DNA of 64,000 nt from an uncultured Ruminococcus sp. Its GTDB lineage: Bacteria > Bacillota > Clostridia > Oscillospirales > Acutalibacteraceae. The notes under the pieces were generated by a model. The model had not been told where the DNA came from. It saw only the letters and a program-made list of their open reading frames with translations, and ran no database searches. Shown here piece after piece: positions 1 to 64,000 of the stretch. The translations under genes were made by a program, and so were the position numbers. The stretch spans positions 124,001 through 188,000 of the forward strand of contig CACYTI010000001.1 in the NCBI GenBank assembly GCA_902777275.1, read 5' to 3'. How positions within the stretch are numbered: the first letter of the stretch is position 1; each line of letters begins with the position of its first letter.

Positions 1-831
1 ACCACAGCGCCGCCCACAACAGCCGCGACGCCTACAACGGTTCCAAGCGTAAAGTTAGCGAATGTGACTGGCAAGCCTCTTGCCGAAGCCAAGAAATCGC
101 TTGAGGCTCAGGGCATGACCGTTTCCGTGGTTGAGGAAGAAAGCGAAGCCGTTGAAAAGGGCAGGGTCATCCGCCAGAGCATAAGCGCCAATGAAACCGT
201 TCAGAAGGGCACTCCCGTGACGCTTTATGTGTCGAAAGGAACCTCAAAAAACACCAAGCCTTACGACCAAAAGATTGTTGTCACCGCAGCCGCGGGCAGC
301 TCTTACGGCACCCTGACGCTTTATGAGTGGGAAAACGGCGGCTGGGTCAACAAATTCAGCTGCGACGCCACTGTCGGCGCAGACGGAATAAGCTCCGATA
401 ACAGCGAGAGCAACACCTGTACACCTTACGGAGAATTTCCTTTGGGCGTCGTGCTTTCCGCATCTTCACCGAACACAGGAATGGTCGTACATAATGTAAC
501 AAGTGCGACCGTCGTTTGCGACGACGTAAATTCGGGCTACTACAACCAAATCGGCACGCAGGCTCAATTCGGCAACGCACACACCGACCCGATCGGCAAA
601 AAGCTCACGAACGGTCAAAACAACTCTCTTATATTTATAGAACACAACGGCAACGGCTTCAGCTCAGACAAAGTAAGAAGAGACAACAGCTCGGTCATCA
701 CAATCTGCGGCTGTTACGCAAGCCTCAGTCCAACAGGCGGCTGCATTGACATATCGGCGTCAAACATGGATCAGCTTCTCAGATTACTCACCGCCGCTAA
801 AAATCCGTATATCATTACAGAGGTCAAATAA
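1..831 (+). CDS. PASTA-domain L,D-transpeptidase-like protein, 5' truncated
   Basis: The reading frame is open from base 1, so the N-terminus lies outside the window; the GTG at 64 is internal. A Thr/Pro/Ala linker leads into a PASTA domain (about residues 17-80 counted from base 1; motif QKGTPVTLYVSKG), then a divergent YkuD-type catalytic domain. The presumed catalytic Cys lies in SPTGGCIDIS about 28 residues from the end, with a His in IEHNGNG 33 residues before it. The usual SHGC motif is replaced by TGGC. The PASTA domain closely matches that of the protein at 1737-3017, so the missing N-terminus is probably a zinc ribbon plus membrane segment (inference). Expected role: peptidoglycan cross-linking outside the membrane. 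Its stop overlaps the next start (TAATG), indicating translational coupling. Confidence 0.8.
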   Translation, partial: TTAPPTTAATPTTVPSVKLANVTGKPLAEAKKSLEAQGMTVSVVEEESEAVEKGRVIRQSISANETVQKGTPVTLYVSKGTSKNTKPYDQKIVVTAAAGSSYGTLTLYEWENGGWVNKFSCDATVGADGISSDNSESNTCTPYGEFPLGVVLSASSPNTGMVVHNVTSATVVCDDVNSGYYNQIGTQAQFGNAHTDPIGKKLTNGQNNSLIFIEHNGNGFSSDKVRRDNSSVITICGCYASLSPTGGCIDISASNMDQLLRLLTAAKNPYIITEVK

Positions 832-1727
832 TGAAAATAAACACCGCAAAGCTGATCGGAATATTGATCGGCGTAATTGCAGCAGCGCTGTTGGCGAGCA
901 GTATCGTGATTTTCACCGTTTCGCGGTGCAGCTCGTCCGGCAGCAACGATAAATCCACCGCAGACTCCTCACCGTCTGCCGCCACTCTCTCCGAGCCCCC
1001 GGGCGCCGCAAATACCGTTTCAACCTCAAAGCCCGCAGCAAGCACGGGCAGTACTTCCTCAACCAAAAGCAGCGGCGCCGCAGACGCAACAGGCACTTCC
1101 TCCTATCCCTCCGACGCCTCCGAACCGACCGTCCCCGACGAGCTTTCGGCTCTGCTTGAGCAGAGCGGTTATTCTGCGGAAAGTATTCAGGGCTCCGGTC
1201 AGCTCATAGTTGTAAATGCCTCGGGCACCTCCGCCGAAATAAGCTTCTTTGAAAAGAGCGCGGAGGGTTGGAAGCGCGATGATTCTCTCACCTGCGCCGG
1301 CTATGTCGGCGTTGAAGGCACAGTGGATAATATGTCGGAGCAGATCAGCGGAACACCGAAGGGACTTTATTCAATCGGCAGCGCATTCTATCAGGACTCC
1401 GCTCCCGACACGGGGCTCGACTCCTTCGCCATCACCGGTGACACCTACTGGATCGACGACCCCGATTCCGAATATTACAATCAAAAGGTAGTCGGCGAGG
1501 AAAACCGCGACTGGAACAGCGCCGAGCACATGAGCGAGATCCCCTCATACCGCTACGGCTTTGTGATCAACTACAATATGCCTGCCGAATATAACAAGGG
1601 CTCGGCGATATTCTTCCACATCGGCTACTCACCCACTCAGGGCTGTGTGGCAGCGTCTGAGGATATGGTGTTGGCATATCTCGGAAAGCTCAGCGCGGCT
1701 CAAAGCCCCCACATACTGATTATTTAG
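831..1727 (+). CDS. Membrane-anchored L,D-transpeptidase-like protein
   Basis: 298 residues. An N-terminal membrane anchor (about residues 7-30, rich in Ile/Ala) is followed by a long Ser/Thr/Ala linker to about residue 100 and a C-terminal YkuD-like domain. Conserved features are FFHIGYSPTQGC, with His263 and the probable nucleophile Cys272, and a closing PHILII strand. It belongs to the divergent subgroup with PTxGC rather than SHGC. The start overlaps the upstream stop by one base and AGAGG lies at 819-823. With its neighbours it forms a run of envelope genes. Transpeptidase activity is inferred from the conserved His and Cys; a carboxypeptidase or inactive relative is possible. Confidence 0.78.
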   Translation: MKINTAKLIGILIGVIAAALLASSIVIFTVSRCSSSGSNDKSTADSSPSAATLSEPPGAANTVSTSKPAASTGSTSSTKSSGAADATGTSSYPSDASEPTVPDELSALLEQSGYSAESIQGSGQLIVVNASGTSAEISFFEKSAEGWKRDDSLTCAGYVGVEGTVDNMSEQISGTPKGLYSIGSAFYQDSAPDTGLDSFAITGDTYWIDDPDSEYYNQKVVGEENRDWNSAEHMSEIPSYRYGFVINYNMPAEYNKGSAIFFHIGYSPTQGCVAASEDMVLAYLGKLSAAQSPHILII

Positions 1728-1736
1728 GAGACAACC

Positions 1737-3017
1737 ATGCGATGTCCTAACTGCATGAAAGAAATCACCAATAATTCAAAGTTCTGCCCCTTTTGCGGGA
1801 GCAAGCTCAACCGCGAAGCTCCTCCGAACCAGCAGCCTTTGAACGATAAAAACACAGATAACTCCTCTGAGGAAGAGTACTTATCCCGCGCGCGGAGCAA
1901 CGACGATAGCAACAAAACAATGTTCGCCAACAGCGAATACAGCGATAATTACGTTTCAGATTCCCGAAGCTCTGATGAAACCCGCCGGGATGACCGTTCA
2001 GACGGCACTCCGCGCAGCTCTTGGAGAGATTATCAGCAGCTTCCCCCACCCGAGCTCAAGCCGAAAAAGGATAACTCCGGCTTGATCGCGGTGCTTATTA
2101 TTCTCACCGCTCTTATAATTATCGCCCTGGGCGTTTTGGCATACATAATCATCAGCTCCGATTTCAAGGACAGATCCTCTGTGGCATCTCACTCCGAAAC
2201 CGTGACGCCCACTGAAACCATTGCCATTACGGTTTCTCCCGTAACCATAGAGCCGTCCGTCACGACCGAACCGCCCACCACCGAAGATTTAAATGTTAAA
2301 TTAGCCGACGTAACGGGCAAGCCCCGTACCGAGGCAATCAGAGCGCTTGAAGCGCAGGGAATGGTTGTTTCGACGGTTGAGGAAGAAAGCGAAACCGTTC
2401 CCAAGGGAACAGTGATACGTCAAAGCATCAGCGGAAACCAAAACGTTCAGAAGGGCACGCCCATAACGCTCTACGTGTCAATCGGCTCACTCAAACCGTC
2501 CGAGTCTGTAACCGCGCCCTCAACAAAACCGACTGTACCAAAAACAACAAGTCCGACCGCATCCAAAACAACGGCTGCCGACGCGACTTATTTTACCGAC
2601 GCCTCGGCAAGCTCCGTTCTGCCGGATCAATCGAGCCATAATTACAAGGCGAGCAACGTATTATCCGACAATTCCTCGTGCTGGAGCGAAAACGCTTCCG
2701 GCGACGGTATTGGCGAGTGGATCAAGCTCAGTCTGCCGGGAAAGCAAAAAATCCACAGTCTGCGCATAATCAACGGATATGCGGGAACCGAAAAACAGTA
2801 TACAAATAACGGCAAAATCAAAAAGCTGAAGGTTGAATTTTCAAACGGACAGTCGGCAACGGCGGAATTGAAGGTATTGTCCGCCTCCAAAAGAAAAAGC
2901 ATTCAGGTTTTGACCTTCAGCTCTCCGGTCGTTACCGAATATGTCAAGCTCACCATTCTTGAGGTCGAGCCGGGAAAGTATCCGGATACCTGTCTTACAT
3001 ACGTAGCTCCGAATTAA
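1737..3017 (+). CDS. Zinc ribbon - TM - PASTA - discoidin-like membrane protein
   Basis: 426 residues. A zinc ribbon at the N-terminus (Cys3, Cys6, Cys17, Cys20) should be cytoplasmic. A charged linker leads to one membrane segment (about 115-140), then an extracellular Thr/Pro linker, a PASTA domain (about 188-250) and a C-terminal beta-sandwich (about 295-426). The last domain resembles the discoidin/NADase-type glycan-binding fold (CWSENASGDGIGEWIKL; conserved SLRIINGY). PASTA domains bind peptidoglycan stem peptides, so a wall-sensing or wall-anchoring role is likely. No kinase or transpeptidase domain is present. GGAG at 1727-1730 precedes the ATG. The paralogous PASTA in the first gene shows local duplication and domain shuffling. 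Confidence 0.75.
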   Translation: MRCPNCMKEITNNSKFCPFCGSKLNREAPPNQQPLNDKNTDNSSEEEYLSRARSNDDSNKTMFANSEYSDNYVSDSRSSDETRRDDRSDGTPRSSWRDYQQLPPPELKPKKDNSGLIAVLIILTALIIIALGVLAYIIISSDFKDRSSVASHSETVTPTETIAITVSPVTIEPSVTTEPPTTEDLNVKLADVTGKPRTEAIRALEAQGMVVSTVEEESETVPKGTVIRQSISGNQNVQKGTPITLYVSIGSLKPSESVTAPSTKPTVPKTTSPTASKTTAADATYFTDASASSVLPDQSSHNYKASNVLSDNSSCWSENASGDGIGEWIKLSLPGKQKIHSLRIINGYAGTEKQYTNNGKIKKLKVEFSNGQSATAELKVLSASKRKSIQVLTFSSPVVTEYVKLTILEVEPGKYPDTCLTYVAPN

Positions 3018-3041
3018 AACAAAAATTACGGGTATAATATA

Positions 3042-3962
3042 ATGAAAACAGCAGTAAAATCAATATGCCTTTCTTTGTTGATAATTATATTGGCGTCGTG
3101 CACTCCGGCAAAGGATGAGACAAATTCATCCATAGCATCGAAAAGCACAGCAAAGGCAAGCGCTCGCGATGAAGCAGCAATTACACCTTCGAAGGCTGCG
3201 CCGTCATCTTCCGCGTCTGCTCAGCCGCAGACCACGGAGATACCCCAAACCACCGCAGCGCCGTCAATCGACATCAATACCCTGCTTGACGGCAAAAGGT
3301 CGGACCCGGGCGACATCTACGACGCCTCAGGCTTTGTATCCGTGACAGACGTTATCCCCGACGCGATTTTGGATATCAGGTATAATTCAGAATATAATTT
3401 TATAGGAGACCGAGTGCGCGGCTATGAGGAGCCCGTGGCGCTGCTTTCAAAGGAAGCCGCTGCAGCGCTCAGGGAGGCAAGCGATATATTAAGGAAAAAG
3501 GGCTATCGTATCAAAATATTTGACGCTTACCGCCCTCAAACCGCCGTTGACCACTTTGTCGAATGGGCTGAGGACATCGGTGATACCCGGATGAAAAAGG
3601 ATTTTTACCCTGATTTGGATAAATCCGTTTTGTTTGATTACGGATATATCGCGCGGTATTCGGGACACAGCCGAGGATGTACGGTCGATATGACTTTGTT
3701 TGATATGAACACCGGCAAGGACGCCGATATGGGAGGACCCTTCGATTATTTCGGCGAGCTGTCACATCCCGATTATACGGGCGTCACCGAACAGCAGTAC
3801 AATAACCGTATGATCCTGCGCGACGCTATGCAAAGCTGCGGATTCAGTCCGTGCGGAACCGAGTGGTGGGATTTCAGACTGATCGACGAACCGTACCCGG
3901 ACACTTATTTTTCTTTCCCGGTGAGCATAGCTTCACTGACAAAGAGCGGCGCGGAAGGCTGA
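3042..3962 (+). CDS. VanX/DdpX-family D-Ala-D-Ala dipeptidase-like lipoprotein
   Basis: 306 residues, with a lipoprotein signal peptide (LASC, Cys20) and a Ser/Thr/Ala linker to about residue 85. The catalytic domain is M15D: DAYRP (Arg164), SGHSRGCTVDMTL (zinc ligands His209 and Asp216) and EWWDF (Glu274). In VanX the last motif is EWWH, whose His is the third zinc ligand; here it is Asp277. The protein may use Asp as ligand or have altered activity. Lipidation places it outside the membrane, unlike cytoplasmic VanX of resistance clusters, which suggests wall-peptide trimming. No vanHA or vanRS genes are nearby. The ribosome site is weak (ACGGG). Confidence 0.82.
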   Translation: MKTAVKSICLSLLIIILASCTPAKDETNSSIASKSTAKASARDEAAITPSKAAPSSSASAQPQTTEIPQTTAAPSIDINTLLDGKRSDPGDIYDASGFVSVTDVIPDAILDIRYNSEYNFIGDRVRGYEEPVALLSKEAAAALREASDILRKKGYRIKIFDAYRPQTAVDHFVEWAEDIGDTRMKKDFYPDLDKSVLFDYGYIARYSGHSRGCTVDMTLFDMNTGKDADMGGPFDYFGELSHPDYTGVTEQQYNNRMILRDAMQSCGFSPCGTEWWDFRLIDEPYPDTYFSFPVSIASLTKSGAEG

Positions 3963-4025
3963 ACTGCTTGCGGCGGACGCATATTGAATACTAAAATCCA
4001 ATCTTATCGAAAAACAGGTGAAAAT

Positions 4026-4361
4026 ATGAAATGCGTAAATTGCATGAAGGATTACACGAAGAGCAGAGCAAAATTCTGCCCTTACTGCGGCGCGCCCTAC
4101 CTCATTGACAAGCCTGAACGGAAGGACGAAGCTGTTTCCGAAACATCCTATATAAAGGAAAGCCCTTTTTCGCGCGAACCCGAGTGGAGCGAGGAAGACG
4201 CTTGGAAGGATTACGATTGGTATGCGGAAGAGCTTGAAGAGAAAGCCGAGGAAGCGGAGATAAAGCGAATGAACAAGCGCTTTATAATAGCCGAAAGCAT
4301 ATTGGCGGCGCTTGCGGCTGCCCTGACCGCAGCAATTCTTTATATCACTTTAGGACAATAA
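4026..4361 (+). CDS. Small zinc-ribbon protein with C-terminal membrane anchor
   Basis: 111 residues from the ATG at 4026; a TTG at 3984 is in frame but lacks a ribosome site. The N-terminus has CVNCMKDYT and CPYCG, a zinc ribbon like that at 1737. An acidic Glu/Asp/Trp-rich middle follows, then one C-terminal hydrophobic helix (about residues 87-109). Orientation is probably cytoplasmic ribbon, tail-anchored. Function is unknown; context suggests an accessory of the wall cluster. Confidence 0.65.
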   Translation: MKCVNCMKDYTKSRAKFCPYCGAPYLIDKPERKDEAVSETSYIKESPFSREPEWSEEDAWKDYDWYAEELEEKAEEAEIKRMNKRFIIAESILAALAAALTAAILYITLGQ

Positions 4362-4462
4362 AGCAAAAATTGCGTATTTTGGCAAAGTCACCGCCAAAAG
4401 CAAAAAACTTTTCGTGCAAAAGAATGAACTTTTATTTTTCGATAACATTTTTAAATTTATGA

Positions 4463-4492
4463 TTGACAGAATACATCATAATATACTATAAT
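4463..4492 (+). promoter_or_regulatory. Sigma-A promoter for the FN3/L,D-transpeptidase gene
   Basis: TTGACA at 4463-4468 and TATAAT at 4487-4492 with an 18-base spacer, in AT-rich DNA 38 bases before the start codon. Confidence 0.75.
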
Positions 4493-4530
4493 ATGTCTAA
4501 ATAAAAAGCTGTAAAAGGAGATTGTGTTTT

Positions 4531-5949
4531 ATGAAAAAGAGCAAAGTTGCTCTGGTTGCGCTTCTCGGCGCCGCAGTTGTAGTTTCGGGTATTTCCATTG
4601 TTGCATTTGCTGCCGCAGACGGAAATTCGGGAAAATCCTCACACACCGCTCAGCTTTCCGATAAATCTATGGCTGCATCTGTACGAACTCAATTGGAAAA
4701 ACCTCTCTCTCTTGGCAAAGGGGAGATAACCGAAATAAAAAAAACATCCGAAGACCCCAATCACATCGCATTAAGCTGGGCTCCTGTTGAAGGAGCTGTC
4801 GGATACAATGTATATATTTGTGACAGAAATGTATCCGATGACTATGAAAAGGTAGCCGATGTTAAGCAGCCCTCAGTTGATATCAATGATCTGAATGATA
4901 CAAGCCCCTACTGGATCAAGGTTTGCGCCTATATCAACGACGGCGGTTCATTGTACGAGTGTCCCCCGTCATTTATCAAGACCGCGACTCAGCCCGCCGA
5001 TATAACCGATTTGGACAGCACACACTCGGGCGAGGTTTTAGGCTTTAAATGGGTCGAAAACCCCCTCTGCACAGGCTATGACATTTACAGAGGCTCTTCA
5101 AACGACGACTACAACCTTGAGCTTTACAAATCAATCGACAAAAGCAACACGGAATTTGAAGATTCCGAGGTTACCGAAGGCGTTATTTATGAATATAAGA
5201 TTTGCCCCTACCTTGTTGTTGATGATGTAAAGTATTCCGCCGCAGGCAAAACCATTTACTTAATGAGCGGACTCGGTTCTCCCGACGACTTCATCTCAAT
5301 AAAAACCGACAACGGCGTAATTTTAAGCTGGAAGGGCAGAAGACAGGCTGACGGCTACAACATCTATCTTGCCAAGGGCGACAGCGGCAGCTATGATTTG
5401 ATCGATTCGACCGCATCGACCACTTATTCGGTCGATAACATGGAGGTCGGCGTAAACTATTCCTTCCGCGTACAGCCGTACAGCGCTATCAAGGATATAA
5501 CCGCTTACGGTACATGGAGCACCTACAACATTAACTACGACGGTTCAAAGCCGGGCGCGGGCGGTGCGATCAACAGCGACGGCACATACATAGAAATCAG
5601 CATTGACAAGCAGCACCTCTGGTTCTATCTTGACGGCAAGCTGTATCTCGAAACCGATGTTGTTACCGGTAATGATGTTGACGGATACCGCACTCCGACC
5701 GGAAACTTCTCCATTCTTGAGCACGACCAAGGCGCTAATCTTGTGGGCGACGATTATTCCACATATGTTAACTACTGGATGTGCTTCCTCGGCGGCGGAT
5801 TCGGAATCCACGACGCCGACTGGCGCTCAAGCTTCGGCGGAGAAATCTACAAGGGCAACGGCTCGCACGGCTGCGTAAATACTCCTTATGACAAGGTCAA
5901 GGAAATATTCGAGCACACCGAGATCGGAACTCCCGTTTATATTTATTAA
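4531..5949 (+). CDS. Secreted L,D-transpeptidase with fibronectin type III-like repeats
   Basis: 472 residues from the ATG at 4531, with GGAG at 4517-4520; an upstream in-frame TTG at 4522 is rejected. Signal peptide or anchor (about 1-30), then three fibronectin type III-like modules (about 60-155, 156-250, 255-350; repeated G-Y-x-[IV]-Y patterns) and a canonical YkuD domain (about 355-472). The active site is GNGSHGCVN with nucleophile Cys448. IHD sits about 25 residues upstream. It should form 3-3 cross-links or attach proteins in peptidoglycan. Unlike the first two genes, its active-site motif is fully canonical. It has its own promoter and terminator. Confidence 0.88.
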   Translation: MKKSKVALVALLGAAVVVSGISIVAFAAADGNSGKSSHTAQLSDKSMAASVRTQLEKPLSLGKGEITEIKKTSEDPNHIALSWAPVEGAVGYNVYICDRNVSDDYEKVADVKQPSVDINDLNDTSPYWIKVCAYINDGGSLYECPPSFIKTATQPADITDLDSTHSGEVLGFKWVENPLCTGYDIYRGSSNDDYNLELYKSIDKSNTEFEDSEVTEGVIYEYKICPYLVVDDVKYSAAGKTIYLMSGLGSPDDFISIKTDNGVILSWKGRRQADGYNIYLAKGDSGSYDLIDSTASTTYSVDNMEVGVNYSFRVQPYSAIKDITAYGTWSTYNINYDGSKPGAGGAINSDGTYIEISIDKQHLWFYLDGKLYLETDVVTGNDVDGYRTPTGNFSILEHDQGANLVGDDYSTYVNYWMCFLGGGFGIHDADWRSSFGGEIYKGNGSHGCVNTPYDKVKEIFEHTEIGTPVYIY

Positions 5950-5958
5950 TCAAGCTTT

Positions 5959-5988
5959 AAAGGACGCGCATAAAAACGCGTCCTTTTT
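5959..5988 (+). terminator. Intrinsic terminator
   Basis: Stem GGACGCG/CGCGTCC followed by TTTTT, ten bases after the L,D-transpeptidase stop codon. Confidence 0.85.
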
Positions 5989-6091
5989 GTTTGCCCCGCC
6001 GCCGGTGTTGTTTTTTACGTGCGATATGCAGCGCACCGCACAATGCCCAAAAGTACCATATGCACCATATTATCATATGTTCTTAGGGTAG

Positions 6092-6391
6092 TTGCCATGA
6101 CGGGGCAGTCCGCGGTCGGCTGAGCCGACGGGCAGTTCGCGCTCCTTGCCATTGCATTTTGCAGAGGCTTGCGCCCGCGTTTTATGTTGATTAATATTTT
6201 CATTTCCTCGGGATTGTAGGCGCACCGTAGCCGGTCGGCAACCCTTTTGCCGCTTTGCGACATTTCCCCTGACAGGGGAATTTCCGCGTGTGCGCCCGTG
6301 CACCTACGTTTATTTTCCGTCCGCCCGTTGCCACGGACACAAAACGTTTGATTCAACGCCCCCGGGCGCACACATCGGTGCGCCTCTACGA
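6092..6391 (-). repeat. Dispersed intergenic repeat region (copy 1)
   Basis: The spacer 5990-6463 has no credible gene. On the minus strand, bases 6391 down to about 6285 match the plus-strand sequence at 26772-26890: both contain GTGTGCGCCCGGG, TGAATCA and ACGTTTTGT in the same order, with about 85% identity over the first 55 bases. The part at 6092-6125 carries TTGCCATGACGGGGCAGTCC, which resembles the ends of the element at 23316-23512. A strong palindrome (CCCCTGACAGGGG) lies near 6263. Probably several diverged, mobile-derived pieces. Confidence 0.55.
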
Positions 6392-6463
6392 CTTTTCTGA
6401 TAACGCTAAATTGTTACAAAAAGATTAACAAATCAGAATAACGTGATTACTTTAAATTTGCTG

Positions 6464-6492
6464 TTGAAACCTAAATAAAAATAGTGTATAAT
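6464..6492 (+). promoter_or_regulatory. Sigma-A promoter for gatCAB
   Basis: TTGAAA at 6464-6469 and TATAAT at 6487-6492, 17-base spacer, 37 bases before gatC. Confidence 0.75.
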
Positions 6493-6529
6493 ATATAGAA
6501 ATGTTAATTTTACATCAGAAGGTGAAAAT

Positions 6530-6808
6530 ATGGTAACAAGAGAAGATGTTGAAAACATCGCTTTGCTTTCCAAGCTTTTTGTCCCGGAAAACGAGCTGGA
6601 CAGCCTTACAGCGTCGATGCAGGAGATAATTGACTTTGCCGACGCAATAAACAACGCTCCTTCGAGCGAGGACGGCTTTGACAATATAAACAACCTGTCA
6701 AACGTATTCCGCGAGGACGAGGTCGTGCCGTCTTATCCCGTTTCGGAAATTCTTAAAAACGCGCCCGAACAGGCGGAGGACCATTTTTTGGTCAGAAACA
6801 GAGAATGA
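6530..6808 (+). CDS. gatC: Asp-tRNA(Asn)/Glu-tRNA(Gln) amidotransferase subunit GatC
   Basis: 92 residues, the usual GatC length. It begins VTREDVENIALLSKL and contains the linker motif that threads between GatA and GatB (DGFDNINNLSNVFREDEV). The ATG follows GAAGGTGAA. It stabilises the GatCAB complex that converts misacylated Glu-tRNA(Gln) or Asp-tRNA(Asn). Its TGA overlaps the first possible gatA ATG. Confidence 0.93.
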   Translation: MVTREDVENIALLSKLFVPENELDSLTASMQEIIDFADAINNAPSSEDGFDNINNLSNVFREDEVVPSYPVSEILKNAPEQAEDHFLVRNRE

Positions 6809-6816
6809 GGTGCGCT

Positions 6817-8274
6817 ATGGGTTATATCGCTAAAATACACAATATGCTCGCGCAAAAGGAGATTTCCTGCGCCGAGCTTACAAAAGAATATCTCAACCGC
6901 ATTGAAAGCGACAACGCCGCATTGAAAGCTTATGTCTGCGTCACCGCCGACGAAGCGCTCAAAACAGCCGAGGCTGTCGATAAAAAAATCGCGGCGGGCG
7001 AGGAAATCGGTCTGCTTGAGGGCGTTCCGATGTCGCTGAAGGACAATATGTCCACAAAGGGAATCAGCACCACCTGCTGCTCAAAGATACTCACGGGCTA
7101 CAAGCCGATTTACGACGCGACCGTATGGGAGCTTTTAAAGGCTCAAAACGCCGTTATGCTGGGCAAAACCAACATGGACGAGTTCGCGATGGGCTCCTCC
7201 TGCGAGACCTCATACTACGGCGGCGCAGCCAACCCCTTCAACACAAATCACGTATCGGGCGGCAGCTCGGGCGGCGCGGCGAGCGCTGTCAGCGGAAACC
7301 TTGCGGCTTACAGCTTAGGCTCCGACACGGGCGGCTCTATACGTCAGCCCGCGTCCTTCTGCGGAGTCGTCGGACTTAAACCCACCTACGGCGCTGTGTC
7401 CCGTTACGGTCTTATCGCCTACGCAAGCTCGCTCGACCAGATAGGTCCCGTCGCGAAAACCGTTGAGGACGCCGCCATTGTCTTTGACGCTATTTCAAAA
7501 CCCGACAAACGCGATTCCACCTGTCTCGGCGCAAAGGGCGGAGATACCTTCTCTCAGTTAGGAAACGACATAAAGGGAATGAAAATCGGCATAGCGCGCG
7601 AATACCTTGACGGAGTGCGCGACGACGTTAAAGAAGCTGTTTTGGCTGCGTCTGAGGTTTATAAGAGCTTGGGCGCCGAGATAGTTTACTTCGACCTGCC
7701 CGTTATCAAATACGCCCTTCCCGTTTACTATATCATAGCCTGCGCCGAGGCGTCGTCAAACCTCGGTCGCTACGACGGTATCCGATACGGCTACAAGACC
7801 GAGCACTACAACGGCACCCACGACATGATCTGCCGCACTCGCAGCGAGGGCTTCGGCGAGGAGGTAAAGCGCAGGATACTGCTCGGCACATACGTGCTCT
7901 CGGCGGGCTACTACGACGCATATTATAAAAAGGCTACCGACCTGCGCGGAACGATAATCCGCGCCTTCAACGACGCTTTCGCAAGCTGCGACGTCATTTT
8001 AGCGCCCACCGTGCCGATGACCGCATTTGAAAAGGGTCACGCCGTTTCCGACCCGATAGAAACATATCTCACCGACATCTGCACCGTCCCCGTCAACATC
8101 GCGGGTCTGCCCGGCGTTTCGGTTCCCTGCGGCTTCAACTCAAAGGGAATGCCCATCGGAATGCAGCTTATCGGCAGGAGCTTTGGCGAAGCGCAGATTC
8201 TCAACGCCGCTTATCACTATCAGCAGGCGGCTCCCGAAAACTTCAAGGATACAAAGTGGGGTGTTAAGCTGTGA
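6817..8274 (+). CDS. gatA: Aspartyl/glutamyl-tRNA amidotransferase subunit GatA
   Basis: Amidase-signature protein of about 485 residues. The catalytic Ser-cisSer-Lys triad is visible: Lys in PMSLKDN, and the Ser-rich loop GGSSGGAASAVSG followed by GSDTGGSIRQPA. It releases ammonia from glutamine for GatB. The ATG at 6817, giving MGYIAKIHNM, has GAGGTG just upstream; the ATG at 6805 would add four residues and overlap gatC by four bases. Both are possible. Confidence 0.95.
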   Translation: MGYIAKIHNMLAQKEISCAELTKEYLNRIESDNAALKAYVCVTADEALKTAEAVDKKIAAGEEIGLLEGVPMSLKDNMSTKGISTTCCSKILTGYKPIYDATVWELLKAQNAVMLGKTNMDEFAMGSSCETSYYGGAANPFNTNHVSGGSSGGAASAVSGNLAAYSLGSDTGGSIRQPASFCGVVGLKPTYGAVSRYGLIAYASSLDQIGPVAKTVEDAAIVFDAISKPDKRDSTCLGAKGGDTFSQLGNDIKGMKIGIAREYLDGVRDDVKEAVLAASEVYKSLGAEIVYFDLPVIKYALPVYYIIACAEASSNLGRYDGIRYGYKTEHYNGTHDMICRTRSEGFGEEVKRRILLGTYVLSAGYYDAYYKKATDLRGTIIRAFNDAFASCDVILAPTVPMTAFEKGHAVSDPIETYLTDICTVPVNIAGLPGVSVPCGFNSKGMPIGMQLIGRSFGEAQILNAAYHYQQAAPENFKDTKWGVKL

Positions 8275-9689
8275 AATACGAATTAGTTTCGGGTTTTGAA
8301 ACCCATATCGAGCTTTCTACAAAAACAAAAATATTCTGCGGCTGCACCACGCAGTTCGGCGGCGAGCCGAATACACACTGCTGTCCTGTCTGCATTGGTC
8401 TGCCCGGAACACTGCCCGTGCTCAACCGCGAAGTCGTGCGCTTTGCTATCAGAGCGGGTCTTGCGGTCCACGGCAAAATAGCCGAGATCGCTAAGATGGA
8501 CAGGAAAAATTACTGCTATCCAGACCTTGCTAAGGCTTACCAGATAAGCCAGCTTTACGCGCCTTTGATCATCGGAGGCCACATCGAGCTTAGCAACGGC
8601 AGAAAGATACGCCTGCACCACATACACATCGAGGAGGACGCAGGCAAGCTTATCCACCGCCACGGCGATACCTATGTCGATTACAACCGCGGAGGAGTGC
8701 CGCTCATCGAAATCGTCTCAGAGCCAGATATCCGCTCGATAGATGAAGCAAAGGAATACGTTGAAAGGCTGCAGCAGGTGATGCGCTGGGTCGGGATCTC
8801 CGACTGCAAAATGCAGGAGGGTTCCATGCGATGCGACGTAAACATTTCGGTGCGTCCCCAAGGCACGGAGGCTTTCGGAACGCGCACCGAAATCAAAAAC
8901 ATGAACTCCATAGCAAACATCGCCCGCGCAATGGAATATGAATACGATCGTCAGGTCGATTTGATAGAGAGCGGCGGAAAGGTTATACAGGAGACACTGC
9001 GCTTTGACGACGCTACCGGCACCACCTCCTCGATGAGGAGCAAGGAGGACGCCCACGACTACCGCTATTTCCGCGACCCCGATTTGGTTACGATAAACAT
9101 TCCGCGCGAAGAGGTTGACGAGCTGAGGGCGCAAATGCCAGAGCTGCCTGCCGACAAGCTTGAGCGCTATACGGAAGAATATCAGATTCCCGAAAAGGAC
9201 GCGGCGCTGCTCACAAAATACCGCAGAATAAGCGAATATTTTGACGAGGCTATCGAGGGTGTGAAGTCGCCCAAAACCGTTTCAAACTTTATTATCGGGC
9301 AAATTTTCCGCAGAGTAGAGACCGAGTCCGACAAGGAGGTTTTCAACGTTGCGACATCTCCGCAGCAGCTAAACGAGCTTGTAAAGCTGCTTGACAGCGG
9401 CAAGATCCGCAACAACCTCGCTAAATCCACTCTCGAAAAAATGCTTGACAGCGGCAAAAAAGCCACCGATTTCATAAGCGAAAGCGATATGGGCGGAGTT
9501 GATGAAAACACCCTTCTCGCCCTGTGCAAGGCTGCCGTTGAGGGCAACCTCAAAGCGGTAGAGGACTACAAAAACGGCAAGCAAAAGGCTATTAAGGCGC
9601 TTGTCGGCAATGTAATGAAAAACAGCCGCGGCAAGGCAGACGCTATGGCGGCTGAGGCAAAAATCAAGAAATTGATTGAAGAAATGTAA
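8271..9689 (+). CDS. gatB: Aspartyl/glutamyl-tRNA amidotransferase subunit GatB
   Basis: 472 residues, full length. GTG start overlapping the gatA stop by four bases. Family motifs include GFETHIELSTKTKIFC, CCPVCIGLPGTLPVLN, MDRKNYCYPDLAKAYQISQ and DVNISVRP, with a C-terminal YqeY-like tail ending KIKKLIEEM. The CGC and CCPVC cysteines form the GatB zinc site. It activates the misacylated tRNA and transfers ammonia. Third gene of the gatCAB operon. Confidence 0.96.
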   Translation: MKYELVSGFETHIELSTKTKIFCGCTTQFGGEPNTHCCPVCIGLPGTLPVLNREVVRFAIRAGLAVHGKIAEIAKMDRKNYCYPDLAKAYQISQLYAPLIIGGHIELSNGRKIRLHHIHIEEDAGKLIHRHGDTYVDYNRGGVPLIEIVSEPDIRSIDEAKEYVERLQQVMRWVGISDCKMQEGSMRCDVNISVRPQGTEAFGTRTEIKNMNSIANIARAMEYEYDRQVDLIESGGKVIQETLRFDDATGTTSSMRSKEDAHDYRYFRDPDLVTINIPREEVDELRAQMPELPADKLERYTEEYQIPEKDAALLTKYRRISEYFDEAIEGVKSPKTVSNFIIGQIFRRVETESDKEVFNVATSPQQLNELVKLLDSGKIRNNLAKSTLEKMLDSGKKATDFISESDMGGVDENTLLALCKAAVEGNLKAVEDYKNGKQKAIKALVGNVMKNSRGKADAMAAEAKIKKLIEEM

Positions 9690-9717
9690 TTTAAAAAGCA
9701 GAAAAAGCAAAGCTTAA

Positions 9718-9749
9718 CGGGGTCAGAAATCTCTGACCCCGCTTATTCT
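9718..9749 (+). terminator. Probable terminator after gatB
   Basis: Ten-base-pair stem CGGGGTCAGA/TCTGACCCCG with a four-base loop. The following tract CTTATTCTTT is only moderately U-rich. Confidence 0.6.
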
Positions 9750-9794
9750 TTGATTGGAAATTAAATTATCACGATCACGCCGTTGATAAACGGT

Positions 9795-10298
9795 TTATTC
9801 TTTCGGCTCAACCTTGTCTTCGGGAACCTCAATATATCTCAAGCCGTTTTCGTCGGACTTGATAACGCCTGTAACCACAACCTCGGCGTCTTCGGCAGGA
9901 TATTTTTCTATGCTGTCAACTCCCGTGATTTTGTAGGTTACGCCGATTTTTGAGGATTTGCCGTCGCTGATCAGAATAGAACCCTTTACGCCTAAGCTTG
10001 AACGGGTGCTGATACCGTCAATCCTGATGACCTCGCCGTCGTGCCTGCCCTCAAGCATTTCGTTGGCAAAGCTCTTCATGCCGTTATAGTCGCCGCTCTT
10101 GATCGTTACGCTCGGATTGGAATAATCGACAGGCTTCGACGGCGAATCGCCGGTCGCCTGAGAAGAAGCAGACGAGCTGCCGGTTTTGCTGTCGCTGTCA
10201 GCCTTGCTGTCTGTTCCGGAGCTGCCGCACGCGGCAAACACTGCCGCTGAAATCGCTAAGGTCATTATAATTGCCAACACTTTTGCAAATTTTTTCAT
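9795..10298 (-). CDS. Putative lipoprotein with OB-fold-like domain
   Basis: 167 residues. Lipoprotein signal ends AVFAACGSS (lipidated Cys about 24), then a Ser/Asp/Lys linker to about residue 60 and a compact domain of about 100 residues. Alternating strands (GEVIRIDGISTRSS, GSILISDG, DAEVVVTGVIK) suggest an OB-fold; that is inference. Function unknown. The start is fixed by AGGAGG just upstream and a good promoter at 10340-10368. Confidence 0.7.
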   Translation of the reverse strand: MKKFAKVLAIIMTLAISAAVFAACGSSGTDSKADSDSKTGSSSASSQATGDSPSKPVDYSNPSVTIKSGDYNGMKSFANEMLEGRHDGEVIRIDGISTRSSLGVKGSILISDGKSSKIGVTYKITGVDSIEKYPAEDAEVVVTGVIKSDENGLRYIEVPEDKVEPKE

Positions 10299-10339
10299 TT
10301 TTTAATTCCTCCTGAGATCGTTATTGATTGGGTGCCTTT

Positions 10340-10368
10340 ATTATATAATAAATCATTGAAAATAGCAA
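10340..10368 (-). promoter_or_regulatory. Sigma-A promoter for the OB-fold-like lipoprotein
   Basis: Minus strand: TTGCTA (10368-10363) and TATAAT (10345-10340), 17-base spacer. Confidence 0.65.
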
Positions 10369-10382
10369 CAACAAATTATAAT

Positions 10383-10411
10383 TTGACACCGCTTTGCTTT
10401 AGTGCTATAAT
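10383..10411 (+). promoter_or_regulatory. Sigma-A promoter for the potassium channel
   Basis: TTGACA at 10383-10388 and TATAAT at 10406-10411, 17-base spacer. It is back-to-back with the minus-strand lipoprotein promoter. Confidence 0.75.
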
Positions 10412-10435
10412 TTTTTTGAAACGGGGTTGACAAAA

Positions 10436-10894
10436 ATGAAGATATTTGGAAAACGGAAAAGGGTCAGGCGAATGCTGATCAACTCATTCAGAACGGCGGG
10501 AGTTGACAAGATAATCGGCATTTATTTGATTTGGTTTTTTATTTCGGCGGTTCTGATTTTGATTTTTGAACCGAGTATCGAAACCTACGCGGACAGCCTT
10601 TGGTTTTGCTTCGCCTCTGCCACGTCAATAGGCTACGGCGATTTCGCCGCCGTTACGATCATCGGCAGGATAATAACAATTGTCCTCGCTGTTTATTCCA
10701 TAGCCATAATAGCGATTGTTACCGCTGTTATTACCAGCTTTTTCACCGACTTGGTCAAATTCAGGGCGAACGAAAGCGCGGGAAAATTCCTTGACGATCT
10801 CGAACATCTGCCCGAGCTTTCAAAGGAAGAGCTTGAAGATCTTTCTCAGCGCGTCAGGGATTTCAGAAAGAACCGCAAAAAGAATGATAAATAG
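10436..10894 (+). CDS. Two-TM potassium channel (Ion_trans_2)
   Basis: 152 residues from the ATG at 10436, with GGGGTT eight bases upstream; TTG 10427 is rejected. TM1 is about residues 25-45, then a pore helix and selectivity filter (SATSIGYGDFAAVT) and TM2 about 80-105. A short charged cytoplasmic tail ends in basic residues. The TxGYGD filter is the signature of K+ selectivity. No RCK or ligand-binding domain is present, so gating is unknown; a tetramer in the cytoplasmic membrane is expected. Confidence 0.85.
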   Translation: MKIFGKRKRVRRMLINSFRTAGVDKIIGIYLIWFFISAVLILIFEPSIETYADSLWFCFASATSIGYGDFAAVTIIGRIITIVLAVYSIAIIAIVTAVITSFFTDLVKFRANESAGKFLDDLEHLPELSKEELEDLSQRVRDFRKNRKKNDK

Positions 10895-10910
10895 TTTTTG
10901 AACAGAACTG

Positions 10911-10968
10911 CCCCGGAAGCAGGTCTTTTCCCACCGTGAGAAAAGGTCTGCTTCCGGGGTGATTTTTT
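10911..10968. terminator. Long bidirectional terminator
   Basis: About 20-base-pair imperfect stem (CCCCGGAAGCAG...CTGCTTCCGGGG) followed by GATTTTTT. It sits between convergent genes ending at 10894 (+) and 10989 (-). Confidence 0.85.
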
Positions 10969-10988
10969 ATGTATATTTATTCTGCGGG

Positions 10989-12212
10989 TCATTCCGCTTC
11001 AAACAGATCCATTTTGCTGTAGATGTCCTTGCGCTTGGCGGCTTCCTTCAGCATGGCTGAGGTGTTCGAGGTTTTGCGCTTGCCCGTTATCAGCATACCC
11101 GCGTATTTTCCTCCCTCGGCAACCCAGCCCAGCGGAAGCAGGACAGTATGCTTTCCGATATGCTTGTGATCTCTGCGGACTTTTTGGTTGAGAGTGCCGA
11201 AAGCCTGCGACACGACGTTTTTGCTGTCTACGGTTCCCTCTCCCCTGTTTGAGATATATTTTATCTCGCGGTAGCGGTTGACGTCTTTTTTGCCGAAATT
11301 ACCTCCGTTCAGAATGTCCGTGATAAAATCCTCAAGCTGAGCGTCGTCAATTTCGCTGTTCTCAGCCCATTCCCTGTGAGAAGTGCCGAGATACTTTTCG
11401 GAGGTAAGTGTCAAAATCTGAGCGAATTTCCATAGCCCGAATTTCCTCAGCTTTTGCTCAAACAGCTCCATGAAGCTTCCGTTCGGGATTTTTTCGGCGA
11501 ATACAGCCCAGTCGCAGAGATGGCGCAAGCCTATCCCCTCGCTCGTCATGTGCGCTATAACATGGAGAAGCATGATAAGCCCGTGGTGAAATGCATCAGG
11601 GATCATGCATACCGCTCCGTCAAGCTCGACCTGCTCGGCAGTGTCAATTATGCGGTCTGTTTCGCCCGCAATAATTTCTCCCACAGCTCCGCCCGGAATC
11701 CCGTTGACGCGCCTGTGCTGCTCCCAAACGCTTGCGGGTCTGCGGGAAAAGGCGATATGTACTTTGTCGTCCTCTTCTCCGTGGTCTATTTCAAAACCGG
11801 CGCTCAGCACCGCCTCTTTAGCGCGTTCAAAATCCTGTCCGCGCACCAAAAAATCGACGTCTCCCATATCGCGCAGCGAAGCCTCGGGATAGTAATACGC
11901 CGAAGCCAAGCCCTTCAAAGCGCAGTACGGTATACCGTGCTTTTTCATCAGTGCATGAAGCTCGGCGTGCTCAAAGAAGTTATTAGCATTTGCTATCGCA
12001 TTTCCGCTGAAACGCTCCTTTGCACGAGCGAATGACTCCGCTGAAACCGCCTTCAATTCCTCGCGCACAAACGGAAATACAGTCGTAAAAACCGTTTGAG
12101 CGGCAGCCTCTTTAAGAATAGGTTTTACATCCTCTGTGCTGACATTCGGCTTATCTCCTCCGAAAAGCTGATATCTGACGATCGTCAGCAACTGACCTTG
12201 TATCTGATTCAT
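10989..12212 (-). CDS. Nucleotidyltransferase family protein (NTP_transf_5-like)
   Basis: 407 residues. The centre carries the nucleotidyltransferase core: CALKGLASAYYYP, then DMGDVDFLV (Asp-x-Asp metal-binding pair) and a following helix (ERAKEAVLSAGFEI). A later segment (HHGLIMLLHVIAHM) is typical of this family, which includes minimal nucleotidyltransferases near polysaccharide genes. Substrate unknown. It overlaps the upstream VanZ-like gene by four bases (ATGA), so the two form an operon. Confidence 0.7.
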   Translation of the reverse strand: MNQIQGQLLTIVRYQLFGGDKPNVSTEDVKPILKEAAAQTVFTTVFPFVREELKAVSAESFARAKERFSGNAIANANNFFEHAELHALMKKHGIPYCALKGLASAYYYPEASLRDMGDVDFLVRGQDFERAKEAVLSAGFEIDHGEEDDKVHIAFSRRPASVWEQHRRVNGIPGGAVGEIIAGETDRIIDTAEQVELDGAVCMIPDAFHHGLIMLLHVIAHMTSEGIGLRHLCDWAVFAEKIPNGSFMELFEQKLRKFGLWKFAQILTLTSEKYLGTSHREWAENSEIDDAQLEDFITDILNGGNFGKKDVNRYREIKYISNRGEGTVDSKNVVSQAFGTLNQKVRRDHKHIGKHTVLLPLGWVAEGGKYAGMLITGKRKTSNTSAMLKEAAKRKDIYSKMDLFEAE

Positions 12213-12766
12213 TCTTTATTTCCCCGTTGTCTTTTTGTGTTTATAAAGCCAGTCAGCCTCGATACCCCGCAGTTGATCAAAAACGCCGTGCCGCCTATAA
12301 TAACGCCGAGCGTATTCATCAGCACATCGTCGGTTTCACATCTTCCCAAGTTGAAAAAATACTGACTCGCCTCGACCGCGACCGATATCAATGCACCCGA
12401 AATCACCGTAAAAAGGTATTTATGACGAAGCTTATCGGGCAGAGCGAACGGCAGGCTGAGCCCGAACGGAATAAACAGCGCCACATTCATAAACAGCATA
12501 CGGTACATTTCATTTTCAACCGTTGCGTACGTGAAGGTTATGAAAGGGATAAGGTTGATTTCTTTTGTTCCCGATCCGCTTCCTCTGTAAACCGTCAATA
12601 ACAATATAAGGAGAACCGAAAGCGCGGAAAAAACAATTGCCGTAACGCGGCGCACCTTGCCGCGGATGATAAACATCGCCAAAAGCCAGAAGAGATACAT
12701 CGCCGCCACTTCAAGATATATTTTATTCATAGGCTGAACGTAAAACTCTTGTCTGAGCTGAAACAT
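12209..12766 (-). CDS. VanZ-like membrane protein
   Basis: 185 residues with four to five hydrophobic helices. VanZ-family pattern: NLIPFITF, FMNVALFIPFGLSLPF, and EASQYFFNLGRCETDDVLMNT. VanZ proteins are small envelope proteins of unclear mechanism; some give low-level teicoplanin tolerance, but no resistance cluster is here. First gene of a two-gene operon; GAGG precedes the ATG. Confidence 0.8.
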   Translation of the reverse strand: MFQLRQEFYVQPMNKIYLEVAAMYLFWLLAMFIIRGKVRRVTAIVFSALSVLLILLLTVYRGSGSGTKEINLIPFITFTYATVENEMYRMLFMNVALFIPFGLSLPFALPDKLRHKYLFTVISGALISVAVEASQYFFNLGRCETDDVLMNTLGVIIGGTAFLINCGVSRLTGFINTKRQRGNKE

Positions 12767-12854
12767 TATTTCGCCTCACCGCTTTTCATTATTATAATAT
12801 AATCAGTATATCATAACGGACAGCAAAAGGCAACACAATGCGGAGCAATGATTT

Positions 12855-13862
12855 TTAACCGATGATATTCAGCAGGTGCGCAATTCCGGGTATGCTCTTC
12901 CCCTGCTGAGCGGTTGTTGAGCTGAGCAGTGCGCCCGTGGCTACAAAAAGGATATTGTTGAGGCTGCCCTGCACAAGCTCGCCTAAAATTTTTGAACAGA
13001 GCACCGACGCGCAGCAGCCGCAGCCCGAGCCGCCCGAGTGAACGTCCTGAACGGCGCGGTCAAAAATAATAAGACCGCAGTCGCTGTGTCTTCCTCGTAT
13101 GTCAAAGCCCGCGCGCAAAAGCAGGTCACAAAGGATATAGCTCCCCGCAAGCCCCAAATCGCCCGTAAAAACGCGATCGTAATCCTGAGGAGATGTGTTT
13201 GTATCAGAAAAGAACCTCATTATGGTGTCCGCCGCCGCAGGAGCCATAGCTGCGCCCATATTGTTGGCGTCGGTGATATTGAGGTCGGTTATTCTGCCAA
13301 ACGACGCCGCTTTTATTTTCGGCGCTTCGCGCGCTTCCAACGAAAGCACGCAGCTTCCCGCTGCCGTTACCGTCCACTGAGCCGTAGGCGTCCGCACAGA
13401 ACCGTACTCCATCGGGAAGCGGTACTGCCTTTCAGCCGCGCAAAAATGCGACGAGGTAACGCAGAGCGCGTTATTCGCCGCGCCGCTCTCAACGAATACC
13501 GCCGCCGAGCCCATAGCCTGAGCCATTGTTGAGCAGGCTCCGTACTGCCCTACATAAGGTATTCCGAAGCCCTTTGCGGCAAAAACGGAAGCGACACACT
13601 GATTGAGCAGGTCGCCCGCGAAAACAAGCTCTATATCCTCCGGCTTTAGTACAGCTTTATCCATAGCAAGCGATGCCGCCTCGCGCTGCAATTCGCTTTC
13701 CGCAGACTCAAAGGTTTCTCCCCCTCCGCGGCTGTCATATATAATTTTGTCAAAAAGCTCTCCTATAGGTCCCTCGGACTCTTTCTTCCCCGCAACCGAC
13801 GCGTATCCGATGATCCCCGGCATATTTTCAAAAATGAGAGTTGCTCCCGTTCGTTTTATCAT
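12855..13862 (-). CDS. spoVAD: Stage V sporulation protein AD
   Basis: 335 residues, normal for SpoVAD. Thiolase-like fold with VFAGDLLNQC, GACSTMAQAM, SSHFCAAERQYRFPMEYG and HSGGSGCGCCASVL. SpoVAD binds dipicolinic acid and is needed for its import into the forespore as part of the SpoVA channel. The usual partners spoVAC and spoVAE are not adjacent. The ribosome site GGAGG (13875-13871) lies within one arm of a strong hairpin, so translation may be controlled. Confidence 0.93.
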   Translation of the reverse strand: MIKRTGATLIFENMPGIIGYASVAGKKESEGPIGELFDKIIYDSRGGGETFESAESELQREAASLAMDKAVLKPEDIELVFAGDLLNQCVASVFAAKGFGIPYVGQYGACSTMAQAMGSAAVFVESGAANNALCVTSSHFCAAERQYRFPMEYGSVRTPTAQWTVTAAGSCVLSLEAREAPKIKAASFGRITDLNITDANNMGAAMAPAAADTIMRFFSDTNTSPQDYDRVFTGDLGLAGSYILCDLLLRAGFDIRGRHSDCGLIIFDRAVQDVHSGGSGCGCCASVLCSKILGELVQGSLNNILFVATGALLSSTTAQQGKSIPGIAHLLNIIG

Positions 13863-13870
13863 AACAAAAA

Positions 13871-13895
13871 CCTCCGCAAATATTATCTGCGGAGG
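13871..13895 (-). promoter_or_regulatory. Hairpin occluding the spoVAD ribosome site
   Basis: On the minus strand CCTCCGCA (13895-13888) pairs perfectly with TGCGGAGG (13878-13871). The second arm contains the GGAGG eight bases before the spoVAD ATG and is followed by TTTTTG. It could act as terminator of the upstream VanW gene, as a translational switch, or both. Confidence 0.6.
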
Positions 13896-13938
13896 CTCTG
13901 CATTTTATACTTATTTTATGCTTATAAAACGGTTTAAA

Positions 13939-15819
13939 TTACGCTGAGATAAACTGCTCGCCGTTTTCGGGATCGTAGTGAGATTCGGGAAGGTCTTCCT
14001 GCCATGCCTTCTCCCCGTCCTTGTAGAATTCGCGCCATGTCTTTACCGAATAGCCCGATTCATCGCTGTGGAGAAGCTCGTTGCCGAGAGTGATATAATC
14101 GTAATTGGAGCTGTGAACTCCCCAGAAGGTGGCATACAGTGTTTTGTCGATCACCCTGCACTCAAGGAACATTTGATATTCGGAGGTGTTCTTCAAAACA
14201 AGGTCAAAATTGGGATAGTCGATCGTCGCGTCAAAGCCGGTGGGAACATAAAGAGAAGCCCATTTGTGCTCGTGGCGCTCAACAACAGTCATGTTTGAAT
14301 ACAGCGCGGCGACATAAATCGTGGAGCTTGACTGGCAAAGTCCTCCGCCCACGCCGTCGGTGATTTCGTCATTGGAAATAACGTTTCCTATTTTGTAGCC
14401 ATTTTCCTCTAAATTTGAATCACCTGTGCGGGCGTTGAACGACCAGTCCTCGCCCGGCTCAATCACCGAACCGCTGCAGGAATTAAAGGAAACCTCCATA
14501 TTAACGGTAGCGTCATCGGTGTTTCCCGAAACGGTTTCATAGGTGTAAAGCTCAACAATGTTTTCCTTGAGGAAGTCAACCGTTACAGTCGGCTCGGTTT
14601 CCGTTACAACTGCTTCGGCAGAGCCGTTGCTTTGACCGCTTTCAAAGAACTGCGTGAACTGCTGCTTAAGATTCTCGGCGTCAATCGTGGAGCCTTTCTT
14701 CTCCTCGGCATATTCAAAGCGTTCATCTGCAAAGGGAACAAACTTCTTGACGTGCGCATTCACGGGCTCGGTATTGTTGGCTTCACATATTTCGTTTACG
14801 CTGCTGTCTATCGACTCGCCTTTGATCGTTGCCGTGACCGTATAGCTCCGCGAGGAAGTCAGAAGTCCGGCTTGATCGTCCGCCTTGATTTGATCAAGGA
14901 CTTCGTCAATATTTAAATCGTAGTCAAAGTTGTCCTGAGTAAGCTCAACCTTTTTATCGCCGATGCCGACGGATAAGCTGACGGGACTGATAAAATTGCT
15001 TTTGTTTTTTTCTAAGAGCGTTTTAGCCTCTGTGGTCGTCCTGCCCGAAATATCGATTCCCGACACTATCGTGCCGTTGTCAAACATAAAGCTGTCTTCA
15101 TCGCTGACCACAGGACGAGCGCCTCTGTCCGCAGCTCCGAAAACACCGACCGCTATCGCGATAAGCGCGGCAACGCCCACTATTACGCACAGCACCGGAA
15201 TAATCCTTTTTCCCGCGGCAAGAGATATTCCGCCGTTTCTTCCTGCGGATCTTTTTACTCCGTCTTCGTCCCCGCCTTCACCGGGAACGGCTTCTTCGGC
15301 TGTTTTATCGTCTGTTCCGAACAGCTCTGATTTATAAGAGTCGGAGCTGAAACCGATATAATCGTTATCATCAAGCTTTTCCGCGTCCGACGCGTTTTCG
15401 GCGCCGGAATTTTCTTCGGCATTGTCACCGGAGTCTTCCGCTTCGTTAAAGCCTGATACCAAGCCAAAAAAGTCGAGGTCGTCAAGCTTTTCCGCGTCCG
15501 AAGTGTTTTCGGCGCCGGAAATCTCTACGGCATTACCATCGGAGTCTTCCGCTTCGTCGGAACCTGAGCTTAACCCGAAAAAGTCTATAACGTCAGGCTC
15601 CTCCGCGTCAGACGTGTTTTCGGCGTCGAAAATCTCTTCGGCATTACCATCGGAGTCTTCCGCTTCGTCAAAAACGGAGTCTGAACCCAGAAAGTCCATT
15701 TCGTCAAGCTCTTCCGAATCCGCCGTGTTTTCGGCGTCAAAAACTTTCTCGACATTATTGTCGGAGTCTTCTGTTATTTGGTTTTTGTTGTTTATTGAAT
15801 TACTATCGTTTCTGTCCAT
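13939..15819 (-). CDS. VanW-family membrane protein with four acidic tandem repeats
   Basis: 626 residues. Residues 17-164 are four repeats of exactly 37 residues (consensus EDSDGNAEE...DAENTSDAE...DFFG), strongly acidic and probably cytoplasmic. A membrane helix follows (about 206-228), then a peptidoglycan-binding-4 type region (GTIVSGIDISGRTTTEAKTLL, about 248-270) and a C-terminal VanW domain (EPGEDWSFNARTG, GGGLCQSSSTIYVAAL, about 440-560). VanW domains occur in wall-associated proteins without a settled activity. It lies upstream of spoVAD with only a hairpin between them. Confidence 0.82.
   Translation of the reverse strand: MDRNDSNSINNKNQITEDSDNNVEKVFDAENTADSEELDEMDFLGSDSVFDEAEDSDGNAEEIFDAENTSDAEEPDVIDFFGLSSGSDEAEDSDGNAVEISGAENTSDAEKLDDLDFFGLVSGFNEAEDSGDNAEENSGAENASDAEKLDDNDYIGFSSDSYKSELFGTDDKTAEEAVPGEGGDEDGVKRSAGRNGGISLAAGKRIIPVLCVIVGVAALIAIAVGVFGAADRGARPVVSDEDSFMFDNGTIVSGIDISGRTTTEAKTLLEKNKSNFISPVSLSVGIGDKKVELTQDNFDYDLNIDEVLDQIKADDQAGLLTSSRSYTVTATIKGESIDSSVNEICEANNTEPVNAHVKKFVPFADERFEYAEEKKGSTIDAENLKQQFTQFFESGQSNGSAEAVVTETEPTVTVDFLKENIVELYTYETVSGNTDDATVNMEVSFNSCSGSVIEPGEDWSFNARTGDSNLEENGYKIGNVISNDEITDGVGGGLCQSSSTIYVAALYSNMTVVERHEHKWASLYVPTGFDATIDYPNFDLVLKNTSEYQMFLECRVIDKTLYATFWGVHSSNYDYITLGNELLHSDESGYSVKTWREFYKDGEKAWQEDLPESHYDPENGEQFISA
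15328..15771 (-). repeat. Four 111-bp tandem repeats inside the VanW gene
   Basis: The units encode the 37-residue acidic repeats and stay in frame. The middle two units are most alike, for example TCGGCATTACCATCGGAG occurs in more than one unit. Such an array can change copy number by recombination. Confidence 0.85.
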
Positions 15820-16077
15820 TCGTCTACTCCATAAAACGGTATAAATGCTTTTGATTTACCCCGAAAAAACGGCTTAAAACCGCTGCATTTATTCTACTAC
15901 AATTCTTCCGAAAAATAAAGAGTTTAAAATACAAATTAAAACGGTAAATATTATTATGTTTTTGTACATTTTTTAACTACTTGACATTTTGATGTGAAAA
16001 GCGGGTGAAATACGGCAGTTTCCGACTGTTTATTACCAAAAAAATGCGTAAATCAGACACCAATGCAAAAATATCTG
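15820..16077. other. Divergent intergenic spacer, AT-rich
   Basis: No ORF with a ribosome site. Holds the upstream regions of the minus-strand VanW gene and of the plus-strand glycosyltransferase gene. I see no convincing RNA structure. Confidence 0.5.
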
Positions 16078-16106
16078 TTGAAAAAATCCGCCGTTTTCTG
16101 TATAAT
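16078..16106 (+). promoter_or_regulatory. Sigma-A promoter for glycosyltransferase-serpin operon
   Basis: TTGAAA at 16078-16083 and TATAAT at 16101-16106 with a 17-base spacer. The leader to the ATG at 16265 is about 150 bases, long enough for a regulatory element, though none was recognised. Confidence 0.75.
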
Positions 16107-16264
16107 ACTAACAGTAGGATATTGTTATCCAAAAAACAAAAAATAATCCGATTTGCGACAGGAATTAAACCGTAATATTTTTCCGGTCTTTACCGCGTAA
16201 CGTATACACGGCAGAGCCAATCAGCGGTTCCGCAACGCAAATAACGTTTTAAGGAGCTGTAAAA

Positions 16265-17413
16265 ATGAAAATTTTGATTTTTTCCGCGTCTACGGGCGGA
16301 GGGCACAAACGCGCCGCCGCCGCTTTGGAGGACGCCATAAAACGCCTTGACCCCAATGTGGAAGTAACCGTTGTAGACGGGCTTCGCGCCATCGGCAAAG
16401 TTTATGACAAAACCGCCGTACAAGGATATTATTTTTTGGTAAAGAATGCGCCGAAGGTTTACGGCGAGATGTACAAGATCACCGACCGTGAAAACGTAGC
16501 GTACAAGGTAGTAATGAAGTTTAACGCCTCAATGTCAAGTAAGCTGCTCGAAGAGATAGAGCTTCATAACCCGGACGTCATCATTATGTGCCATCCCTTT
16601 ATAACCGCTATGATTTCAAGGCTAAAGAAGCACGGTGAATTAGGCAACGTCAAAGTCATAGCGCTCATAACCGACTACGACGCTCACCGCACCTATGTCG
16701 CCCCCAACATCGACGCCTATGTGCTTGCCGAGCCGCAAATGGCTCCCAAGCTTATCGAGGAATACGGCGTTGACGAGTCGATCATATACCCGCTGGGCAT
16801 ACCGACCTTTGAAAAGTTCAGCACACCCGGAGCAAAGGAGGAAATCTGCCGCCGCGAGGGCTTAAACCCCGACAAAACCACGGTGCTGCTTATGGCAGGC
16901 TCCTTCGGAGTAACCGGCGTGCTTAGTTTTTATGAAAAGCTTGCCTCTATCGACTCCGAGCTGCAATTGATCGTAATAACCGGCAAAAACGAAAAGCTGT
17001 ATGAAAAGCTTCAGGAATCGGTTGAGGAGTCGGGCGCGGCAGATCGCACAAAGCTGCTCTTCTTTGTTGACAACGTAGAGGATTATATGCATATTTCCGA
17101 CCTAATCGTCACCAAGCCGGGCGGACTCACCATATCCGAAAGCCTCGCCTGCCACCTGCCCATGGCGATTTACAACGCCTATCCCGGACAGGAGCAGTAC
17201 AACGTCAATTTCCTGCTTAAACAAAAAGCGGCGATTTTGGTTGACAAAAAGACGGGAGCCGAAGAAATATCAAAGCTGCTGCGCTCTCCCGAACGGCTTC
17301 GGGAAATGCGCGAAAACTGCGAGCGTTTAGCGCGCCCAAAAGCAGCCGAGGACATGGTGCGCCTCGCCAAAAAGTTAGGCGGGGTGCCTGAGCCAGAAGG
17401 AGACCCTGAATGA
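16265..17413 (+). CDS. UgtP/MGDG-synthase-like glycosyltransferase
   Basis: 382 residues. GT28-type N-terminal domain with the MGDG-synthase start MKILIFSASTGGGHKRAA. The C-terminal GT-B domain has LLMAGSFG, NVEDYMHISDLIVTKPGGLT and the nucleotide-sugar site SESLACHLPM. The family glycosylates diacylglycerol to make glycolipids, which can anchor lipoteichoic acid. AAGGAG precedes the ATG. It overlaps the serpin gene by four bases (ATGA). The sugar donor is not predictable here. Confidence 0.85.
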   Translation: MKILIFSASTGGGHKRAAAALEDAIKRLDPNVEVTVVDGLRAIGKVYDKTAVQGYYFLVKNAPKVYGEMYKITDRENVAYKVVMKFNASMSSKLLEEIELHNPDVIIMCHPFITAMISRLKKHGELGNVKVIALITDYDAHRTYVAPNIDAYVLAEPQMAPKLIEEYGVDESIIYPLGIPTFEKFSTPGAKEEICRREGLNPDKTTVLLMAGSFGVTGVLSFYEKLASIDSELQLIVITGKNEKLYEKLQESVEESGAADRTKLLFFVDNVEDYMHISDLIVTKPGGLTISESLACHLPMAIYNAYPGQEQYNVNFLLKQKAAILVDKKTGAEEISKLLRSPERLREMRENCERLARPKAAEDMVRLAKKLGGVPEPEGDPE

Positions 17414-18690
17414 GGCGGCGGGCAACCGCCGTTATTGCGGCGCTGTTGAGCGTTTTTCTGCTCACCTCATGCGGAAACCCGAAGGAATTTACAGACAGCG
17501 AGAAATTATCGGCAAAGCAAACGAGAAACGCGGATATTTCCGTAACCTTCAACTATGCAGACGGCGCGCATGATCCGCCCACCGATTACGGCAACTATAT
17601 CAACGGTGTAACGGAATTCTCGCTCTCGCAGTTCAGAGCGCTTTACAAGGAGAACAGCGGCAGCTTTATGTTCTCCCCCGCTTCGTCCGCCTTGCAGCTC
17701 TCGCTTTTAGCGAACGCCGCCGGCGATACCCGTCAGGAGATCCTGCTCGCGCTGGGCGGAACACTGACTCAGGACGGGCTGAACGCCTGCTCATCCTATT
17801 TCAAGTCGCGCCTTGAAAGTGTCAGCAAAATCGGGCAAAAGGAAGCGCCCAAGGAACAGATTATGCTTGACGGCGCAATGCTGATCGACAGCAGCATAGA
17901 TGTAAAAGCGTCATTTTTGCAGAGCACAAAAGACTATTACGGTTTTGATGTATTCAGATATGATTTCAACGGCGAAAACTCCGCTGACAAGTTGGACGCG
18001 TATTTGAAGCCCTATACCTCCGACAGCGGAATAGACGTTTCGAAGTCAGGGACTCTCGATACTCTCTGCGCGGTAAGCGTTAACGACGGGTGGCTTGAAG
18101 GCTACAAAGACAGCAATGCTTTTTCGGGAAGCTTCGATGGCGCTCAGGGAAAGCGAAACGAGGTTTACCTGTGCTCCGACGAAAGCAGGATGAGCTCCGA
18201 AAAGGCTGAGGGAATACTGAAATACACCGCAAAGAATCCGCTGAAAATAGTTCTGATTACCCCGAAGGACGGGGAAGCTCTCGACGAATACGTCGGGAAT
18301 CTTGACGGCACGGAGCTGAACGCTCTGCTCGGCAGCATTGATATAACAAAAAAGAGCGCGGCTGCGTTCCCCGAATTCACCATAGGAACCGACGGAAAGG
18401 CAAAAGCGATGTCGAAGTCGCTCTCTCAGGCGGGACTGTACTCGCTGTTCAGCGACAAATCAAGCTTTTCCTCGCTGAGCTACGGCAAAGGAGCGACTCT
18501 CGGGGAGATGTACGATATACCGCAGGAGTTCTCGCTGACGCGCGCGGGAATAAACAAGGGCGCGTCCGGCGGCAAAGCTGCGGCTGTTCTGAAATCAGAA
18601 AAGGATACCCTCGTTTTCGACCGTCCGTTTATATTCATGCTCCTCGATAACGAAAGCAATCTGCCCGTATACATAGGCGTTTACCGCTGA
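17410..18690 (+). CDS. Serpin-family lipoprotein
   Basis: 426 residues. Lipoprotein signal (FLLTSCGN, lipidated Cys about 21) and a linker of about 50 residues. Serpin hallmarks: FSLSQFRALYKENSGSFMFSPASSALQLSLLANAA and the C-terminal FDRPFIFMLLDNESNLPVYIG. Serpins inhibit serine or cysteine proteases by a suicide mechanism; dockerin- or lipid-linked serpins occur in Clostridia. The reactive-centre loop looks short: only about 20 residues separate the hinge-like GASGGKAAAV from FDRPF, against roughly 30 in typical inhibitory serpins, so inhibition is uncertain. Second gene of the operon. Confidence 0.82.
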   Translation: MRRRATAVIAALLSVFLLTSCGNPKEFTDSEKLSAKQTRNADISVTFNYADGAHDPPTDYGNYINGVTEFSLSQFRALYKENSGSFMFSPASSALQLSLLANAAGDTRQEILLALGGTLTQDGLNACSSYFKSRLESVSKIGQKEAPKEQIMLDGAMLIDSSIDVKASFLQSTKDYYGFDVFRYDFNGENSADKLDAYLKPYTSDSGIDVSKSGTLDTLCAVSVNDGWLEGYKDSNAFSGSFDGAQGKRNEVYLCSDESRMSSEKAEGILKYTAKNPLKIVLITPKDGEALDEYVGNLDGTELNALLGSIDITKKSAAAFPEFTIGTDGKAKAMSKSLSQAGLYSLFSDKSSFSSLSYGKGATLGEMYDIPQEFSLTRAGINKGASGGKAAAVLKSEKDTLVFDRPFIFMLLDNESNLPVYIGVYR

Positions 18691-18711
18691 TATCAATTGA
18701 ACATTAAAAGA

Positions 18712-18742
18712 GCCTCAGACTGTCAAAATCTGAGGCCTTTTT
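18712..18742. terminator. Bidirectional terminator
   Basis: Stem GCCTCAGA/TCTGAGGC, then TTTTTT, between convergent genes. The minus-strand side is preceded by AAAAGAG and so also gives a U tract. Confidence 0.82.
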
Positions 18743-18744
18743 TA

Positions 18745-20100
18745 TTACGCTGCTTTTTTAGTTGCTGCTTGGGTAACTGCTTCTGTTGCCGCTGCGGTTG
18801 TTGCTTGGGTTGCTGATTCGGCTTTGGCGGCTCCGGTGTAGGTTACGCCTTCGCCGTAAATGGTCGTCCAGTCGTTTTTCATTGAAACAGCCGTCCAGCC
18901 GTTTTCCTTGCAGGAATCAGCCATCTTCTGAGCCTTTTCAAGGTTGCCGTTTTCGCGTTCGAGGTCGTCGCAGCAAAGCATATACGCGGCGCTCTTGTAT
19001 TTGTTGTTAGTGATCGTGTAGTTTGCCATGCTTGTATCGCCCGAGCTGTTGCCGAACGAAAGCACGGGCTGAACGCCGATTTCCTTTGCTATCACTGAGG
19101 TCTTGTTCATCTTGAGATTCTTAACTACAAACTCTCCGCCGGTAACAAGCTTGTCGTCATGCGTGAACTGATACTCCAGTCCGTTCGCGCCGTTCTGATG
19201 GTCGGCAACAAGCGTCTCGTCCGAGCCTATCATCTGACTGAGCGGAATATTTATAACACCGTCAACCAGTCCGCGCGTTATCAGGCGGTCGGTACCGCTG
19301 ATGATATAAACAGTGAAATCATTCGCCTGCAATAAGTCAATGACCTGAAGCATCGGCTTGTAGAACGCCTCGCCGTTGGTCATATTGGTGTAGGATACCA
19401 TGGGCTGACTTCTGTATTCCTTTACGTAAGCGTCAAACTCGTCTAAGGTCATACCCTTGAACGCGGAGGCAACCGCCTTGCCGTGCCTGACGTCGAGACC
19501 GTCGGGATATTTTCCCGTGTCAAAGTATGTCTTGATAATCGACGCAACTTCCTTTTCCTCGGCGCTCGCCTTATCCTTGTAGTTGGGATCCTCCATTACG
19601 CGATGATACAAAAGCTTGTGGTCAAAATATCCCGGATCGGTCTCGCAGCAAAGCGTGCCGTCCATGTCGAACACCGCTATACGGTTTTCAACGGGAATGA
19701 AGTCGACGGACGACTTATCCGTGACGGTGTTTATGTATTCCGTGAGCTGCTTTTTAAGCGGAGCTTCGTCTGTCCAGAGCGAAAGATTTTCTGCTTCATC
19801 CTTATTGGAATCATCGTTAACAGCCTGAGACGCCGACTGACTTGATCCGTTTGAACCCGAGCCGCTGTCAGAGTTCGAGTTAAGCTTAACGATATACAAA
19901 CACGATACGGTAACGAGCGCTGCGGCAAGCACGCCCGCAACCACTTTCCACACAAGTGAATTGTTTTTGCTCTGCTTCTGCTCTGCCTTTTGGGGCGCTT
20001 TGGAGCTTGAGGTCTGAGCTGCCTTTGGTTTTGCGGTCTGATTGTTGTTTGGTTTTTTGTTTTGCTTGTTAGTTGATTTCTTTTTGGCTTTCTTTGCCAT
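18745..20100 (-). CDS. Membrane-anchored HAD-superfamily phosphatase
   Basis: 451 residues from the ATG at 20100, seven bases after AGGAGG; the ATG at 20106 is too close to that site. A Lys/Asn/Gln-rich cytoplasmic tail (1-47) precedes one TM (about 49-71). The extracellular HAD domain has motif I FDMDGTL (Asp145, Asp147), motif II YIISGTD, and motif IV FGNSSGDTSMAN. The C-terminus is an Ala/Thr-rich tail. Substrate unknown; an exported phosphomonoesterase is the simplest reading. Confidence 0.78.
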   Translation of the reverse strand: MAKKAKKKSTNKQNKKPNNNQTAKPKAAQTSSSKAPQKAEQKQSKNNSLVWKVVAGVLAAALVTVSCLYIVKLNSNSDSGSGSNGSSQSASQAVNDDSNKDEAENLSLWTDEAPLKKQLTEYINTVTDKSSVDFIPVENRIAVFDMDGTLCCETDPGYFDHKLLYHRVMEDPNYKDKASAEEKEVASIIKTYFDTGKYPDGLDVRHGKAVASAFKGMTLDEFDAYVKEYRSQPMVSYTNMTNGEAFYKPMLQVIDLLQANDFTVYIISGTDRLITRGLVDGVINIPLSQMIGSDETLVADHQNGANGLEYQFTHDDKLVTGGEFVVKNLKMNKTSVIAKEIGVQPVLSFGNSSGDTSMANYTITNNKYKSAAYMLCCDDLERENGNLEKAQKMADSCKENGWTAVSMKNDWTTIYGEGVTYTGAAKAESATQATTAAATEAVTQAATKKAA

Positions 20101-20252
20101 TAACATTCCTCCTAAAATTAATGTTCAAAGCAATGTTAACACAATAAAAGCGAATTATCAAGCAAAAAATTTAAAAATACATTCCGATAAATGCACAAAA
20201 CCGCTGTTTGTCTGTTTTTAATAAAATATTTTAACATTTTTTCATTTTTAGA

Positions 20253-20281
20253 TTGACTTTTTTCAAAGTATCGTGTATAAT
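20253..20281 (+). promoter_or_regulatory. Orphan sigma-A promoter
   Basis: TTGACT at 20253-20258 and TATAAT at 20276-20281 with a 17-base spacer. No plus-strand gene lies downstream before a terminator at 20379. Confidence 0.65.
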
Positions 20282-20287
20282 ATAAAA

Positions 20288-20412
20288 TGTAGAAATGGTT
20301 GAAAAGTAACTTAAAATTCCACCCCTGCACAACTGAAAATCTCCTTAATTGTTTTTTCACAATAATCCTCTAAAGCAGGACCCGGTACATTTCCCCGTAC
20401 CGGGTCTTGTTT
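20288..20412 (+). ncRNA. Candidate small RNA
   Basis: About 125 bases between the orphan promoter and a strong hairpin with GACCCGGTAC/GTACCGGGTC followed by TTGTTTT. An internal hairpin ATTGT/ACAAT lies near 20348-20363. Unpaired stretches are C/U-rich (CCACCCC, TCTCCTT, TCCTCT), as in sRNAs that pair with ribosome sites. No ORF with a ribosome site is present. I do not recognise a family. Confidence 0.4.
20379..20412 (+). terminator. Terminator of the candidate small RNA
   Basis: Ten-base-pair stem with an eight-base loop and a T-rich tail on the plus strand. It also lies just beyond the minus-strand spoIIE stop and may serve both. Confidence 0.7.
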
Positions 20413-20424
20413 TGCCGTATTCTT

Positions 20425-22746
20425 TTATACGTTCTCAGTCAGCCGGATCGCAACGGCGGTTATGTCGTCGTCGCGGGTCTCGGCTCGTCTTTTTATCGCC
20501 TCCTGAACGACCGCCTGAGCAAGCTCCTGCGCACTGCCCTCGTTCCAGCTTCTTATAAGCCGTTCCAGCCATCTTTCGTCTCCCGTAATGACGCCGTCTG
20601 ACACCATAACAACCATGTCTCCCGATTTAAGATTTACCGTATCGGATGAAAACCGAATATTATTCAGGATCCCCGCAGGCAGGGACGGCATTTCCCGCGC
20701 GGTGAGCCTGCCACCCTTTTTGACGTAGGTTTGCGGCGCACCCGCCTTTTTCAGAGTAACTCCGCCCGTGTAGAGGTTCACTCCCGCCAAATCCACGGTC
20801 GAGAGCGACTCGTCCTCGCTCTTTATCATCAGAGCGGAATTAACTATTTGAAGCGAGCTGTCGGGCGAGAGCCCCGAGCGCAGCAGCCTGCCCATGACGG
20901 AAACCGCCATGTTGCCGTCCACAGCCGCCCTGCCGCCAGTTCCCATGCCGTCGCAGACAAGCGCGTAGGTGTTGCCCATTCCGTCGTTGAAATAGTCTAT
21001 GCAGTCGCCGCACAGCTTTCCGCCGTCGGCAATATGCTGGTCGCTGCCTATTTCAACGTCGTAAAGCGGCATTTCGCACATCGCGGCGCGAACCCTGCCT
21101 CCGCCGCAGCTAAGCTGGGGCAGGTCAAACCGCCTTCCGCAGCATTTTGAAACCTCACGGGCAAGCGTCCCGCGCGAGATCTCATCCTCGCGCCCTGCAA
21201 GCTCAAGCTCTACCGTCATTCTGCCGCCCTCCGCAAGCAGGCAAACGCAGTCGGCGACCCGATAGCCCGCAGCGGTAAGAGCCGAAATAATGCGCTCGGC
21301 GCAATCCTCGTCGCTTCTCATAACGCTGTTGAACTCCTCGGACAAGTCCTGCAAAATATCGCTGACCCCCGCAAACTGCCCCGCGACAACTCCGCGAAGC
21401 TCCGCCACGCGGCTCTGAGCCTCCCGCGCCGCCTGCAAATGCCTGTAGTTGAGCGTCATCTGCGCGGCGATCTCTCCCTTTTTGCAGCAGTTTTTCACAA
21501 AAGCCTCCTCAACATCGGCGTCGCTCAATGTACCCGATTTGGCAAGCAGCGGTTCAAGCCGCCTGAAATCGTCGCGCGTCACGCCGCCCTCGTGCTCGTA
21601 GCAGTACATTCTCAGACCGCAGCCGCCGCAAACATCGCGCGCCACGTTCTCGCAGACTCTCGAATAAGAGGGCGAGTAGAGCGAATCTAACTTTTGCGAA
21701 ACAATTTTAACGTCGTTTTTCACGTTGGCAATAGCCTTTGAGGTGAAGTTGAGCCGCATTACAATATTCCTGCGCAGGCTCTCCCCGAGCGAAGCGTCGG
21801 TCTCGCCGTGAAAGAGCGGAGAAATCACGTTGCCGACCTCGGACGGCAAAATCAAAAAGACCGCCGACCCGATCAAGCCCTCGATAAGCACTGTGGGAAG
21901 CTCGCGCCCGCTGCCGAACGCCAGACTCATAATAGCTTCCGAAAGCACAAACGCGGGTGCGCAGGCAAATTTCCCGATAGACGAGAACATTCCCGCCATA
22001 AGCCCGCCGAACGCGAAGCAGCCGCACAGATAGCCCTGTCCCGTATCGGCAAGACTGAAAACGGCTCCCGTACAGACTCCGCACACAGCGCCGCCGCTTA
22101 TTCCTCCGTACCTCGCGCACAGCATGACCGCCGCCACCGCAATGATCCGTCCGAGCGAAACGCCCTCGACCGTCAGCACTCCGAGCGAAAGCATCAAAAC
22201 GCAGCCGGTTAGCACCAGACAGGAGCTTTCCTGCCTTGTAAACGCCGAGAGCCCCCTGCGCTGACCGCTCAGCTTTACGGTAACAGACATAAAATACGCC
22301 GCCGCTCCGGCAAGAAGCGCCTCGACAGCGCAGTCCGCAGGAGCCGAAACCGAGCCTGTTCCGCTGAAAAGCAGCGCTGCGCCCGTGGCGAATATCGCGC
22401 CGAATGCAAGCAGCGGAGCGAACAGGCGGCTTTTCCGTATAAAATCAAGCTCGCTGAGCAGCCACCGCAGCGCGCCTATGGCTATCACGACCGCCACATA
22501 GCGAAAGCTGTCAAGGGGCGCGCGCACCAAATATCCGAGCGCGGTGCCAGTAAGAGCCGCCGCTAAGTTTCTCTTCGGAGCCGCCGCCGCGAAAGAAGCA
22601 CCGAACGGCGCAAGGTTCCCCATGACAGCTCCGTGTGCGACCAAGAAGCCGAGCAATCCGTAAACCGCGTGAAACACCGCCGACTTTGTAAAGGGTTTTT
22701 GTCCCGCCGCGCGCGGACGGGCGGATTTTTTTACGCTTTCCATCAT
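20425..22746 (-). CDS. spoIIE: Stage II sporulation protein E
   Basis: 773 residues. About ten TM helices in the first 320 residues, a central regulatory region with a Cys cluster (CGGCGLRMYC), and a C-terminal PP2C phosphatase domain: GDCIDYFNDGMGNTYALVCDGMGTG, MVSDGVI and DDDITAVAIRL. It dephosphorylates SpoIIAA to free sigma-F in the forespore and localises to the polar septum. The promoter is GTGACA-21-TATAAT; the 21-base spacing resembles the Spo0A-dependent sigma-A promoter known for Bacillus spoIIE. Confidence 0.95.
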   Translation of the reverse strand: MMESVKKSARPRAAGQKPFTKSAVFHAVYGLLGFLVAHGAVMGNLAPFGASFAAAAPKRNLAAALTGTALGYLVRAPLDSFRYVAVVIAIGALRWLLSELDFIRKSRLFAPLLAFGAIFATGAALLFSGTGSVSAPADCAVEALLAGAAAYFMSVTVKLSGQRRGLSAFTRQESSCLVLTGCVLMLSLGVLTVEGVSLGRIIAVAAVMLCARYGGISGGAVCGVCTGAVFSLADTGQGYLCGCFAFGGLMAGMFSSIGKFACAPAFVLSEAIMSLAFGSGRELPTVLIEGLIGSAVFLILPSEVGNVISPLFHGETDASLGESLRRNIVMRLNFTSKAIANVKNDVKIVSQKLDSLYSPSYSRVCENVARDVCGGCGLRMYCYEHEGGVTRDDFRRLEPLLAKSGTLSDADVEEAFVKNCCKKGEIAAQMTLNYRHLQAAREAQSRVAELRGVVAGQFAGVSDILQDLSEEFNSVMRSDEDCAERIISALTAAGYRVADCVCLLAEGGRMTVELELAGREDEISRGTLAREVSKCCGRRFDLPQLSCGGGRVRAAMCEMPLYDVEIGSDQHIADGGKLCGDCIDYFNDGMGNTYALVCDGMGTGGRAAVDGNMAVSVMGRLLRSGLSPDSSLQIVNSALMIKSEDESLSTVDLAGVNLYTGGVTLKKAGAPQTYVKKGGRLTAREMPSLPAGILNNIRFSSDTVNLKSGDMVVMVSDGVITGDERWLERLIRSWNEGSAQELAQAVVQEAIKRRAETRDDDITAVAIRLTENV

Positions 22747-22774
22747 TTTTACTTCCTTTGTAATTGATAAAAAT

Positions 22775-22807
22775 ATTATAAGCCGAGCCGCGCAATCGTT
22801 TTGTCAC
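22775..22807 (-). promoter_or_regulatory. Likely spoIIE promoter with 21-bp spacer
   Basis: Minus strand GTGACA (22807-22802) and TATAAT (22780-22775). The unusual 21-base spacer is the known feature of activator-dependent spoIIE promoters. A clear Spo0A box (TGNCGAA) was not found. Confidence 0.45.
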
Positions 22808-22858
22808 TACCTGACGGCGGCTTTTTATATTCTTTTGCGGAATATTAAGCTAAAATGC

Positions 22859-22887
22859 TTGTAACTTTCCTTTTAATAGCTTATAAT
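22859..22887 (+). promoter_or_regulatory. Promoter for ruvX
   Basis: TTGTAA at 22859-22864 and TATAAT at 22882-22887, 17-base spacer. Confidence 0.65.
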
Positions 22888-22916
22888 GTAAGTATAAAAT
22901 CGAAAGGAATGATTTG

Positions 22917-23348
22917 ATGGTCATAATGTCGGTAGATTTGGGAAAAGCAAGAACCGGGCTTGCACTGAGCGATAAGACCGAGTTTTTAGCCTCGCCGTAC
23001 AAGGTGATTTTTGAAAAATCGCCCAACAAATTACCCGAAAAGGTCGCCGAGGCGGCAAAAGAAGCGAAGGCTGAGCTTATAGTTGTGGGCTTGCCGAAAA
23101 ACATGGACGGCACCGAGGGCGAAAGCGCGAAAAACGCCCGCGCCTTTGCAAAAAAGCTTGAAGAGCTTACAGGGCTTGAAGCCGTTATGCAGGACGAGCG
23201 ATGCACGACCGTGACCGCACACAGATTTTTAAATGACACCGACACGCGCGGCAAAAAAAGAAAAAACGTGGTCGACGAAGTCGCCGCCACGATCATCTTA
23301 CAGGATTATTTAGATTGTCATTGCCATGACAGGGCAGGGCGGCTTTGA
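22917..23348 (+). CDS. ruvX: Putative Holliday junction resolvase RuvX/YqgF
   Basis: 143 residues from the ATG at 22917 (AAAGGA upstream). RNase H-like fold with SVDLGKARTGLALSD, LIVVGLPKNMDGTEG, DERCTTVTAHRFL and VVDEVAATIILQDYLD. The family acts in DNA recombination or 16S rRNA 5' maturation. Homologues usually end near ILQDYLD; here nine extra residues (about CHCHDRAGRL) are encoded by the left end of a repeat element, which supplies the stop codon. Monocistronic by position. Confidence 0.88.
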   Translation: MVIMSVDLGKARTGLALSDKTEFLASPYKVIFEKSPNKLPEKVAEAAKEAKAELIVVGLPKNMDGTEGESAKNARAFAKKLEELTGLEAVMQDERCTTVTAHRFLNDTDTRGKKRKNVVDEVAATIILQDYLDCHCHDRAGRL

Positions 23349-23512
23349 ATAACGTCGATTTAAGATACACTTCCATTAACGCCGCGTCATAACGTGCATA
23401 AATATTTTACGTTTGATAAACGGCGCGTTAGAACGCAGGAACAACGGAAAAGTTTTTGTCAAACGTTTGAAGCGCGGACTGCCCTCCCGTGGCAACGGGG
23501 GCAACCGGCGGT
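23316..23512. repeat. MITE-like element with imperfect inverted ends
   Basis: The left end CATTGCCATGACAGGGCAGG and the inverted right end (plus strand ACTGCCCTCCCGTGGCAACG at about 23478-23497) match at about 17 of 23 positions. About 150 bases of non-coding sequence separate them. The ends resemble sequence at 6092-6125. No transposase is encoded, so any mobility would need help in trans. The left end overlaps ruvX. Confidence 0.5.
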
Positions 23513-23593
23513 TGCGGAATTGTAAATCGAAATGTATAGAAAAATCTGCGGTTGCGTGATATAATAGAGCCATAACAAAGAGGAGGTAACATT

Positions 23594-24448
23594 ATGAATA
23601 TCGAAACTGCAAACAGACTATTGCAATACAGAAAGGAAAACAATCTCAGCCAGGAAGAGCTCGCCGAGAAAATCGGGGTTAGCAGGCAGGCGGTTTCAAA
23701 ATGGGAACGCGCGGAAGCGTCGCCCGACACCGACAACCTTATCCGCCTGGCGGAAATATACGGCGTCAGCCTTGACGAAATGCTGACGGGGAAAAAGACC
23801 GATAACACCGAAAACGCCGAAGCAAAGAGCGATGAACCGCAGGAGAGCTCCGAAGATTTTACGCCCGACGAGAACACCGAATACACAAAACACGACAAGG
23901 TGTCATTCAAAAACGGTATTCACGTTGAAAGCAAGGACGGCAACAAGGTGCACATCTCCTTCAAGGATGGAGTCAACGTGTACGAAAAGGAAGGAAACAG
24001 AGTCCACGCGGGCTGGGACGGCGTTCAGGTTGACGAAAAAGGCAAGAACCGCGTTTACACCGACGAAAACGGCAATGTTATGGTTGACAAAAAACTGCAA
24101 GAGGAGCATTGGGCAAATCCCAATTACAAAATCCTCATAAAGTTCCCGTTTTGGGCTATTGCGCTCGCGGCGTTTTTGGCGTGGGGCTTCAGCGGATTAT
24201 GCTTTGGCTGGGCGCTGAGTTGGATATGCTTACTCACGATCCCGCTCTATTACTCGCTTATTGACGCGATCTTCAAGAAAAACCCGTCACACTTTGCGTT
24301 TCCCGTCCTCGCCGTTGCCGCGTACATAATCTTCGGATATTTCAAAATCTGCGGCGGCTGGGCGTTCGGCTGGATAGTATTTCTTACAATTCCGGTTTAC
24401 TACTGCGTTTGCAGCCTGATAAACAGCGGCAAGAGCCGTGACGAATGA
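23594..24448 (+). CDS. XRE-family regulator with C-terminal membrane domain
   Basis: 284 residues. HTH_3 domain (about 6-60: NNLSQEELAEKIGVSRQAVSKWERAEA), an acidic linker, then a repetitive beta-rich stretch (about 100-170: KNGIHVESKDGNKV, KDGVNVYEKEGNRV). The C-terminal half has hydrophobic segments with repeated W-F-G-W patterns (about 185-280). Such membrane-tethered XRE regulators are common in Clostridia, often envelope-responsive. AGGAGG precedes the ATG; TATAAT lies at 23560-23565 with an extended TG. Signal unknown. Confidence 0.78.
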   Translation: MNIETANRLLQYRKENNLSQEELAEKIGVSRQAVSKWERAEASPDTDNLIRLAEIYGVSLDEMLTGKKTDNTENAEAKSDEPQESSEDFTPDENTEYTKHDKVSFKNGIHVESKDGNKVHISFKDGVNVYEKEGNRVHAGWDGVQVDEKGKNRVYTDENGNVMVDKKLQEEHWANPNYKILIKFPFWAIALAAFLAWGFSGLCFGWALSWICLLTIPLYYSLIDAIFKKNPSHFAFPVLAVAAYIIFGYFKICGGWAFGWIVFLTIPVYYCVCSLINSGKSRDE

Positions 24449-24499
24449 TTCCGATTATCATTCATCAACGGTGCGAAACAAAAATTTCCCGGAAATCAA

Positions 24500-24530
24500 A
24501 AAGGGCGCACAAACGTGCGTCCATTTTTAG
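24500..24530. terminator. Bidirectional terminator
   Basis: Stem GGGCGCAC/GTGCGTCC with A tract before and T tract after, between convergent genes. The same stem occurs at 25380-25405. Confidence 0.8.
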
Positions 24531-24544
24531 AAGCTGACAATTGC

Positions 24545-25204
24545 TTACTTGCGCTTGTCAGGATCATACGCCCAAACAGAATATGCCTGAGGCCAAGGAA
24601 AAAGCTTGAAGCCTTTGACGCGAAGTATCGCGCCGCCCTCCTGCTTTGACCAACCGGGACGGCCATTTAATACAGGAATGCCCTGCTGGTCGCACCAGCT
24701 TATCAGAGTTACGGGATGAGTAAGTGTGCTTTCAAGGTGTTCGATAAAAGCCAATAAGGTTTTCGGAAGAAAAGGGCGCGCCATCGTCAAAATGGTATAC
24801 GGATTATAATCAAGCGTAAACGCGTCTCCGATCATTATTTGAACCTGATCATACTTTTTTGTCCACTCCTGCGCCAGCCTTCCGACTTCCTTGTTATGCT
24901 CGATACCGTAAAGCTTAGCGGGACATTTTTCTTTCAGAAAAAAAGCCAGCACCCTGCCCTTGCCGCAGCCGATATCTATCAGTGCGTCGGAGGAGGTGAT
25001 CGTTACATTTGAAAAAATGCGTTCAAGCATCAAATAATGTGTAGAGTGCGAGCCTGTGCTGCCCACCCCCTTGGAATCATCGCGGTATATGCTCGGAACA
25101 TATTCTGTCAGGCTTTGACCGCATATCCGCTTATCAATGCGTGCGTCCTGTTTTGTCGCAAGGTGTCCGCCGATTTTATAATCCGCTTTTTGTATAATAT
25201 TCAT
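24545..25204 (-). CDS. Class I SAM-dependent methyltransferase
   Basis: 219 residues. Rossmann motif I is DALIDIGCGKGRVLAFFL, motif II YGIEHNKE, and QIMIGDAF is the next strand. The layout resembles small stand-alone methyltransferases; the substrate cannot be told. AAAGGAA precedes the ATG. It is isolated and flanked by two closely similar terminator hairpins. Confidence 0.8.
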   Translation of the reverse strand: MNIIQKADYKIGGHLATKQDARIDKRICGQSLTEYVPSIYRDDSKGVGSTGSHSTHYLMLERIFSNVTITSSDALIDIGCGKGRVLAFFLKEKCPAKLYGIEHNKEVGRLAQEWTKKYDQVQIMIGDAFTLDYNPYTILTMARPFLPKTLLAFIEHLESTLTHPVTLISWCDQQGIPVLNGRPGWSKQEGGAILRVKGFKLFPWPQAYSVWAYDPDKRK

Positions 25205-25379
25205 TGCGATTTCCTTTCGATAGCTTTTTATTCGGGTAAAAGTATATCACAACTCCGCAGGCGATGTCAATATCGGATGAAAACATATTATTGCAAGCCT
25301 GTTATTCAATGTTGAGCGCTGCAGCGTGCCGAACACAGTCAATGCAAAAGCCGAAAATTATGATTTCATCCCATCAAAA

Positions 25380-25405
25380 AAGGGCGCACGTTTGTGCGTC
25401 CTTTT
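25380..25405 (-). terminator. Terminator after acidic lipoprotein gene
   Basis: Stem GGGCGCAC/GTGCGTCC; on the minus strand it ends in CCCTTTTTTG. The stem is almost identical to that at 24500, with the loop in the opposite orientation. Confidence 0.75.
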
Positions 25406-25438
25406 ATATAACCATGCGGGATCCCGCTTTAGTTGATG

Positions 25439-25915
25439 TTAATCTCCTTCATAGGGAGCTACGGTGTTGTATTCGCCGTCGTCATCAGCGCCGCCGTCAT
25501 CAGCGCCGCCGTCGTCATAGTCGCCGTCGTCCTGATCCTGATCCTGATCCTGATCCTGACCTTCATCATCATAATCTTCATCCTCGTCGTACGGAGCTAC
25601 GGTGTTGTCCTCATCGTCGTCATCGTCGTCGGTGTCGATCTTACTCTGAGTGCTCTGACTTCCCTGATTGCCGCTGACTGTTGCTGTGGTATTGCCCTGA
25701 TTGCTGCTGTTAGTGTTGAAGGTAGCGCCTGTGCTGCTTGTAGAAGCGCTGATCGTGGGGCTTGTTGTGCCTGTGGTGCTGCGAGTCGATCTTGTTGTGG
25801 AGGCAACGGTAGTTGATGTGTTGCTTGAGCTGCTCTTTCCGCCGCAGCCCGTAATAAGAACTGTCGTAGTCACCGCAACAGCGGCTGTCATAACGATTAA
25901 AGCGATTTTTCTCAT
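25439..25915 (-). CDS. Lipoprotein with low-complexity acidic tail
   Basis: 158 residues from the ATG at 25915 (AAGGGG upstream). Lipobox LITGCGG, then a Ser/Thr-rich spacer and a C-terminal half of almost only Asp, Glu, Gln, Gly and Tyr. The motif NTVAPYDED/NTVAPYEGD occurs twice, flanking a DQDQDQDQ run encoded by a six-base repeat. It could bind cations or be a flexible wall spacer; function unknown. Confidence 0.65.
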   Translation of the reverse strand: MRKIALIVMTAAVAVTTTVLITGCGGKSSSSNTSTTVASTTRSTRSTTGTTSPTISASTSSTGATFNTNSSNQGNTTATVSGNQGSQSTQSKIDTDDDDDDEDNTVAPYDEDEDYDDEGQDQDQDQDQDDGDYDDGGADDGGADDDGEYNTVAPYEGD

Positions 25916-26134
25916 TTGAATTATCCCCTTTTTAAAAATAATATGTATGTTCCGTCTGCGGCGCGGCATTAAACAAAAGCTTATCCGCCGCGCTGAACTG
26001 ACGAGAACTTCTTTCCGTTTTTTGCAGGCTCACGGTTTAGCACCGCCGCCTGAGCGCCCTTTGCCTTTTGAAGGGAAGTCGCGTTTGATCATCCCACTAA
26101 TATTATATCGCAAATTTATGATTTGTCAATTGTT

Positions 26135-26551
26135 TCATACGTTATCGGTGATGTATGTTCTGCCTGTCGCCTGACCGGTAACGTTGAGGTTGCTGTCAAC
26201 CGTGAATCGAACGGGAGTGTTGTTCCATCTTCCGTCGGCTCTCTGCGTCATAAGAATCGCGTCGGCTGTTCCTTCGTAATTGCCGTGGGCGTAGAAGGTG
26301 CATTCGTTGGTGCTCCAATCGGCGTCGCAGGTGATCGACACATTGTCCTCAAACAGGCTGTATGTCCAGTTGTACATTCCGTTGAAATGCATTTTGCAGT
26401 CCTTTCCGTATTGAGCGCGTGCGGCAACGGAAGCTTTAGGCGCTGTCGCGGCTGAAACGGCTCCTAAGGTTGAAGCGGCAGCTACTGTTGATACGGCGCA
26501 AAGCGCGGCGAGTACGGTTCCCATGATTTTTGTCTTTACATTCTTTTTCAT
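26135..26551 (-). CDS. Secreted protein of unknown function
   Basis: 138 residues. Signal peptide with a likely AxA cleavage (GAVSAA, about residue 35), then a small globular domain with Trp and Tyr-rich beta pattern (NGMYNWTYSLFED, CTFYAHGNYEGTAD). Two Cys in the mature part might pair. No family recognised. AAGGAG precedes the ATG. Confidence 0.6.
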   Translation of the reverse strand: MKKNVKTKIMGTVLAALCAVSTVAAASTLGAVSAATAPKASVAARAQYGKDCKMHFNGMYNWTYSLFEDNVSITCDADWSTNECTFYAHGNYEGTADAILMTQRADGRWNNTPVRFTVDSNLNVTGQATGRTYITDNV

Positions 26552-26771
26552 TTTCTTTATCTCCTTGATTTTCAGTTTTTTTGATATATTTTTACCGTCG
26601 CGGTTGTTTTCCCTTGACTGTGGCTAAAGTATATCACACCGAGAATGACAAAACACTGACAATCAAACGGACAAAAAAGAATTTTTTAAAATTTTTATTT
26701 TTCAAACGGATGCGCCGCCATGGAAATCATTTTTTCTTATTCTGTCGGCAAACCGCATTTTTCCTTAAATG

Positions 26772-26890
26772 AGTAGGGGCGCACCGGCGTGTGCGCCCGG
26801 GAGCGCTGAATCATACGTTTTGTTTCCTAACAACAATCGGACGTAAAAACGACGTTGGTTCAAGGGCGAACACATGGGTTCGCCACTACA
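26772..26890 (+). repeat. Dispersed intergenic repeat (copy 2)
   Basis: Starts GAGTAGGGGCGCACC and matches the minus strand of 6391-6285. A second inverted part (GGGCGAACACATGGGTTCGCC) lies at about 26862-26883. The rest of 26552-26991 has no gene; it holds the upstream region of the secreted protein. Confidence 0.55.
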
Positions 26891-26991
26891 ACGAGAAGGA
26901 AATTGTGCGCATTTATCAAAACTGATTCATATGGATGCGCCGCCGGCAGAGGTGATATCTGCCTGCGGCGAAAGGTTTTCAATATTATATA

Positions 26992-27357
26992 TTATAAGTT
27001 AAGGAGCTGTCTTTTTCTTGCCGTGAATTCCTCGTCGGTCAAAAGCCCCTGATCTCTGAGAGCGGCAAGCTTTTTGATTTCATCCGCCACGAGCAATGAC
27101 GGGTCGACCGTTCCGGCTTGCGCTTCGGGCTGCGGAGCGTTCCAAGCCGCGGACTGTTGGGCGGTATACGCGTTGTTTTCATTGATATCCGTATACTGAG
27201 CCTCGATCGGCTCCTGAGCGCCGTCATCTCTGCTTGCCCACTCAACCGCGCTGTCAACGCCCTTTTTGCCCGTTTTTATAAGCACCTTGCCCAGATCCTT
27301 AAAAGCGTCTCCCAGCTCGGAGCCGGTTTTTTTCCATGAATTTTTAAAGTCTGACAC
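26992..27357 (-). CDS. SHOCT-domain protein
   Basis: 121 residues from GTG at 27357, where AGGGAGG lies six bases upstream; an ATG at 27435 has no such site. A basic N-terminal helix (KNSWKKTGSELGDAFKDLGKVL) is followed by a Gln/Ala-rich linker and a C-terminal SHOCT domain (VADEIKKLAALRDQGLLTDEEFTARKRQLL). SHOCT is a short oligomerisation or tethering domain. Cytoplasmic. Partner unknown. Confidence 0.72.
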   Translation of the reverse strand: MSDFKNSWKKTGSELGDAFKDLGKVLIKTGKKGVDSAVEWASRDDGAQEPIEAQYTDINENNAYTAQQSAAWNAPQPEAQAGTVDPSLLVADEIKKLAALRDQGLLTDEEFTARKRQLLNL

Positions 27358-27489
27358 AGTTATCCTCCCTTTCGGTTTGAGTTGCAGTAAATATAATACT
27401 ATATGTATTCTACAACATTTTTTCGGGTTTTGCAAGTGTAAGGCGGATATTTCGGTCAGTTTTAGTTTCCGTTGATAAATACGAACGAC

Positions 27490-28158
27490 TCAATTTCTTG
27501 GCTTAGTTTCCATAAGTTTATACTCACGGCAGGTTTTGCACCTTTGACCTGTGATGACCGTTTCATCATAGGCTTCTTTTGTCGTCTGTGTTTCGTAATG
27601 TCCTTCCTCGGGTACATTCTTTTGATAATATTCAATGTGCTCATCATAATGCGGATAAGCAATAAGAGCAACAGTAGGATAACCGTATAATTCTTTTTTT
27701 CTCAATGCTTCTGAATTGATTTTTTCAATTTTAGTTATATGGTTCTGCATATGTTCTTCCGAATTTCGAACCATTGAATTATAGTAATCTGAGTTTTCAC
27801 CCGTATCCAACACAAACTTAACATTGAGCTCCTGACAATCCGGATATGAACATGTAAGAGTTGTTCTTGTGCATTGAAGCGTTTCGGCAGGCTTGTCAAC
27901 CACCCAAACCTGCTCTTTCACGGCGTCGTGATGAATCTTTGTTGTAATATCCTCCCATTGATGTACATGAGCCGTTGTCGGCGGCAATGTTGTAGGAGCT
28001 TCTGTTGTCGGAGCTGCCGTTGAAGCCGCTGCGGTCGTTTCTTCCGTTTTACCGGAAGCCGAGTCAGGCGTTGCGCTGTTGTTCTCTCCGCAGCCTGTTA
28101 ACAAAGTGCATACCGCAAAAAACGCGACAGCAACCGATATAATAATTCTCTTCCTCAT
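27490..28158 (-). CDS. Putative lipoprotein, Cys-containing
   Basis: 222 residues. Lipobox LLTGCGE (Cys about 23), Ala/Thr linker to about residue 62, then a domain with several Cys and His: HVHQWEDITTKIHHDAV, CSYPDCQEL and a final QRCKTCREYKL. The CxxC and His pairs could bind a metal or form disulfides. No family recognised. Confidence 0.65.
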   Translation of the reverse strand: MRKRIIISVAVAFFAVCTLLTGCGENNSATPDSASGKTEETTAAASTAAPTTEAPTTLPPTTAHVHQWEDITTKIHHDAVKEQVWVVDKPAETLQCTRTTLTCSYPDCQELNVKFVLDTGENSDYYNSMVRNSEEHMQNHITKIEKINSEALRKKELYGYPTVALIAYPHYDEHIEYYQKNVPEEGHYETQTTKEAYDETVITGQRCKTCREYKLMETKPRN

Positions 28159-28188
28159 TTTTCTCTCCTCTGAAATATTAAGTAAAAA

Positions 28189-28220
28189 GTGCGCAGCCTC
28201 AAGCGAACGAAGCCGCGCAC
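28189..28220 (-). terminator. Terminator after the PH-like/SHOCT gene
   Basis: Minus-strand hairpin GTGCGC...GCGCAC with GGCT/AGCC-type inner pairs, followed by TTTTTAC. Confidence 0.6.
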
Positions 28221-28384
28221 AAAAATAAACTTCTATTCTGTAATGATTATTTTTACTTTGTGTAGCAATATTTTCCGCTTAAAAAAGCGGTATGTAATAT
28301 GAATAGTTATTTTTCGGACTATGCCATACGCTTTTACAAGCATAGCAGGGTGTGAAAGCATCGTTCTTCCCGGCAAACTTACAA

Positions 28385-28891
28385 TTAGAATCCCAACAAT
28401 TCTTTTTTCTTTCTGTCAAATTCCTCTTGGGTAATTACGCCCATGTCTAAAAGCTCTTTGAATTTTTTTATTTCATCGGCAGGAGACAGCTCGGCTTTAA
28501 CAACTGTTGTGCCGGATTCCTGCGGTCTGGATTTGTAATCTTCCATCGCTTTTCTGATTTTTCTTGCTAAAGATGAAGCAAATTCATTCGCGGGAGCGTA
28601 AGAAAACATTCCGCTCGCAAAATTGATTCTGTTTCTGTCCTGAAGCATACTTGCTCCGACTTTAATATTATTTGCGCCGCTCACGGCATTCAGAAAAACA
28701 ACTCCCGCGAAAGCGCAGGCAACGCTGGCAGCCTGAACGCTCACACCCGTAAAGTCCTTATAAAACCACGAACCGCCCTGACCTCCGATACAGCTCACAT
28801 GGTCATCATAAATTTCAACCACCTGAGGACACATGGCGGCGTTTTTTCTGACGTTTCTCGGAACATCAATTTTTTCTGTTAACTTGCTCAT
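28385..28891 (-). CDS. PH-like and SHOCT domain protein
   Basis: 168 residues. The first 120 residues look like a small PH-type beta barrel (VVEIYDDHVSCIGG, YKDFTGVSVQAA, NRINFASGMFSY) ending in a helix. The C-terminus is a SHOCT domain (ADEIKKFKELLDMGVITQEEFDRKKKELLGF, cited in part). It shares the SHOCT end with the gene at 26992. GAGAG precedes the ATG. Function unknown. Confidence 0.7.
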   Translation of the reverse strand: MSKLTEKIDVPRNVRKNAAMCPQVVEIYDDHVSCIGGQGGSWFYKDFTGVSVQAASVACAFAGVVFLNAVSGANNIKVGASMLQDRNRINFASGMFSYAPANEFASSLARKIRKAMEDYKSRPQESGTTVVKAELSPADEIKKFKELLDMGVITQEEFDRKKKELLGF

Positions 28892-28937
28892 TTAACTCTC
28901 TCCTTGCAAAAAACCGCTTTAAATCTCAGCAGCATTA

Positions 28938-29525
28938 TTATTTATCCGACACCAGCAAAGCGTCACAATTCATACATTTTGTAACCAACCGCGAGTTTTT
29001 GCTTCCGCACTTCGGACAAATCCAATCATTACCGGGACGCTTGGGGCTTTCTGTTTCGCTTTTCAAGAATTGGAATTTTGGCGCGTTATTACCAACGGGG
29101 GGCTCGGGTTTTTCAGCGTCGCAATTCAAACATTTTGTCACAATCTTTGAGTTTCTGTTTCCGCACTTAGGACAGACCCAGTCATCAACGGGCTTTTTTG
29201 TTATGACAGGCGCGGCAGGGCTTGGAGCCGGAGCGCTCTGAGCAACTGAATTGTTGTTCTGATTATAGGGTATATTTGCGGCGGGGGGCATAACCGAAAC
29301 AGTCTCAGCTTCAGCATTCGCAATTGCGTCTAATCTGCTGTTCATCTGAACCTTCAATTCTGCTATCGCCTGCAAAATCGCGGCAAATCCAAAGTAAATC
29401 AAAGCATACAAAAATGTTCCGATCCAAACCCACAGGCAAAACAAAAAATTATGTGTTGCCGAGCCTGTAACTATTCCCGCGATAAATCCGAAAATAGAAA
29501 TAATAATTCCAACCGTCATAAACAT
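28938..29525 (-). CDS. Membrane protein with two RanBP2-like zinc fingers
   Basis: 195 residues. Two TM helices (about 3-22 and 28-54), a linker with a short coiled segment, then two near-duplicate zinc fingers: WVCPKCGNRNSKIVTKCLNC and WICPKCGSKNSRLVTKCMNC. The pattern W-x-C-P-x-C-G-x2-N-x6-C-x2-C is RanBP2-like. The fingers should be cytoplasmic; they might bind protein or RNA. Partner unknown. Confidence 0.72.
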   Translation of the reverse strand: MFMTVGIIISIFGFIAGIVTGSATHNFLFCLWVWIGTFLYALIYFGFAAILQAIAELKVQMNSRLDAIANAEAETVSVMPPAANIPYNQNNNSVAQSAPAPSPAAPVITKKPVDDWVCPKCGNRNSKIVTKCLNCDAEKPEPPVGNNAPKFQFLKSETESPKRPGNDWICPKCGSKNSRLVTKCMNCDALLVSDK

Positions 29526-29826
29526 AAAAAATCTCTCCTTTTGTTTTTTATTTTTAAAGGCTTATCTGCCAATATTCCCTTTATATCTCACGCTCCTCAA
29601 ACGCGCAGCCGGACGCTTACAACCGCCGTTGAAAACGAGCCTGCGCATAAGTATCATAAATCTTTCCCGGAAAATATCTTATGTGTTAACCCCATTGTAG
29701 CACATTAAATCAGCATAATCAATAAAAATTCTCAATTTTTCGCTCGAAAACTGTAAGTCAGAAACAAAAAGGATAAAAGTTTTATTTTGGTATAATTTTA
29801 GCCTGTTTTATTGCCGTAAAATGCAG
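29526..29826. other. Intergenic spacer without a gene
   Basis: Contains the upstream region of the zinc-finger gene. No ORF with a ribosome site and no clear RNA structure were found. Confidence 0.5.
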
Positions 29827-29858
29827 CAGCCCCGCCGGATGTACCGACAGGGCTGTAA
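29827..29858 (-). terminator. Probable terminator of the deacetylase gene
   Basis: Minus-strand stem CAGCCCTGTCGG/CCGGCGGGGCTG with a short loop; the tail is only weakly T-rich. Confidence 0.5.
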
Positions 29859-29863
29859 AATAT

Positions 29864-30532
29864 TCATATTTCTTTTCTATCTTGATCGGGTAATTCGGGA
29901 TGCTCATCCGCGTCAACCTTTTGAAACGCCTCAACGTATTCAAGGCTTTTGTACTTTATCATCTGCGCGGCGCGGTAGGCGTTCAGCGCGAGAGTGATTT
30001 GCTCATGCCCCTTTTGATCGGCATGGAAGCGCACCAGCCGCCGCTTTTCTTCCGCTATTTCAGATATATCTATATAGTGCGACGGGTCGTGAAAGGGAGC
30101 GTCTATCTCGTAAAAATAGCAATCGGCGCGCGCTCTTTGGCGGCGGATCTCATCAAGGCAAAACCGCGCCGCGTCCCGGTGATCGGGATGCAGGCTGTTG
30201 AGCCACGGAAGAAATATGATAGTGTAGGGAGTGAAATCGATTTTTCCGACAGCCTCGGGATGAAGCCCGAGCTTCGTGTCCTCAACGCCGATCCACTCAA
30301 ACGAGTTAGGCTTAACATAATCCATTTCAGCCTCAAACTGCCTTCTGCGGACAGCCGCTTCTTCCTCAACAGTGCGATCCCTGCACCCGTGGCTGCCGTC
30401 AGTCAGAACAAAAATATCGGTTCTTTCAGGCGCAAGCAGCAGAGCCGACGACGCTCCGAGACTCTCGTCATCGGGGTGCGGAGCGATTACGGCTATCCTG
30501 TCTCCGCTTGAAAAAACAATTTCGGTTCGCAT
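29864..30532 (-). CDS. PIG-L family deacetylase
   Basis: 222 residues. LmbE/PIG-L metal site APHPDDESLG near the N-terminus and SLHPDHRDAARF in the middle; both supply zinc ligands. The family removes acetyl groups from N-acetylglucosamine-type substrates such as bacillithiol precursors or glycans. No bshA/bshC neighbours are seen, so the substrate is open. GAGG precedes the ATG. Confidence 0.85.
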   Translation of the reverse strand: MRTEIVFSSGDRIAVIAPHPDDESLGASSALLLAPERTDIFVLTDGSHGCRDRTVEEEAAVRRRQFEAEMDYVKPNSFEWIGVEDTKLGLHPEAVGKIDFTPYTIIFLPWLNSLHPDHRDAARFCLDEIRRQRARADCYFYEIDAPFHDPSHYIDISEIAEEKRRLVRFHADQKGHEQITLALNAYRAAQMIKYKSLEYVEAFQKVDADEHPELPDQDRKEI

Positions 30533-30779
30533 GAGCTATTCCTCTTCTCCGGTTAAAACCGATTGATAACTGCAATAAAATAATATCAAAAAAGTTGTCG
30601 GCTGTCAATTGTAAAAGATACGTTTTTTTGGGAGTCGCTATAGAGTTCGTCGGCAACTACGCCTCGGCGCTCTTTCACCACAGAGCATTGTTATACCCGT
30701 CATACAAGGAACGCCGGATCGTCAAAGACAGCCCCGGCTTTTTATCAAATTGCGAACCGGTCGGGTCAGCGCATGATGA

Positions 30780-31075
30780 TCAATATCCGGCACACTCGGG
30801 CGCGTTTGCTTCGGCGTAAACGTGATCGTACCAAATGAGGTTGTTGCCTGTTTCCTTATCAAAGAGCCGGATAAGCTTGGGCTGTACGGTAAAGTTGATG
30901 GTATGACCCATGTATAGGTCGGTTTCGAGATCCATTGTCGGGATAACCATAACGACCGAATCGGCAGCTTTTCCTCGTCGGGGATCCGGTCGCCCAAGGT
31001 AAGACTGACGCCTTGCCGTAAATTATTCAGTTGCAAAATAGTTTTCGCTTTTTCTTTGCCGCCGTTCCCTCGCAA
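30780..31075 (-). pseudogene. Decayed C-terminal fragment of a sugar ABC-transporter ATPase
   Basis: Minus-strand frames encode a broken MalK/MsmX-like C-terminal region. One frame reads LTLGDRIPDEEKLP (compare the family motif LGIRPEDIHDEE). After a frame change near 30960 another reads VMVIPTMDLETDLYMG, then FTVQPKLIRLFDKETGNNLI, ending at a stop at 30780. The TOBE-like FDKET is the clearest match. No nucleotide-binding domain is present. The assignment is by motif only. Confidence 0.45.
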
Positions 31076-31276
31076 AACGTTGCCCCGTTTACCCGAGAAA
31101 AAATATGACGCGACAAAGGCTAACGTGGCTGGTCATAAAAAAACTTTCATTTCGCAGTAGGGATTCTGCTCCAAAGTGAGAACATACAGCGCAGCTCAAA
31201 GCCGAAGGGACAGAATCCGCCTGCGATATCGTTTTTGACTTTTTACCGTCAAGCTCCGGTTTTAATCGTAAAATCA

Positions 31277-31305
31277 TTGTGTTTTGCTCTGTGCTGTGGT
31301 ACAAT
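31277..31305 (+). promoter_or_regulatory. Promoter for the BspA/dockerin gene
   Basis: TTGTGT at 31277-31282 and TACAAT at 31300-31305, 17-base spacer, 38 bases before the ATG. An imperfect hairpin lies just upstream (about 31155-31235; GGATTCTG paired with CAGAATCC). Confidence 0.55.
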
Positions 31306-31343
31306 GAAAAAAACATTCGTTTTTACATGAAGGAGGAAATTTT

Positions 31344-34300
31344 ATGAAAAAAAGCAAAATACCGATCAGCATTTTGCTTTCGCTGCTGATGGTCATCAGT
31401 CTGTTCTCGATCGTGCCGTTCACGGCGAGCGCGGCGATTTGCGAAGATATCAATTATATCGACGCTGACGGCAGCGAAAAAACGTTAGAAAGGGCTGAAT
31501 TAGTGACTGAGTCTATGGACGATGAAGTCGGCTTTTTCACATCAGCGTACAGTTGGCTATATGTCATCGATGATATTACTCTGACCAGAGCGATCTGCAA
31601 CGATTATACTGATTTAAACATTATTCTCGGCGACAACGCAACGCTTACTGTAACCGGACTCATGAATATCAAATATGCGAGTCTGAACATTTACTGTCAG
31701 AGCGGCGGCACAGGTAAGCTTGTAATCGACGGAAAAATTGGTACAGGCGCTATCTTAGCTGTACCGAATAAAAAAAGTGTCACCATCAACGGCGGAATAG
31801 TCGAAGTAAAAAATGCTTCTTTCGACGCGTTTGGAAGCGGCAAGCTCGTAATGAACGGAGGTACAGCCACCTTTACAGGCTCCCCCTTTCCCCAAAGAAG
31901 CGCAGTCTATGCCGATGTTGCTTTTAACGGCGGCAATCTGACCGCAACAAGCAGCAGTTACGGAATTTACAAGTCAACAACGCTGAATTATAAGAACGCC
32001 ACCGACCGCATCACCTCAAAAAATTACAATGGAAAGGTCACCGTTGCAGACGGTAAGGTGTTTACGGACGGCAGCGGCAATTACTACGCAGGAATCCTGA
32101 CTGATGAAGAAAGAAAAGCCATTGCCGGCAAGACGCTGCAGCCTGCACCCAACGCCCATTTCGTGACCATTGACAGCAGCCTTGCCAACGGCGCGCTCAC
32201 GACAGATAAAAAGGCAACGGTAAGCGGACAGACCGTCACCGTGACCGTCGATCCGACTGTTGCACCAAAATCAGGTTATATCGTAGGCGGCGTTACTGTA
32301 AACGGGACAGCGGCAACAAAGGCGGATGATACGCACTATACGTTCTCAATGCCCGACAGCGACGCGGCTGTCACTGCTGTGCTCACGCCCGACCCCGCCT
32401 GCTTCTCGCAGGACGGCGACGTCTATACGATCCACAACGAAAACGGCTGGGACGTTTTCTGCGACCTGCTTGCCGAGAATACCAAGGGGTATTTCGACGG
32501 CAAGACCGTACTGCTCGACGACGATATCGCCGTTACACGTATGGCGGGCGGAGCCGTTCACGACTTCACGGGAACCTTCGACGGACAGGGGCACACGCTG
32601 ACTGTTGCTTACGGCTCTGAGGACAGCCCCGTCAGCGACGAGGATAAAGCGGCTCCCTTCCGCAATGCGGAAAGCGGCTGCATCATCAAAAACCTGCACA
32701 CCGCCGGAACAATCTACACCTCGAAAAAGTACGCGGGCGGTATCATCGGCACGCAGTACGGCGCGGTAAGGATAGAGAACTGCCGCAGCAGCGTGACGAT
32801 CAACAGCTTGACTGCCGCCGACGGTACCCACGGAGGTATAGTTGGCCGAAACGGCAACAGCACCTCTGCCAAGCTCACCATAGATGGCTGTGTGTTTGAC
32901 GGAAAAATCCTCTCCGTCGGCGAAACAGCTACCACGGATTGCGCGGGCTTTGTGGGATACAAGGGCAATTCCGGTACAGTCACCATAACCAACAGCATTT
33001 ATGCGCCTGCCGAAATTGAAGAAGATGAAACCGAAGTCGCAAGCGGCAGCGCGACCTTCGTCCGCAACGGTTCGGCAGGCAATAACTGCTACTACACACG
33101 CGCTCTCGGTTCAACGGAGAATCAGGGCAAGCAGGCTTACTCGATTTCCGCAGCCGGGGACGTCACCCTCGCGCTCAGCGGAGAAGCAACTTTTTACTCC
33201 GTCAGCGGAATTACGGCTTACAAAAACAACAACGGCTTGAAGTACGGCGATACATATTACGCGGGCGAGAACGATGAAGTTACGCTCACGCTCGGCTATA
33301 CCCGTCCTGCGGGCTACGCCTTCACCGGCTACACCGCCGGCGCGGGCACGCTGACGGACAATGTGCTCACCATGCCTGCCGATAATGTTACCGTAAGCGC
33401 GGGTTTTGAACAGGCGATCTACACCATCACGGTTGCCCCGGCGACGCACGGCACTGTCAAAAGTATAAAAAGCGCCGCATATTACGGCGAATACGTTGCC
33501 CTGCTGATTTTCCCTGAACGGGGATATTGCGTAAAGAGCGTTGCCGTCAACGGCAATGTGCTTGAAGAAAACGGAGGATATTGGTTCTATATGCCGGATG
33601 AAGACGTCACGGTCACGGCGGAGTTTGAGAGCGCGACCTATCAGATCACCGTCGCCGATACGCCAAACGGCTCTGTCAGCGCGTCGGTCAATACCGCGCA
33701 TTACAAGGATCCCGTTACCCTGACCGTCCAACCCGACGACGGTTATCAGACGGTTTTCGTAAATGTCAACGGCGTCGCTGTCATTCCCGAAAACGGCGTA
33801 TATTCCTTTGAAATGCCCGGAGAGGACGTGACCGTCACCGCAGGCTTTGCCGAACCCGACAAGTGCTGCTTTGACAGCGTCACCAATACGCTTTATCTGA
33901 GCGGTGATGTAAACAGTGAAGATGTTTGGAGCTATAAGGAGCGGGCTGAAAGGATACTCGTAGCGCAGGGCGGCTGTGTGCTGCCGCAGAACAGCAAGTA
34001 TCTTTTCGACGGCTTCTCAAAGGTCACATCTATCGACCTGACAGGCGCGGACACAAGTAACGTGTATATTATGTGGAGGCTGTTCAGGAATTGTACCGCG
34101 CTGGAGGAAATCACCTTTGGCAGCGGCTTTGATACCTCTTCCGTGACGGATATGTCGGAAATGATCTTTGGCTGCAAGAATTTGACGACCCTCGACCTCA
34201 GCGCTTTTAAAACAAGCCGCGTTGAGAAAATGTTCAATATGTTCTATGGCTGCGAGTCCTTGCGTTCTGTTGACCTGAGCAGCTTTGATACAGGAAATGT

Positions 34301-35108
34301 GGACGATATGGGTTATATGTTCTACCAATGCAAGGCGCTGACAGAGCTTGACCTCAGCAGCTTCGATACCCGCAAGGTGACGTATATGTGCGATATGTTC
34401 TGCGGCTGTTCGTCGCTGACCGTGGTCGACATCAGCGGATTTGATACGGCAAGCCTCGAGAACGCGGATGATATGTTCAATTCAGCCGGTCAGCTTTCAA
34501 CGATCTATGCGGGCAAAAAATGGAGTATACCCAACGCGGCGAGCGCTATGGATATGTTCCTTTACTGCAATAATCTGAAGGGCGAAGCGGGAACGGCATA
34601 TACCTTTGAAAACCGCAGCGGCGCGTACGCCCGCATAGACGGCGGTGAAGGTGATCCCGGTTACTTCACGGGCAAATACTGTGCGCTGACAATAAACGAC
34701 GCCGCCAACGGCACGGTTACGGCAAATGTGACAGGCTCCGTCCTTGCCCGCGAGACCGTGACCCTGACCGTCACCCCCGGCGAGGGCTACGCTGTCGCAG
34801 ACGTGACCGTCAACGGCGAGACGATCGAGCCCGTAAACGGCGTTTACTCCTTTGAAATGCCCACCTCAGACGCGGTCGTTTCGGCAAGCTTCATCGCGAT
34901 CGGCGACGCGAACCGCGACGGTTATATAGACGTTCGCGACGTGACCGTTATACAGCGCCACCTCGCGGAGACGGAACTTATCCCCGAAGAGTACCTCGTT
35001 TTTGCCGACGCAAACGGCGACGGTGAGATAACAATAGACGACGCGACGCTCCTGCAAATGTATTTAGCGGAGTATGACGTTGCGCTCGGAAAGCATAACA
35101 TACGATAA
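31344..35108 (+). CDS. Large secreted BspA-like surface protein with dockerin
   Basis: 1254 residues. Signal peptide ends PFTASAA (about 31). Then come a beta-helix-like region with a GLUG-type segment (FDGQGHTL, about 409) and divergent InlB-B/Flg_new repeats (about 271-345, 692-760, 765-835, 1112-1180; typical YxITVA...GxV and YSFEMP.EDVTVTA). A BspA/DUF285 leucine-rich array is at about 925-1060 (repeated LDLSSFDT...V..M..MF..C). A type I dockerin ends the protein (about 1186-1250: DANRDGYIDVRD and DANGDGEITIDD calcium loops). It should dock to a cohesin on the cell surface. AAGGAGG precedes the ATG. Confidence 0.88.
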   Translation: MKKSKIPISILLSLLMVISLFSIVPFTASAAICEDINYIDADGSEKTLERAELVTESMDDEVGFFTSAYSWLYVIDDITLTRAICNDYTDLNIILGDNATLTVTGLMNIKYASLNIYCQSGGTGKLVIDGKIGTGAILAVPNKKSVTINGGIVEVKNASFDAFGSGKLVMNGGTATFTGSPFPQRSAVYADVAFNGGNLTATSSSYGIYKSTTLNYKNATDRITSKNYNGKVTVADGKVFTDGSGNYYAGILTDEERKAIAGKTLQPAPNAHFVTIDSSLANGALTTDKKATVSGQTVTVTVDPTVAPKSGYIVGGVTVNGTAATKADDTHYTFSMPDSDAAVTAVLTPDPACFSQDGDVYTIHNENGWDVFCDLLAENTKGYFDGKTVLLDDDIAVTRMAGGAVHDFTGTFDGQGHTLTVAYGSEDSPVSDEDKAAPFRNAESGCIIKNLHTAGTIYTSKKYAGGIIGTQYGAVRIENCRSSVTINSLTAADGTHGGIVGRNGNSTSAKLTIDGCVFDGKILSVGETATTDCAGFVGYKGNSGTVTITNSIYAPAEIEEDETEVASGSATFVRNGSAGNNCYYTRALGSTENQGKQAYSISAAGDVTLALSGEATFYSVSGITAYKNNNGLKYGDTYYAGENDEVTLTLGYTRPAGYAFTGYTAGAGTLTDNVLTMPADNVTVSAGFEQAIYTITVAPATHGTVKSIKSAAYYGEYVALLIFPERGYCVKSVAVNGNVLEENGGYWFYMPDEDVTVTAEFESATYQITVADTPNGSVSASVNTAHYKDPVTLTVQPDDGYQTVFVNVNGVAVIPENGVYSFEMPGEDVTVTAGFAEPDKCCFDSVTNTLYLSGDVNSEDVWSYKERAERILVAQGGCVLPQNSKYLFDGFSKVTSIDLTGADTSNVYIMWRLFRNCTALEEITFGSGFDTSSVTDMSEMIFGCKNLTTLDLSAFKTSRVEKMFNMFYGCESLRSVDLSSFDTGNVDDMGYMFYQCKALTELDLSSFDTRKVTYMCDMFCGCSSLTVVDISGFDTASLENADDMFNSAGQLSTIYAGKKWSIPNAASAMDMFLYCNNLKGEAGTAYTFENRSGAYARIDGGEGDPGYFTGKYCALTINDAANGTVTANVTGSVLARETVTLTVTPGEGYAVADVTVNGETIEPVNGVYSFEMPTSDAVVSASFIAIGDANRDGYIDVRDVTVIQRHLAETELIPEEYLVFADANGDGEITIDDATLLQMYLAEYDVALGKHNIR

Positions 35109-35211
35109 TCTGTCAAGCATCAATTTTGACGGCACGACGCTCTCACTTTACTTCACCGGCGGCACGGATAATGACGATCTGAAAATCATCATTACAAGAG
35201 GTATGATTTGA
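35074..35211 (+). pseudogene. Possible 3' remnant of a surface-protein gene
   Basis: A +1 frame overlapping the end of the dockerin gene encodes 45 residues (NLSSINFDGTTLSLYFTGG, then DDLKIIITRGMI). It reads like the last strands of a beta domain, with coding-like composition, but has no convincing start. It could be a leftover from recombination of surface genes, or chance. Confidence 0.25.
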
Positions 35212-35258
35212 TCAAATAAAAAGCAACATTCTACTGACAAACAGAGGAGTGAAAACAT

Positions 35259-36227
35259 ATGAAAAAATCAAGAATGATCAGCATCGTACTGACGGTCATT
35301 TTAGCTCTTCTGTCACTTGCGGCTTGTCAGCCTGAAAAAAACAGTCAGGCAGAGTCTGCCGTTCAGACCGAAGCGACGACCGAAGCGACGACCAAAGCCG
35401 AAGAAAGTAATATTTACGAAATGGAGAATTACAAAAGCAGCGAGGTATTTGATATCGTCAAGGTCAATCAGGGCGGGAAGTACGATAAAATATGCACCAC
35501 ATATAAATTCAACTACCTGTCGGACGGATTGAAGATCGAGGGCTATATCTCCATACCGCTTTCGCTTGAAAAAACACAAAAGCCCGGCAAATGCGTGATG
35601 TTCAACCACGGCGGCAACAGACAAATGGGCAAGCTTGAAAACTCCACGACTGCTCCGATCTGCGCCTTGTGCGACCGCATTGTTATCGCGTCCCAATACA
35701 GAGGCTGCGGCGCTTCCGAGGGCGAGGACCACTTCGGCGGGGATGACCTCAATGACGTTATCAAGCTGATAGATTTGTGCGAAAAGCATTTTTCGTTCAT
35801 TGACATGGACGATTTTTGCGTTATCGGCGTCTCGCGCGGCGGTGTGATGACCTATCCCGCGGCAAGGAAGGACAGCAGGATCAAGCGCATTATCGCTTTA
35901 AGCGGCGTATGCGATTTATTTGAGGCATATGAAGCCCGCGACGATATGAAGACGGTTTTAAAAGAAACGATCGGCTTCACTCCCGAGGAAAAACCGGAAG
36001 AATACGAAAAACGCTCCGCCGTGTATTGGGCGGATGAGATCAAGATCCCTGTGCTGATGTTCCACGCAAAGCAGGACAAACGGGTCCCTTACAGTCAGGC
36101 TGAAAATCTGTATACAAAGCTAAAGGACAGCACCGACTGCACCTTGATCACCTACGATGATGATTCTCACTCCGAGGTCAAGCCGGAGGATTATCAAATC
36201 ATCCGTGATTGGCTGAATCAAAAATAA
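35259..36227 (+). CDS. Alpha/beta-hydrolase lipoprotein
   Basis: 322 residues. Lipobox LSLAACQ (Cys about 23). Alpha/beta-hydrolase domain: oxyanion region CVMFNHGG, nucleophile elbow GVSRGG, acid in FHAKQDKRVPYSQA and His in DDDSHSE. It is closest in style to dienelactone hydrolase or S9-type esterases or peptidases. Extracellular, lipid-anchored. CAGAGGAG precedes the ATG. Substrate unknown. Confidence 0.82.
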   Translation: MKKSRMISIVLTVILALLSLAACQPEKNSQAESAVQTEATTEATTKAEESNIYEMENYKSSEVFDIVKVNQGGKYDKICTTYKFNYLSDGLKIEGYISIPLSLEKTQKPGKCVMFNHGGNRQMGKLENSTTAPICALCDRIVIASQYRGCGASEGEDHFGGDDLNDVIKLIDLCEKHFSFIDMDDFCVIGVSRGGVMTYPAARKDSRIKRIIALSGVCDLFEAYEARDDMKTVLKETIGFTPEEKPEEYEKRSAVYWADEIKIPVLMFHAKQDKRVPYSQAENLYTKLKDSTDCTLITYDDDSHSEVKPEDYQIIRDWLNQK

Positions 36228-36232
36228 ATACA

Positions 36233-36269
36233 GCCGCCGAGCAGGAGATCATCCCGCTTGGCGGCTTTT
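36233..36269 (+). terminator. Intrinsic terminator
   Basis: Stem GCCGCC...GGCGGC with inner GAGCAGG-type pairs, followed by TTTTC, after the hydrolase gene and facing the minus-strand ferredoxin gene. Confidence 0.7.
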
Positions 36270-36309
36270 CGGTTATCATTAAGGGAATCTTAAGGAACCG
36301 CTGATCACT

Positions 36310-37134
36310 TCACAGTGCTTTTTTCGGGCAGGCTTTGGTACATTCAAAGCAAAGAATACACTCGGTTCCGTTTTTGCGTTTTCTGGAGTTATCTGTCACA
36401 TCCACATTCATCGGACAAACCTTTTTGCACTTTCCGCAGGATACGCATTTGCTTTTATCACACTTGATTCTTAAAAGCGAAAAGTAGCTCATAGGCTTTA
36501 AGAAAACCGTTATCGGGCAGATATACTTACAAAACGCGCGGTTGTCCTTAAAAGCAAACGCTAAAATTATTCCGACCGCGTAATACAGAACATTTCCGAC
36601 AATAAACGCCCAAAACATTATTCTTTCCATATTTCCGACATTAGCCAAAAACAGCGCGGCAACAAAGGCAAATGATACGGCAAAAGTGATATAACGGATC
36701 CATCCAAGCTTTTTTCTCGGCTGCTGCGGCGTTTTATACGGCAGAAAATCTAAAACCATCGCCGTCCAACAGGCGTATCCGCACCAGCCTCTGCCGAAAA
36801 TGAGAGGACCGAAGATTTTGGCGACGGCATAATGAATCGTAGCCGCTTCAAATACTCCTGTAAAAAGGTAGTACCAAAAGCCTTCTATTTGCATATTCTC
36901 ATTACTGATTATGCCCAAATAGATAAGCATATACAGTCCCACAAGAAGCTGTGTAATTCTTCTGGCGTGCTTATATTTTTTGATGTATAAAAAGAGACCC
37001 AACGAAACTGATATTCCTATGTAACTGAAATTGAACAAATAAAATATATTTCCCAATGTCAGCCACAGCGTTACGGCGACCGCTTCAAATACGATCAGCA
37101 TTACCAGCGGCGGTATGTATTTTTTTATTTTCAT
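36310..37134 (-). CDS. Membrane 4Fe-4S ferredoxin-type protein
   Basis: 274 residues with about six TM helices. Membrane motif GRGWCGYACW and ICPITVF (NapH/CcoG-like Fer4_5). The C-terminus carries two 4Fe-4S clusters: CDKSKCVSCGKCKKVCPMNV and CILCFECTKACPKKAL. It likely passes electrons across or along the membrane. A 30-residue ORF and a good promoter precede it. The redox partner is not visible. Confidence 0.82.
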   Translation of the reverse strand: MKIKKYIPPLVMLIVFEAVAVTLWLTLGNIFYLFNFSYIGISVSLGLFLYIKKYKHARRITQLLVGLYMLIYLGIISNENMQIEGFWYYLFTGVFEAATIHYAVAKIFGPLIFGRGWCGYACWTAMVLDFLPYKTPQQPRKKLGWIRYITFAVSFAFVAALFLANVGNMERIMFWAFIVGNVLYYAVGIILAFAFKDNRAFCKYICPITVFLKPMSYFSLLRIKCDKSKCVSCGKCKKVCPMNVDVTDNSRKRKNGTECILCFECTKACPKKAL

Positions 37135-37185
37135 CCCTGATCTCCTCCAGTTCTTTTTTGCATTTATTTTCCCCGTCTGCGCGTT

Positions 37186-37278
37186 TCAACAGTAATCCAA
37201 AGAATCCTTGAACGCCTTATTGATCTCACAGACTGTCATGCTGCCGCAATTTAGCAGTCCGAGAATTCCCTTTAGCAT
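37186..37278 (-). CDS. 30-residue small ORF upstream of the ferredoxin gene
   Basis: Starts ATG at 37278 with AAGGGGG six to seven bases upstream. The peptide begins MLKGILGLLNCGSMTVCEIN and ends DYC. Three Cys and a short hydrophobic start suggest a tiny redox- or cluster-related protein or a leader peptide. It is 51 bases ahead of the membrane ferredoxin and behind its promoter. Below usual annotation length. Confidence 0.45.
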   Translation of the reverse strand: MLKGILGLLNCGSMTVCEINKAFKDSLDYC

Positions 37279-37311
37279 ATCACACCCCCTTAAATATCAC
37301 TTGTTGAGTAT

Positions 37312-37340
37312 ATTATAATTCCACTTGCAGAATATTTCAA
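37312..37340 (-). promoter_or_regulatory. Promoter for small ORF and ferredoxin operon
   Basis: Minus strand TTGAAA (37340-37335) and TATAAT (37317-37312), 17-base spacer. Confidence 0.7.
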
Positions 37341-37397
37341 GATTTAAATTGACAAAAAACATACAGTCCAACAGGCTGTCGAGCGGTCTGCAGGGTG

Positions 37398-37426
37398 TTG
37401 CTTTTATTCATTGTTTTTGGTATAAT
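37398..37426 (+). promoter_or_regulatory. Promoter for GNAT-crcB genes
   Basis: TTGCTT at 37398-37403 and TATAAT at 37421-37426, 17-base spacer. Confidence 0.65.
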
Positions 37427-37506
37427 AACAGTTGAATCAAACTGCTTGTAAACGTCTTTTCGAAAAGTCGTTGATTTGTTGCAGAGAAAGCCGGTGAAGC
37501 ATTGAT

Positions 37507-37944
37507 ATGATAGTAAGAGAAATAAAGTCCGACGAACTAAATGAGCTGCTTTTTTTATACACCCACCTGCATGAGTCGGGAGTGCCCGAGGACAGCGAAC
37601 ATATGAAAAGAACTTGGGAGATAATTTGCAGTGACGAAAATCACCATATCATCGTCTGCGAGGCTGACGGAAAGCTCGTTTCTTCCTGCGTGTGCGTGAT
37701 CATTCCGAATCTGACGCGCAATATCCGCCCATACGCTTTTGTTGAAAATGTCGTCACACACGCCGATCACAGAGGGAAGGGCTACGCGACCGCCTGCCTG
37801 AACTACGCGAAAGATTTGGCGGTGAAGGCTGGTTGCTATAAGATGATGCTGCTCACAGGCTCCAAGAGCGCCGGCACTCTTAGCTTCTATAAAAAAGCAG
37901 GCTACAATTGCACCGATAAAACGGCGTTCATTCAATGGCTGTAA
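37507..37944 (+). CDS. GNAT-family N-acetyltransferase
   Basis: 145 residues, one GNAT domain. The acetyl-CoA motif is VVTHADHRGKGYATACLNYA; the C-terminus has LSFYKKAGYNC. Substrate unknown. It is followed after 14 bases by a short ORF and then crcB, probably one transcript. Confidence 0.85.
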   Translation: MIVREIKSDELNELLFLYTHLHESGVPEDSEHMKRTWEIICSDENHHIIVCEADGKLVSSCVCVIIPNLTRNIRPYAFVENVVTHADHRGKGYATACLNYAKDLAVKAGCYKMMLLTGSKSAGTLSFYKKAGYNCTDKTAFIQWL

Positions 37945-37958
37945 CGGAGGACAAGAAA

Positions 37959-38000
37959 ATGCAATACAAAATTCAAGTAAAAATTCGGAGGGCAATATGA
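37959..38000 (+). CDS. 13-residue leader ORF coupled to crcB
   Basis: ATG at 37959 with GGAGG at 37947-37951. The peptide is MQYKIQVKIRRAI; its TGA overlaps the crcB ATG (ATGA at 37997-38000). This arrangement would couple crcB translation to the leader. Confidence 0.35.
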   Translation: MQYKIQVKIRRAI

Positions 38001-38353
38001 GCTTTTTATTCGTAGCTCTCGGCGGCGCTTTAGGGGCTGTTTTAAGATACGCGATCAGTCTGATCCCGTGCAGAACGGAGTTTCCGTTTTTGACCTTGAT
38101 CACAAATGTCATCGGCGCGTTAGCAATAGGCTTTGTTGTCGGGATCATAAGCGAAAAATCGCCGAATGCGCTGTTGTTTTGGAAAACAGGAGTATGCGGA
38201 GGCTTCACCACTTTTTCGACATTCTCACTTGAAACGTTCTCTTTGTTTGAAAAGAAGATGTTTTTTCTCGGAGGATTGTATGTGCTGCTCAGCGTTGGTT
38301 TATGCCTGACAGGAGTTCTGTGCGGCAAAAAGCTTGCTCGCCTGTTTGTTTGA
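37997..38353 (+). CDS. crcB: Fluoride efflux channel CrcB/FluC
   Basis: 118 residues, four TM helices. FluC signatures: GGALGAVLRY, TLITNVIGALAIGF and GGFTTFSTFSLE (the polar track with Phe residues and the central Na+ site). It exports fluoride as a dual-topology dimer. GGAGG lies at 37988-37992. A single gene copy fits the homodimer type. I did not find the fluoride riboswitch consensus upstream. Confidence 0.93.
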   Translation: MSFLFVALGGALGAVLRYAISLIPCRTEFPFLTLITNVIGALAIGFVVGIISEKSPNALLFWKTGVCGGFTTFSTFSLETFSLFEKKMFFLGGLYVLLSVGLCLTGVLCGKKLARLFV

Positions 38354-38557
38354 TTTTGGGGATTATTACGAGTACAAGATGAAACCGCCGACAAGCAGAA
38401 TCTATCTGTAAATCGGCGGTTTCTTGGTTTTCACAAATTTGCAGACAAAAATTCTGCGATGTTTTAATTTGGGTGAATAATTTGTCGCCTGCCAAACGAC
38501 CATAATTACATTTTGATGTATTATAATATACTTACAAAATAAAAGGAGGTACGATTT

Positions 38558-39355
38558 ATGTACGGAGCAATTTTAGGAGATATGATAGGTGCGCCCTATG
38601 AATTTGACAGGAGCGATAAAACAAAAGACTTTCCCTTGTTTTGCAGATACTCTCATTTTACGGACGATTCCGTTATGACTGTCGCGGTTGCGGATGCATT
38701 GATCGCCACACTCGGTAAAAGTGATGAGAAAATAAAAGCCGAGCTGATCAAATCCATGCAAGCATGGGGACACAGATATCCGAACGCGGGCTACGGCAAT
38801 ATGTTTTATTTCTGGCTGAGGAAAAAAGACCCGCAGCCATACAACAGCTGCGGCAACGGTTCCGCTATGCGCGTATCTGCGGCTGGTTGGCTGTTTGATA
38901 CCTTGGAAGAAACCCGCCACACGGCAAGACTGACCGCAGAGGTATCGCACAATCATCCCGAGGGGATCAAGGGAGCAGAGGCGACCGCAAGCGCGATATT
39001 CCTCGCGCGAAACGGAAAGAATAAGAATGAGATACGCGACTATATTATAAATGAATTCGGTTACGACCTAAGCCGCACCTGCGACGAAATACGCCCTGCC
39101 TACCGCCATATTGAAACGTGTCAGCAAACGGTTCCCGAGGCGATAACAGCTTTTCTTGAGGGCAATGATTTTGAGGACGTCATCCGCACGGCTGTTTCCC
39201 TCGGCGGAGACTGCGATACACTGACCTGCATAGCCGGCGGTATTGCCGAGGCGTTTTTCGGCGTTCCCGACGCGCTGAAAAAGGAATGCGTCAAAAGACT
39301 GCCGACGGATATGACCATGGTACTGAGAAAATTTGAAAAGAAGAGAAAACCGTAA
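38558..39355 (+). CDS. ADP-ribosylglycohydrolase family protein
   Basis: 265 residues. All-alpha DraG-like enzyme: GAILGDMIGAPYEF, magnesium site FTDDSVMT and GGDCDTLTCIAGGIAEA (GGDSDT in most relatives). NSCGNGSAMRVSA is the substrate loop. It would remove ADP-ribose from proteins or nucleic acids, or act on ADP-ribose derivatives. AAGGAGG precedes the ATG. TATAAT at 38522-38527. Confidence 0.88.
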   Translation: MYGAILGDMIGAPYEFDRSDKTKDFPLFCRYSHFTDDSVMTVAVADALIATLGKSDEKIKAELIKSMQAWGHRYPNAGYGNMFYFWLRKKDPQPYNSCGNGSAMRVSAAGWLFDTLEETRHTARLTAEVSHNHPEGIKGAEATASAIFLARNGKNKNEIRDYIINEFGYDLSRTCDEIRPAYRHIETCQQTVPEAITAFLEGNDFEDVIRTAVSLGGDCDTLTCIAGGIAEAFFGVPDALKKECVKRLPTDMTMVLRKFEKKRKP

Positions 39356-39400
39356 AATACCGAACAAAAGCGAAGCATAGAATGAACGGAGATAAAACGG

Positions 39401-39429
39401 TTGAAAGAGCTTTGAAAACGTGGTATTAT
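39401..39429 (+). promoter_or_regulatory. Orphan promoter ahead of structured RNA
   Basis: TTGAAA at 39401-39406 and TATTAT at 39424-39429 with a 17-base spacer; no ORF follows. Confidence 0.55.
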
Positions 39430-39435
39430 TATGAT

Positions 39436-39604
39436 AACAGGCGAGTAGTTTAAGAGTGAGAACATCAGGGCATAATGCTGTGCGAAAGCATAAACGAAAA
39501 AGCTCATTTCAACGGTGAACTAACAAAGTGTATTATGTACAATAGTGTCGGTTGAAATCCGACCCGCTTGTTATTAAAAGGGTGCAGTCATGCATCCTTT
39601 TTTC
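39436..39604 (+). ncRNA. Candidate structured small RNA
   Basis: About 170 bases from promoter to terminator with a series of perfect hairpins: ATGCT/AGCAT around 39476, TTCA/TGAA around 39510, GTCGG/CCGAC around 39548, and the terminal AAGGGTGCA/TGCATCCTT followed by TTTT. There is no credible ORF. I do not recognise the family; it is not T-box, SRP, RNase P, tmRNA or an obvious 6S RNA. Confidence 0.45.
39576..39604 (+). terminator. Terminator of the candidate RNA
   Basis: Nine- to ten-base-pair stem, four-base loop GTCA, then a T run. Confidence 0.75.
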
Positions 39605-39725
39605 TATGAAAGGCAGTTAAGCATAATAGAACACAGCTTCATCTGTAGTCCCGGTCAAAATCGGTGAATGCATTTTTCGCACATTCACGCCTTTACCTTG
39701 CCTATTGGGAATTTAGTTTTGAAGA

Positions 39726-39775
39726 CGAAAAAAGCCCCGTCACAACCTTTCTTGGTTATGACGAGGCTTTTTTGC
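39726..39775. terminator. Bidirectional terminator at the end of the phage-like cluster
   Basis: Stem AAAAGCCCCGTCACAACC/GGTTATGACGAGGCTTTT with A and T runs on either side. It closes the minus-strand phage-like operon, whose last gene ends at 39837. The bases 39605-39725 hold nothing recognisable. Confidence 0.85.
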
Positions 39776-39836
39776 TATTTTTTATTGTTTGTTGTAATTT
39801 ACAGTGATGTGCAAGGGCAAGAGCACCGCCTCGCTG

Positions 39837-40334
39837 CTAAATAGTGATTTGCGTTCCGTCAAAAAAGAATAACATAACATTGAGATGCGCCGGAGCCGCC
39901 TTCGCTATTATATTCGTTACTCTTTTGATTTGTGCGCTGTTCAAATCGTCGTTTATATAAATACTCATTCGCTGCAGCGTTGGGTGTTCATCTATGGAAA
40001 AACTCACAATACCGTTGTCGCGCAGGTGCTTTGTGAAACCGTTAAAGGTTCCCTTGGCTCCCAAATCCTGTTCAAAGCCGGTTAGCAGGGCGCGGCGCTG
40101 CTCAACCGTGAGGTCAGTCTTTTCCTTATCCGAAAACCGCTCCCTCTCGCTAAGTCCGTAGGTCTCGGCGGTCGCGATAAAGCTCTCACGCTCAAACTCC
40201 TGAAGCCTGTTAAACAGCGGGTCAAGCCCTTCTGCATATGCTTTCAGCTCGCAGACCGCCGTGCTCCCCTCCTCAAGGCTGTAAACGCCAAGCGGAGCAA
40301 GCTTGTTTTTCATCGAATCAAAGCTGCCCATCAC
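39837..40334 (-). CDS. Phage baseplate protein, XkdU-like
   Basis: 165 residues. Last gene of the cluster, directly after baseplate J (four-base overlap). Position and pattern (YAEGLDPLFNRLQEFERESFIATAETYGLSERERF, cited in part) fit the XkdU/DUF2313 family, the gp48-like protein that completes the wedge. No fibre gene follows. Confidence 0.65.
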   Translation of the reverse strand: MMGSFDSMKNKLAPLGVYSLEEGSTAVCELKAYAEGLDPLFNRLQEFERESFIATAETYGLSERERFSDKEKTDLTVEQRRALLTGFEQDLGAKGTFNGFTKHLRDNGIVSFSIDEHPTLQRMSIYINDDLNSAQIKRVTNIIAKAAPAHLNVMLFFFDGTQITI

Positions 40335-41425
40335 TCCACCTCGATCTCAACGTCGCCCGCGATAAAAAACTGCGAACCGGGAAGCGACATATCATCCATG
40401 ATCGGATTGAATTCATATGTTTCGATACAGCCTGTATCAAGCAAATACTTGCCCAAATTCGGCAGATACAGCTTGCCGCCCATGGGAAGCGAGGACAGAT
40501 AATCCTCAAAAGCGTCGGTGCATTTTGCTATGACTTCCTGTGCCTCGTAGCCTGCCTTTGCCGTCACCGTTACATACAAATCGTAATATATACCGCCGCC
40601 CGCAGCAACAAGGACATCAACATTCAGCTCGCGCTCATTTTCAACGACCTGCTGCACCTCGCGAAGCTTATCGTTGGTTATGCTTCCGTCGGTAGAAGCA
40701 ACATAAATATTTACCGTGCCCGCTCCGCGCGCCTTTCCGACTACTCCCGCCTTTGACACCCCTTCTACCGAGGTCGCCAGCACGGTATAATACGAGGCGT
40801 TCATTCCGTTCGGCTGATTGACATAGCTTTCGAGGATACGCGCCCTAAGCGTCGTGTCGCTCTCCTCGTTCGCGCCTCCCTTAAACGTGCTGTAATTTGT
40901 CACCGAGTCGATTTCGGCGGGAACGCTCACCGGCACCACAGCCGTATTGATTTTAATGTTTCCGCGGTATCCCGCAATTTCGGCTTCTGCGGGAATTGTA
41001 ACGGAGTACGACCCCGCCTCGATTTCACCTTCCTCGGTCGTATACAGTCTTACAGGGCTGTCGGTGTCGGTGGACACCGCCGTTCCGCGGGGAATAGCCA
41101 GGCTGTAATTCTTTGTTTCGTTCACTCTGAAAGTCAACTGCCCTGCCGCTTTTATCGCATGTCTGCGTTCAAGACCGCGCTGCTGCGCAAAGCGATCCAA
41201 AAAGACCCCCGTCGCGGTTGACGGAAAAAGCTGACGCCTCAGCCACTCCATATGAGTCTGCATATTATAAACCTCACCCGCTAAGACCTTAAGGCGTATC
41301 GCAATATCGCCTGCCTCGTCAAATTCCGCATCGCTTTCCTGCATATAACGCGATTTCATTCTGTCATATATTTCCTGATACGTTTCCGTATGTACGCACC
41401 TCCTCTGTTCTGCTTTCGCCGTCAA
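40331..41425 (-). CDS. Baseplate J family protein
   Basis: Up to 364 residues. Baseplate_J features: TYQEIYDRM start region, FLDRFAQQRGLER, IPRGTAVSTDTDSPVRLYTTE, and GGANEESDTTLRARIL, which is near-invariant in this family. It corresponds to Mu gp47/XkdT and belongs to contractile-tail wedges. The start is unclear: the TTG at 41425 has no ribosome site, and the first ATG (41359) would cut into the conserved N-terminus. The ribosome-like GAGGAGG lies between them. Confidence 0.88.
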   Translation of the reverse strand: MTAKAEQRRCVHTETYQEIYDRMKSRYMQESDAEFDEAGDIAIRLKVLAGEVYNMQTHMEWLRRQLFPSTATGVFLDRFAQQRGLERRHAIKAAGQLTFRVNETKNYSLAIPRGTAVSTDTDSPVRLYTTEEGEIEAGSYSVTIPAEAEIAGYRGNIKINTAVVPVSVPAEIDSVTNYSTFKGGANEESDTTLRARILESYVNQPNGMNASYYTVLATSVEGVSKAGVVGKARGAGTVNIYVASTDGSITNDKLREVQQVVENERELNVDVLVAAGGGIYYDLYVTVTAKAGYEAQEVIAKCTDAFEDYLSSLPMGGKLYLPNLGKYLLDTGCIETYEFNPIMDDMSLPGSQFFIAGDVEIEVE

Positions 41426-41705
41426 CGTTGACCGATACCTGCACTGCTCCGTCCGCCATTCCGAGCACGCGGACCGTGGTGCCGGAGTATTTCACCAGCG
41501 CCTCACCGAACAGCAGCTCTGTCTGAGCCGCCGTTGCACCGCGTTCTGATCCAAGCTCTCTGTCATATACAAAGCTGCCCTTGGGCACGGTCAGGCACAG
41601 CATGGCGCGCTGAAACAAAACGTCTCTGCCGTATATTCTTTTCGCGCCGCCCGTTGTATCGGTCTCAATATCTCCGTTTGTTATTTTCACATCAATCATT
41701 TCCAA
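41364..41705 (-). CDS. gp25/XkdS-like baseplate wedge protein
   Basis: 113 residues. Pattern YGRDVLFQRAMLCLTVPKGS, then FVYDRELGS and a final beta segment. This matches the gp25-like lysozyme-fold wedge protein found beside baseplate J in contractile tails. It overlaps the spike gene by 14 bases and runs into the J gene. Confidence 0.72.
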   Translation of the reverse strand: MEMIDVKITNGDIETDTTGGAKRIYGRDVLFQRAMLCLTVPKGSFVYDRELGSERGATAAQTELLFGEALVKYSGTTVRVLGMADGAVQVSVNVDGESRTEEVRTYGNVSGNI

Positions 41706-42075
41706 GCTCCCCGCCGTCTGTCGGCTCCACGTCGTTTAAGGGCTCAATACCGTTTATCAACTCCCTGCCGTTGATCAGCACTCTGCCGTCATTCTTCAGC
41801 ACAAGCGTCGCGCCGCCCTTTGAGTAGAGCATCAGCTCGCCCGCTTCAAGTCCGACCGCTTTTTTCAGCACCCCGAGCCCGACCTCGCCGTCGTCAAGCG
41901 GAAGCACCACCGCTCGCTCTCCGGCGGGAGGAATACTTACCACACCGTAGGGAAAGCACATTTCGACCCCCTTGTGCTCGCCCGACGACGACACCGCGCC
42001 GCCCGCGCTCAGCTCGCCCTTGACGGCATTGGGCGAGCTGATTGAATTATTTGTTATGTAACTCATCAGCCACAT
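41692..42075 (-). CDS. Baseplate spike-like protein (gpV/gp5-like)
   Basis: 127 residues from ATG 42075 (AAAGGAGC upstream); ATG 42162 is rejected. The middle is an OB-like beta segment (MCFPYGVVSIPPAGERAVVLPL) and the end a repeat-like strand series (LYSKGGATLVLKNDGRVLING). This is the layout of small membrane-puncturing spike or phage baseplate V proteins. No DUF4150/PAAR cap seen. Confidence 0.65.
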   Translation of the reverse strand: MWLMSYITNNSISSPNAVKGELSAGGAVSSSGEHKGVEMCFPYGVVSIPPAGERAVVLPLDDGEVGLGVLKKAVGLEAGELMLYSKGGATLVLKNDGRVLINGRELINGIEPLNDVEPTDGGELGND

Positions 42076-43015
42076 AAAAACGCTCCTTTCGCAATGTGAT
42101 CTCGCTGCGCTCTCCGCTTTTGTCTGCCGAGTATTTAACCCTTTCAACGCGCAGCCCCTCAAGCCTGCCCAAAACGCTGTCCTCCACCACAGCCTTCTTT
42201 CCGGTAAGACCGGTATGGCAGCCCGCGCAGCTCAGCTTTAAAAGATAGCTGCTGCGGTTGCTGTTATCCAACATTTTGTCCGCCGTAGCAGGAGTAGCTT
42301 TGTCGGACGCGGCGTTTACATACCTGACGCGCCTGACATGAGCCGCTTCGGGGTTTTGATTTTTTATGACCGAGCTGTAGGTGTTTGCCTGCATGAATTT
42401 TAATCTGACCTCCGAGAGCAGGCGGCAGCGCAAACGGCTCTCGCGCAGCTCATAATATGCCGTTCCGCCGCCGCAGTCGGAGAAAGTAACGCTCTCCTCC
42501 GTGGCTTTCCCGTCAAGGATAGCCCTTCCGTCGCCTGTGATCCTCGGCTCGCATTGATATCGGTTGCGGCAAAAGCTTTGCAATGCCTGCCAGTGCGACA
42601 TACCCTTGTCGATTTTCATTTGGTTGTAATACGGCACGGTATCGCGGTTTTCAAGCTTTATTCCGAACGGCTTCAAATGACGGCTCTCCATTAAAACGGC
42701 GCTCGGATAAACATAGGTCAGCGGCTCAGCCTCGTTGTCGAGCAGCGCGGCGGCAAGGCTCCTCGCGCTGAGCATTGTAACAACACCCTTGCCGCGTTTC
42801 AACGTTATTATACTATCGAGCTGACCGACGAACACAAGCTTGTCCCCGTCATAAGCGCATATACGATCCGAACCGCTACGCAGACCCTCATCATAGACGC
42901 AGGTCAGGCACAGGCTGTCGGCAGGCACTCCCCTGTCGCTGTCGAGAGTCACCTTAATAACCTTGTCCGGCTTTTTTTCAATGCCGTTTATATCTGTTAC
43001 CGTAAAGCTCAGCAC
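42047..43015 (-). CDS. Tail hub / late control protein D-like (XkdQ)
   Basis: 322 residues, GTG start with AGGAGG seven bases upstream. Hub-type pattern: early beta domains (FTVTDINGIEKKPDKVIKV), AYDGDKLVFVGQLDSI, then SHWQALQSFCRNRYQCEPRI and a C-terminal segment GKKAVVEDSVLGRLEGLRV. Fits gp27/gpD-like hubs that hold the spike. Overlaps both neighbours. Confidence 0.7.
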   Translation of the reverse strand: MLSFTVTDINGIEKKPDKVIKVTLDSDRGVPADSLCLTCVYDEGLRSGSDRICAYDGDKLVFVGQLDSIITLKRGKGVVTMLSARSLAAALLDNEAEPLTYVYPSAVLMESRHLKPFGIKLENRDTVPYYNQMKIDKGMSHWQALQSFCRNRYQCEPRITGDGRAILDGKATEESVTFSDCGGGTAYYELRESRLRCRLLSEVRLKFMQANTYSSVIKNQNPEAAHVRRVRYVNAASDKATPATADKMLDNSNRSSYLLKLSCAGCHTGLTGKKAVVEDSVLGRLEGLRVERVKYSADKSGERSEITLRKERFYVADELHNK

Positions 43016-43524
43016 AGCGCCACCTCCTGTCCGCCTATATTCTCATCGGGGCGCTTGACCTGAGGATTGAGCGCAACCAAACGGTCGATAACGATATCAA
43101 ATCTGTAAGAGACGTCCCAAAGTGTCTCACCCTGCGCCGCAGTATACGAAGTCTGCCTGTCCTCGGTCTCATACTCCATGACCTCTCTGAAAACAAAGCT
43201 GTAAAGCAAAATGTCGGGCTTGGGATAGCCCTTTGCTTTCAACTGCTCAAAAACCGCGTAAACCGTTCCGAGCTCCGGAATAGCCAACACGCCCGCGCCG
43301 CCGCTCTTAAACAGCGAAAAAAGACGTGCAAACTGCTCGCCGCAGTCGCTGCCGTACAGCTCGCCCTCGCCCTTTATAAGCATATTGCGCCTGCCGGTGT
43401 TTTGTATGTAAGACCTTCCGTAAGGCGCGTGAAGCTCGTTCACCTGCTTGGCGCACTCAAAGGTTATTTCGCGCGGATTGTGGCGCCACTCCGCGCCCTT
43501 AAAGCGCATGGGAACCAATTTCAT
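43009..43524 (-). CDS. LysM-containing tail/hub-linker protein (XkdP-like)
   Basis: 171 residues. The N-terminal part resembles tail-hub linkers (PMRFKGAEWRHNPREI); the C-terminus has a short LysM (YTAAQGETLWDVSYRFDI, VALNPQVKRPDENIGG). In contractile phages it normally follows the tape-measure gene; here it follows a 45-residue ORF. Confidence 0.72.
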   Translation of the reverse strand: MKLVPMRFKGAEWRHNPREITFECAKQVNELHAPYGRSYIQNTGRRNMLIKGEGELYGSDCGEQFARLFSLFKSGGAGVLAIPELGTVYAVFEQLKAKGYPKPDILLYSFVFREVMEYETEDRQTSYTAAQGETLWDVSYRFDIVIDRLVALNPQVKRPDENIGGQEVALC

Positions 43525-43658
43525 CTCAGCCTCGCCTCCTCCTCTTCGGGCAGCGCGCGGCTGTAGCGCAGACTCTCGCGCTCCATCTGCTCGCTCAGCG
43601 TTTCATAATCCCCGTCCGCCGTGATTTTGTCGGCGAGCTCCGCCGTAATATCATTCAT
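43521..43658 (-). CDS. 45-residue protein in the tape-measure position
   Basis: ATG at 43658 with AAAGGAGC upstream; overlaps both neighbours. Sequence starts MNDITAELADKITADGDYET and is rich in Glu and Arg. Its place, between the tube-like gene and the LysM gene, is where a chaperone and tape measure (normally over 500 residues) belong. It could be a remnant, chaperone or length-setting substitute. Confidence 0.55.
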   Translation of the reverse strand: MNDITAELADKITADGDYETLSEQMERESLRYSRALPEEEEARLR

Positions 43659-44013
43659 ACAGAATGCTCCTTTCTCTCGCCACAATAGTGACGGTATACT
43701 CCGTTTCTCCGCGCGGAAGAACATCGCTTCTTTCTCTGCGCACAAAGCACGAGGTATAACGTTCTATCCTTCCTTCGCCGACTATCTCCACAAAGCTTAA
43801 ATTCTCATCAAAGGGATATTCCTCCGAACGGTTAAGCTTGATTTGTATGTAATACATCTTTTCCGGAATGACCGCAACGGGCTTGTCCGCCAGATATTCG
43901 TATATTTCCTTCTGCGTCTGCTTCATGGTTCTGCGCAGAGCGGTCACGCCGCCGAGAACGGTCCCGTTTACGCGCACGAGCAGATCGCTTCCTTTTTCGT
44001 AGTCAAAAACCAC
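43651..44013 (-). CDS. Probable tail-tube-like protein
   Basis: 120 residues, GTG start with GGGGAGG seven bases upstream. All-beta pattern: LLVRVNGTVLGGVTAL, YYIQIKLNRSEEYPFD, and TSCFVRRERSD. The layout recalls tube proteins of the gp19/XkdM fold, but it is short and I cannot confirm this. It could be a connector instead. No sheath gene precedes it. Confidence 0.4.
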   Translation of the reverse strand: MVFDYEKGSDLLVRVNGTVLGGVTALRRTMKQTQKEIYEYLADKPVAVIPEKMYYIQIKLNRSEEYPFDENLSFVEIVGEGRIERYTSCFVRRERSDVLPRGETEYTVTIVARERSILYE

Positions 44014-44446
44014 TTTGATCCTCCCCGCTCAGACAAAACGATGCGTCGAATTCAATCTTCCTGAAAACGGAGTTGATATTCGGGTCAAACTCGATCGGAG
44101 ACGCGGAGACTCCGGTGATGATATGACCGCTGTCTGCGGCTTCAAGGCTTGACAAAAGCTCGCTTACAACGCCCGACAAGCCCGTGCCGTTTTCGCTCGC
44201 GGGAGCGTAAACCCGTATCTCCGCTTTGACGCTGTAGCGCTCTCCCGAAACGGAGGATGAAAGTCTGCCGCCGAAGAAACCGTTTTCGCGGGTTATCTGA
44301 GTGATACTCACAACCGCAAGCATTCCGCGCACGGGAGTTTCAATTTTCTCGGTGCCGTACCCGCGCACGAAGCGGACCTCCGACAGAGCTCCGCGCTGTT
44401 TCAGCCCCATGATAACGGAATCAATCTGCTGTTGGATCTGAATCAT
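44003..44446 (-). CDS. Tail completion/terminator-like protein
   Basis: 147 residues from ATG 44446 (GGAGG six bases upstream). Located after the head-closure gene, like tail terminator proteins (YqbJ/XkdJ region). Mixed alpha/beta: an N-terminal helix QQIDSVIMGLKQRG and a strand VRGMLAVVSITQI. Assignment rests on order and size. Confidence 0.5.
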   Translation of the reverse strand: MIQIQQQIDSVIMGLKQRGALSEVRFVRGYGTEKIETPVRGMLAVVSITQITRENGFFGGRLSSSVSGERYSVKAEIRVYAPASENGTGLSGVVSELLSSLEAADSGHIITGVSASPIEFDPNINSVFRKIEFDASFCLSGEDQSGF

Positions 44447-44789
44447 AGTCATCCTCCCGTTCTTCGCCGTAGGGCACTAAAATCGCCCACTCATAAACAG
44501 GCGTATCCTTAACAAAATAGGTTTCACACCTTTTTACAATATATTTTCCTCCGCGCGATTCTATTACCGATTTGTTTTCTTCAAGACGGTGGGAGGACTT
44601 GCCGACATACAGATATTTTTCGCGCCGTGTCGTACCGAGCTCGCGGCATTCTCCGCCGATATATATTTTGTTGCGGTAGCGCAGCGGCTCCACAAAGGCG
44701 CGCGTGCTCACGCATTCGCCGTTTTGCCTTATTACAACTCCGGTTCCGTACCGTCCTATTTCTTTGTCTACACAATTCAATAAGCTCAT
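44421..44789 (-). CDS. Head-closure-like protein
   Basis: 122 residues, ATG at 44789 overlapping the previous stop (TGATG). Small beta-rich protein (VVIRQNGECVSTRAFVEPL, EKYLYVGKSSHRL). In place for head-closure (YqbH/gp16-like) proteins; no stronger sequence evidence. Confidence 0.5.
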   Translation of the reverse strand: MSLLNCVDKEIGRYGTGVVIRQNGECVSTRAFVEPLRYRNKIYIGGECRELGTTRREKYLYVGKSSHRLEENKSVIESRGGKYIVKRCETYFVKDTPVYEWAILVPYGEEREDDYDSDPTAD

Positions 44790-45145
44790 CAAATCACCCT
44801 GCCAAATAAGAATCCGCCCGCGTCAATCAAATCGGGGCTGGCGTCTGTAAGCTCGCGCCACAGCTTTTCCGCCTGAACCTGTTTATCGGCGGATGACGCC
44901 AGCTTGACGTCACCCGCTGTAAACTCACTGATCTGACCGCTTCCGCACATGGCATACAGCTTAAAAGCGTAAGCCGCTCCGAGCATTTCAAGCCGCCTTT
45001 CGTCCGCGCTGCTTGGGTTTTGCTTTGTGCAGCGCGAGGTAACATACAGACAGGCGTCCTCGATAAGCCCGCGCCAGCGCGAAAGCTCGTCAGCATCAAT
45101 ATCGGCAAGCACCAAAAATCTGTCGCACACATTCGCAATATTCAA
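44789..45145 (-). CDS. Head-tail connector-like protein
   Basis: 118 residues, mostly alpha-helical: VLADIDADELSRWRGLIEDAC and RRLEMLGAAYAFKLYA. This fits the gp6/YqbG connector family that docks to the portal. Directly after the capsid gene, as expected. Confidence 0.65.
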   Translation of the reverse strand: MNIANVCDRFLVLADIDADELSRWRGLIEDACLYVTSRCTKQNPSSADERRLEMLGAAYAFKLYAMCGSGQISEFTAGDVKLASSADKQVQAEKLWRELTDASPDLIDAGGFLFGRVI

Positions 45146-45162
45146 GGGCTTACCTCCGTTCC

Positions 45163-46167
45163 TTAAGACAATGTTTTAGCCGCTTCGGTAAAGATCTTCG
45201 CAAAGCCCGCCGTACAGGTTATCGCCGCGCGTTCAAGCTGACGGTCGATCAGTCTGTCGTAATCGGTGGTAACGCCGCCCGCCTGAACCATTTCAAGAGC
45301 GCAGTTTTTATCAAGACCGATGATCGTGCCTGCGGTCATCTCGGGAGCGTGAAGAAGCGCGGCACCGAGCGGAGTGACCATTTTGCCGGTACCCTGGAAA
45401 TCGAGACCGGCGCGGGGATCCTGCATCTGGGTCATGCCTAAAATAGCCTGCATCTCCTGAGTGGGAGCCAAAATAGTGTTGAGCTCATAGGGGCTGAGAT
45501 TCGCCCAAAGCTTCACCAAATCAGCGTAAGTAAGCGTACCGCTTGCCGCGACCGAAACATTTGAAGCCGCGTTGCTGTTGCCGTCGCCGTTAATGAGCAC
45601 GTCGATAGCATCGCGGAGCTGGGCTCTCGCTATGTAAGCGCCGATCTGACTGAGCGTGACCGTGAAAAGGTCAAGGCGCTGAAAGCGCAGAGCTTCATAG
45701 GAAGCCACAAGCATTCTGCCGCGCTTGTGAAGCTTAACAAGGTTTTCTCTCGTCTTGATCTCGGTTCCGGGGATCGCAGCGCCCTCGCCGACGATTTTGA
45801 GTGTTTTATCGTCGTCGGACGGAACCGAAACAACGCTGCGGTAATCCATGCCCTCAATGTCTGTGACAGTCGCCACAAGGTTGGGAAGAATATCCGCTCT
45901 CTCCATGCCTTGGCGCACGGCGCGGCTCACGTATTCGGGGAACAGCGCTGCGGAGTTGGAGCTTTGGAAAAACTTCTCAACGCAGTCGCTGCCTCTGCCG
46001 CTCACCCTGATATCAAATCTTTTGAGCTGGCGCGAAAACGCGTCGAGTCCCTCCAGAGCGGTGCCGACGTAGTTTTCCGACGGGTCAAGCCCCTCAAGCG
46101 CGGCGGTGAGACCGCCCTTGCACTGATACATACCCTTCTCAATAGTAATATTCTCAAAATTAGCCAT
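45163..46167 (-). CDS. HK97-fold major capsid protein
   Basis: 334 residues. Capsid-like pattern: YVSRAVRQGMERADILPNLV, KTRENLVKLHKRGRMLVASY, DVLINGDGN, and the C-terminal CTAGFAKIFTEA. GGGAGG precedes the ATG. No long N-terminal scaffold domain. It is the shell of the particle. Confidence 0.85.
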   Translation of the reverse strand: MANFENITIEKGMYQCKGGLTAALEGLDPSENYVGTALEGLDAFSRQLKRFDIRVSGRGSDCVEKFFQSSNSAALFPEYVSRAVRQGMERADILPNLVATVTDIEGMDYRSVVSVPSDDDKTLKIVGEGAAIPGTEIKTRENLVKLHKRGRMLVASYEALRFQRLDLFTVTLSQIGAYIARAQLRDAIDVLINGDGNSNAASNVSVAASGTLTYADLVKLWANLSPYELNTILAPTQEMQAILGMTQMQDPRAGLDFQGTGKMVTPLGAALLHAPEMTAGTIIGLDKNCALEMVQAGGVTTDYDRLIDRQLERAAITCTAGFAKIFTEAAKTLS

Positions 46168-46185
46168 ATTATTACCTCCCGATCA

Positions 46186-46521
46186 TTAAAGAATAAAACC
46201 GACTTCGGTTGATGTGGCGTCCACCACAAGCAGTTCTCTGCCCGAATTGCCGACCGCCACGCCGCCGTTTCCGTCGGCGGCAAGCTTTTTGTAGCCGACC
46301 GCGATTTTTGACGCTGCGGGCATTCTCACATAGCCCGCAGTCTGCACCGCCGCGTAACCGCCGCGCAGCCCCACGCAGACGCCGCAGAAGACATCGTTAG
46401 CCGAGCAAACTGTCACGGTGCCGTCGCTGCTGAGCTTGACAGGCACACCCGCAGCGGTAAGGCCGCTGTCAGCGATAAAGGTGGTCACATTTTCTCCGTA
46501 TCCGTTAAAATTTACGTTCAT
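46186..46521 (-). CDS. Capsid decoration-like protein
   Basis: 111 residues, beta-rich with Gly and Val (VPVKLSSDGTVTVCSANDVF, GYAAVQTAGYVRMP). Small proteins of this form and position, between protease and capsid, are head decoration or cement proteins (DUF2190/gpD-like). Confidence 0.6.
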   Translation of the reverse strand: MNVNFNGYGENVTTFIADSGLTAAGVPVKLSSDGTVTVCSANDVFCGVCVGLRGGYAAVQTAGYVRMPAASKIAVGYKKLAADGNGGVAVGNSGRELLVVDATSTEVGFIL

Positions 46522-46537
46522 TACAAACCTCCGTTAA

Positions 46538-47515
46538 TTAAATGGTAAATTGTCCGAATGATTCGGCGCTGTTGTTGACGCTTCCGCCGCAAAGCTGCGG
46601 CTTAGGCGCGTATTCTCTGTTTTTCTGTTTTTCAAAGGCATTTTTAAACTCTCTGAGCTGAGCCACACTCATAGCTTTCGCCACGTCCTCCATGGTGCCG
46701 CGCGAAACATCGGGCTGCACGGCAGCCGAAAGTCTCACCACGTCAGCGACAAGGTTTTCGCGGTAGTAAACTCCGTCCTTTGCCGACTGCATTAAGCTCT
46801 CGATATATCCCGACAGCTTTTCGCACTCGCCGTCGCTGAGCGTTAAGCTTTTGCCCGCCTTCAATTGTTTTATAATATCTTCCATACTTCTTTCCTTTCT
46901 TTTAAATGACTTGATCACGCCCGCCTCTCTCTGAGCCGGAACCGCGACAAAGCTCCATTCGTAGGCGTCCACAGGCTCCGTAAGCTCTCCGCAGCACAGT
47001 CTGCCGCCGTAGGTTTCTCCCTTTTGATGAGGGCAGACGGCGATATCCTCGCCGCAAACGCTGCACTTCGTTTCGCGCACGGCGCAGCCGACGCTGACCT
47101 CCTTCACGATGCCGCTGTCGATCGCCTCTATCAGCGCGCGACTGCCTTCGTTTTTGGGAATATACGCACGCGCCGTGAGCCTGAAATACTCGTCGCCTGT
47201 CGCGGTTTTTCGCCCGGGCACCTGCTCTGCGCCGCAGGCAAATATCCTCGCCGCCTGATTTTTCGCGCTGGGACTGTGGTCAAAAATACCCGTTTTGCCC
47301 ACAAACAGCTTTTCAAGCGCGAACAGCGATTCAACGGTAAAGCGTTCGCCGTCGCGGTCAACGTCGTTGTCGCAGAGCGCCACGGAAAACACGTAAACCT
47401 CCTCGGCACTTAGCTTTCTGCGCGTGTAGGCGTTTATAAGCGCAAGCTCCTCTTCCGAGGGCGTTTGATCTCCGCCGCTCACAGCCGCCGCTTTTATGAT
47501 CGCGTTATTCGTCAT
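46538..47515 (-). CDS. Prohead protease/scaffold-like protein (XkdF-type)
   Basis: 325 residues from ATG 47515 (GGAGG upstream). N-terminal half fits phage head maturation proteases: FSVALCDNDVDRDGERFT, IFDHSP (likely catalytic His) and VKEVSVGCAV (likely Ser). A Cys/His insertion (CSVCGEDIAVCPH) may bind zinc. EWSFVAVPAQREAG marks the domain end; the C-terminal helices (about 215-325) may act as scaffold. Overlaps the portal stop. Confidence 0.7.
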   Translation of the reverse strand: MTNNAIIKAAAVSGGDQTPSEEELALINAYTRRKLSAEEVYVFSVALCDNDVDRDGERFTVESLFALEKLFVGKTGIFDHSPSAKNQAARIFACGAEQVPGRKTATGDEYFRLTARAYIPKNEGSRALIEAIDSGIVKEVSVGCAVRETKCSVCGEDIAVCPHQKGETYGGRLCCGELTEPVDAYEWSFVAVPAQREAGVIKSFKRKERSMEDIIKQLKAGKSLTLSDGECEKLSGYIESLMQSAKDGVYYRENLVADVVRLSAAVQPDVSRGTMEDVAKAMSVAQLREFKNAFEKQKNREYAPKPQLCGGSVNNSAESFGQFTI

Positions 47516-48644
47516 TTTCAACCTCCAAACCGTATTGATTTTCTATCTGCATGGCGCGGGCGTTGTTAAGCCTTGCCTGAGAAAGCTCCACCGCGTCCTG
47601 CAAATTTATGTCGTTCCAAATGATTTTATATCCGCAGGCGAAGCCCGACATTCTCAAATGAGCATCCATGATCCTGCGGATCACAGGCTCGACCGCCATG
47701 CGGTAATACTCAAGCTCGCTCGTTAAAATATCCGCCTGCTGAGCGCTCATTCTCTCGGTGCTCGACCACGATATCCCGAGCAAAAACGGCGGGATACCGA
47801 GCTTTGCGATCAACTGCTCCAAAATGATCCTGACGGGCGTCGAGCAGTCGGGCATTTGATTTTCGGCGCCGATCACCCTGACCTTCACATCGCCCACCGA
47901 AACAAAGTCGCACACGTTGTCGCCGCGCATCGCTTTTTTCCACTCGTCCGCTATTATTCTCGCGCTTTCCTCGCTGAAGCTCCCGTCCTTCGGGTCGTAG
48001 GTGACGGCAAAACGGATATCGCCCGCCCTTTCCCAGTTGTTTTTCAGCGATTTAAAGATCCTCAGAAGCAGCTCGCTCACAAAGGGAAGCCCTTCAAGCA
48101 GCGAGGTTCCGCGCACCGTGCCGCGCTTTTGCTTCAACAGCGCCGGCAGCACAAGCGACTGATTTGCCACAGGCCTGCCGTCGCAGGCGCGGCACACAAT
48201 TATTTCAAGCGGAGAGCTGCCCGCTTCAAGCCTCACGTCGTCGGGGTTTGCGTTGTAAAGGGCGCATATCCCGCCGTGATCCGCGCTCGGAAGTATCTCC
48301 CCGACCGCCTCGCCGTAGGTCAGCAGGCTGTCGGTGTAGTCGCTTATAAACGACGCCAAGCCCATTCCCGAGCCGTTCGTTTTTACAGAGCGCACAAAAC
48401 GGTCGGCGATCTCCTGCGCCGCAGGGTCGTCGGTAACGACCCTGAACTTCCCCATGAGCCGCACGATTTTGCCCAGCGCCGCGTCGATCAGCGGCACCGC
48501 TTCCCTCAAAGCGCCGTACAGGACGCGTTCGGCACGGCTCTGAGCCGCCGCGCTCAGCAGGGAAGCCGAACCTCCGAAGCCTCGCGGCACGGTCTGCGCC
48601 ATAGGCAGAGCCGGAGACTCCGTCTGTTTTTTTCTGCCAAACAT
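47505..48644 (-). CDS. Phage portal protein
   Basis: 379 residues from ATG 48644 (AGGAGG upstream). Portal features: RVLYGALREAVPLIDAALGK, LLTYGEAVGEI, GTSLLEGLPFVSELLLRIFK, GIPPFLLGISWSSTERMS and a long C-terminal helix region. The dodecameric portal forms the DNA gate at the capsid vertex. Confidence 0.88.
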   Translation of the reverse strand: MFGRKKQTESPALPMAQTVPRGFGGSASLLSAAAQSRAERVLYGALREAVPLIDAALGKIVRLMGKFRVVTDDPAAQEIADRFVRSVKTNGSGMGLASFISDYTDSLLTYGEAVGEILPSADHGGICALYNANPDDVRLEAGSSPLEIIVCRACDGRPVANQSLVLPALLKQKRGTVRGTSLLEGLPFVSELLLRIFKSLKNNWERAGDIRFAVTYDPKDGSFSEESARIIADEWKKAMRGDNVCDFVSVGDVKVRVIGAENQMPDCSTPVRIILEQLIAKLGIPPFLLGISWSSTERMSAQQADILTSELEYYRMAVEPVIRRIMDAHLRMSGFACGYKIIWNDINLQDAVELSQARLNNARAMQIENQYGLEVENDE

Positions 48645-48654
48645 TAATTTCCTC

Positions 48655-49896
48655 CTATCTTGCGGCGGCGAACACCTGCAAACCGCTGCCGCCCGTAACC
48701 GAAGCGGTGAAATAGCGGATGTCGTCCATGGCATGGTCATTTTCCTTTACGGGCGAGTCGGTGTTTTTCGCCGAGTCCCAGCGGTAGAGCTGAAACTCTC
48801 TCCGCGCCGCCGCGCAGTTTTTGCAAATGCGTATGGTTCCGTTTTTCAGCGCCGCCGATACTTTTCTTATCCCGTTTATAACGTCGTTCTGCGCAGGTCT
48901 TACCTCGAACTCGCCGTAGCGCCGGATCACCTGAATAAAGCTTGCCGCCGACGGGTCAACAACTACACGGCTTATTTTCCTTCCGCGCGCAAGCTCCTTT
49001 AAAGCTGAATAATGCTCTTCGTCGGTTTTCTGAAATCCCTCGCGCCGCGAATCGTAATAGTACTCGTCTATTCTGTACCACACGCCGTCCTTTTTTCCCC
49101 ATAGTCCCATAGAGGTCGGGTTGACCGTGCCGTAGTCGCATGAGATCACAAACTCGCTCATTTCTCCCGACGGAACTTCGCAGTACATTTCCTCGTTAGC
49201 CATAAACGGATAAACCGCGCCGTACACCGCCACCCATTTTCCGAGCACAAAACGCTCGTAGAACACGCCCGAATAAAGCCGCTCATAACGCCGCCTGACC
49301 TTATCGCTCAAAGACGGGTTATCGTCCATGGTAAAGTGCAGATAAAGCGCGTTTTTCCGCTCCGCCTGCAATATCCACTCGCGGTAAAACCAGTGCTCGG
49401 GATGCTCGGGATTGCAGTTGAACCAGAAACGCGAACCCGTGACGGAACACCTCGCCATAGCCTGCTCCACAAATGATCGCGGCATAAGCGCCACCTCGTC
49501 GAACAGCACCCCCGAAAGCGTAACGCCCTGGATCAGCGCCGCCGCGCCTTCGTCCTTGCCGCCGAACAGATAAAAACGGTTTTCCGCTCCGCCGCTGCGA
49601 ACAATAAGGCAGTTTTGACTCAGCTTTTCGGAACAGTCAAAGCCAAGACTTTTAAGCAGAGGCAAAATCGGAGTAACCATATTTCTCCTCAGCGAGCGGA
49701 TGGTTTTTCCGCAAAGCCCGAAATCTCCGCCTCTGAATGCGTAAAACGTCCAGAGAACGAACGACAGCGACATACAAAACGTTTTGCCGCTTCTCACCGC
49801 GCCGTCGCAAATTATCGCGTCGCGGGTGCAGTCGGGCGACATAGAGTGCCACCAGCTCAGCACTCTGATCTGCTTGGGAGTAAAGCTCTCAATCAC
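48655..49896 (-). CDS. Terminase large subunit (PBSX family)
   Basis: 413 residues. Walker A GAVRSGKT (variant with Arg before SGK), Walker B LSGVLFDEVALM, and nuclease-domain acids (CDYGTVNPTSMG, VVDPSAASFI). The ATPase and nuclease needed for DNA packaging appear intact. Overlaps the small subunit by eight bases. Confidence 0.93.
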   Translation of the reverse strand: MIESFTPKQIRVLSWWHSMSPDCTRDAIICDGAVRSGKTFCMSLSFVLWTFYAFRGGDFGLCGKTIRSLRRNMVTPILPLLKSLGFDCSEKLSQNCLIVRSGGAENRFYLFGGKDEGAAALIQGVTLSGVLFDEVALMPRSFVEQAMARCSVTGSRFWFNCNPEHPEHWFYREWILQAERKNALYLHFTMDDNPSLSDKVRRRYERLYSGVFYERFVLGKWVAVYGAVYPFMANEEMYCEVPSGEMSEFVISCDYGTVNPTSMGLWGKKDGVWYRIDEYYYDSRREGFQKTDEEHYSALKELARGRKISRVVVDPSAASFIQVIRRYGEFEVRPAQNDVINGIRKVSAALKNGTIRICKNCAAARREFQLYRWDSAKNTDSPVKENDHAMDDIRYFTASVTGGSGLQVFAAAR

Positions 49897-50374
49897 TGCG
49901 CATTCCCCCTGACTGAGCGCCTCTTCCTATGGCCTCGTACAGCCCCGACACTCCCTCACTTTCTCCGCCCGAGTTTTCAAGCTTTTCAAGCGCCTTTAAG
50001 CGGTCAAAAAATTTGATTTCAAGCATTCCCTCCTTGGGCTTTTTGATCTCCGAAATCAAAAACAGATCCATCCCTTTAAGCTGTTCGGGAGCGGGGTCAT
50101 CCATATACAGCAGCCTAAGCGCGTCCGTTATACCGCCGAACGCGAGTCGGTAATAGCCTGCCGAGGCAAGCCCCGCAAGGGCTCTCTTTCGCGCAGCCGT
50201 CAGCCGCTCGATTTCGTTCAGGATTTTTTCCTCACACAGCATACGGTTCCCCGCCGAAATCCGGTCGCCCCCGCAGCCCGCGCGCTCCGCAGCTTCCCCC
50301 GCGTCTCCCAGACAGACAAAGTAGGCGCAGAAAAGTTTTTCCTTGGGCTTTAATTTCTTTTTGATTGGTGTCAC
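49889..50374 (-). CDS. Terminase small subunit
   Basis: 161 residues. DNA-binding start KPKEKLFCAYFVCLGDAGEAAERAGC (cited in part) is typical. The GTG at 50374 runs directly out of the GGAGG, so spacing is too short for the usual rule; an ATC eight bases downstream of GGAGG is an alternative. First gene of the cluster. Confidence 0.85.
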   Translation of the reverse strand: MTPIKKKLKPKEKLFCAYFVCLGDAGEAAERAGCGGDRISAGNRMLCEEKILNEIERLTAARKRALAGLASAGYYRLAFGGITDALRLLYMDDPAPEQLKGMDLFLISEIKKPKEGMLEIKFFDRLKALEKLENSGGESEGVSGLYEAIGRGAQSGGMRSD

Positions 50375-50381
50375 CTCCGTG

Positions 50382-50411
50382 AAAGGACGCAGTTTATGAA
50401 AAGTCCTTTCA
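50382..50411. promoter_or_regulatory. Perfect 10-bp inverted repeat before the terminase gene
   Basis: GTGAAAGGAC and GTCCTTTCAC around a 10-base centre. It lies immediately before the terminase ribosome site, so it may be an operator or an RNA hairpin limiting expression. Confidence 0.6.
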
Positions 50412-50430
50412 CTATACCTCCCAAAATCGA

Positions 50431-50458
50431 AAAAGTTGTATACAACTATGCAACTTTT
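50431..50458. promoter_or_regulatory. Nested palindromes, probable operator
   Basis: Perfect 12-base palindrome GTTGTATACAAC (50435-50446) within an outer repeat AAAAGTTG (50431-50438)/CAACTTTT (50451-50458). It overlaps the probable -35 of the minus-strand terminase promoter (TATAGT near 50411) and sits upstream of a weak plus-strand promoter (TTGCCA 50477, TAAACT 50500). Confidence 0.55.
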
Positions 50459-50526
50459 GAAAAAATTTTTTCGGGATTGCCAAATTTTTTTGATTATGGT
50501 AAACTTTAAGCAGGAGTGTGACCGAT

Positions 50527-51225
50527 ATGTTTTTTAAGAAACCGAAAAAACCAAAAAAACTCAGCGCATACACGCTGAGCGATTTAAAACGATATATAGA
50601 CAGGTTTTTCCCCAAGGAAGAAGTTATAACCGACGAGAGCGCTTCATGCGAGGAAGCTGTAGAATACTCCGTTTCCGCCCCCCTGAGGCAGCCGACAGAA
50701 AAAAGCGATATAGCTCCGCCCCGGCAAGAGTCTCCGAAAAACGACTCGGCTCCTATAAATTATTACGCTCCTTCGGCGCCGATGTATCAAGCGCCGCAAA
50801 AAGCGGCTGAAAGAAAAAAGCTCGGCTTTAAAAAGACCGCGCCTGCCGCGAAGCCCACAGCCGACGCGTTAAAACAAAGATTGGAACAAATAGACGAAAG
50901 CTTTTCCGAAATGCTGATGCGCAAAATCGACGAAAAAGGCATGACCGACGCACGGTGCTACAAAAAGGCGCAGATAGACCGCAAGCTTTTTTCAAAGATC
51001 CGCAGTCAGCCTCAGTACCGCCCCAGCAAGCAAACTGCGCTTTCGTTCGCCCTCGCGCTGGAGCTGAGCATCGCCGAGACCCGCGACCTGCTGATGAAAG
51101 CGGGCTACGCACTGTCGCACAGCAGCAAGGCGGACATTATAGTCGAGTATTTTATTATTCACGGAATTTTCGACAAATTCCTCGTCAACGAAGCACTTTA
51201 CGAATTTGATCAGCCCTTGCTTTAG
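50527..51225 (+). CDS. HTH-type protein divergent from the phage-like cluster
   Basis: 232 residues from ATG 50527 (CAGGAG ten bases upstream); GTG 50518 is too close to that site. Basic N-terminus ([20 protein letters not shown]), a disordered Pro/Ser/Ala middle, and a conserved helical domain (about 130-232): [60 protein letters not shown]. This XRE-like domain also ends other Bacillota proteins. A DNA-binding regulator of the cluster is the simplest guess. Confidence 0.65.
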
Positions 51226-51301
51226 CTTTACCTGATTTCAGTTTGTATAGTTGAATTTTTATTTCAAAACCCGATTCAAGTAAAAAACCGCTAAAAAACA
51301 C

Positions 51302-51330
51302 TTGAAATTTTTGAAAATCAGTGATATCAT
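51302..51330 (+). promoter_or_regulatory. Promoter for T-box-pheST
   Basis: TTGAAA at 51302-51307 and TATCAT at 51325-51330, 17-base spacer; further TATACT matches follow. Confidence 0.55.
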
Positions 51331-51361
51331 ATACTGAGTATTTTATTTTATACTATTAACA

Positions 51362-51612
51362 AACGCAGCGACGGAGAGAGTAGCGCAAAAATCCGGCTTG
51401 AAAGAGAGACGCGCCGGCGGCTGAAAGCGCGTTATGACGGTTTTGTGTGAAGTTCGCTCCCGAGCGGCGCCCCTGAAATTTTTCACGCACAGTAGGGGGC
51501 GACGGGTGACGCCGTTACACGTTATGAGAGCTTACCGGCTTTTGCCGCGTAAGAATCAGGGTGGTACCGCGGATTTTTCGTCCCTGTGTCTTTGCGACAC
51601 GGGGACTTATTT
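51362..51612 (+). promoter_or_regulatory. T-box leader, Phe-specific
   Basis: Stem I bases include GAGAGTAGC and a GAAGTTCGCTCCCGAGC segment in which TTC at 51453-51455 is the specifier codon for Phe. The T-box sequence AGGGTGGTACCGCGG (51559-51573) forms the antiterminator. The competing terminator GTCCCTGTGTC/GACACGGGGAC with TTATTTTT spans 51580-51612. Uncharged tRNA-Phe should allow read-through into pheST. Confidence 0.92.
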
Positions 51613-51627
51613 TTATTGGAGGTTTTT

Positions 51628-52677
51628 ATGGATAAAATCAGGGAATTAAAGGAACAATTTGAAGCCCGCCTTGCCAAAACAGACAACCTCACCTTGCTCG
51701 ACAGGGTGCGCGTGGAATACTTAGGCAAAAAGGGCAGCATCACTGCGCTGCTCAAGGGTATGAAAAATCTTTCCAACGAAGAAAAGAAATCATTCGGCGC
51801 GGATGTAAACAAGCTGAAAAGCTACGCGGCGAAGAGGATCGACGAAAAGGTAGAAGAGCTGCGCAAAGCAGAGATCGAGCGCGAGATCGCCGAAATGCCG
51901 CAGTTTGACATAACCGTGCCCGCTAACACGGCGCGCGGCTCATATCATCCGATCACGCTGGTTCAGCGCCAGTGCGAGAACATTTTTAAATCTATGGGCT
52001 TCACCGTTGAGGATTATCCCGAGGTGGTCACCGACTACGAATGCTTTGAGTCGGTAAATATACCCAAGCACCACCCTGCCCGCGATATGCAGGACACCTA
52101 TTACCTGACAAACGGCCAGCTCCTCAAAACACAGACTTCCGCCGCTCAGAACGCTATTCTGAGAAAATACGGAAAGGATCTTATCGAAAACGGCGTTCCC
52201 ATCAAGGCTATCTTCCCAGGACGCTGCTTCCGTAACGAGGCGACAGATGCCAGCCACGAGAATACCTTTTTCCAGATGGAAGGCATGATGGTCGACCGCG
52301 ACATCTCGATTTCAAACCTAATTTTCTTTATGAAAACCATGCTTTCCGAGGTGTTCCGCAGAGACGTCAAGGTCAGACTCCGCCCCGGCTTCTTCCCCTT
52401 CGTTGAACCCGGCTTCGAGCTTGACATAAACTGCCTTATCTGCGGCGGCGAGGGCTGCTCCTCCTGCAAGCACAGCGGCTGGCTTGAGCTTTGCCCCTGC
52501 GGCATGATACACCCCAACGTGCTGCGCGAGGGAGGGATCGATCCCGACGAGTACACGGGCTTCGCGTTCGGCTTGGGTCTTACCCGCCTTGCGATGATGG
52601 AATACAAAATAAAAGATATACGCGACCTCAACAGCGGCAGCCTCAAGGCGCTGGCGCAGTTTAGCGACGACGAATAA
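51628..52677 (+). CDS. pheS: Phenylalanyl-tRNA synthetase alpha subunit
   Basis: 349 residues from ATG 51628 (GGAGG upstream). N-terminal coiled coil, then the class II core: motif 2 PGRCFRNEATDASHENTFFQ, FQMEGMMVD, and motif 3 GFAFGLGLTRLAMMEY. RLRPGFFPFVEPGFE is a further family mark. Charges tRNA-Phe with PheT as a heterotetramer. Ends 16 bases before pheT. Confidence 0.96.
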   Translation: MDKIRELKEQFEARLAKTDNLTLLDRVRVEYLGKKGSITALLKGMKNLSNEEKKSFGADVNKLKSYAAKRIDEKVEELRKAEIEREIAEMPQFDITVPANTARGSYHPITLVQRQCENIFKSMGFTVEDYPEVVTDYECFESVNIPKHHPARDMQDTYYLTNGQLLKTQTSAAQNAILRKYGKDLIENGVPIKAIFPGRCFRNEATDASHENTFFQMEGMMVDRDISISNLIFFMKTMLSEVFRRDVKVRLRPGFFPFVEPGFELDINCLICGGEGCSSCKHSGWLELCPCGMIHPNVLREGGIDPDEYTGFAFGLGLTRLAMMEYKIKDIRDLNSGSLKALAQFSDDE

Positions 52678-52693
52678 GAGAGGAGAGCTTGCT

Positions 52694-55060
52694 ATGTTTT
52701 TATCTATGAACTGGATTTCCGACTTTGTTGACCTTTCGGGGCTGGACAAAACGGAGCTTATACATCAGTTTTCCCTGTCTACCGCCGAGGTGGAGAACGA
52801 AATATTCTTCAAAGGCAGCGAGCTAAGCGGAGTTGTCGTTGCCGAAATAAAGTCCGTTGAAAATCATCCCGAGTCAAAAAAGCTTCACCTGCTCAAGGTC
52901 GACGCGGGCGACGGACAGCTCACCGACGTTGTGTGCGGCGCTCCCAATGTGCGCGTCGGCATGAAAACCGCCTTTGCCAAGGTCGGCGCTAAAATCGGCG
53001 AAATCGAAATCGCCCCGAGGGCGCTGGCGGGCTACACCTCCTACGGTATGTGCTGCAGCGAGGCTGAGATCGGAATAAGCGACGACCATTCGGGAATCAT
53101 GGAGATCACCGACGACGTCCCCTGCGGAGCAGATTTAAAAGAAATTTACGAAATTGACGATATAGTGTTTGAGGTTGACAACAAATCCCTCACAAACCGC
53201 CCCGACCTCTGGGGACACTACGGCATCGCCCGAGAATTCGCGGCTTTGGCGGGCAGACCCTTAAAGCCGCTCGACGTTGAAGATCTGACTGTTTTCTCCG
53301 ACCTGCCTTCGGTCGATCTGAAAATCGAGGATCCGCTTTGTCAGCGTTATTCCTGCTTGCAGGTCGAGAACATCAGCCGCTCGGTAAGCCCCGTCAATAT
53401 GCGCATCCGCCTTTATTACTGCGGAATGAGAGCGATAAACTTCCTCGCCGACCTCACAAACTACCTCATGCTCGAAATGGGTCAGCCCATGCACGCCTTC
53501 GACTCCCGCAAGGTGGGCAAAATCAGGATAAAGCGCTTTGACGAGCCGTTTGTTTTCAAAACCCTCGACGGCGTTGATCGCAAGGTCGACGAAAACACGC
53601 TGATGATCTGCAACGACAACACGCCCGTCGCTATCGCGGGAATCATGGGCGGTCTCGACTCCGAGATCGTCGGGGACACCACGACCCTCACGCTTGAATC
53701 CGCAACCTTCGACGCGGCTTCTATCCGCAAGTCAACCGTCCGTCTGGCTCACCGCACCGACGCTTCCATGCGCTACGAAAAGAGCCTTGACCCCGAGCTG
53801 ACCGTTCCCGCTATCGGAAGATTCTTAAGTCTTTTAAAGAAATATGACAGCGGCGTAAAGGTCGTTTCCGCCCTCACCGACGAATACGCCTTCCGCTACG
53901 ACACCGTTGAGCTCAACTTCACAAAGGCTTTTGTCGATCGCTACACGGGCATTGAGATCGACAACGACACCATAGTAAAAACCCTTCAAAGCCTCGGCTT
54001 CAAGGTCACTCTCGAAAACGACGTTTTCGACGTTGTTGTTCCGAGCTGGCGCTCCACGAAGGACGTGACCATTAACGCGGACATTATCGAAGAGATAACA
54101 CGCATTTACGGCTACGACAATTTTGAGATACACACCACCCGCTCTCCTCTTTATCCCGTCAGACCCGACGCCGTAAAGCTCAGCGAGGAAAAAATCAAGG
54201 ATATCCTCGTCAAAAAGTTCAATCTCCACGAGCTTCACTCCTATGTTTGGGCGTACAGCGACGAGCTTAAGGACCTCGGAATAGAGGTCGAGGACAACGT
54301 AAAGTTAGCAAACGCCACCAACCCAAATATCGAAACGATCCGCAATTCGCTTATCCCCACCCAGCTTTGCCAGGTCAAAACGAACGTGGGCTATGCTCCC
54401 GAATTCGGCATTTTTGAGATAGGCAGAGCGGTAACGGGCATGACCGAGGACAACCTCTGCGTTGAAAAGAAGCTCCTCGCGATAACTCTCTACCAAAAGA
54501 CCGAAAACGTTAAATCGCTGTATTTTGAGCTGCGTGACATTTTAGCGGTGATAACCGGCGACATAAAGCATAAGCTCCCCGAGTTTAAAGCAAAGCAGCC
54601 CACCCACGGCTACGAGCACCCCGTCAACCTCAACAGCATTGTTCTTGACGGAAAGGAGATCGGCACGATCGGCATTGTTCATCCCAACGTAGGCAGAAAG
54701 ATCGACAAAAAGGCTTGCATTGTCTTTGCCGAGCTTGATGTACAGGCGTTCGCTGAGGCAGAAACCGCTCCTATCATCTACGAAGAGCCGTCAAAGTTCC
54801 CGCCGATAGATTACGACATCAGCGTTGTGATCCCCAAGGGAGTTCTCTTCTCCGATATGGCAAAGTGCTGGGCGAACGAGGGAAAGGGCATTTTGAAGTC
54901 CGCCAAAATCGTAGACAGCTACGACACCGATATGTTCCACAGCGAGACCGTCCGCTTTGAGTTTTCGTCAAACGAGCGCACGCTTTCCTCAGTCGAGGTC
55001 CAGGAGATCATGGACGCTGTCATAAACAATCTAAAAGAAATCGACGTAAGGCTCCGCTGA
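52694..55060 (+). CDS. pheT: Phenylalanyl-tRNA synthetase beta subunit
   Basis: 788 residues, full length. N-terminal tRNA-binding EMAP/OB domain (ESKKLHLLKVDAGDGQLTDVVCGAPNV, cited in part), B3/B4 editing domain, B5 and a C-terminal ferredoxin-fold anticodon-binding domain (FPPIDYDISVVIPKGVLFSD). GAGAGGAGAG precedes the ATG. Under the Phe T-box with pheS. Confidence 0.96.
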   Translation: MFLSMNWISDFVDLSGLDKTELIHQFSLSTAEVENEIFFKGSELSGVVVAEIKSVENHPESKKLHLLKVDAGDGQLTDVVCGAPNVRVGMKTAFAKVGAKIGEIEIAPRALAGYTSYGMCCSEAEIGISDDHSGIMEITDDVPCGADLKEIYEIDDIVFEVDNKSLTNRPDLWGHYGIAREFAALAGRPLKPLDVEDLTVFSDLPSVDLKIEDPLCQRYSCLQVENISRSVSPVNMRIRLYYCGMRAINFLADLTNYLMLEMGQPMHAFDSRKVGKIRIKRFDEPFVFKTLDGVDRKVDENTLMICNDNTPVAIAGIMGGLDSEIVGDTTTLTLESATFDAASIRKSTVRLAHRTDASMRYEKSLDPELTVPAIGRFLSLLKKYDSGVKVVSALTDEYAFRYDTVELNFTKAFVDRYTGIEIDNDTIVKTLQSLGFKVTLENDVFDVVVPSWRSTKDVTINADIIEEITRIYGYDNFEIHTTRSPLYPVRPDAVKLSEEKIKDILVKKFNLHELHSYVWAYSDELKDLGIEVEDNVKLANATNPNIETIRNSLIPTQLCQVKTNVGYAPEFGIFEIGRAVTGMTEDNLCVEKKLLAITLYQKTENVKSLYFELRDILAVITGDIKHKLPEFKAKQPTHGYEHPVNLNSIVLDGKEIGTIGIVHPNVGRKIDKKACIVFAELDVQAFAEAETAPIIYEEPSKFPPIDYDISVVIPKGVLFSDMAKCWANEGKGILKSAKIVDSYDTDMFHSETVRFEFSSNERTLSSVEVQEIMDAVINNLKEIDVRLR

Positions 55061-55098
55061 TTTCGGCATTAAGTTAATAAGTGAAAAATAAAAAAATT

Positions 55099-55140
55099 AG
55101 GCTGCCGCTGAAAGCATCAATCAGCGGCAGCCGTTTTATT
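55099..55140. terminator. Bidirectional terminator after pheT
   Basis: Stem GGCTGCCGCTGA/TCAGCGGCAGCC, A run before, GTTTTATT after, between convergent genes. Confidence 0.85.
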
Positions 55141-55145
55141 ATTTA

Positions 55146-55328
55146 TTATTTTTTCAGCGCGTCCTTGTCATAGTAATTCTTATCGACAAATTCGTCCGGT
55201 TCGTCAAGATTAAATTCGCTGTCTTTGAACAGACCCTCTCCGAAACGGTGATTATGGTTGAAGTTGCGCACCATTAATGCTGCCAGAATTACTCCCACAA
55301 GAATAACCACAAAAATCCAAAATCCCAT
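55146..55328 (-). CDS. Small single-TM protein
   Basis: 60 residues. N-terminal TM (FWIFVVILVGVILAALMV), then a charged tail. Nine bases after the SPFH gene, so likely its partner. Function unknown. GGAG precedes the ATG. Confidence 0.65.
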   Translation of the reverse strand: MGFWIFVVILVGVILAALMVRNFNHNHRFGEGLFKDSEFNLDEPDEFVDKNYYDKDALKK

Positions 55329-55337
55329 AATATCTCC

Positions 55338-56186
55338 TTACTGTGCCTTTGAGTCGGTGTCGTCAATACCGCCTATGTCGATTATGGTTCCGCCGCTGCC
55401 CGAAACCTTGGGAAGCTGACCGTTCCACTTTTCGATCTTTTTGTTCTCGATAACCTTGTCGGTCAGCGACTCGTTAAGCTTCTTGTTAGCCTCAGCGTCG
55501 CCAGCCGCCTTTATTTTTGCCGCCTCAGCCGCCGCCTGAGCGTTGGTAATGGCTGTCTGCTTTTCTGTTTCAGCCTTTAAAAGCTGCTGCTGAGCTATCT
55601 GCTTTTCTTCGATAGCGGTGATGAACGCGTCGGAAAAGTCAAAGTCGATGATATTTACGTCGGTTACGTACAAGCCCAAATCATTCAGCTTTTCATTAAG
55701 ACCCTTTACAAGACCGTCGGAAATAAGCGTTCGGTTTGTAACGCTCTGCTCGGCGGTGTACTGAGATGTAATAGCCTTTAGCACCTCGTTAACTGCGGGT
55801 GTCACCAAAACGCTCTCATAATCGGCTCCGATATTTTTGTAAATGCTATAGCTCTTGGCGGTGTCCACGCGGTAGTTTATCGCAAGCACCGTATCAACGC
55901 TTTGAAGGTCCTTTGAGAACGCCTCGGTATTTACCTCAAGCTTCTGTATTCTGTTGTCGATTTTTATCACGTTCTGAATAAACGGGAGCTTCGCGTGAAT
56001 ACCTTCCTGAAGAACACCCTCGTTGACGCTTCCCATGGTAACAACTACGCCGGTGTGACCCGCGTCTACCACGACAAAGCAGTTAAAAATTATGATCAGC
56101 GCGACAATAACCACCGCTCCGATAATTACAAGCTTTTTCCAGTTGAAGGCATGAGCCTTTTTTTCTCCGTCCACTTTAACTGTCAT
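55338..56186 (-). CDS. SPFH/prohibitin-family protein
   Basis: 282 residues. TM (about 17-38), SPFH domain (GHTGVVVTMGSVNEGVLQEG, IHAKLPFIQNVIKIDNRIQK) and an Ala/Glu coiled coil (about 205-245). Such proteins make membrane microdomain scaffolds. The start overlaps the upstream regulator gene by 11 bases; the small TM gene follows. Confidence 0.88.
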   Translation of the reverse strand: MTVKVDGEKKAHAFNWKKLVIIGAVVIVALIIIFNCFVVVDAGHTGVVVTMGSVNEGVLQEGIHAKLPFIQNVIKIDNRIQKLEVNTEAFSKDLQSVDTVLAINYRVDTAKSYSIYKNIGADYESVLVTPAVNEVLKAITSQYTAEQSVTNRTLISDGLVKGLNEKLNDLGLYVTDVNIIDFDFSDAFITAIEEKQIAQQQLLKAETEKQTAITNAQAAAEAAKIKAAGDAEANKKLNESLTDKVIENKKIEKWNGQLPKVSGSGGTIIDIGGIDDTDSKAQ

Positions 56187-56748
56187 GTTGTTCTTTCTCC
56201 TTAATTAACTGAAGCCTTCGTTCGGCTTCCTGTTTGTACTGCCCCGCCACATACGCGTACACCATAACCGTGAGAGCGTCGTTCAGCCGCTCCGCCGCGG
56301 TGTCGTCGGTGGGGACATAATCCTCTGTCGCCTCGCGGACTATCTTGGGTATCTCGCCCATGTCGGGCATTCCGTTTTCAGCCCTGCCGATGATCGCGCA
56401 AAGATAGTCATAAAGCTGCTCCTCCGAAATGATATCGTCGCGGGTGTCGTCCGCGTCGCCGTTGACCGTGGCGAGCAGCGCGCCTATGCTTTCGATTTTC
56501 ATGCAGCCGCGCAGCGCCGAAATCAGCAGAATACGCGCAAGCTGCCGTTCGCGGTATTTCTTCTCCGCAGGATGAGAAACAAATCCGCGCTTTATCCAGT
56601 TCTGGATCGTGCTCGCCTCAAGTCCGGTAACCGAACAGACCTGTCGCAGGCTGAGCCCGCCCGTCGCCTGAATAAGCGGTCTGAACATCGCGAACATTCC
56701 GTCGCCGCCGTCGCGCGGGATCACCGCGCCCGGCACAAGATTCTGCAA
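56176..56748 (-). CDS. DUF1836-domain regulator
   Basis: 190 residues. MerR-like HTH with LRQVCSVTGLEASTIQNWIK and FVSHPAEKKYRERQLARILL. DUF1836 domains are seen in Bacillota regulators with unknown targets. The overlap with the SPFH gene suggests it controls its own operon, possibly membrane stress (inference). GGAGAG lies upstream of the ATG. Confidence 0.75.
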   Translation of the reverse strand: MQNLVPGAVIPRDGGDGMFAMFRPLIQATGGLSLRQVCSVTGLEASTIQNWIKRGFVSHPAEKKYRERQLARILLISALRGCMKIESIGALLATVNGDADDTRDDIISEEQLYDYLCAIIGRAENGMPDMGEIPKIVREATEDYVPTDDTAAERLNDALTVMVYAYVAGQYKQEAERRLQLIKEKEQHDS

Positions 56749-56974
56749 GATTCATCTCTCCTTTCATTAAGTTTATATGATTATATCATAAGTTCATTTG
56801 ACTGTCAATAGCTTTCAAAAGATTTTATAAAAAATAGAAAAAAATTCTCTTTCCTTTCTTATTATTTCCGGCGCCGCTTATTCCCCGTATCAAACCGCTT
56901 GTTCCAAATCTATTGATTTGATTTTTGTGATTTGCTATAATTTTTTCAACAAACACAAAAGGAGTTCTGCCGTT

Positions 56975-57244
56975 ATGCCGATAAGAAATATCATTTCCGA
57001 ATACGCCATACGCGGCGACTGCTCCTTTTTTGCCTGCCGGTTCTGCCGCACCAAATACGGCTGGGAGCATCAGACATGGTGCGAAATGAATTTTCTGACA
57101 GCTCCGACCTGCTTTGACTGTCAATACTACCGCCGCCGGGCAGGGTCGTGCAAACACCCTGCCCTGAAAAACAGAAAGGAGGATATGCCGCGTGAAGAAA
57201 ATAAACGTCCGCTTCGAGCAGGACAAAACGCTCTACAGCATTGA
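56975..57244 (+). CDS. Small Cys-rich protein
   Basis: 89 residues from ATG 56975 (AAAGGAG upstream). Cys pattern: CSFFACRFCRTKYG, WCEMNF, TCFDCQYY and SCKHP, eight Cys within about 45 residues; likely zinc-binding. It overlaps the LytTR gene start by 53 bases. No family recognised; it may be a partner or sensor of the following pair. Confidence 0.6.
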   Translation: MPIRNIISEYAIRGDCSFFACRFCRTKYGWEHQTWCEMNFLTAPTCFDCQYYRRRAGSCKHPALKNRKEDMPREENKRPLRAGQNALQH

Positions 57245-57659
57245 TATCGTGATACGCGCCGATGAGCGAGACGCTCAGGTCACCGACCTGATGGAAAGCC
57301 TTGCGCGGTACAAGTCGTTCCGGCTGATCGCGCTCGACCAAAACGGATGTCCCAGTGTGATCAACGAGAATGAAATCATTTTTATCTCCGCCGACGGAAA
57401 GGATGTGCGCATCGTCACCGTTCACGGAAAATACCACGCGCGGCAATCTCTCAGAAGTCTTGAAGAACTGCTGAGCCGCTCTTTTCTGAGAGTATCGCGC
57501 TTTGAGATAATCAATCTGAAAATGGTGCGCAAATACGATTTTACCATCGGCGGCACACTGCGCATCGAGTTTCAGGACGGCATGGAAACATGGGCTTCAC
57601 GCCGTTTCATTCCGCTGATCAAGGAACGGCTTTCACGGGAGGAGGGATATTTATGCTGA
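57192..57659 (+). CDS. LytTR-family DNA-binding regulator
   Basis: 155 residues, GTG start with AAGGAGG eight bases upstream. LytTR domain in the C-terminal half (IIFISADGKDVRIVTVHGKY, FLRVSRFEIINLKMVRKYDF). It lacks a receiver domain. It overlaps the DUF3021 gene by seven bases; LytTR-DUF3021 pairs are common two-gene regulatory modules in Bacillota in which the membrane protein restrains the regulator. Confidence 0.88.
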   Translation: MKKINVRFEQDKTLYSIDIVIRADERDAQVTDLMESLARYKSFRLIALDQNGCPSVINENEIIFISADGKDVRIVTVHGKYHARQSLRSLEELLSRSFLRVSRFEIINLKMVRKYDFTIGGTLRIEFQDGMETWASRRFIPLIKERLSREEGYLC

Positions 57660-58126
57660 AAAAAACGTTGAAAAGCGCCCTGATCGGTTTCTTGATCGGC
57701 GTTGCTATCGGCAACGTCATCGCTATTCTCACAGGCAAATCAGACACGGGCGGCGTGACGTTCGCTTCTCAAAAGCTGTTAAGTATGTCAGGCGGAAACG
57801 GCGTTGTCGCAATGCTGCTGCAAAGCCTGTTTTCGGGCTTATACGGCGCGGCGTGCTTTGCAGGAATGTCGTTCTATGAAGCTGAGCGGCTTCCCTTGGC
57901 GGCGGCAACGGCGCTGCACTGCGCGGTGATCGTTTTTCTGTTCATTCCCATCGCGCTGCTGCTCGGCTGGGCAGGCGGCATAACGGAAATTCTGATAATC
58001 GCCGGCATTCAAATCGTTGTATTCTTCATCATTTGGCTGATAATGTGGAGCATTTATAAAAAGCAGGTCAAAGAGCTGAACGAAATGCAAAAGGATTACC
58101 GGCAAAAGAATAAAGAAGAGCCGTAA
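57653..58126 (+). CDS. DUF3021 membrane protein
   Basis: 157 residues from ATG 57653 (GGAGGAGGG upstream). Four TM helices and a basic C-terminal tail. Partner of the preceding LytTR regulator, probably as a membrane anti-activator (inference from the family pairing). Confidence 0.85.
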   Translation: MLKKTLKSALIGFLIGVAIGNVIAILTGKSDTGGVTFASQKLLSMSGGNGVVAMLLQSLFSGLYGAACFAGMSFYEAERLPLAAATALHCAVIVFLFIPIALLLGWAGGITEILIIAGIQIVVFFIIWLIMWSIYKKQVKELNEMQKDYRQKNKEEP

Positions 58127-58333
58127 CCGATCCGGTTCCCGGGCAATAAGCGGCTTTGCCTGCTATCTGCAGCACACGCTCGGGAGACCGGTCGATATAT
58201 ACCCGAAGCCGTGTTTTTCCGAACGGCTCCGGACACAACCCAAAAACCGCAGCACCGCAATTGAAGTAATACTATCTTCAAATAAAACGCGGTATTGCCT
58301 TAAATATTCCAATAAAAAAGGAGATGTTTCAAA

Positions 58334-60028
58334 ATGAAAAAACGCACAAAATCCATTTTGGCTGTCATTCTGTCGCTGTGTCTGTGTATCTGCCTGATAA
58401 CAACAAGCGTATTGCCGGCGTTAGCTGACGTGGTAATACAGGATATGCCAAAGTCAAACCACAACATCAAGGAGCTTGTCTATTACGACACAAATCCCGA
58501 TCCCGCCGCGTCTCAGTACGGAACGCAGGACTTTCCCGCTGTCTGGGCGCTTTATGACGACCCCGACGGGCACGAGAACTCCGAGATTTTCTCGTTGAAG
58601 GAGGCAGCTTCACAGGAAGAAGCCCGTAACAAAAAATTCGGTATGGACGGCTTCCGTATCAACGGCAAATGGTACAAGGTCATAGCGCTGTGGACGGTAA
58701 ACCCGTCAAGCGATATCATCGACAAGGGCAACGGCGAAAAGGCTGTGTTCACCCCGCTGTATTATTCCGAGGGCGATAAGCCGCAGCAGGGCGAAACCAT
58801 TCAGGTCGCGTTATACGACTATGAAGCGAATGACGGCAAAGGCGGTATTTCCAATTTGGTCGATGTTAAGGTTCCCGGACCCGGCGGACAGACCGAGGTC
58901 ACGGTTTCTTCGGAGTGCACCCACCAGAACAAGGAAACCAAAGCGGAGGTAAAAAATGTATCGGCTCCCGTTACGATCGACGGCAAGAGCACTAACATTA
59001 TGCTCGTAAAGGAAGCCGAGAAGTGCACTGATTGCCAAAAGCAGAAAACAACAAGGGTGTACAGACTGCGCTTCAAGAGCAGAAAATCCATGAAAAAATA
59101 TCTGAGCGGCAAAACCGCCAAATTAATGAATGGCAAAAAAGTTCATTTAAAAGGCACGTACGAAAAGGCAGAAAAGGTATTCTGGAACAAAAAGCATATC
59201 AAAATCTCGGTTGATTACTTAAAGAAAAATGGCAGCGTTATACTCGAATTCAGCGACGAGTTCTTAGCGGGAGTTGAGGACGGCGTTCACGAGCTAATGG
59301 TACTTAACGGGGACGAGTTTACCGCGATGTCCTTCACTGTGAGCAATCACGAAATGACAGAGACAGGCGCATTCGATACGGAAGACTGTGAAGATATTTC
59401 CTCAGAAGAGTATGACGCTCTCATGCAGGAGTGCGAGGAAGACGGCGTTGAAATTGTTGACTGTGATATGGACGCTTTTTATGAGGGCGGCTTTATGACC
59501 GACGCGGACGACAAAGAGGTTTTGATGAGCCTCTCGGCTGACGCTGTTCCATATACCGGCGACGCCGTCACGCCTCCCGCCGTTACCCTAACAAGCGAAG
59601 CGGGCGTTGTTTACACCGAGGACGAGGACTACACCCTGACCTATTATCAGGTGGTTGAGGACGAAAGCGGCGAAACGACCGAGGTTGAAATCGACCGCAG
59701 TCAAATCAGAAACGAAGGCAAATACATGGCGGTCGCGACTCCCACACGCAGCGGAACTCTCTCGGGCGAGGCTTGGGCGACGTTCAGCGTCGTCAGAGTG
59801 CCGGTCATTCTCGGAGACGCCGACGGCGACGGCACCGTGACGGTCAAGGACGTTACCGCTATCCAACGCCACGCGGCTGAATTTATCTTGCTGACAGGAA
59901 TCGAGATGAAAGCGGCTGACATTGACGGCGACGGAACGGTCACGATTTCGGACGCGACGGCTGTTCAGATGTATTTAGCCGAGTTTAAGGTTGACTATCC
60001 CGTGGGAGAGCAGTTCTATATAACGTAA
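58334..60028 (+). CDS. Secreted dockerin protein
   Basis: 564 residues. Signal peptide ends LPALAD (about 32). The N-terminal region (about 33-330) has no known match; it contains a CTHQNKETKAE...CTDCQK Cys pair and a Lys-rich segment. A beta domain (about 410-485: PYTGDAVTPPAVTLTSEAGV) is Ig-like. A type I dockerin ends it (about 492-555: DADGDGTVTVKD and DIDGDGTVTISD). Related in dockerin to the protein at 31344. AAAGGAG precedes the ATG. Confidence 0.82.
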   Translation: MKKRTKSILAVILSLCLCICLITTSVLPALADVVIQDMPKSNHNIKELVYYDTNPDPAASQYGTQDFPAVWALYDDPDGHENSEIFSLKEAASQEEARNKKFGMDGFRINGKWYKVIALWTVNPSSDIIDKGNGEKAVFTPLYYSEGDKPQQGETIQVALYDYEANDGKGGISNLVDVKVPGPGGQTEVTVSSECTHQNKETKAEVKNVSAPVTIDGKSTNIMLVKEAEKCTDCQKQKTTRVYRLRFKSRKSMKKYLSGKTAKLMNGKKVHLKGTYEKAEKVFWNKKHIKISVDYLKKNGSVILEFSDEFLAGVEDGVHELMVLNGDEFTAMSFTVSNHEMTETGAFDTEDCEDISSEEYDALMQECEEDGVEIVDCDMDAFYEGGFMTDADDKEVLMSLSADAVPYTGDAVTPPAVTLTSEAGVVYTEDEDYTLTYYQVVEDESGETTEVEIDRSQIRNEGKYMAVATPTRSGTLSGEAWATFSVVRVPVILGDADGDGTVTVKDVTAIQRHAAEFILLTGIEMKAADIDGDGTVTISDATAVQMYLAEFKVDYPVGEQFYIT

Positions 60029-60078
60029 TAAAAATAACGTGTAAAAACTTTCAATGCGGCAAACCGCAAAACGTAAAA

Positions 60079-60115
60079 GACCCCGGCAGGAGAAATCCCG
60101 CCGGGGTTCTGATTT
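60079..60115. terminator. Bidirectional terminator
   Basis: Stem ACCCCGGCAGG/CCCGCCGGGGT, T-rich tail TTCTGATTTTGTTTT, between convergent genes. Confidence 0.8.
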
Positions 60116-60143
60116 TGTTTTGTGCAATCTATGGCTGCAATAA

Positions 60144-61571
60144 TTACGCCCAGTTGAGGGTATCGCTGTAAACGTTGATATAATCCTGCGCGGAACGCTC
60201 CCAGCTGTTGTCGCTCATCATGGCGCGCCACATAAGCTGATGCCAGCCCTGATCGTCCTGAATGCCCCAGAGGGCGCGGCGGACAGCGTGCTGCATATCG
60301 GCTGTGTAGTAGTTCTTGAAGGTGAAGCCGTTGCCGTAGTTGTCGGCTGAATCGAATACGGAGTCCTTAAGACCGCCAACCTCGCGTACTACCGGAATGG
60401 TGCCGTAACGGAGAGCTATCATCTGAGCAAGACCGCAGGGCTCCTGAGCGGAGGGCATGAGGAAGATGTCGGCGCCGGAATAGATCTTTCTTGCAAGCTC
60501 GGGAACAAAGCCGTGGCAGAAGATGAGTCTGCCGGGATACTTAGCCTGCATATAGTTGAAGAAGTCCTCGTATTCCTTATCGCCCGAACCGAGAATTACA
60601 AACTGCATATTCTCGGTGTTCATCAGCTCTTCAAGTCCCATGCGAACAAGGTCAAGACCCTTGTGAGATACAAGACGGGTAACCATGGCAACAAGCGGAA
60701 TGCTCCAGTTGACTTCGAGAGTAAGTCTTTCCTGAAGTCTGCGCTTGCACTCGCCTTTGCCGCTCATATCCTCTTTGGTGTAGTTGCAGTAGATCTGATA
60801 GTCGGTGGCGGGGTCATAGCTTGCAAGGTCAATGCCGTTCTTGATTCCGCAGAGCTTGTAGTGACGGAGGTTCAGCTCGTCATGGAGACCCCAGCTGTAC
60901 CACGGATCCTTGATCTCGGCAGCGTAGCTGGGAGAAACGGTGGAAACGCGGGTAGAGGTTTCAATGGCGCCCTTCATCATGTTGAGCTTGCCGTTCATTT
61001 CAAGAATGTTGCACTCGCTGGCGGGAATGCCTACGCACTCGGTGTTGACCTCCCAGCCGTACTCGCCCTGATACTGGATGTTGTGGATCGTGAACAGGCT
61101 CTTGATGTTGTAATACCAGGGTCTGTGCGAATAGAAGAGATAGTAGTATACGGGAACGAGAGCGGTCTGCCAGTCGTTGGCGTGAATGATATCGGGATGG
61201 AAGTCGATATAGGGCAGCATCTCAAGGATCGCGCGTGAGAAGAAAGCGAATCTCTCGGCGTCGTCATAGTGACCGTAAAGGGTGCCGCGCTTAAAGTAAT
61301 ACTCGTTGTCAATGAAGTAATAGGTGCAATCGTTCCAGCGAGCCCAGAACAGACCGCAGTACTGATGTCTCCATGCCACGGGAACAGTGAAGTTTGTGAT
61401 GAAGTTGAGCTGATTCCTCAGATCCTGCGGAATGGTGCCGTAGAGCGGCACAACAATACGGCAATCCTGACCCTTTCTGCACAGGGTATGCGGAAGACTG
61501 CCCGCTACGTCGGCAAGGCCGCCGCTGCCGCAGAAGGGATTCGCCTCAGACGCACAATATAAAATTCTCAT
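60144..61571 (-). CDS. glgA: Glycogen synthase (GT5)
   Basis: 475 residues. GT-B fold: N-terminal PFCGSGGLADVAGSLPHTL, HANDWQTALVP, and C-terminal SAQEPCGLAQMIALRYGTIPVVREVGGLKD, which matches the GT5 catalytic loop. The conserved Lys of the KTGGL motif (ADP-glucose binding in E. coli) is replaced: GSGGL. Builds alpha-1,4-glucan from ADP-glucose. Last of glgC-glgD-glgA. Confidence 0.92.
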   Translation of the reverse strand: MRILYCASEANPFCGSGGLADVAGSLPHTLCRKGQDCRIVVPLYGTIPQDLRNQLNFITNFTVPVAWRHQYCGLFWARWNDCTYYFIDNEYYFKRGTLYGHYDDAERFAFFSRAILEMLPYIDFHPDIIHANDWQTALVPVYYYLFYSHRPWYYNIKSLFTIHNIQYQGEYGWEVNTECVGIPASECNILEMNGKLNMMKGAIETSTRVSTVSPSYAAEIKDPWYSWGLHDELNLRHYKLCGIKNGIDLASYDPATDYQIYCNYTKEDMSGKGECKRRLQERLTLEVNWSIPLVAMVTRLVSHKGLDLVRMGLEELMNTENMQFVILGSGDKEYEDFFNYMQAKYPGRLIFCHGFVPELARKIYSGADIFLMPSAQEPCGLAQMIALRYGTIPVVREVGGLKDSVFDSADNYGNGFTFKNYYTADMQHAVRRALWGIQDDQGWHQLMWRAMMSDNSWERSAQDYINVYSDTLNWA

Positions 61572-61658
61572 TGGTGTTTTCCTCCTATTTCAAAGATATT
61601 GTATTTTTTCCGCAGGGACGGAACAAAGCCGTCCGCGTTACGGTGAAAAACAAATTGA

Positions 61659-62768
61659 TCATACTACAGATTTTTTAGCTATGTAAATCGGATAGGACTC
61701 AAAGCCCATGAGCGAGCGCTCATCCTTGATAACAACATCCTTGTCGATGATCACATAGTTGAGGTTGGTGTCCTTGCCGATCTGGGTGTCCTGCATAATA
61801 ATGCAGTTGCTCACCTTGGCGCCCTCGCCGATGTAAACGCCCTTCGAGATAACGCAGTTTTCAACCTCGCCGTCGATAACGCAGCCCTGCGCGATGATCG
61901 AATTCTTTACGCGGCTGTTAAGACCGTACTTGGATGGAGCGTCGTCGCGAACCTTGGTGTAGATGGGGCGCTTGGGATTGAACAGCTCGTCGCGCACTTC
62001 CTTCTTCATGAGATCCATGTTGAAGTTGAAGTACTCGTTTATGCTGCTGATCGGCGCGGTGTAGCCCTTGTTTTCAAACGCGTAAACCTTGTAGCTTCCG
62101 ACCGTTTCCTGAAGAACGCGCTTAATGTCGAGTTTGTTGAGGCTGAGAGCCCGACGGATCCCTTCCATAAGCAGCTCTTTTCTTATAAGAACAGATCCGA
62201 ATACCTGGTTGACCACTTCGCTTGTCGCACTCGGCTTAACGAAAATCTGGCTTACCTTGCCGTCTTCGTCAACGTCCACAGCGACGGGACGGTCATAGCC
62301 CGCGGGAACAACGCCTGTTTTGTAAACAACGGTGATATCCGCGTTCTTCTTGGAATGGAAGTCAAAAAGATCGGTATAGTCAAAATTGGTGATCACGTTG
62401 CCGGGAGAGATCATTACATACTCTTCACGGCAGTTGTCAAGATAGCCGTGCATATTATAAATGGTCTCCACATAGCTTCCGAACGACTTTCCGCCGTAGG
62501 GAGTGAGCAGCGTGAGGTTGCTTCTTCTCTTGGAGAGGTCATAGGCGCTTCCTGAGCCGACGTGGTCGGTAAGAGAAAGGAAGTTGCTCTTGGCGATAAT
62601 GCCTACGTTGTTTATGCCCGAGTTGGACATATTGGAAAGCACAAAGTCGATAACTCTGTATTTGCCGCCTACGGGAACGCTGGCTGTTGTACGGGAAGCG
62701 GCAAGCTCCGGTATTTTATCATCGAGAGTACCCGCAAAAATAAAGCCTAATACATCATTACTTCTCAT
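61659..62768 (-). CDS. glgD: ADP-glucose pyrophosphorylase subunit GlgD
   Basis: 369 residues. Nucleotidyltransferase fold and left-handed beta helix ([20 protein letters not shown]). It lacks the GGxGSRLxxLT signature of GlgC, as GlgD subunits do, and is thought to regulate the enzyme. Overlaps glgC by four bases. Confidence 0.92.
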
Positions 62769-63976
62769 TTAGCCGATACCTCCGTTTCACTGTCTATCAT
62801 TTCTTTTGCCAAAATCTGGACTCCGTCGCAGATATGGGTGTTTTCTCCGATAACGGCAACGCCCCAGTTGTCGCGGTTCTCAACCTCTTCGGGACGCTGA
62901 CCGACCTTGGCGTTCTTGCCGATAACGGTGTTCTCGGCGACGATCGCGAACTGAACGGTAGCCCCGTCCTCAATAACAGCGCCGGGCATGATGATCGAGG
63001 AGTTGACCGTCGCACCCTTTCCAACGGTAACGCCCGAGAACAGGATCGAGAACTCAAGATTGCCCTCGACCTCGCAGCCGTCGGCGATAAGAGAATTCTG
63101 AATGTTGGCGTCGGGTGATACATAGTGAGGCGGCATCATCGGGTTGCGCGAATAGATGTCTTTCAAATCGAGAGTGACCTTGGGATCGAGCAGATCCATG
63201 TTTGCCTCCCAAAGGCTGTCGATCGTTCCGACGTCCTTCCAGTAGCCCTCAAAGGGATACGCGAACATTCTCTCACCAGCGTTGAGCATGGCGGGAAGAA
63301 CGTCCTTGCCGAAGTCGTGGCTTGAGCCTTCCTTGACCTCGTCCTCGGTGAGATACTTTCTCAGCTCTTTCCAGCTGAAAATGTAGATACCCATTGAAGC
63401 GTTTGTGCTCTTGGGATGCTCGGGCTTCTCATCGAATTCGTAGATCGCGCCGTCCTCATATGTGTTGAGAATACCGAAGCGGGAAGCTTCCTCAAGGGGA
63501 ACGTCGATGACCGCGATGGTGCAGGCTGCGTTCTTTTCCTTGTGATACTCGAGCATTTTGTTGTAATCCATCTTGTAGATGTGGTCGCCCGAAAGGATAA
63601 CCACATAATCGGGATCATAGCGCTCGATATAGTTGATATTCTGATAAATAGCGTTGGCGGTGCCCGAATACCAGTCGGCGCCCTTGATAGCCTGATAGGG
63701 ACTGAGGCAGTTTACACCTGAGTGCATTCCGTCCAGATCCCACGGCTGACCGTTTCCGATATATTCGTTGAGAATAAGCGGCTGATACTGGGTGAGTATG
63801 CCCACGGCCTCAATACCGGAATTTACGCAGTTTGACAGCGGGAAGTCAATTATACGATACTTGCCGCCGAACGGAACAGCCGGCTTTGCGAGCTTTTTTG
63901 TCAGCACGCCGAGTCTGGAGCCTTGTCCGCCCGCAAGCAGCATCGCTACTACTTCCTTCTTTGGGAACATTTGCAT
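62765..63976 (-). CDS. glgC: Glucose-1-phosphate adenylyltransferase
   Basis: 403 residues. [20 protein letters not shown] (nucleotide loop), [30 protein letters not shown] and [10 protein letters not shown]. Makes ADP-glucose for GlgA. ATG 63976 is seven bases after GGAGG; ATG 63970 is also possible. First gene of the operon in this window; its promoter lies past the end. Confidence 0.96.
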
Positions 63977-64000
63977 GCAAAAACCTCCGTTTTCTTATAT

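Follow-up and report, generated by a model that had tools for sequence, protein, structure and literature searches.

A phage-derived gene cluster of gut and rumen Ruminococcus without a recognised tail sheath, and its probable relation to gene transfer agents

PBSX of Bacillus subtilis combines a head with a contractile-type baseplate in the order LysM protein, hub, gp25-like protein, J and XkdU-like protein; it packages host DNA and has sheath, tape-measure, lysis and repressor genes. Satellites of the cf-PICI class make their own head and use the tail of a helper phage, and they are att-flanked mobile islands with an integrase. The tail of RcGTA is siphovirus-like. Gene transfer agents (GTAs) are defined (PMC9662315) by caudoviricete-derived proteins, packaging of mostly random host DNA, full endogenisation, a head too small for the whole element, mostly vertical inheritance and delivery of DNA to other cells. 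FpGTA I and II of Faecalibacterium prausnitzii (Borodovich et al., Nat Commun 2026; PMC12946183) were described as heads of about 40 nm, probably podovirus-like, with about 9 kb of DNA (8.4-8.9 kb packaged) and no visible tail. According to the same paper, FpGTA comprises ten ORFs, and a second operon of 5.5 kb carries the genes for baseplate, fibre and lysis; FpGTA I lies at CP030777: 2536737-2546346; the main operon occurs in Faecalibacterium and not in Gemmiger or Subdoligranulum, and its TerS is without an obvious DNA-binding domain. The terms 'sheath' and 'tape measure' are absent from the main text (PMC12946183).

The window is a stretch of 64,000 nucleotides from a gut/rumen Ruminococcus. 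A cluster of 17 genes (10.5 kb) was located on the minus strand at 39837-50374, exactly where the preliminary description had placed it. That description had counted 15 overlapping minus-strand genes; strand and tight packing were confirmed and the count was corrected, with 12 of the 16 junctions overlapping and the remaining four being gaps of 10-18 bp. Some starts are uncertain: that of the portal gene is probably 48644 (chosen by eye) and that of the spike gene probably lies near 42075. The features are as follows.

50518-51225, plus strand: divergent neighbour, possible regulator (phrog_4031 1e-7); adjoins TerS in L181, L182 and L195 and is linked to the cluster only in close relatives
49889-50374, minus strand: TerS, terminase small subunit (Terminase_2, PF03592 1e-10, match covering nearly the whole protein; phrog_2606)
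48655-49896, minus strand: TerL, terminase large subunit (PF03237 4e-16, PF17289; ATPase and nuclease motifs intact)
47505-48644, minus strand: portal protein (PF04860; phrog_30703 1e-103)
46538-47521, minus strand: putative prohead protease/scaffold-like protein (phrog_16951 3e-96, a family of unknown function)
46186-46521, minus strand: small head (decoration-like) protein (phrog_4588 2e-16, virion structural protein)
45163-46167, minus strand: major capsid protein (PF25209 7e-17; phrog_3922 2e-98)
44789-45145, minus strand: head-tail connector, adaptor position (by position; family in 115/119 loci)
44421-44792, minus strand: head-tail connector, stopper position (by position; family in 107/119 loci)
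44003-44452, minus strand: tail terminator (family in 96/119 loci; model of a homologous domain in L259)
43651-44013, minus strand: tail tube protein, 120 aa (8q01 profile match; AF2 model and Foldseek)
43521-43658, minus strand: conserved 45-aa protein (family in 60/119 loci)
43009-43524, minus strand: LysM protein with DNA_circ_N-like N-terminus, tube-baseplate linker position (PF01476 2e-4; PF07157 match below the family cut-off)
42047-43015, minus strand: baseplate hub (phrog_177 6e-11)
41692-42162, minus strand: spike, Mu gp45-like (PF06890 5e-4, below cut-off; phrog_25991)
41364-41705, minus strand: gp25-like baseplate wedge (phrog_120 8e-4, weak)
40331-41425, minus strand: baseplate J (PF04865 1e-41)
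39837-40334, minus strand: XkdU-like baseplate protein (phrog_521 2e-6)

Of the full head module proposed earlier, terminases, portal and capsid were borne out by Pfam and PHROG matches. The supposed protease had phrog_16951 as its best match, and none of its matches has a stated protease function. Across 114 homologues a His, a Ser and a C-C-C-H set were 100% conserved; the protease/scaffold role is putative. All parts of the proposed contractile-type baseplate (LysM, hub, spike, gp25-like, J, XkdU-like) were recovered by Pfam or PHROG matches, that of the spike lying below cut-off and that of the gp25-like protein being weak. The 120-residue protein, previously a possible tube, was identified as a tail tube by the 8q01 profile (E 8e-7) and by its AF2 model (pLDDT 88), which matched tail tubes in Foldseek and, at rank 12, the tube of a solved GTA particle (6tba). 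The profile matches and the tube model thus mark the proteins as caudoviricete-derived. The 45-residue ORF of the preliminary description was found at the coordinates listed; its family has longer versions in some sheath-bearing loci, and it is possibly a vestigial tape measure. The model of the terminator-homologous domain in L259 matched phage neck/terminator proteins.

Genes for sheath, tape measure, fibre, lysis, integrase, regulation or replication were not recognised within the cluster, and it holds no unassigned ORF of sheath or tape-measure size; the absences read earlier from the ORF list, including those of fibre, lysis and integration genes, therefore hold. Supply of a sheath or tape measure in trans was rejected, because the rest of the window's genome yielded no sheath homologue and the genome's sole PF10145 tape-measure gene sits in an unrelated integrase-bearing prophage. 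A contractile sheath with tape measure of the PBSX type was thus not found for this cluster in its genome. In three sheath carriers tested, PF10145 tape measures lay on contigs other than that of the cluster. A mini-fibre elsewhere in the window's genome was also rejected, as the genome-wide search with the mini-fibre of relatives gave no match. In G000, G509 and the R. bromii genome G564 nothing matched at E up to 1, and G565 and G566 gave weak matches only (0.06 and 0.09), the locus in G565 being read by eye as a dockerin-like end. This search revealed neither a fibre nor a second locus in the window lineage.

Of 200 genomes of the same family, 112 (from 79 of 135 genera) carried a single stop-free copy of the capsid gene, two of these copies being cut by contig ends; the other 88 had no match. 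At the order level the capsid matched in 71 of 394 genomes, twice in two of these, and of the 351 order genomes that lie outside the family, 315 gave none. Among 50,697 phage records, seven matched, five of these being unannotated faecal contigs, and no close relative was found among isolated phages. The cluster family traced here is that of relatives of R. bromii, and R. bromii ATCC 27255 has the full set of 17 genes (L218). Since the capsid is kept as one intact copy in more than half of the related genomes searched, the cluster looks like a tamed virus machine, possibly used to move the bacteria's own DNA. It is most probably (about 70%) a domesticated particle of phage origin, inherited mostly vertically and of the gene-transfer-agent kind; the genomes without a match weigh against this reading.

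Tail classes were scored on 80 fetched family clusters. The sheathless layout with tube and baseplate recurred in 31, as the preliminary description had proposed to check, and 9 more were without a detectable tube; 29 comprised head and neck only, 5 kept a sheath, 4 were partial and 2 were cut by contig ends. In 10 head-only clusters a mini-fibre-like domain was fused to the tail terminator. The sheath of the 5 sheathed clusters and of 4 IMG/VR loci occupies the same place, and a sheath is therefore probably ancestral and was later lost. Tail type changes repeatedly across relatives; sheath history, which may include regain as well as loss, required 7 Fitch changes (14 losses if the sheath is ancestral), and sheath and head distances were correlated (Mantel r 0.43, p 0.015), with one stray empty label included in the label shuffles of the sheath-history test. 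A full prophage in related genomes, of which the cluster is a random deletion, had been named as one of two findings that would refute the initial reading. Fuller, sheath-bearing relatives do exist; the random-deletion part fails, as sheath loss recurs and the other genes are maintained, which is not random decay.

These distributions bear on the strongest rival reading, a PBSX-like killer particle in which a defective-prophage head and tail kill relatives and packaged DNA is incidental. The order of head genes, LysM, hub, gp25, J and XkdU recalls PBSX. Borodovich et al. raise such action as a possibility for FpGTA (PMC12946183). However, no sheath was found in the window's genome, so a contractile puncture is not expected; in 29 of 80 relatives the head stands without recognised tail genes next to it and the packaging genes are still kept, and a J-like gene was not found in 8 of 10 head-only genomes searched. 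A killer particle is therefore considered unlikely.

Purifying selection was indicated by pN below pS in 187 of 187 gene-by-relative comparisons covering all 17 genes, pS being partly saturated. The R-S-G-K and D-E residues of TerL, which we take to be ATPase motifs, and the Asp residues, presumably of the nuclease motif, were 100% conserved in 82 loci. PheT as host marker was abandoned in favour of rpoB because its matches (29 of 30 genomes) fell into two divergent groups with 43-76% and 29-33% identity to the window's PheT. Head and rpoB trees of 28 genomes had 8 of 25 splits in common (mean 0.24, maximum 3 across 1000 shuffles; Mantel r 0.66), and one of 14 supported head splits was in conflict with the 8 supported rpoB splits. 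Single-gene Mantel values were modest (0.30-0.63), with LysM and XkdU not significant; together with the 8 of 25 splits, this may point to transfer of parts. The head module tends to co-diversify with its host, with partial congruence, and inheritance is mostly vertical, as in GTAs. A decaying prophage remnant caught before loss appears very improbable: the unrecognised sheath, tape-measure, lysis, integrase, regulation and replication genes and the repeated change of tail type agree with decay, but frames are intact, all 17 genes are under purifying selection, TerL catalytic residues are invariant, the single capsid gene is stop-free in 112 genomes and gene order is constant across genera. 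The initial view of selection rather than decay is thereby strengthened by the pN/pS values, TerL, the recurring order and host co-diversification.

The cluster sits between host genes, and the two flanks tested had no common direct word of at least 11 bases. An HflX-type GTPase gene lies downstream in 11 loci (10 family genera and one named genome; capsid identity 51-83%), and the window's own chromosomal site is common to few relatives, which weighs against the GTA-like reading. Pfam did not confirm a PpiC identity suspected for one downstream neighbour. With host genes on both sides, neighbours conserved in relatives, no integrase, no flanking repeat and neither replication nor integration genes recognised in the cluster or adjoining it, the element appears fully endogenised. 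This setting speaks against a capsid-forming, cf-PICI-like satellite with its own head and a tail borrowed from a helper phage. Head-only relatives do carry their own terminases, portal, capsid and connectors, and the window's genome also harbours an unrelated prophage. Nevertheless, no integrase or replication gene and no flanking repeat was recognised, the signal of inheritance is vertical, the window version retains its own tube and baseplate, and 10 head-only relatives have an adhesin-like domain fused to the terminator, so that a satellite is as improbable as a decaying remnant. The least probable reading is an active temperate phage of small size whose remaining genes lie elsewhere or escaped recognition. 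Related clusters are indeed stored as IMG/VR viral contigs (L032-L069) and GenBank 'Bacteriophage sp.' records, but no gene for replication or integration was recognised in the cluster or beside it, each genome has one capsid copy and host neighbours are conserved in relatives.

The original suggestion of a GTA-like or other domesticated particle is thus supported by recurrence, purifying selection, TerL and head co-diversification, with transfer itself presumed. Upon induction, a subpopulation of cells would build small HK97-type heads, which TerS and TerL, without a phage genome to choose, would pack with host DNA. The neck would be closed by the terminator and a very short tube with the 45-residue protein as vestigial ruler, and the tube would sit on the LysM/hub/spike/J baseplate. 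In the absence of a sheath this tail would be unable to contract and would form a short non-contractile port; cell lysis would release the particles and chromosomal fragments could reach kin. Where the baseplate is also lost, the adhesin-like domain on the terminator ring may itself attach to the recipient. Both packaging and delivery of DNA by the cluster are predicted from sequence. The tail data are best read as repeated dismantling of a contractile tail within a GTA-like element. The broader proposal, held at slightly less than even odds, is an Oscillospirales GTA family, perhaps as old as its host families, with a tail-dismantling series (sheathed mini-contractile; sheathless tube and baseplate, as in the window; tubeless baseplate; tailless with a receptor-binding domain on the neck terminator) and delivery via a stub tail that does not contract or, in the tailless class, via the neck.

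If the domesticated-particle reading is true, many Clostridia of gut and rumen, among them Ruminococcus bromii, a starch degrader, have an inherited DNA-packaging particle, part of the host DNA in gut virus-like particles would gain a gene-based account with a named locus to knock out, and some 'viruses' of roughly 10 kb that virome catalogues list are probably bacterial loci that have become fixed. The tail series raises the question of the minimum DNA-delivery apparatus.

Among known systems, PBSX resembles the cluster in baseplate order and differs in its sheath, tape-measure, lysis and repressor genes, which were not recognised here. The integrase and att-flanked mobile island of cf-PICIs were likewise not found in the cluster. 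The contractile phage-like IMG/VR contig L077 has a related capsid (34%), a decoration-like protein, gp25 and J, but also a protein of the sheath family, a tape measure of 689 aa and additional baseplate genes. No Faecalibacterium was recognised with a 16S primer among 32 or among 394 genomes, nor clearly with probes on the 16S of 7 of 36 genomes. FpGTA, compared by gene content rather than sequence (capsid, portal; RCH50849.1, RCH50851.1), is alike in its chromosomal operon of about 10.5 kb in gut Clostridia with TerS, TerL, portal, scaffold and capsid; whereas FpGTA has its baseplate genes in a second operon, the 17 genes of the cluster form one operon that includes the baseplate. The cluster's TerS matches Terminase_2 nearly throughout, a contrast with the FpGTA TerS that weighs against the GTA-like reading. 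The 8.4-8.9 kb reported for FpGTA against the 10.5 kb of the cluster is only suggestive of a head that may be too small for the whole element. Classified GTAs such as RcGTA (viriforms; PMC9662315) belong to a different lineage and share with the cluster caudoviricete-derived head and tail genes, vertical inheritance and chromosomal fixation.

Seventeen tightly packed genes make up the cluster, with overlaps at 12 of the 16 junctions. The strand and coordinates given in the preliminary description were confirmed, while its count of fifteen overlapping genes was too low. The features referred to in the window are as follows.

39837-50374, minus strand: phage-derived cluster of 17 genes
52694-55060: PheT gene
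31344-35108 and 58334-60028: genes for large proteins of secreted appearance, containing type I dockerin domains (PF00404)

The gene order is TerS, TerL (small and large terminase subunits), portal, protease/scaffold-like protein, small head protein, capsid protein and three neck proteins, followed by a 120-aa tail tube, a 45-aa protein, LysM linker, hub, spike, gp25-like, J and XkdU-like proteins; the names of the neck and linker proteins are based partly on gene position. Host genes flank the cluster, with ADP-ribosylglycohydrolase, CrcB and GNAT on one side and a divergent protein of unknown kind, PheS and PheT on the other. The PheT sequences of the family split into two divergent groups, one with 43-76% and the other with 29-33% identity to the window's PheT, which suggests replacement by horizontal transfer. 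Dockerin proteins are expected in amylosome-forming relatives of Ruminococcus bromii.

Of 200 genomes from the same family, which we take to be GTDB Acutalibacteraceae, 112 had the capsid gene as a single, stop-free copy; two of the copies were cut by contig ends. It was found in 100 of the 158 good genomes of the family and in 79 of 135 genera. Order-wide, 71 of 394 genomes from six families carried it (two matches in 2 of the 71), and beyond the window's family it was detected in 36 of 351 genomes of the order. A scan of named genomes yielded at least 563 relatives, and the best 80 of these were taken. They included Anaeromassilibacillus, Gallacutalibacter and R. bromii ATCC 27255, which has all 17 genes and 82% capsid identity. 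The named and unnamed sets overlap (e.g. locus L201 with genome G185, and L257 with G003) and are not independent samples.

Clusters were fetched from 80 of the 112 capsid-bearing family genomes, mostly one per genus, and assigned to tail classes. The order of tube and baseplate genes without a sheath, as in the window, recurred in 31 of the 80. Nine had a baseplate without detectable tube, five were sheathed, 29 had head and neck genes only (head-only), four were partial and two were cut by contig ends; these classes rest on profiles made here, and a too-diverged tube or tail could hide among the 9 or the 29. Seven of the 29 head-only loci were read by eye (L104, L109, L132, L133, L137, L142, L148), and the downstream genes were apparently non-phage host genes. 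A search for J in ten head-only genomes gave none in eight and weaker matches on other contigs in two; none was found in one partial-tail genome (G090), and five other genomes with J in the cluster gave one match apiece. The head-only locus L177 has a rearranged order, with its three neck genes placed on the upstream side of TerS. For the sheathed loci, PF04984 and PF17482 scored over the cut-off in L063 and below it in L060 and L069, and sheath identity was also backed by matches to solved sheaths. On the head tree, 17 changes of tail type were counted, below the numbers obtained after shuffling (mean 37, minimum 30); tail type is therefore heritable but labile.

The 120-residue product, previously noted as a possible tube protein, was identified as the tail tube by profile search, which matched a tail tube of solved structure at E 8e-7, and by its AlphaFold model (pLDDT 88). 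The model gave 36 Foldseek matches at E <= 0.001 with TM-scores of about 0.5-0.7; among them were tube or neck proteins from phages 812 and Mu, a monocin, contractile injection systems and a GTA particle. The reported absence of a reading frame long enough for a sheath or tape measure also held, as no unassigned frame of such size lies within the cluster. When the sheath alignment was run against 24 genomes, the window genome and R. bromii had no match; only three known sheath carriers scored, plus one weak match in G080. PF10145 tape measures were present in 9 of the 24, with none in R. bromii or in the congeners G185 and G074. The single one in the window genome belongs to a separate, unrelated prophage (G000:C7 80001-99900) carrying its own Tn916-type integrase, excisionase, terminase, portal, capsid and tape measure. 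Longer counterparts of the 45-aa protein occur in some sheathed loci, and it may be a vestigial ruler. In the sheathed relative L063, overlapping reading frames after the tube (6452-7095), absent from the window, look by eye like frameshifting tail assembly chaperones of phages.

Directly after XkdU, a protein of about 155 aa was encoded in 50 of 161 loci examined (median gap 13 bp; 131 of the 161 had more than 0.8 kb of downstream sequence). It had no match in Pfam and is read from its sequence and place as a putative mini-fibre; it was absent from the window and R. bromii genomes. Ten of the 29 head-only family clusters carry its C-terminal domain as a fusion with the tail terminator, as do three named loci; one of these three (L257) comes from a contig that also supplied a family cluster. 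In the AlphaFold model of the L259 fusion (pLDDT 86.5, pTM 0.56), the N-terminal part matches phage neck/terminator proteins including lambda gpU, and a beta-rich domain follows.

When the 17 genes were each compared with those of 11 relatives (187 comparisons), pN was always lower than pS, which was near saturation; pN was lowest for the capsid and highest for the tube. In TerL, conservation across 82 loci was 100% for R-S-G-K of Walker A, D-E of Walker B and the Asp residues of the nuclease. A concatenated tree of four head proteins was compared with rpoB for 28 genomes (30 were given, two without an rpoB match): 8 of 25 splits were common, against no more than 3 in any of 1000 shuffles; the Mantel correlation was r 0.66, and 1 of 14 well-supported head splits conflicted with the 8 supported rpoB splits. 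An HflX-type GTPase gene lay downstream in 11 loci (capsid identity 51-83%). In other loci, the upstream neighbour was a GerA-type gene (19 loci) or the downstream one encoded an unknown protein of the 386-aa type (19 loci), and 10 loci had both; the window's own neighbours were common to 4 of 162 other loci compared. The sequences support both the integrity of the packaging genes and an inheritance linked in part to the host.

More distant capsid relatives (26-44%) were found in other viral contigs; one of these, L077, is of contractile type and encodes a sheath-family protein as well as a tape measure of 689 aa. Only 7 of 50,697 phage records matched: five were human-faecal contigs without annotation, and the other two were copies of Caulobacter phage Seuss (31%). 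Two human-faecal GenBank entries named 'Bacteriophage sp.' (MT836604, MT835508) contain clusters of the present kind; they are possibly fragments of bacterial chromosome deposited as viral sequences. Gut contigs have been predicted to include small-capsid tailed phages (PMC7762592).

Among the matches listed, titles and abstract beginnings held no description of an R. bromii-type cluster or tail-loss series; most subscription papers and bioRxiv lay outside the search. The definition of a gene transfer agent was that of PMC9662315. By analogy with FpGTA of Faecalibacterium prausnitzii, the cluster would package host DNA, and the particles would be released and deliver it. For FpGTA, tail-less heads of ~40 nm, ~9 kb DNA and proteomics were reported (PMC12946183).
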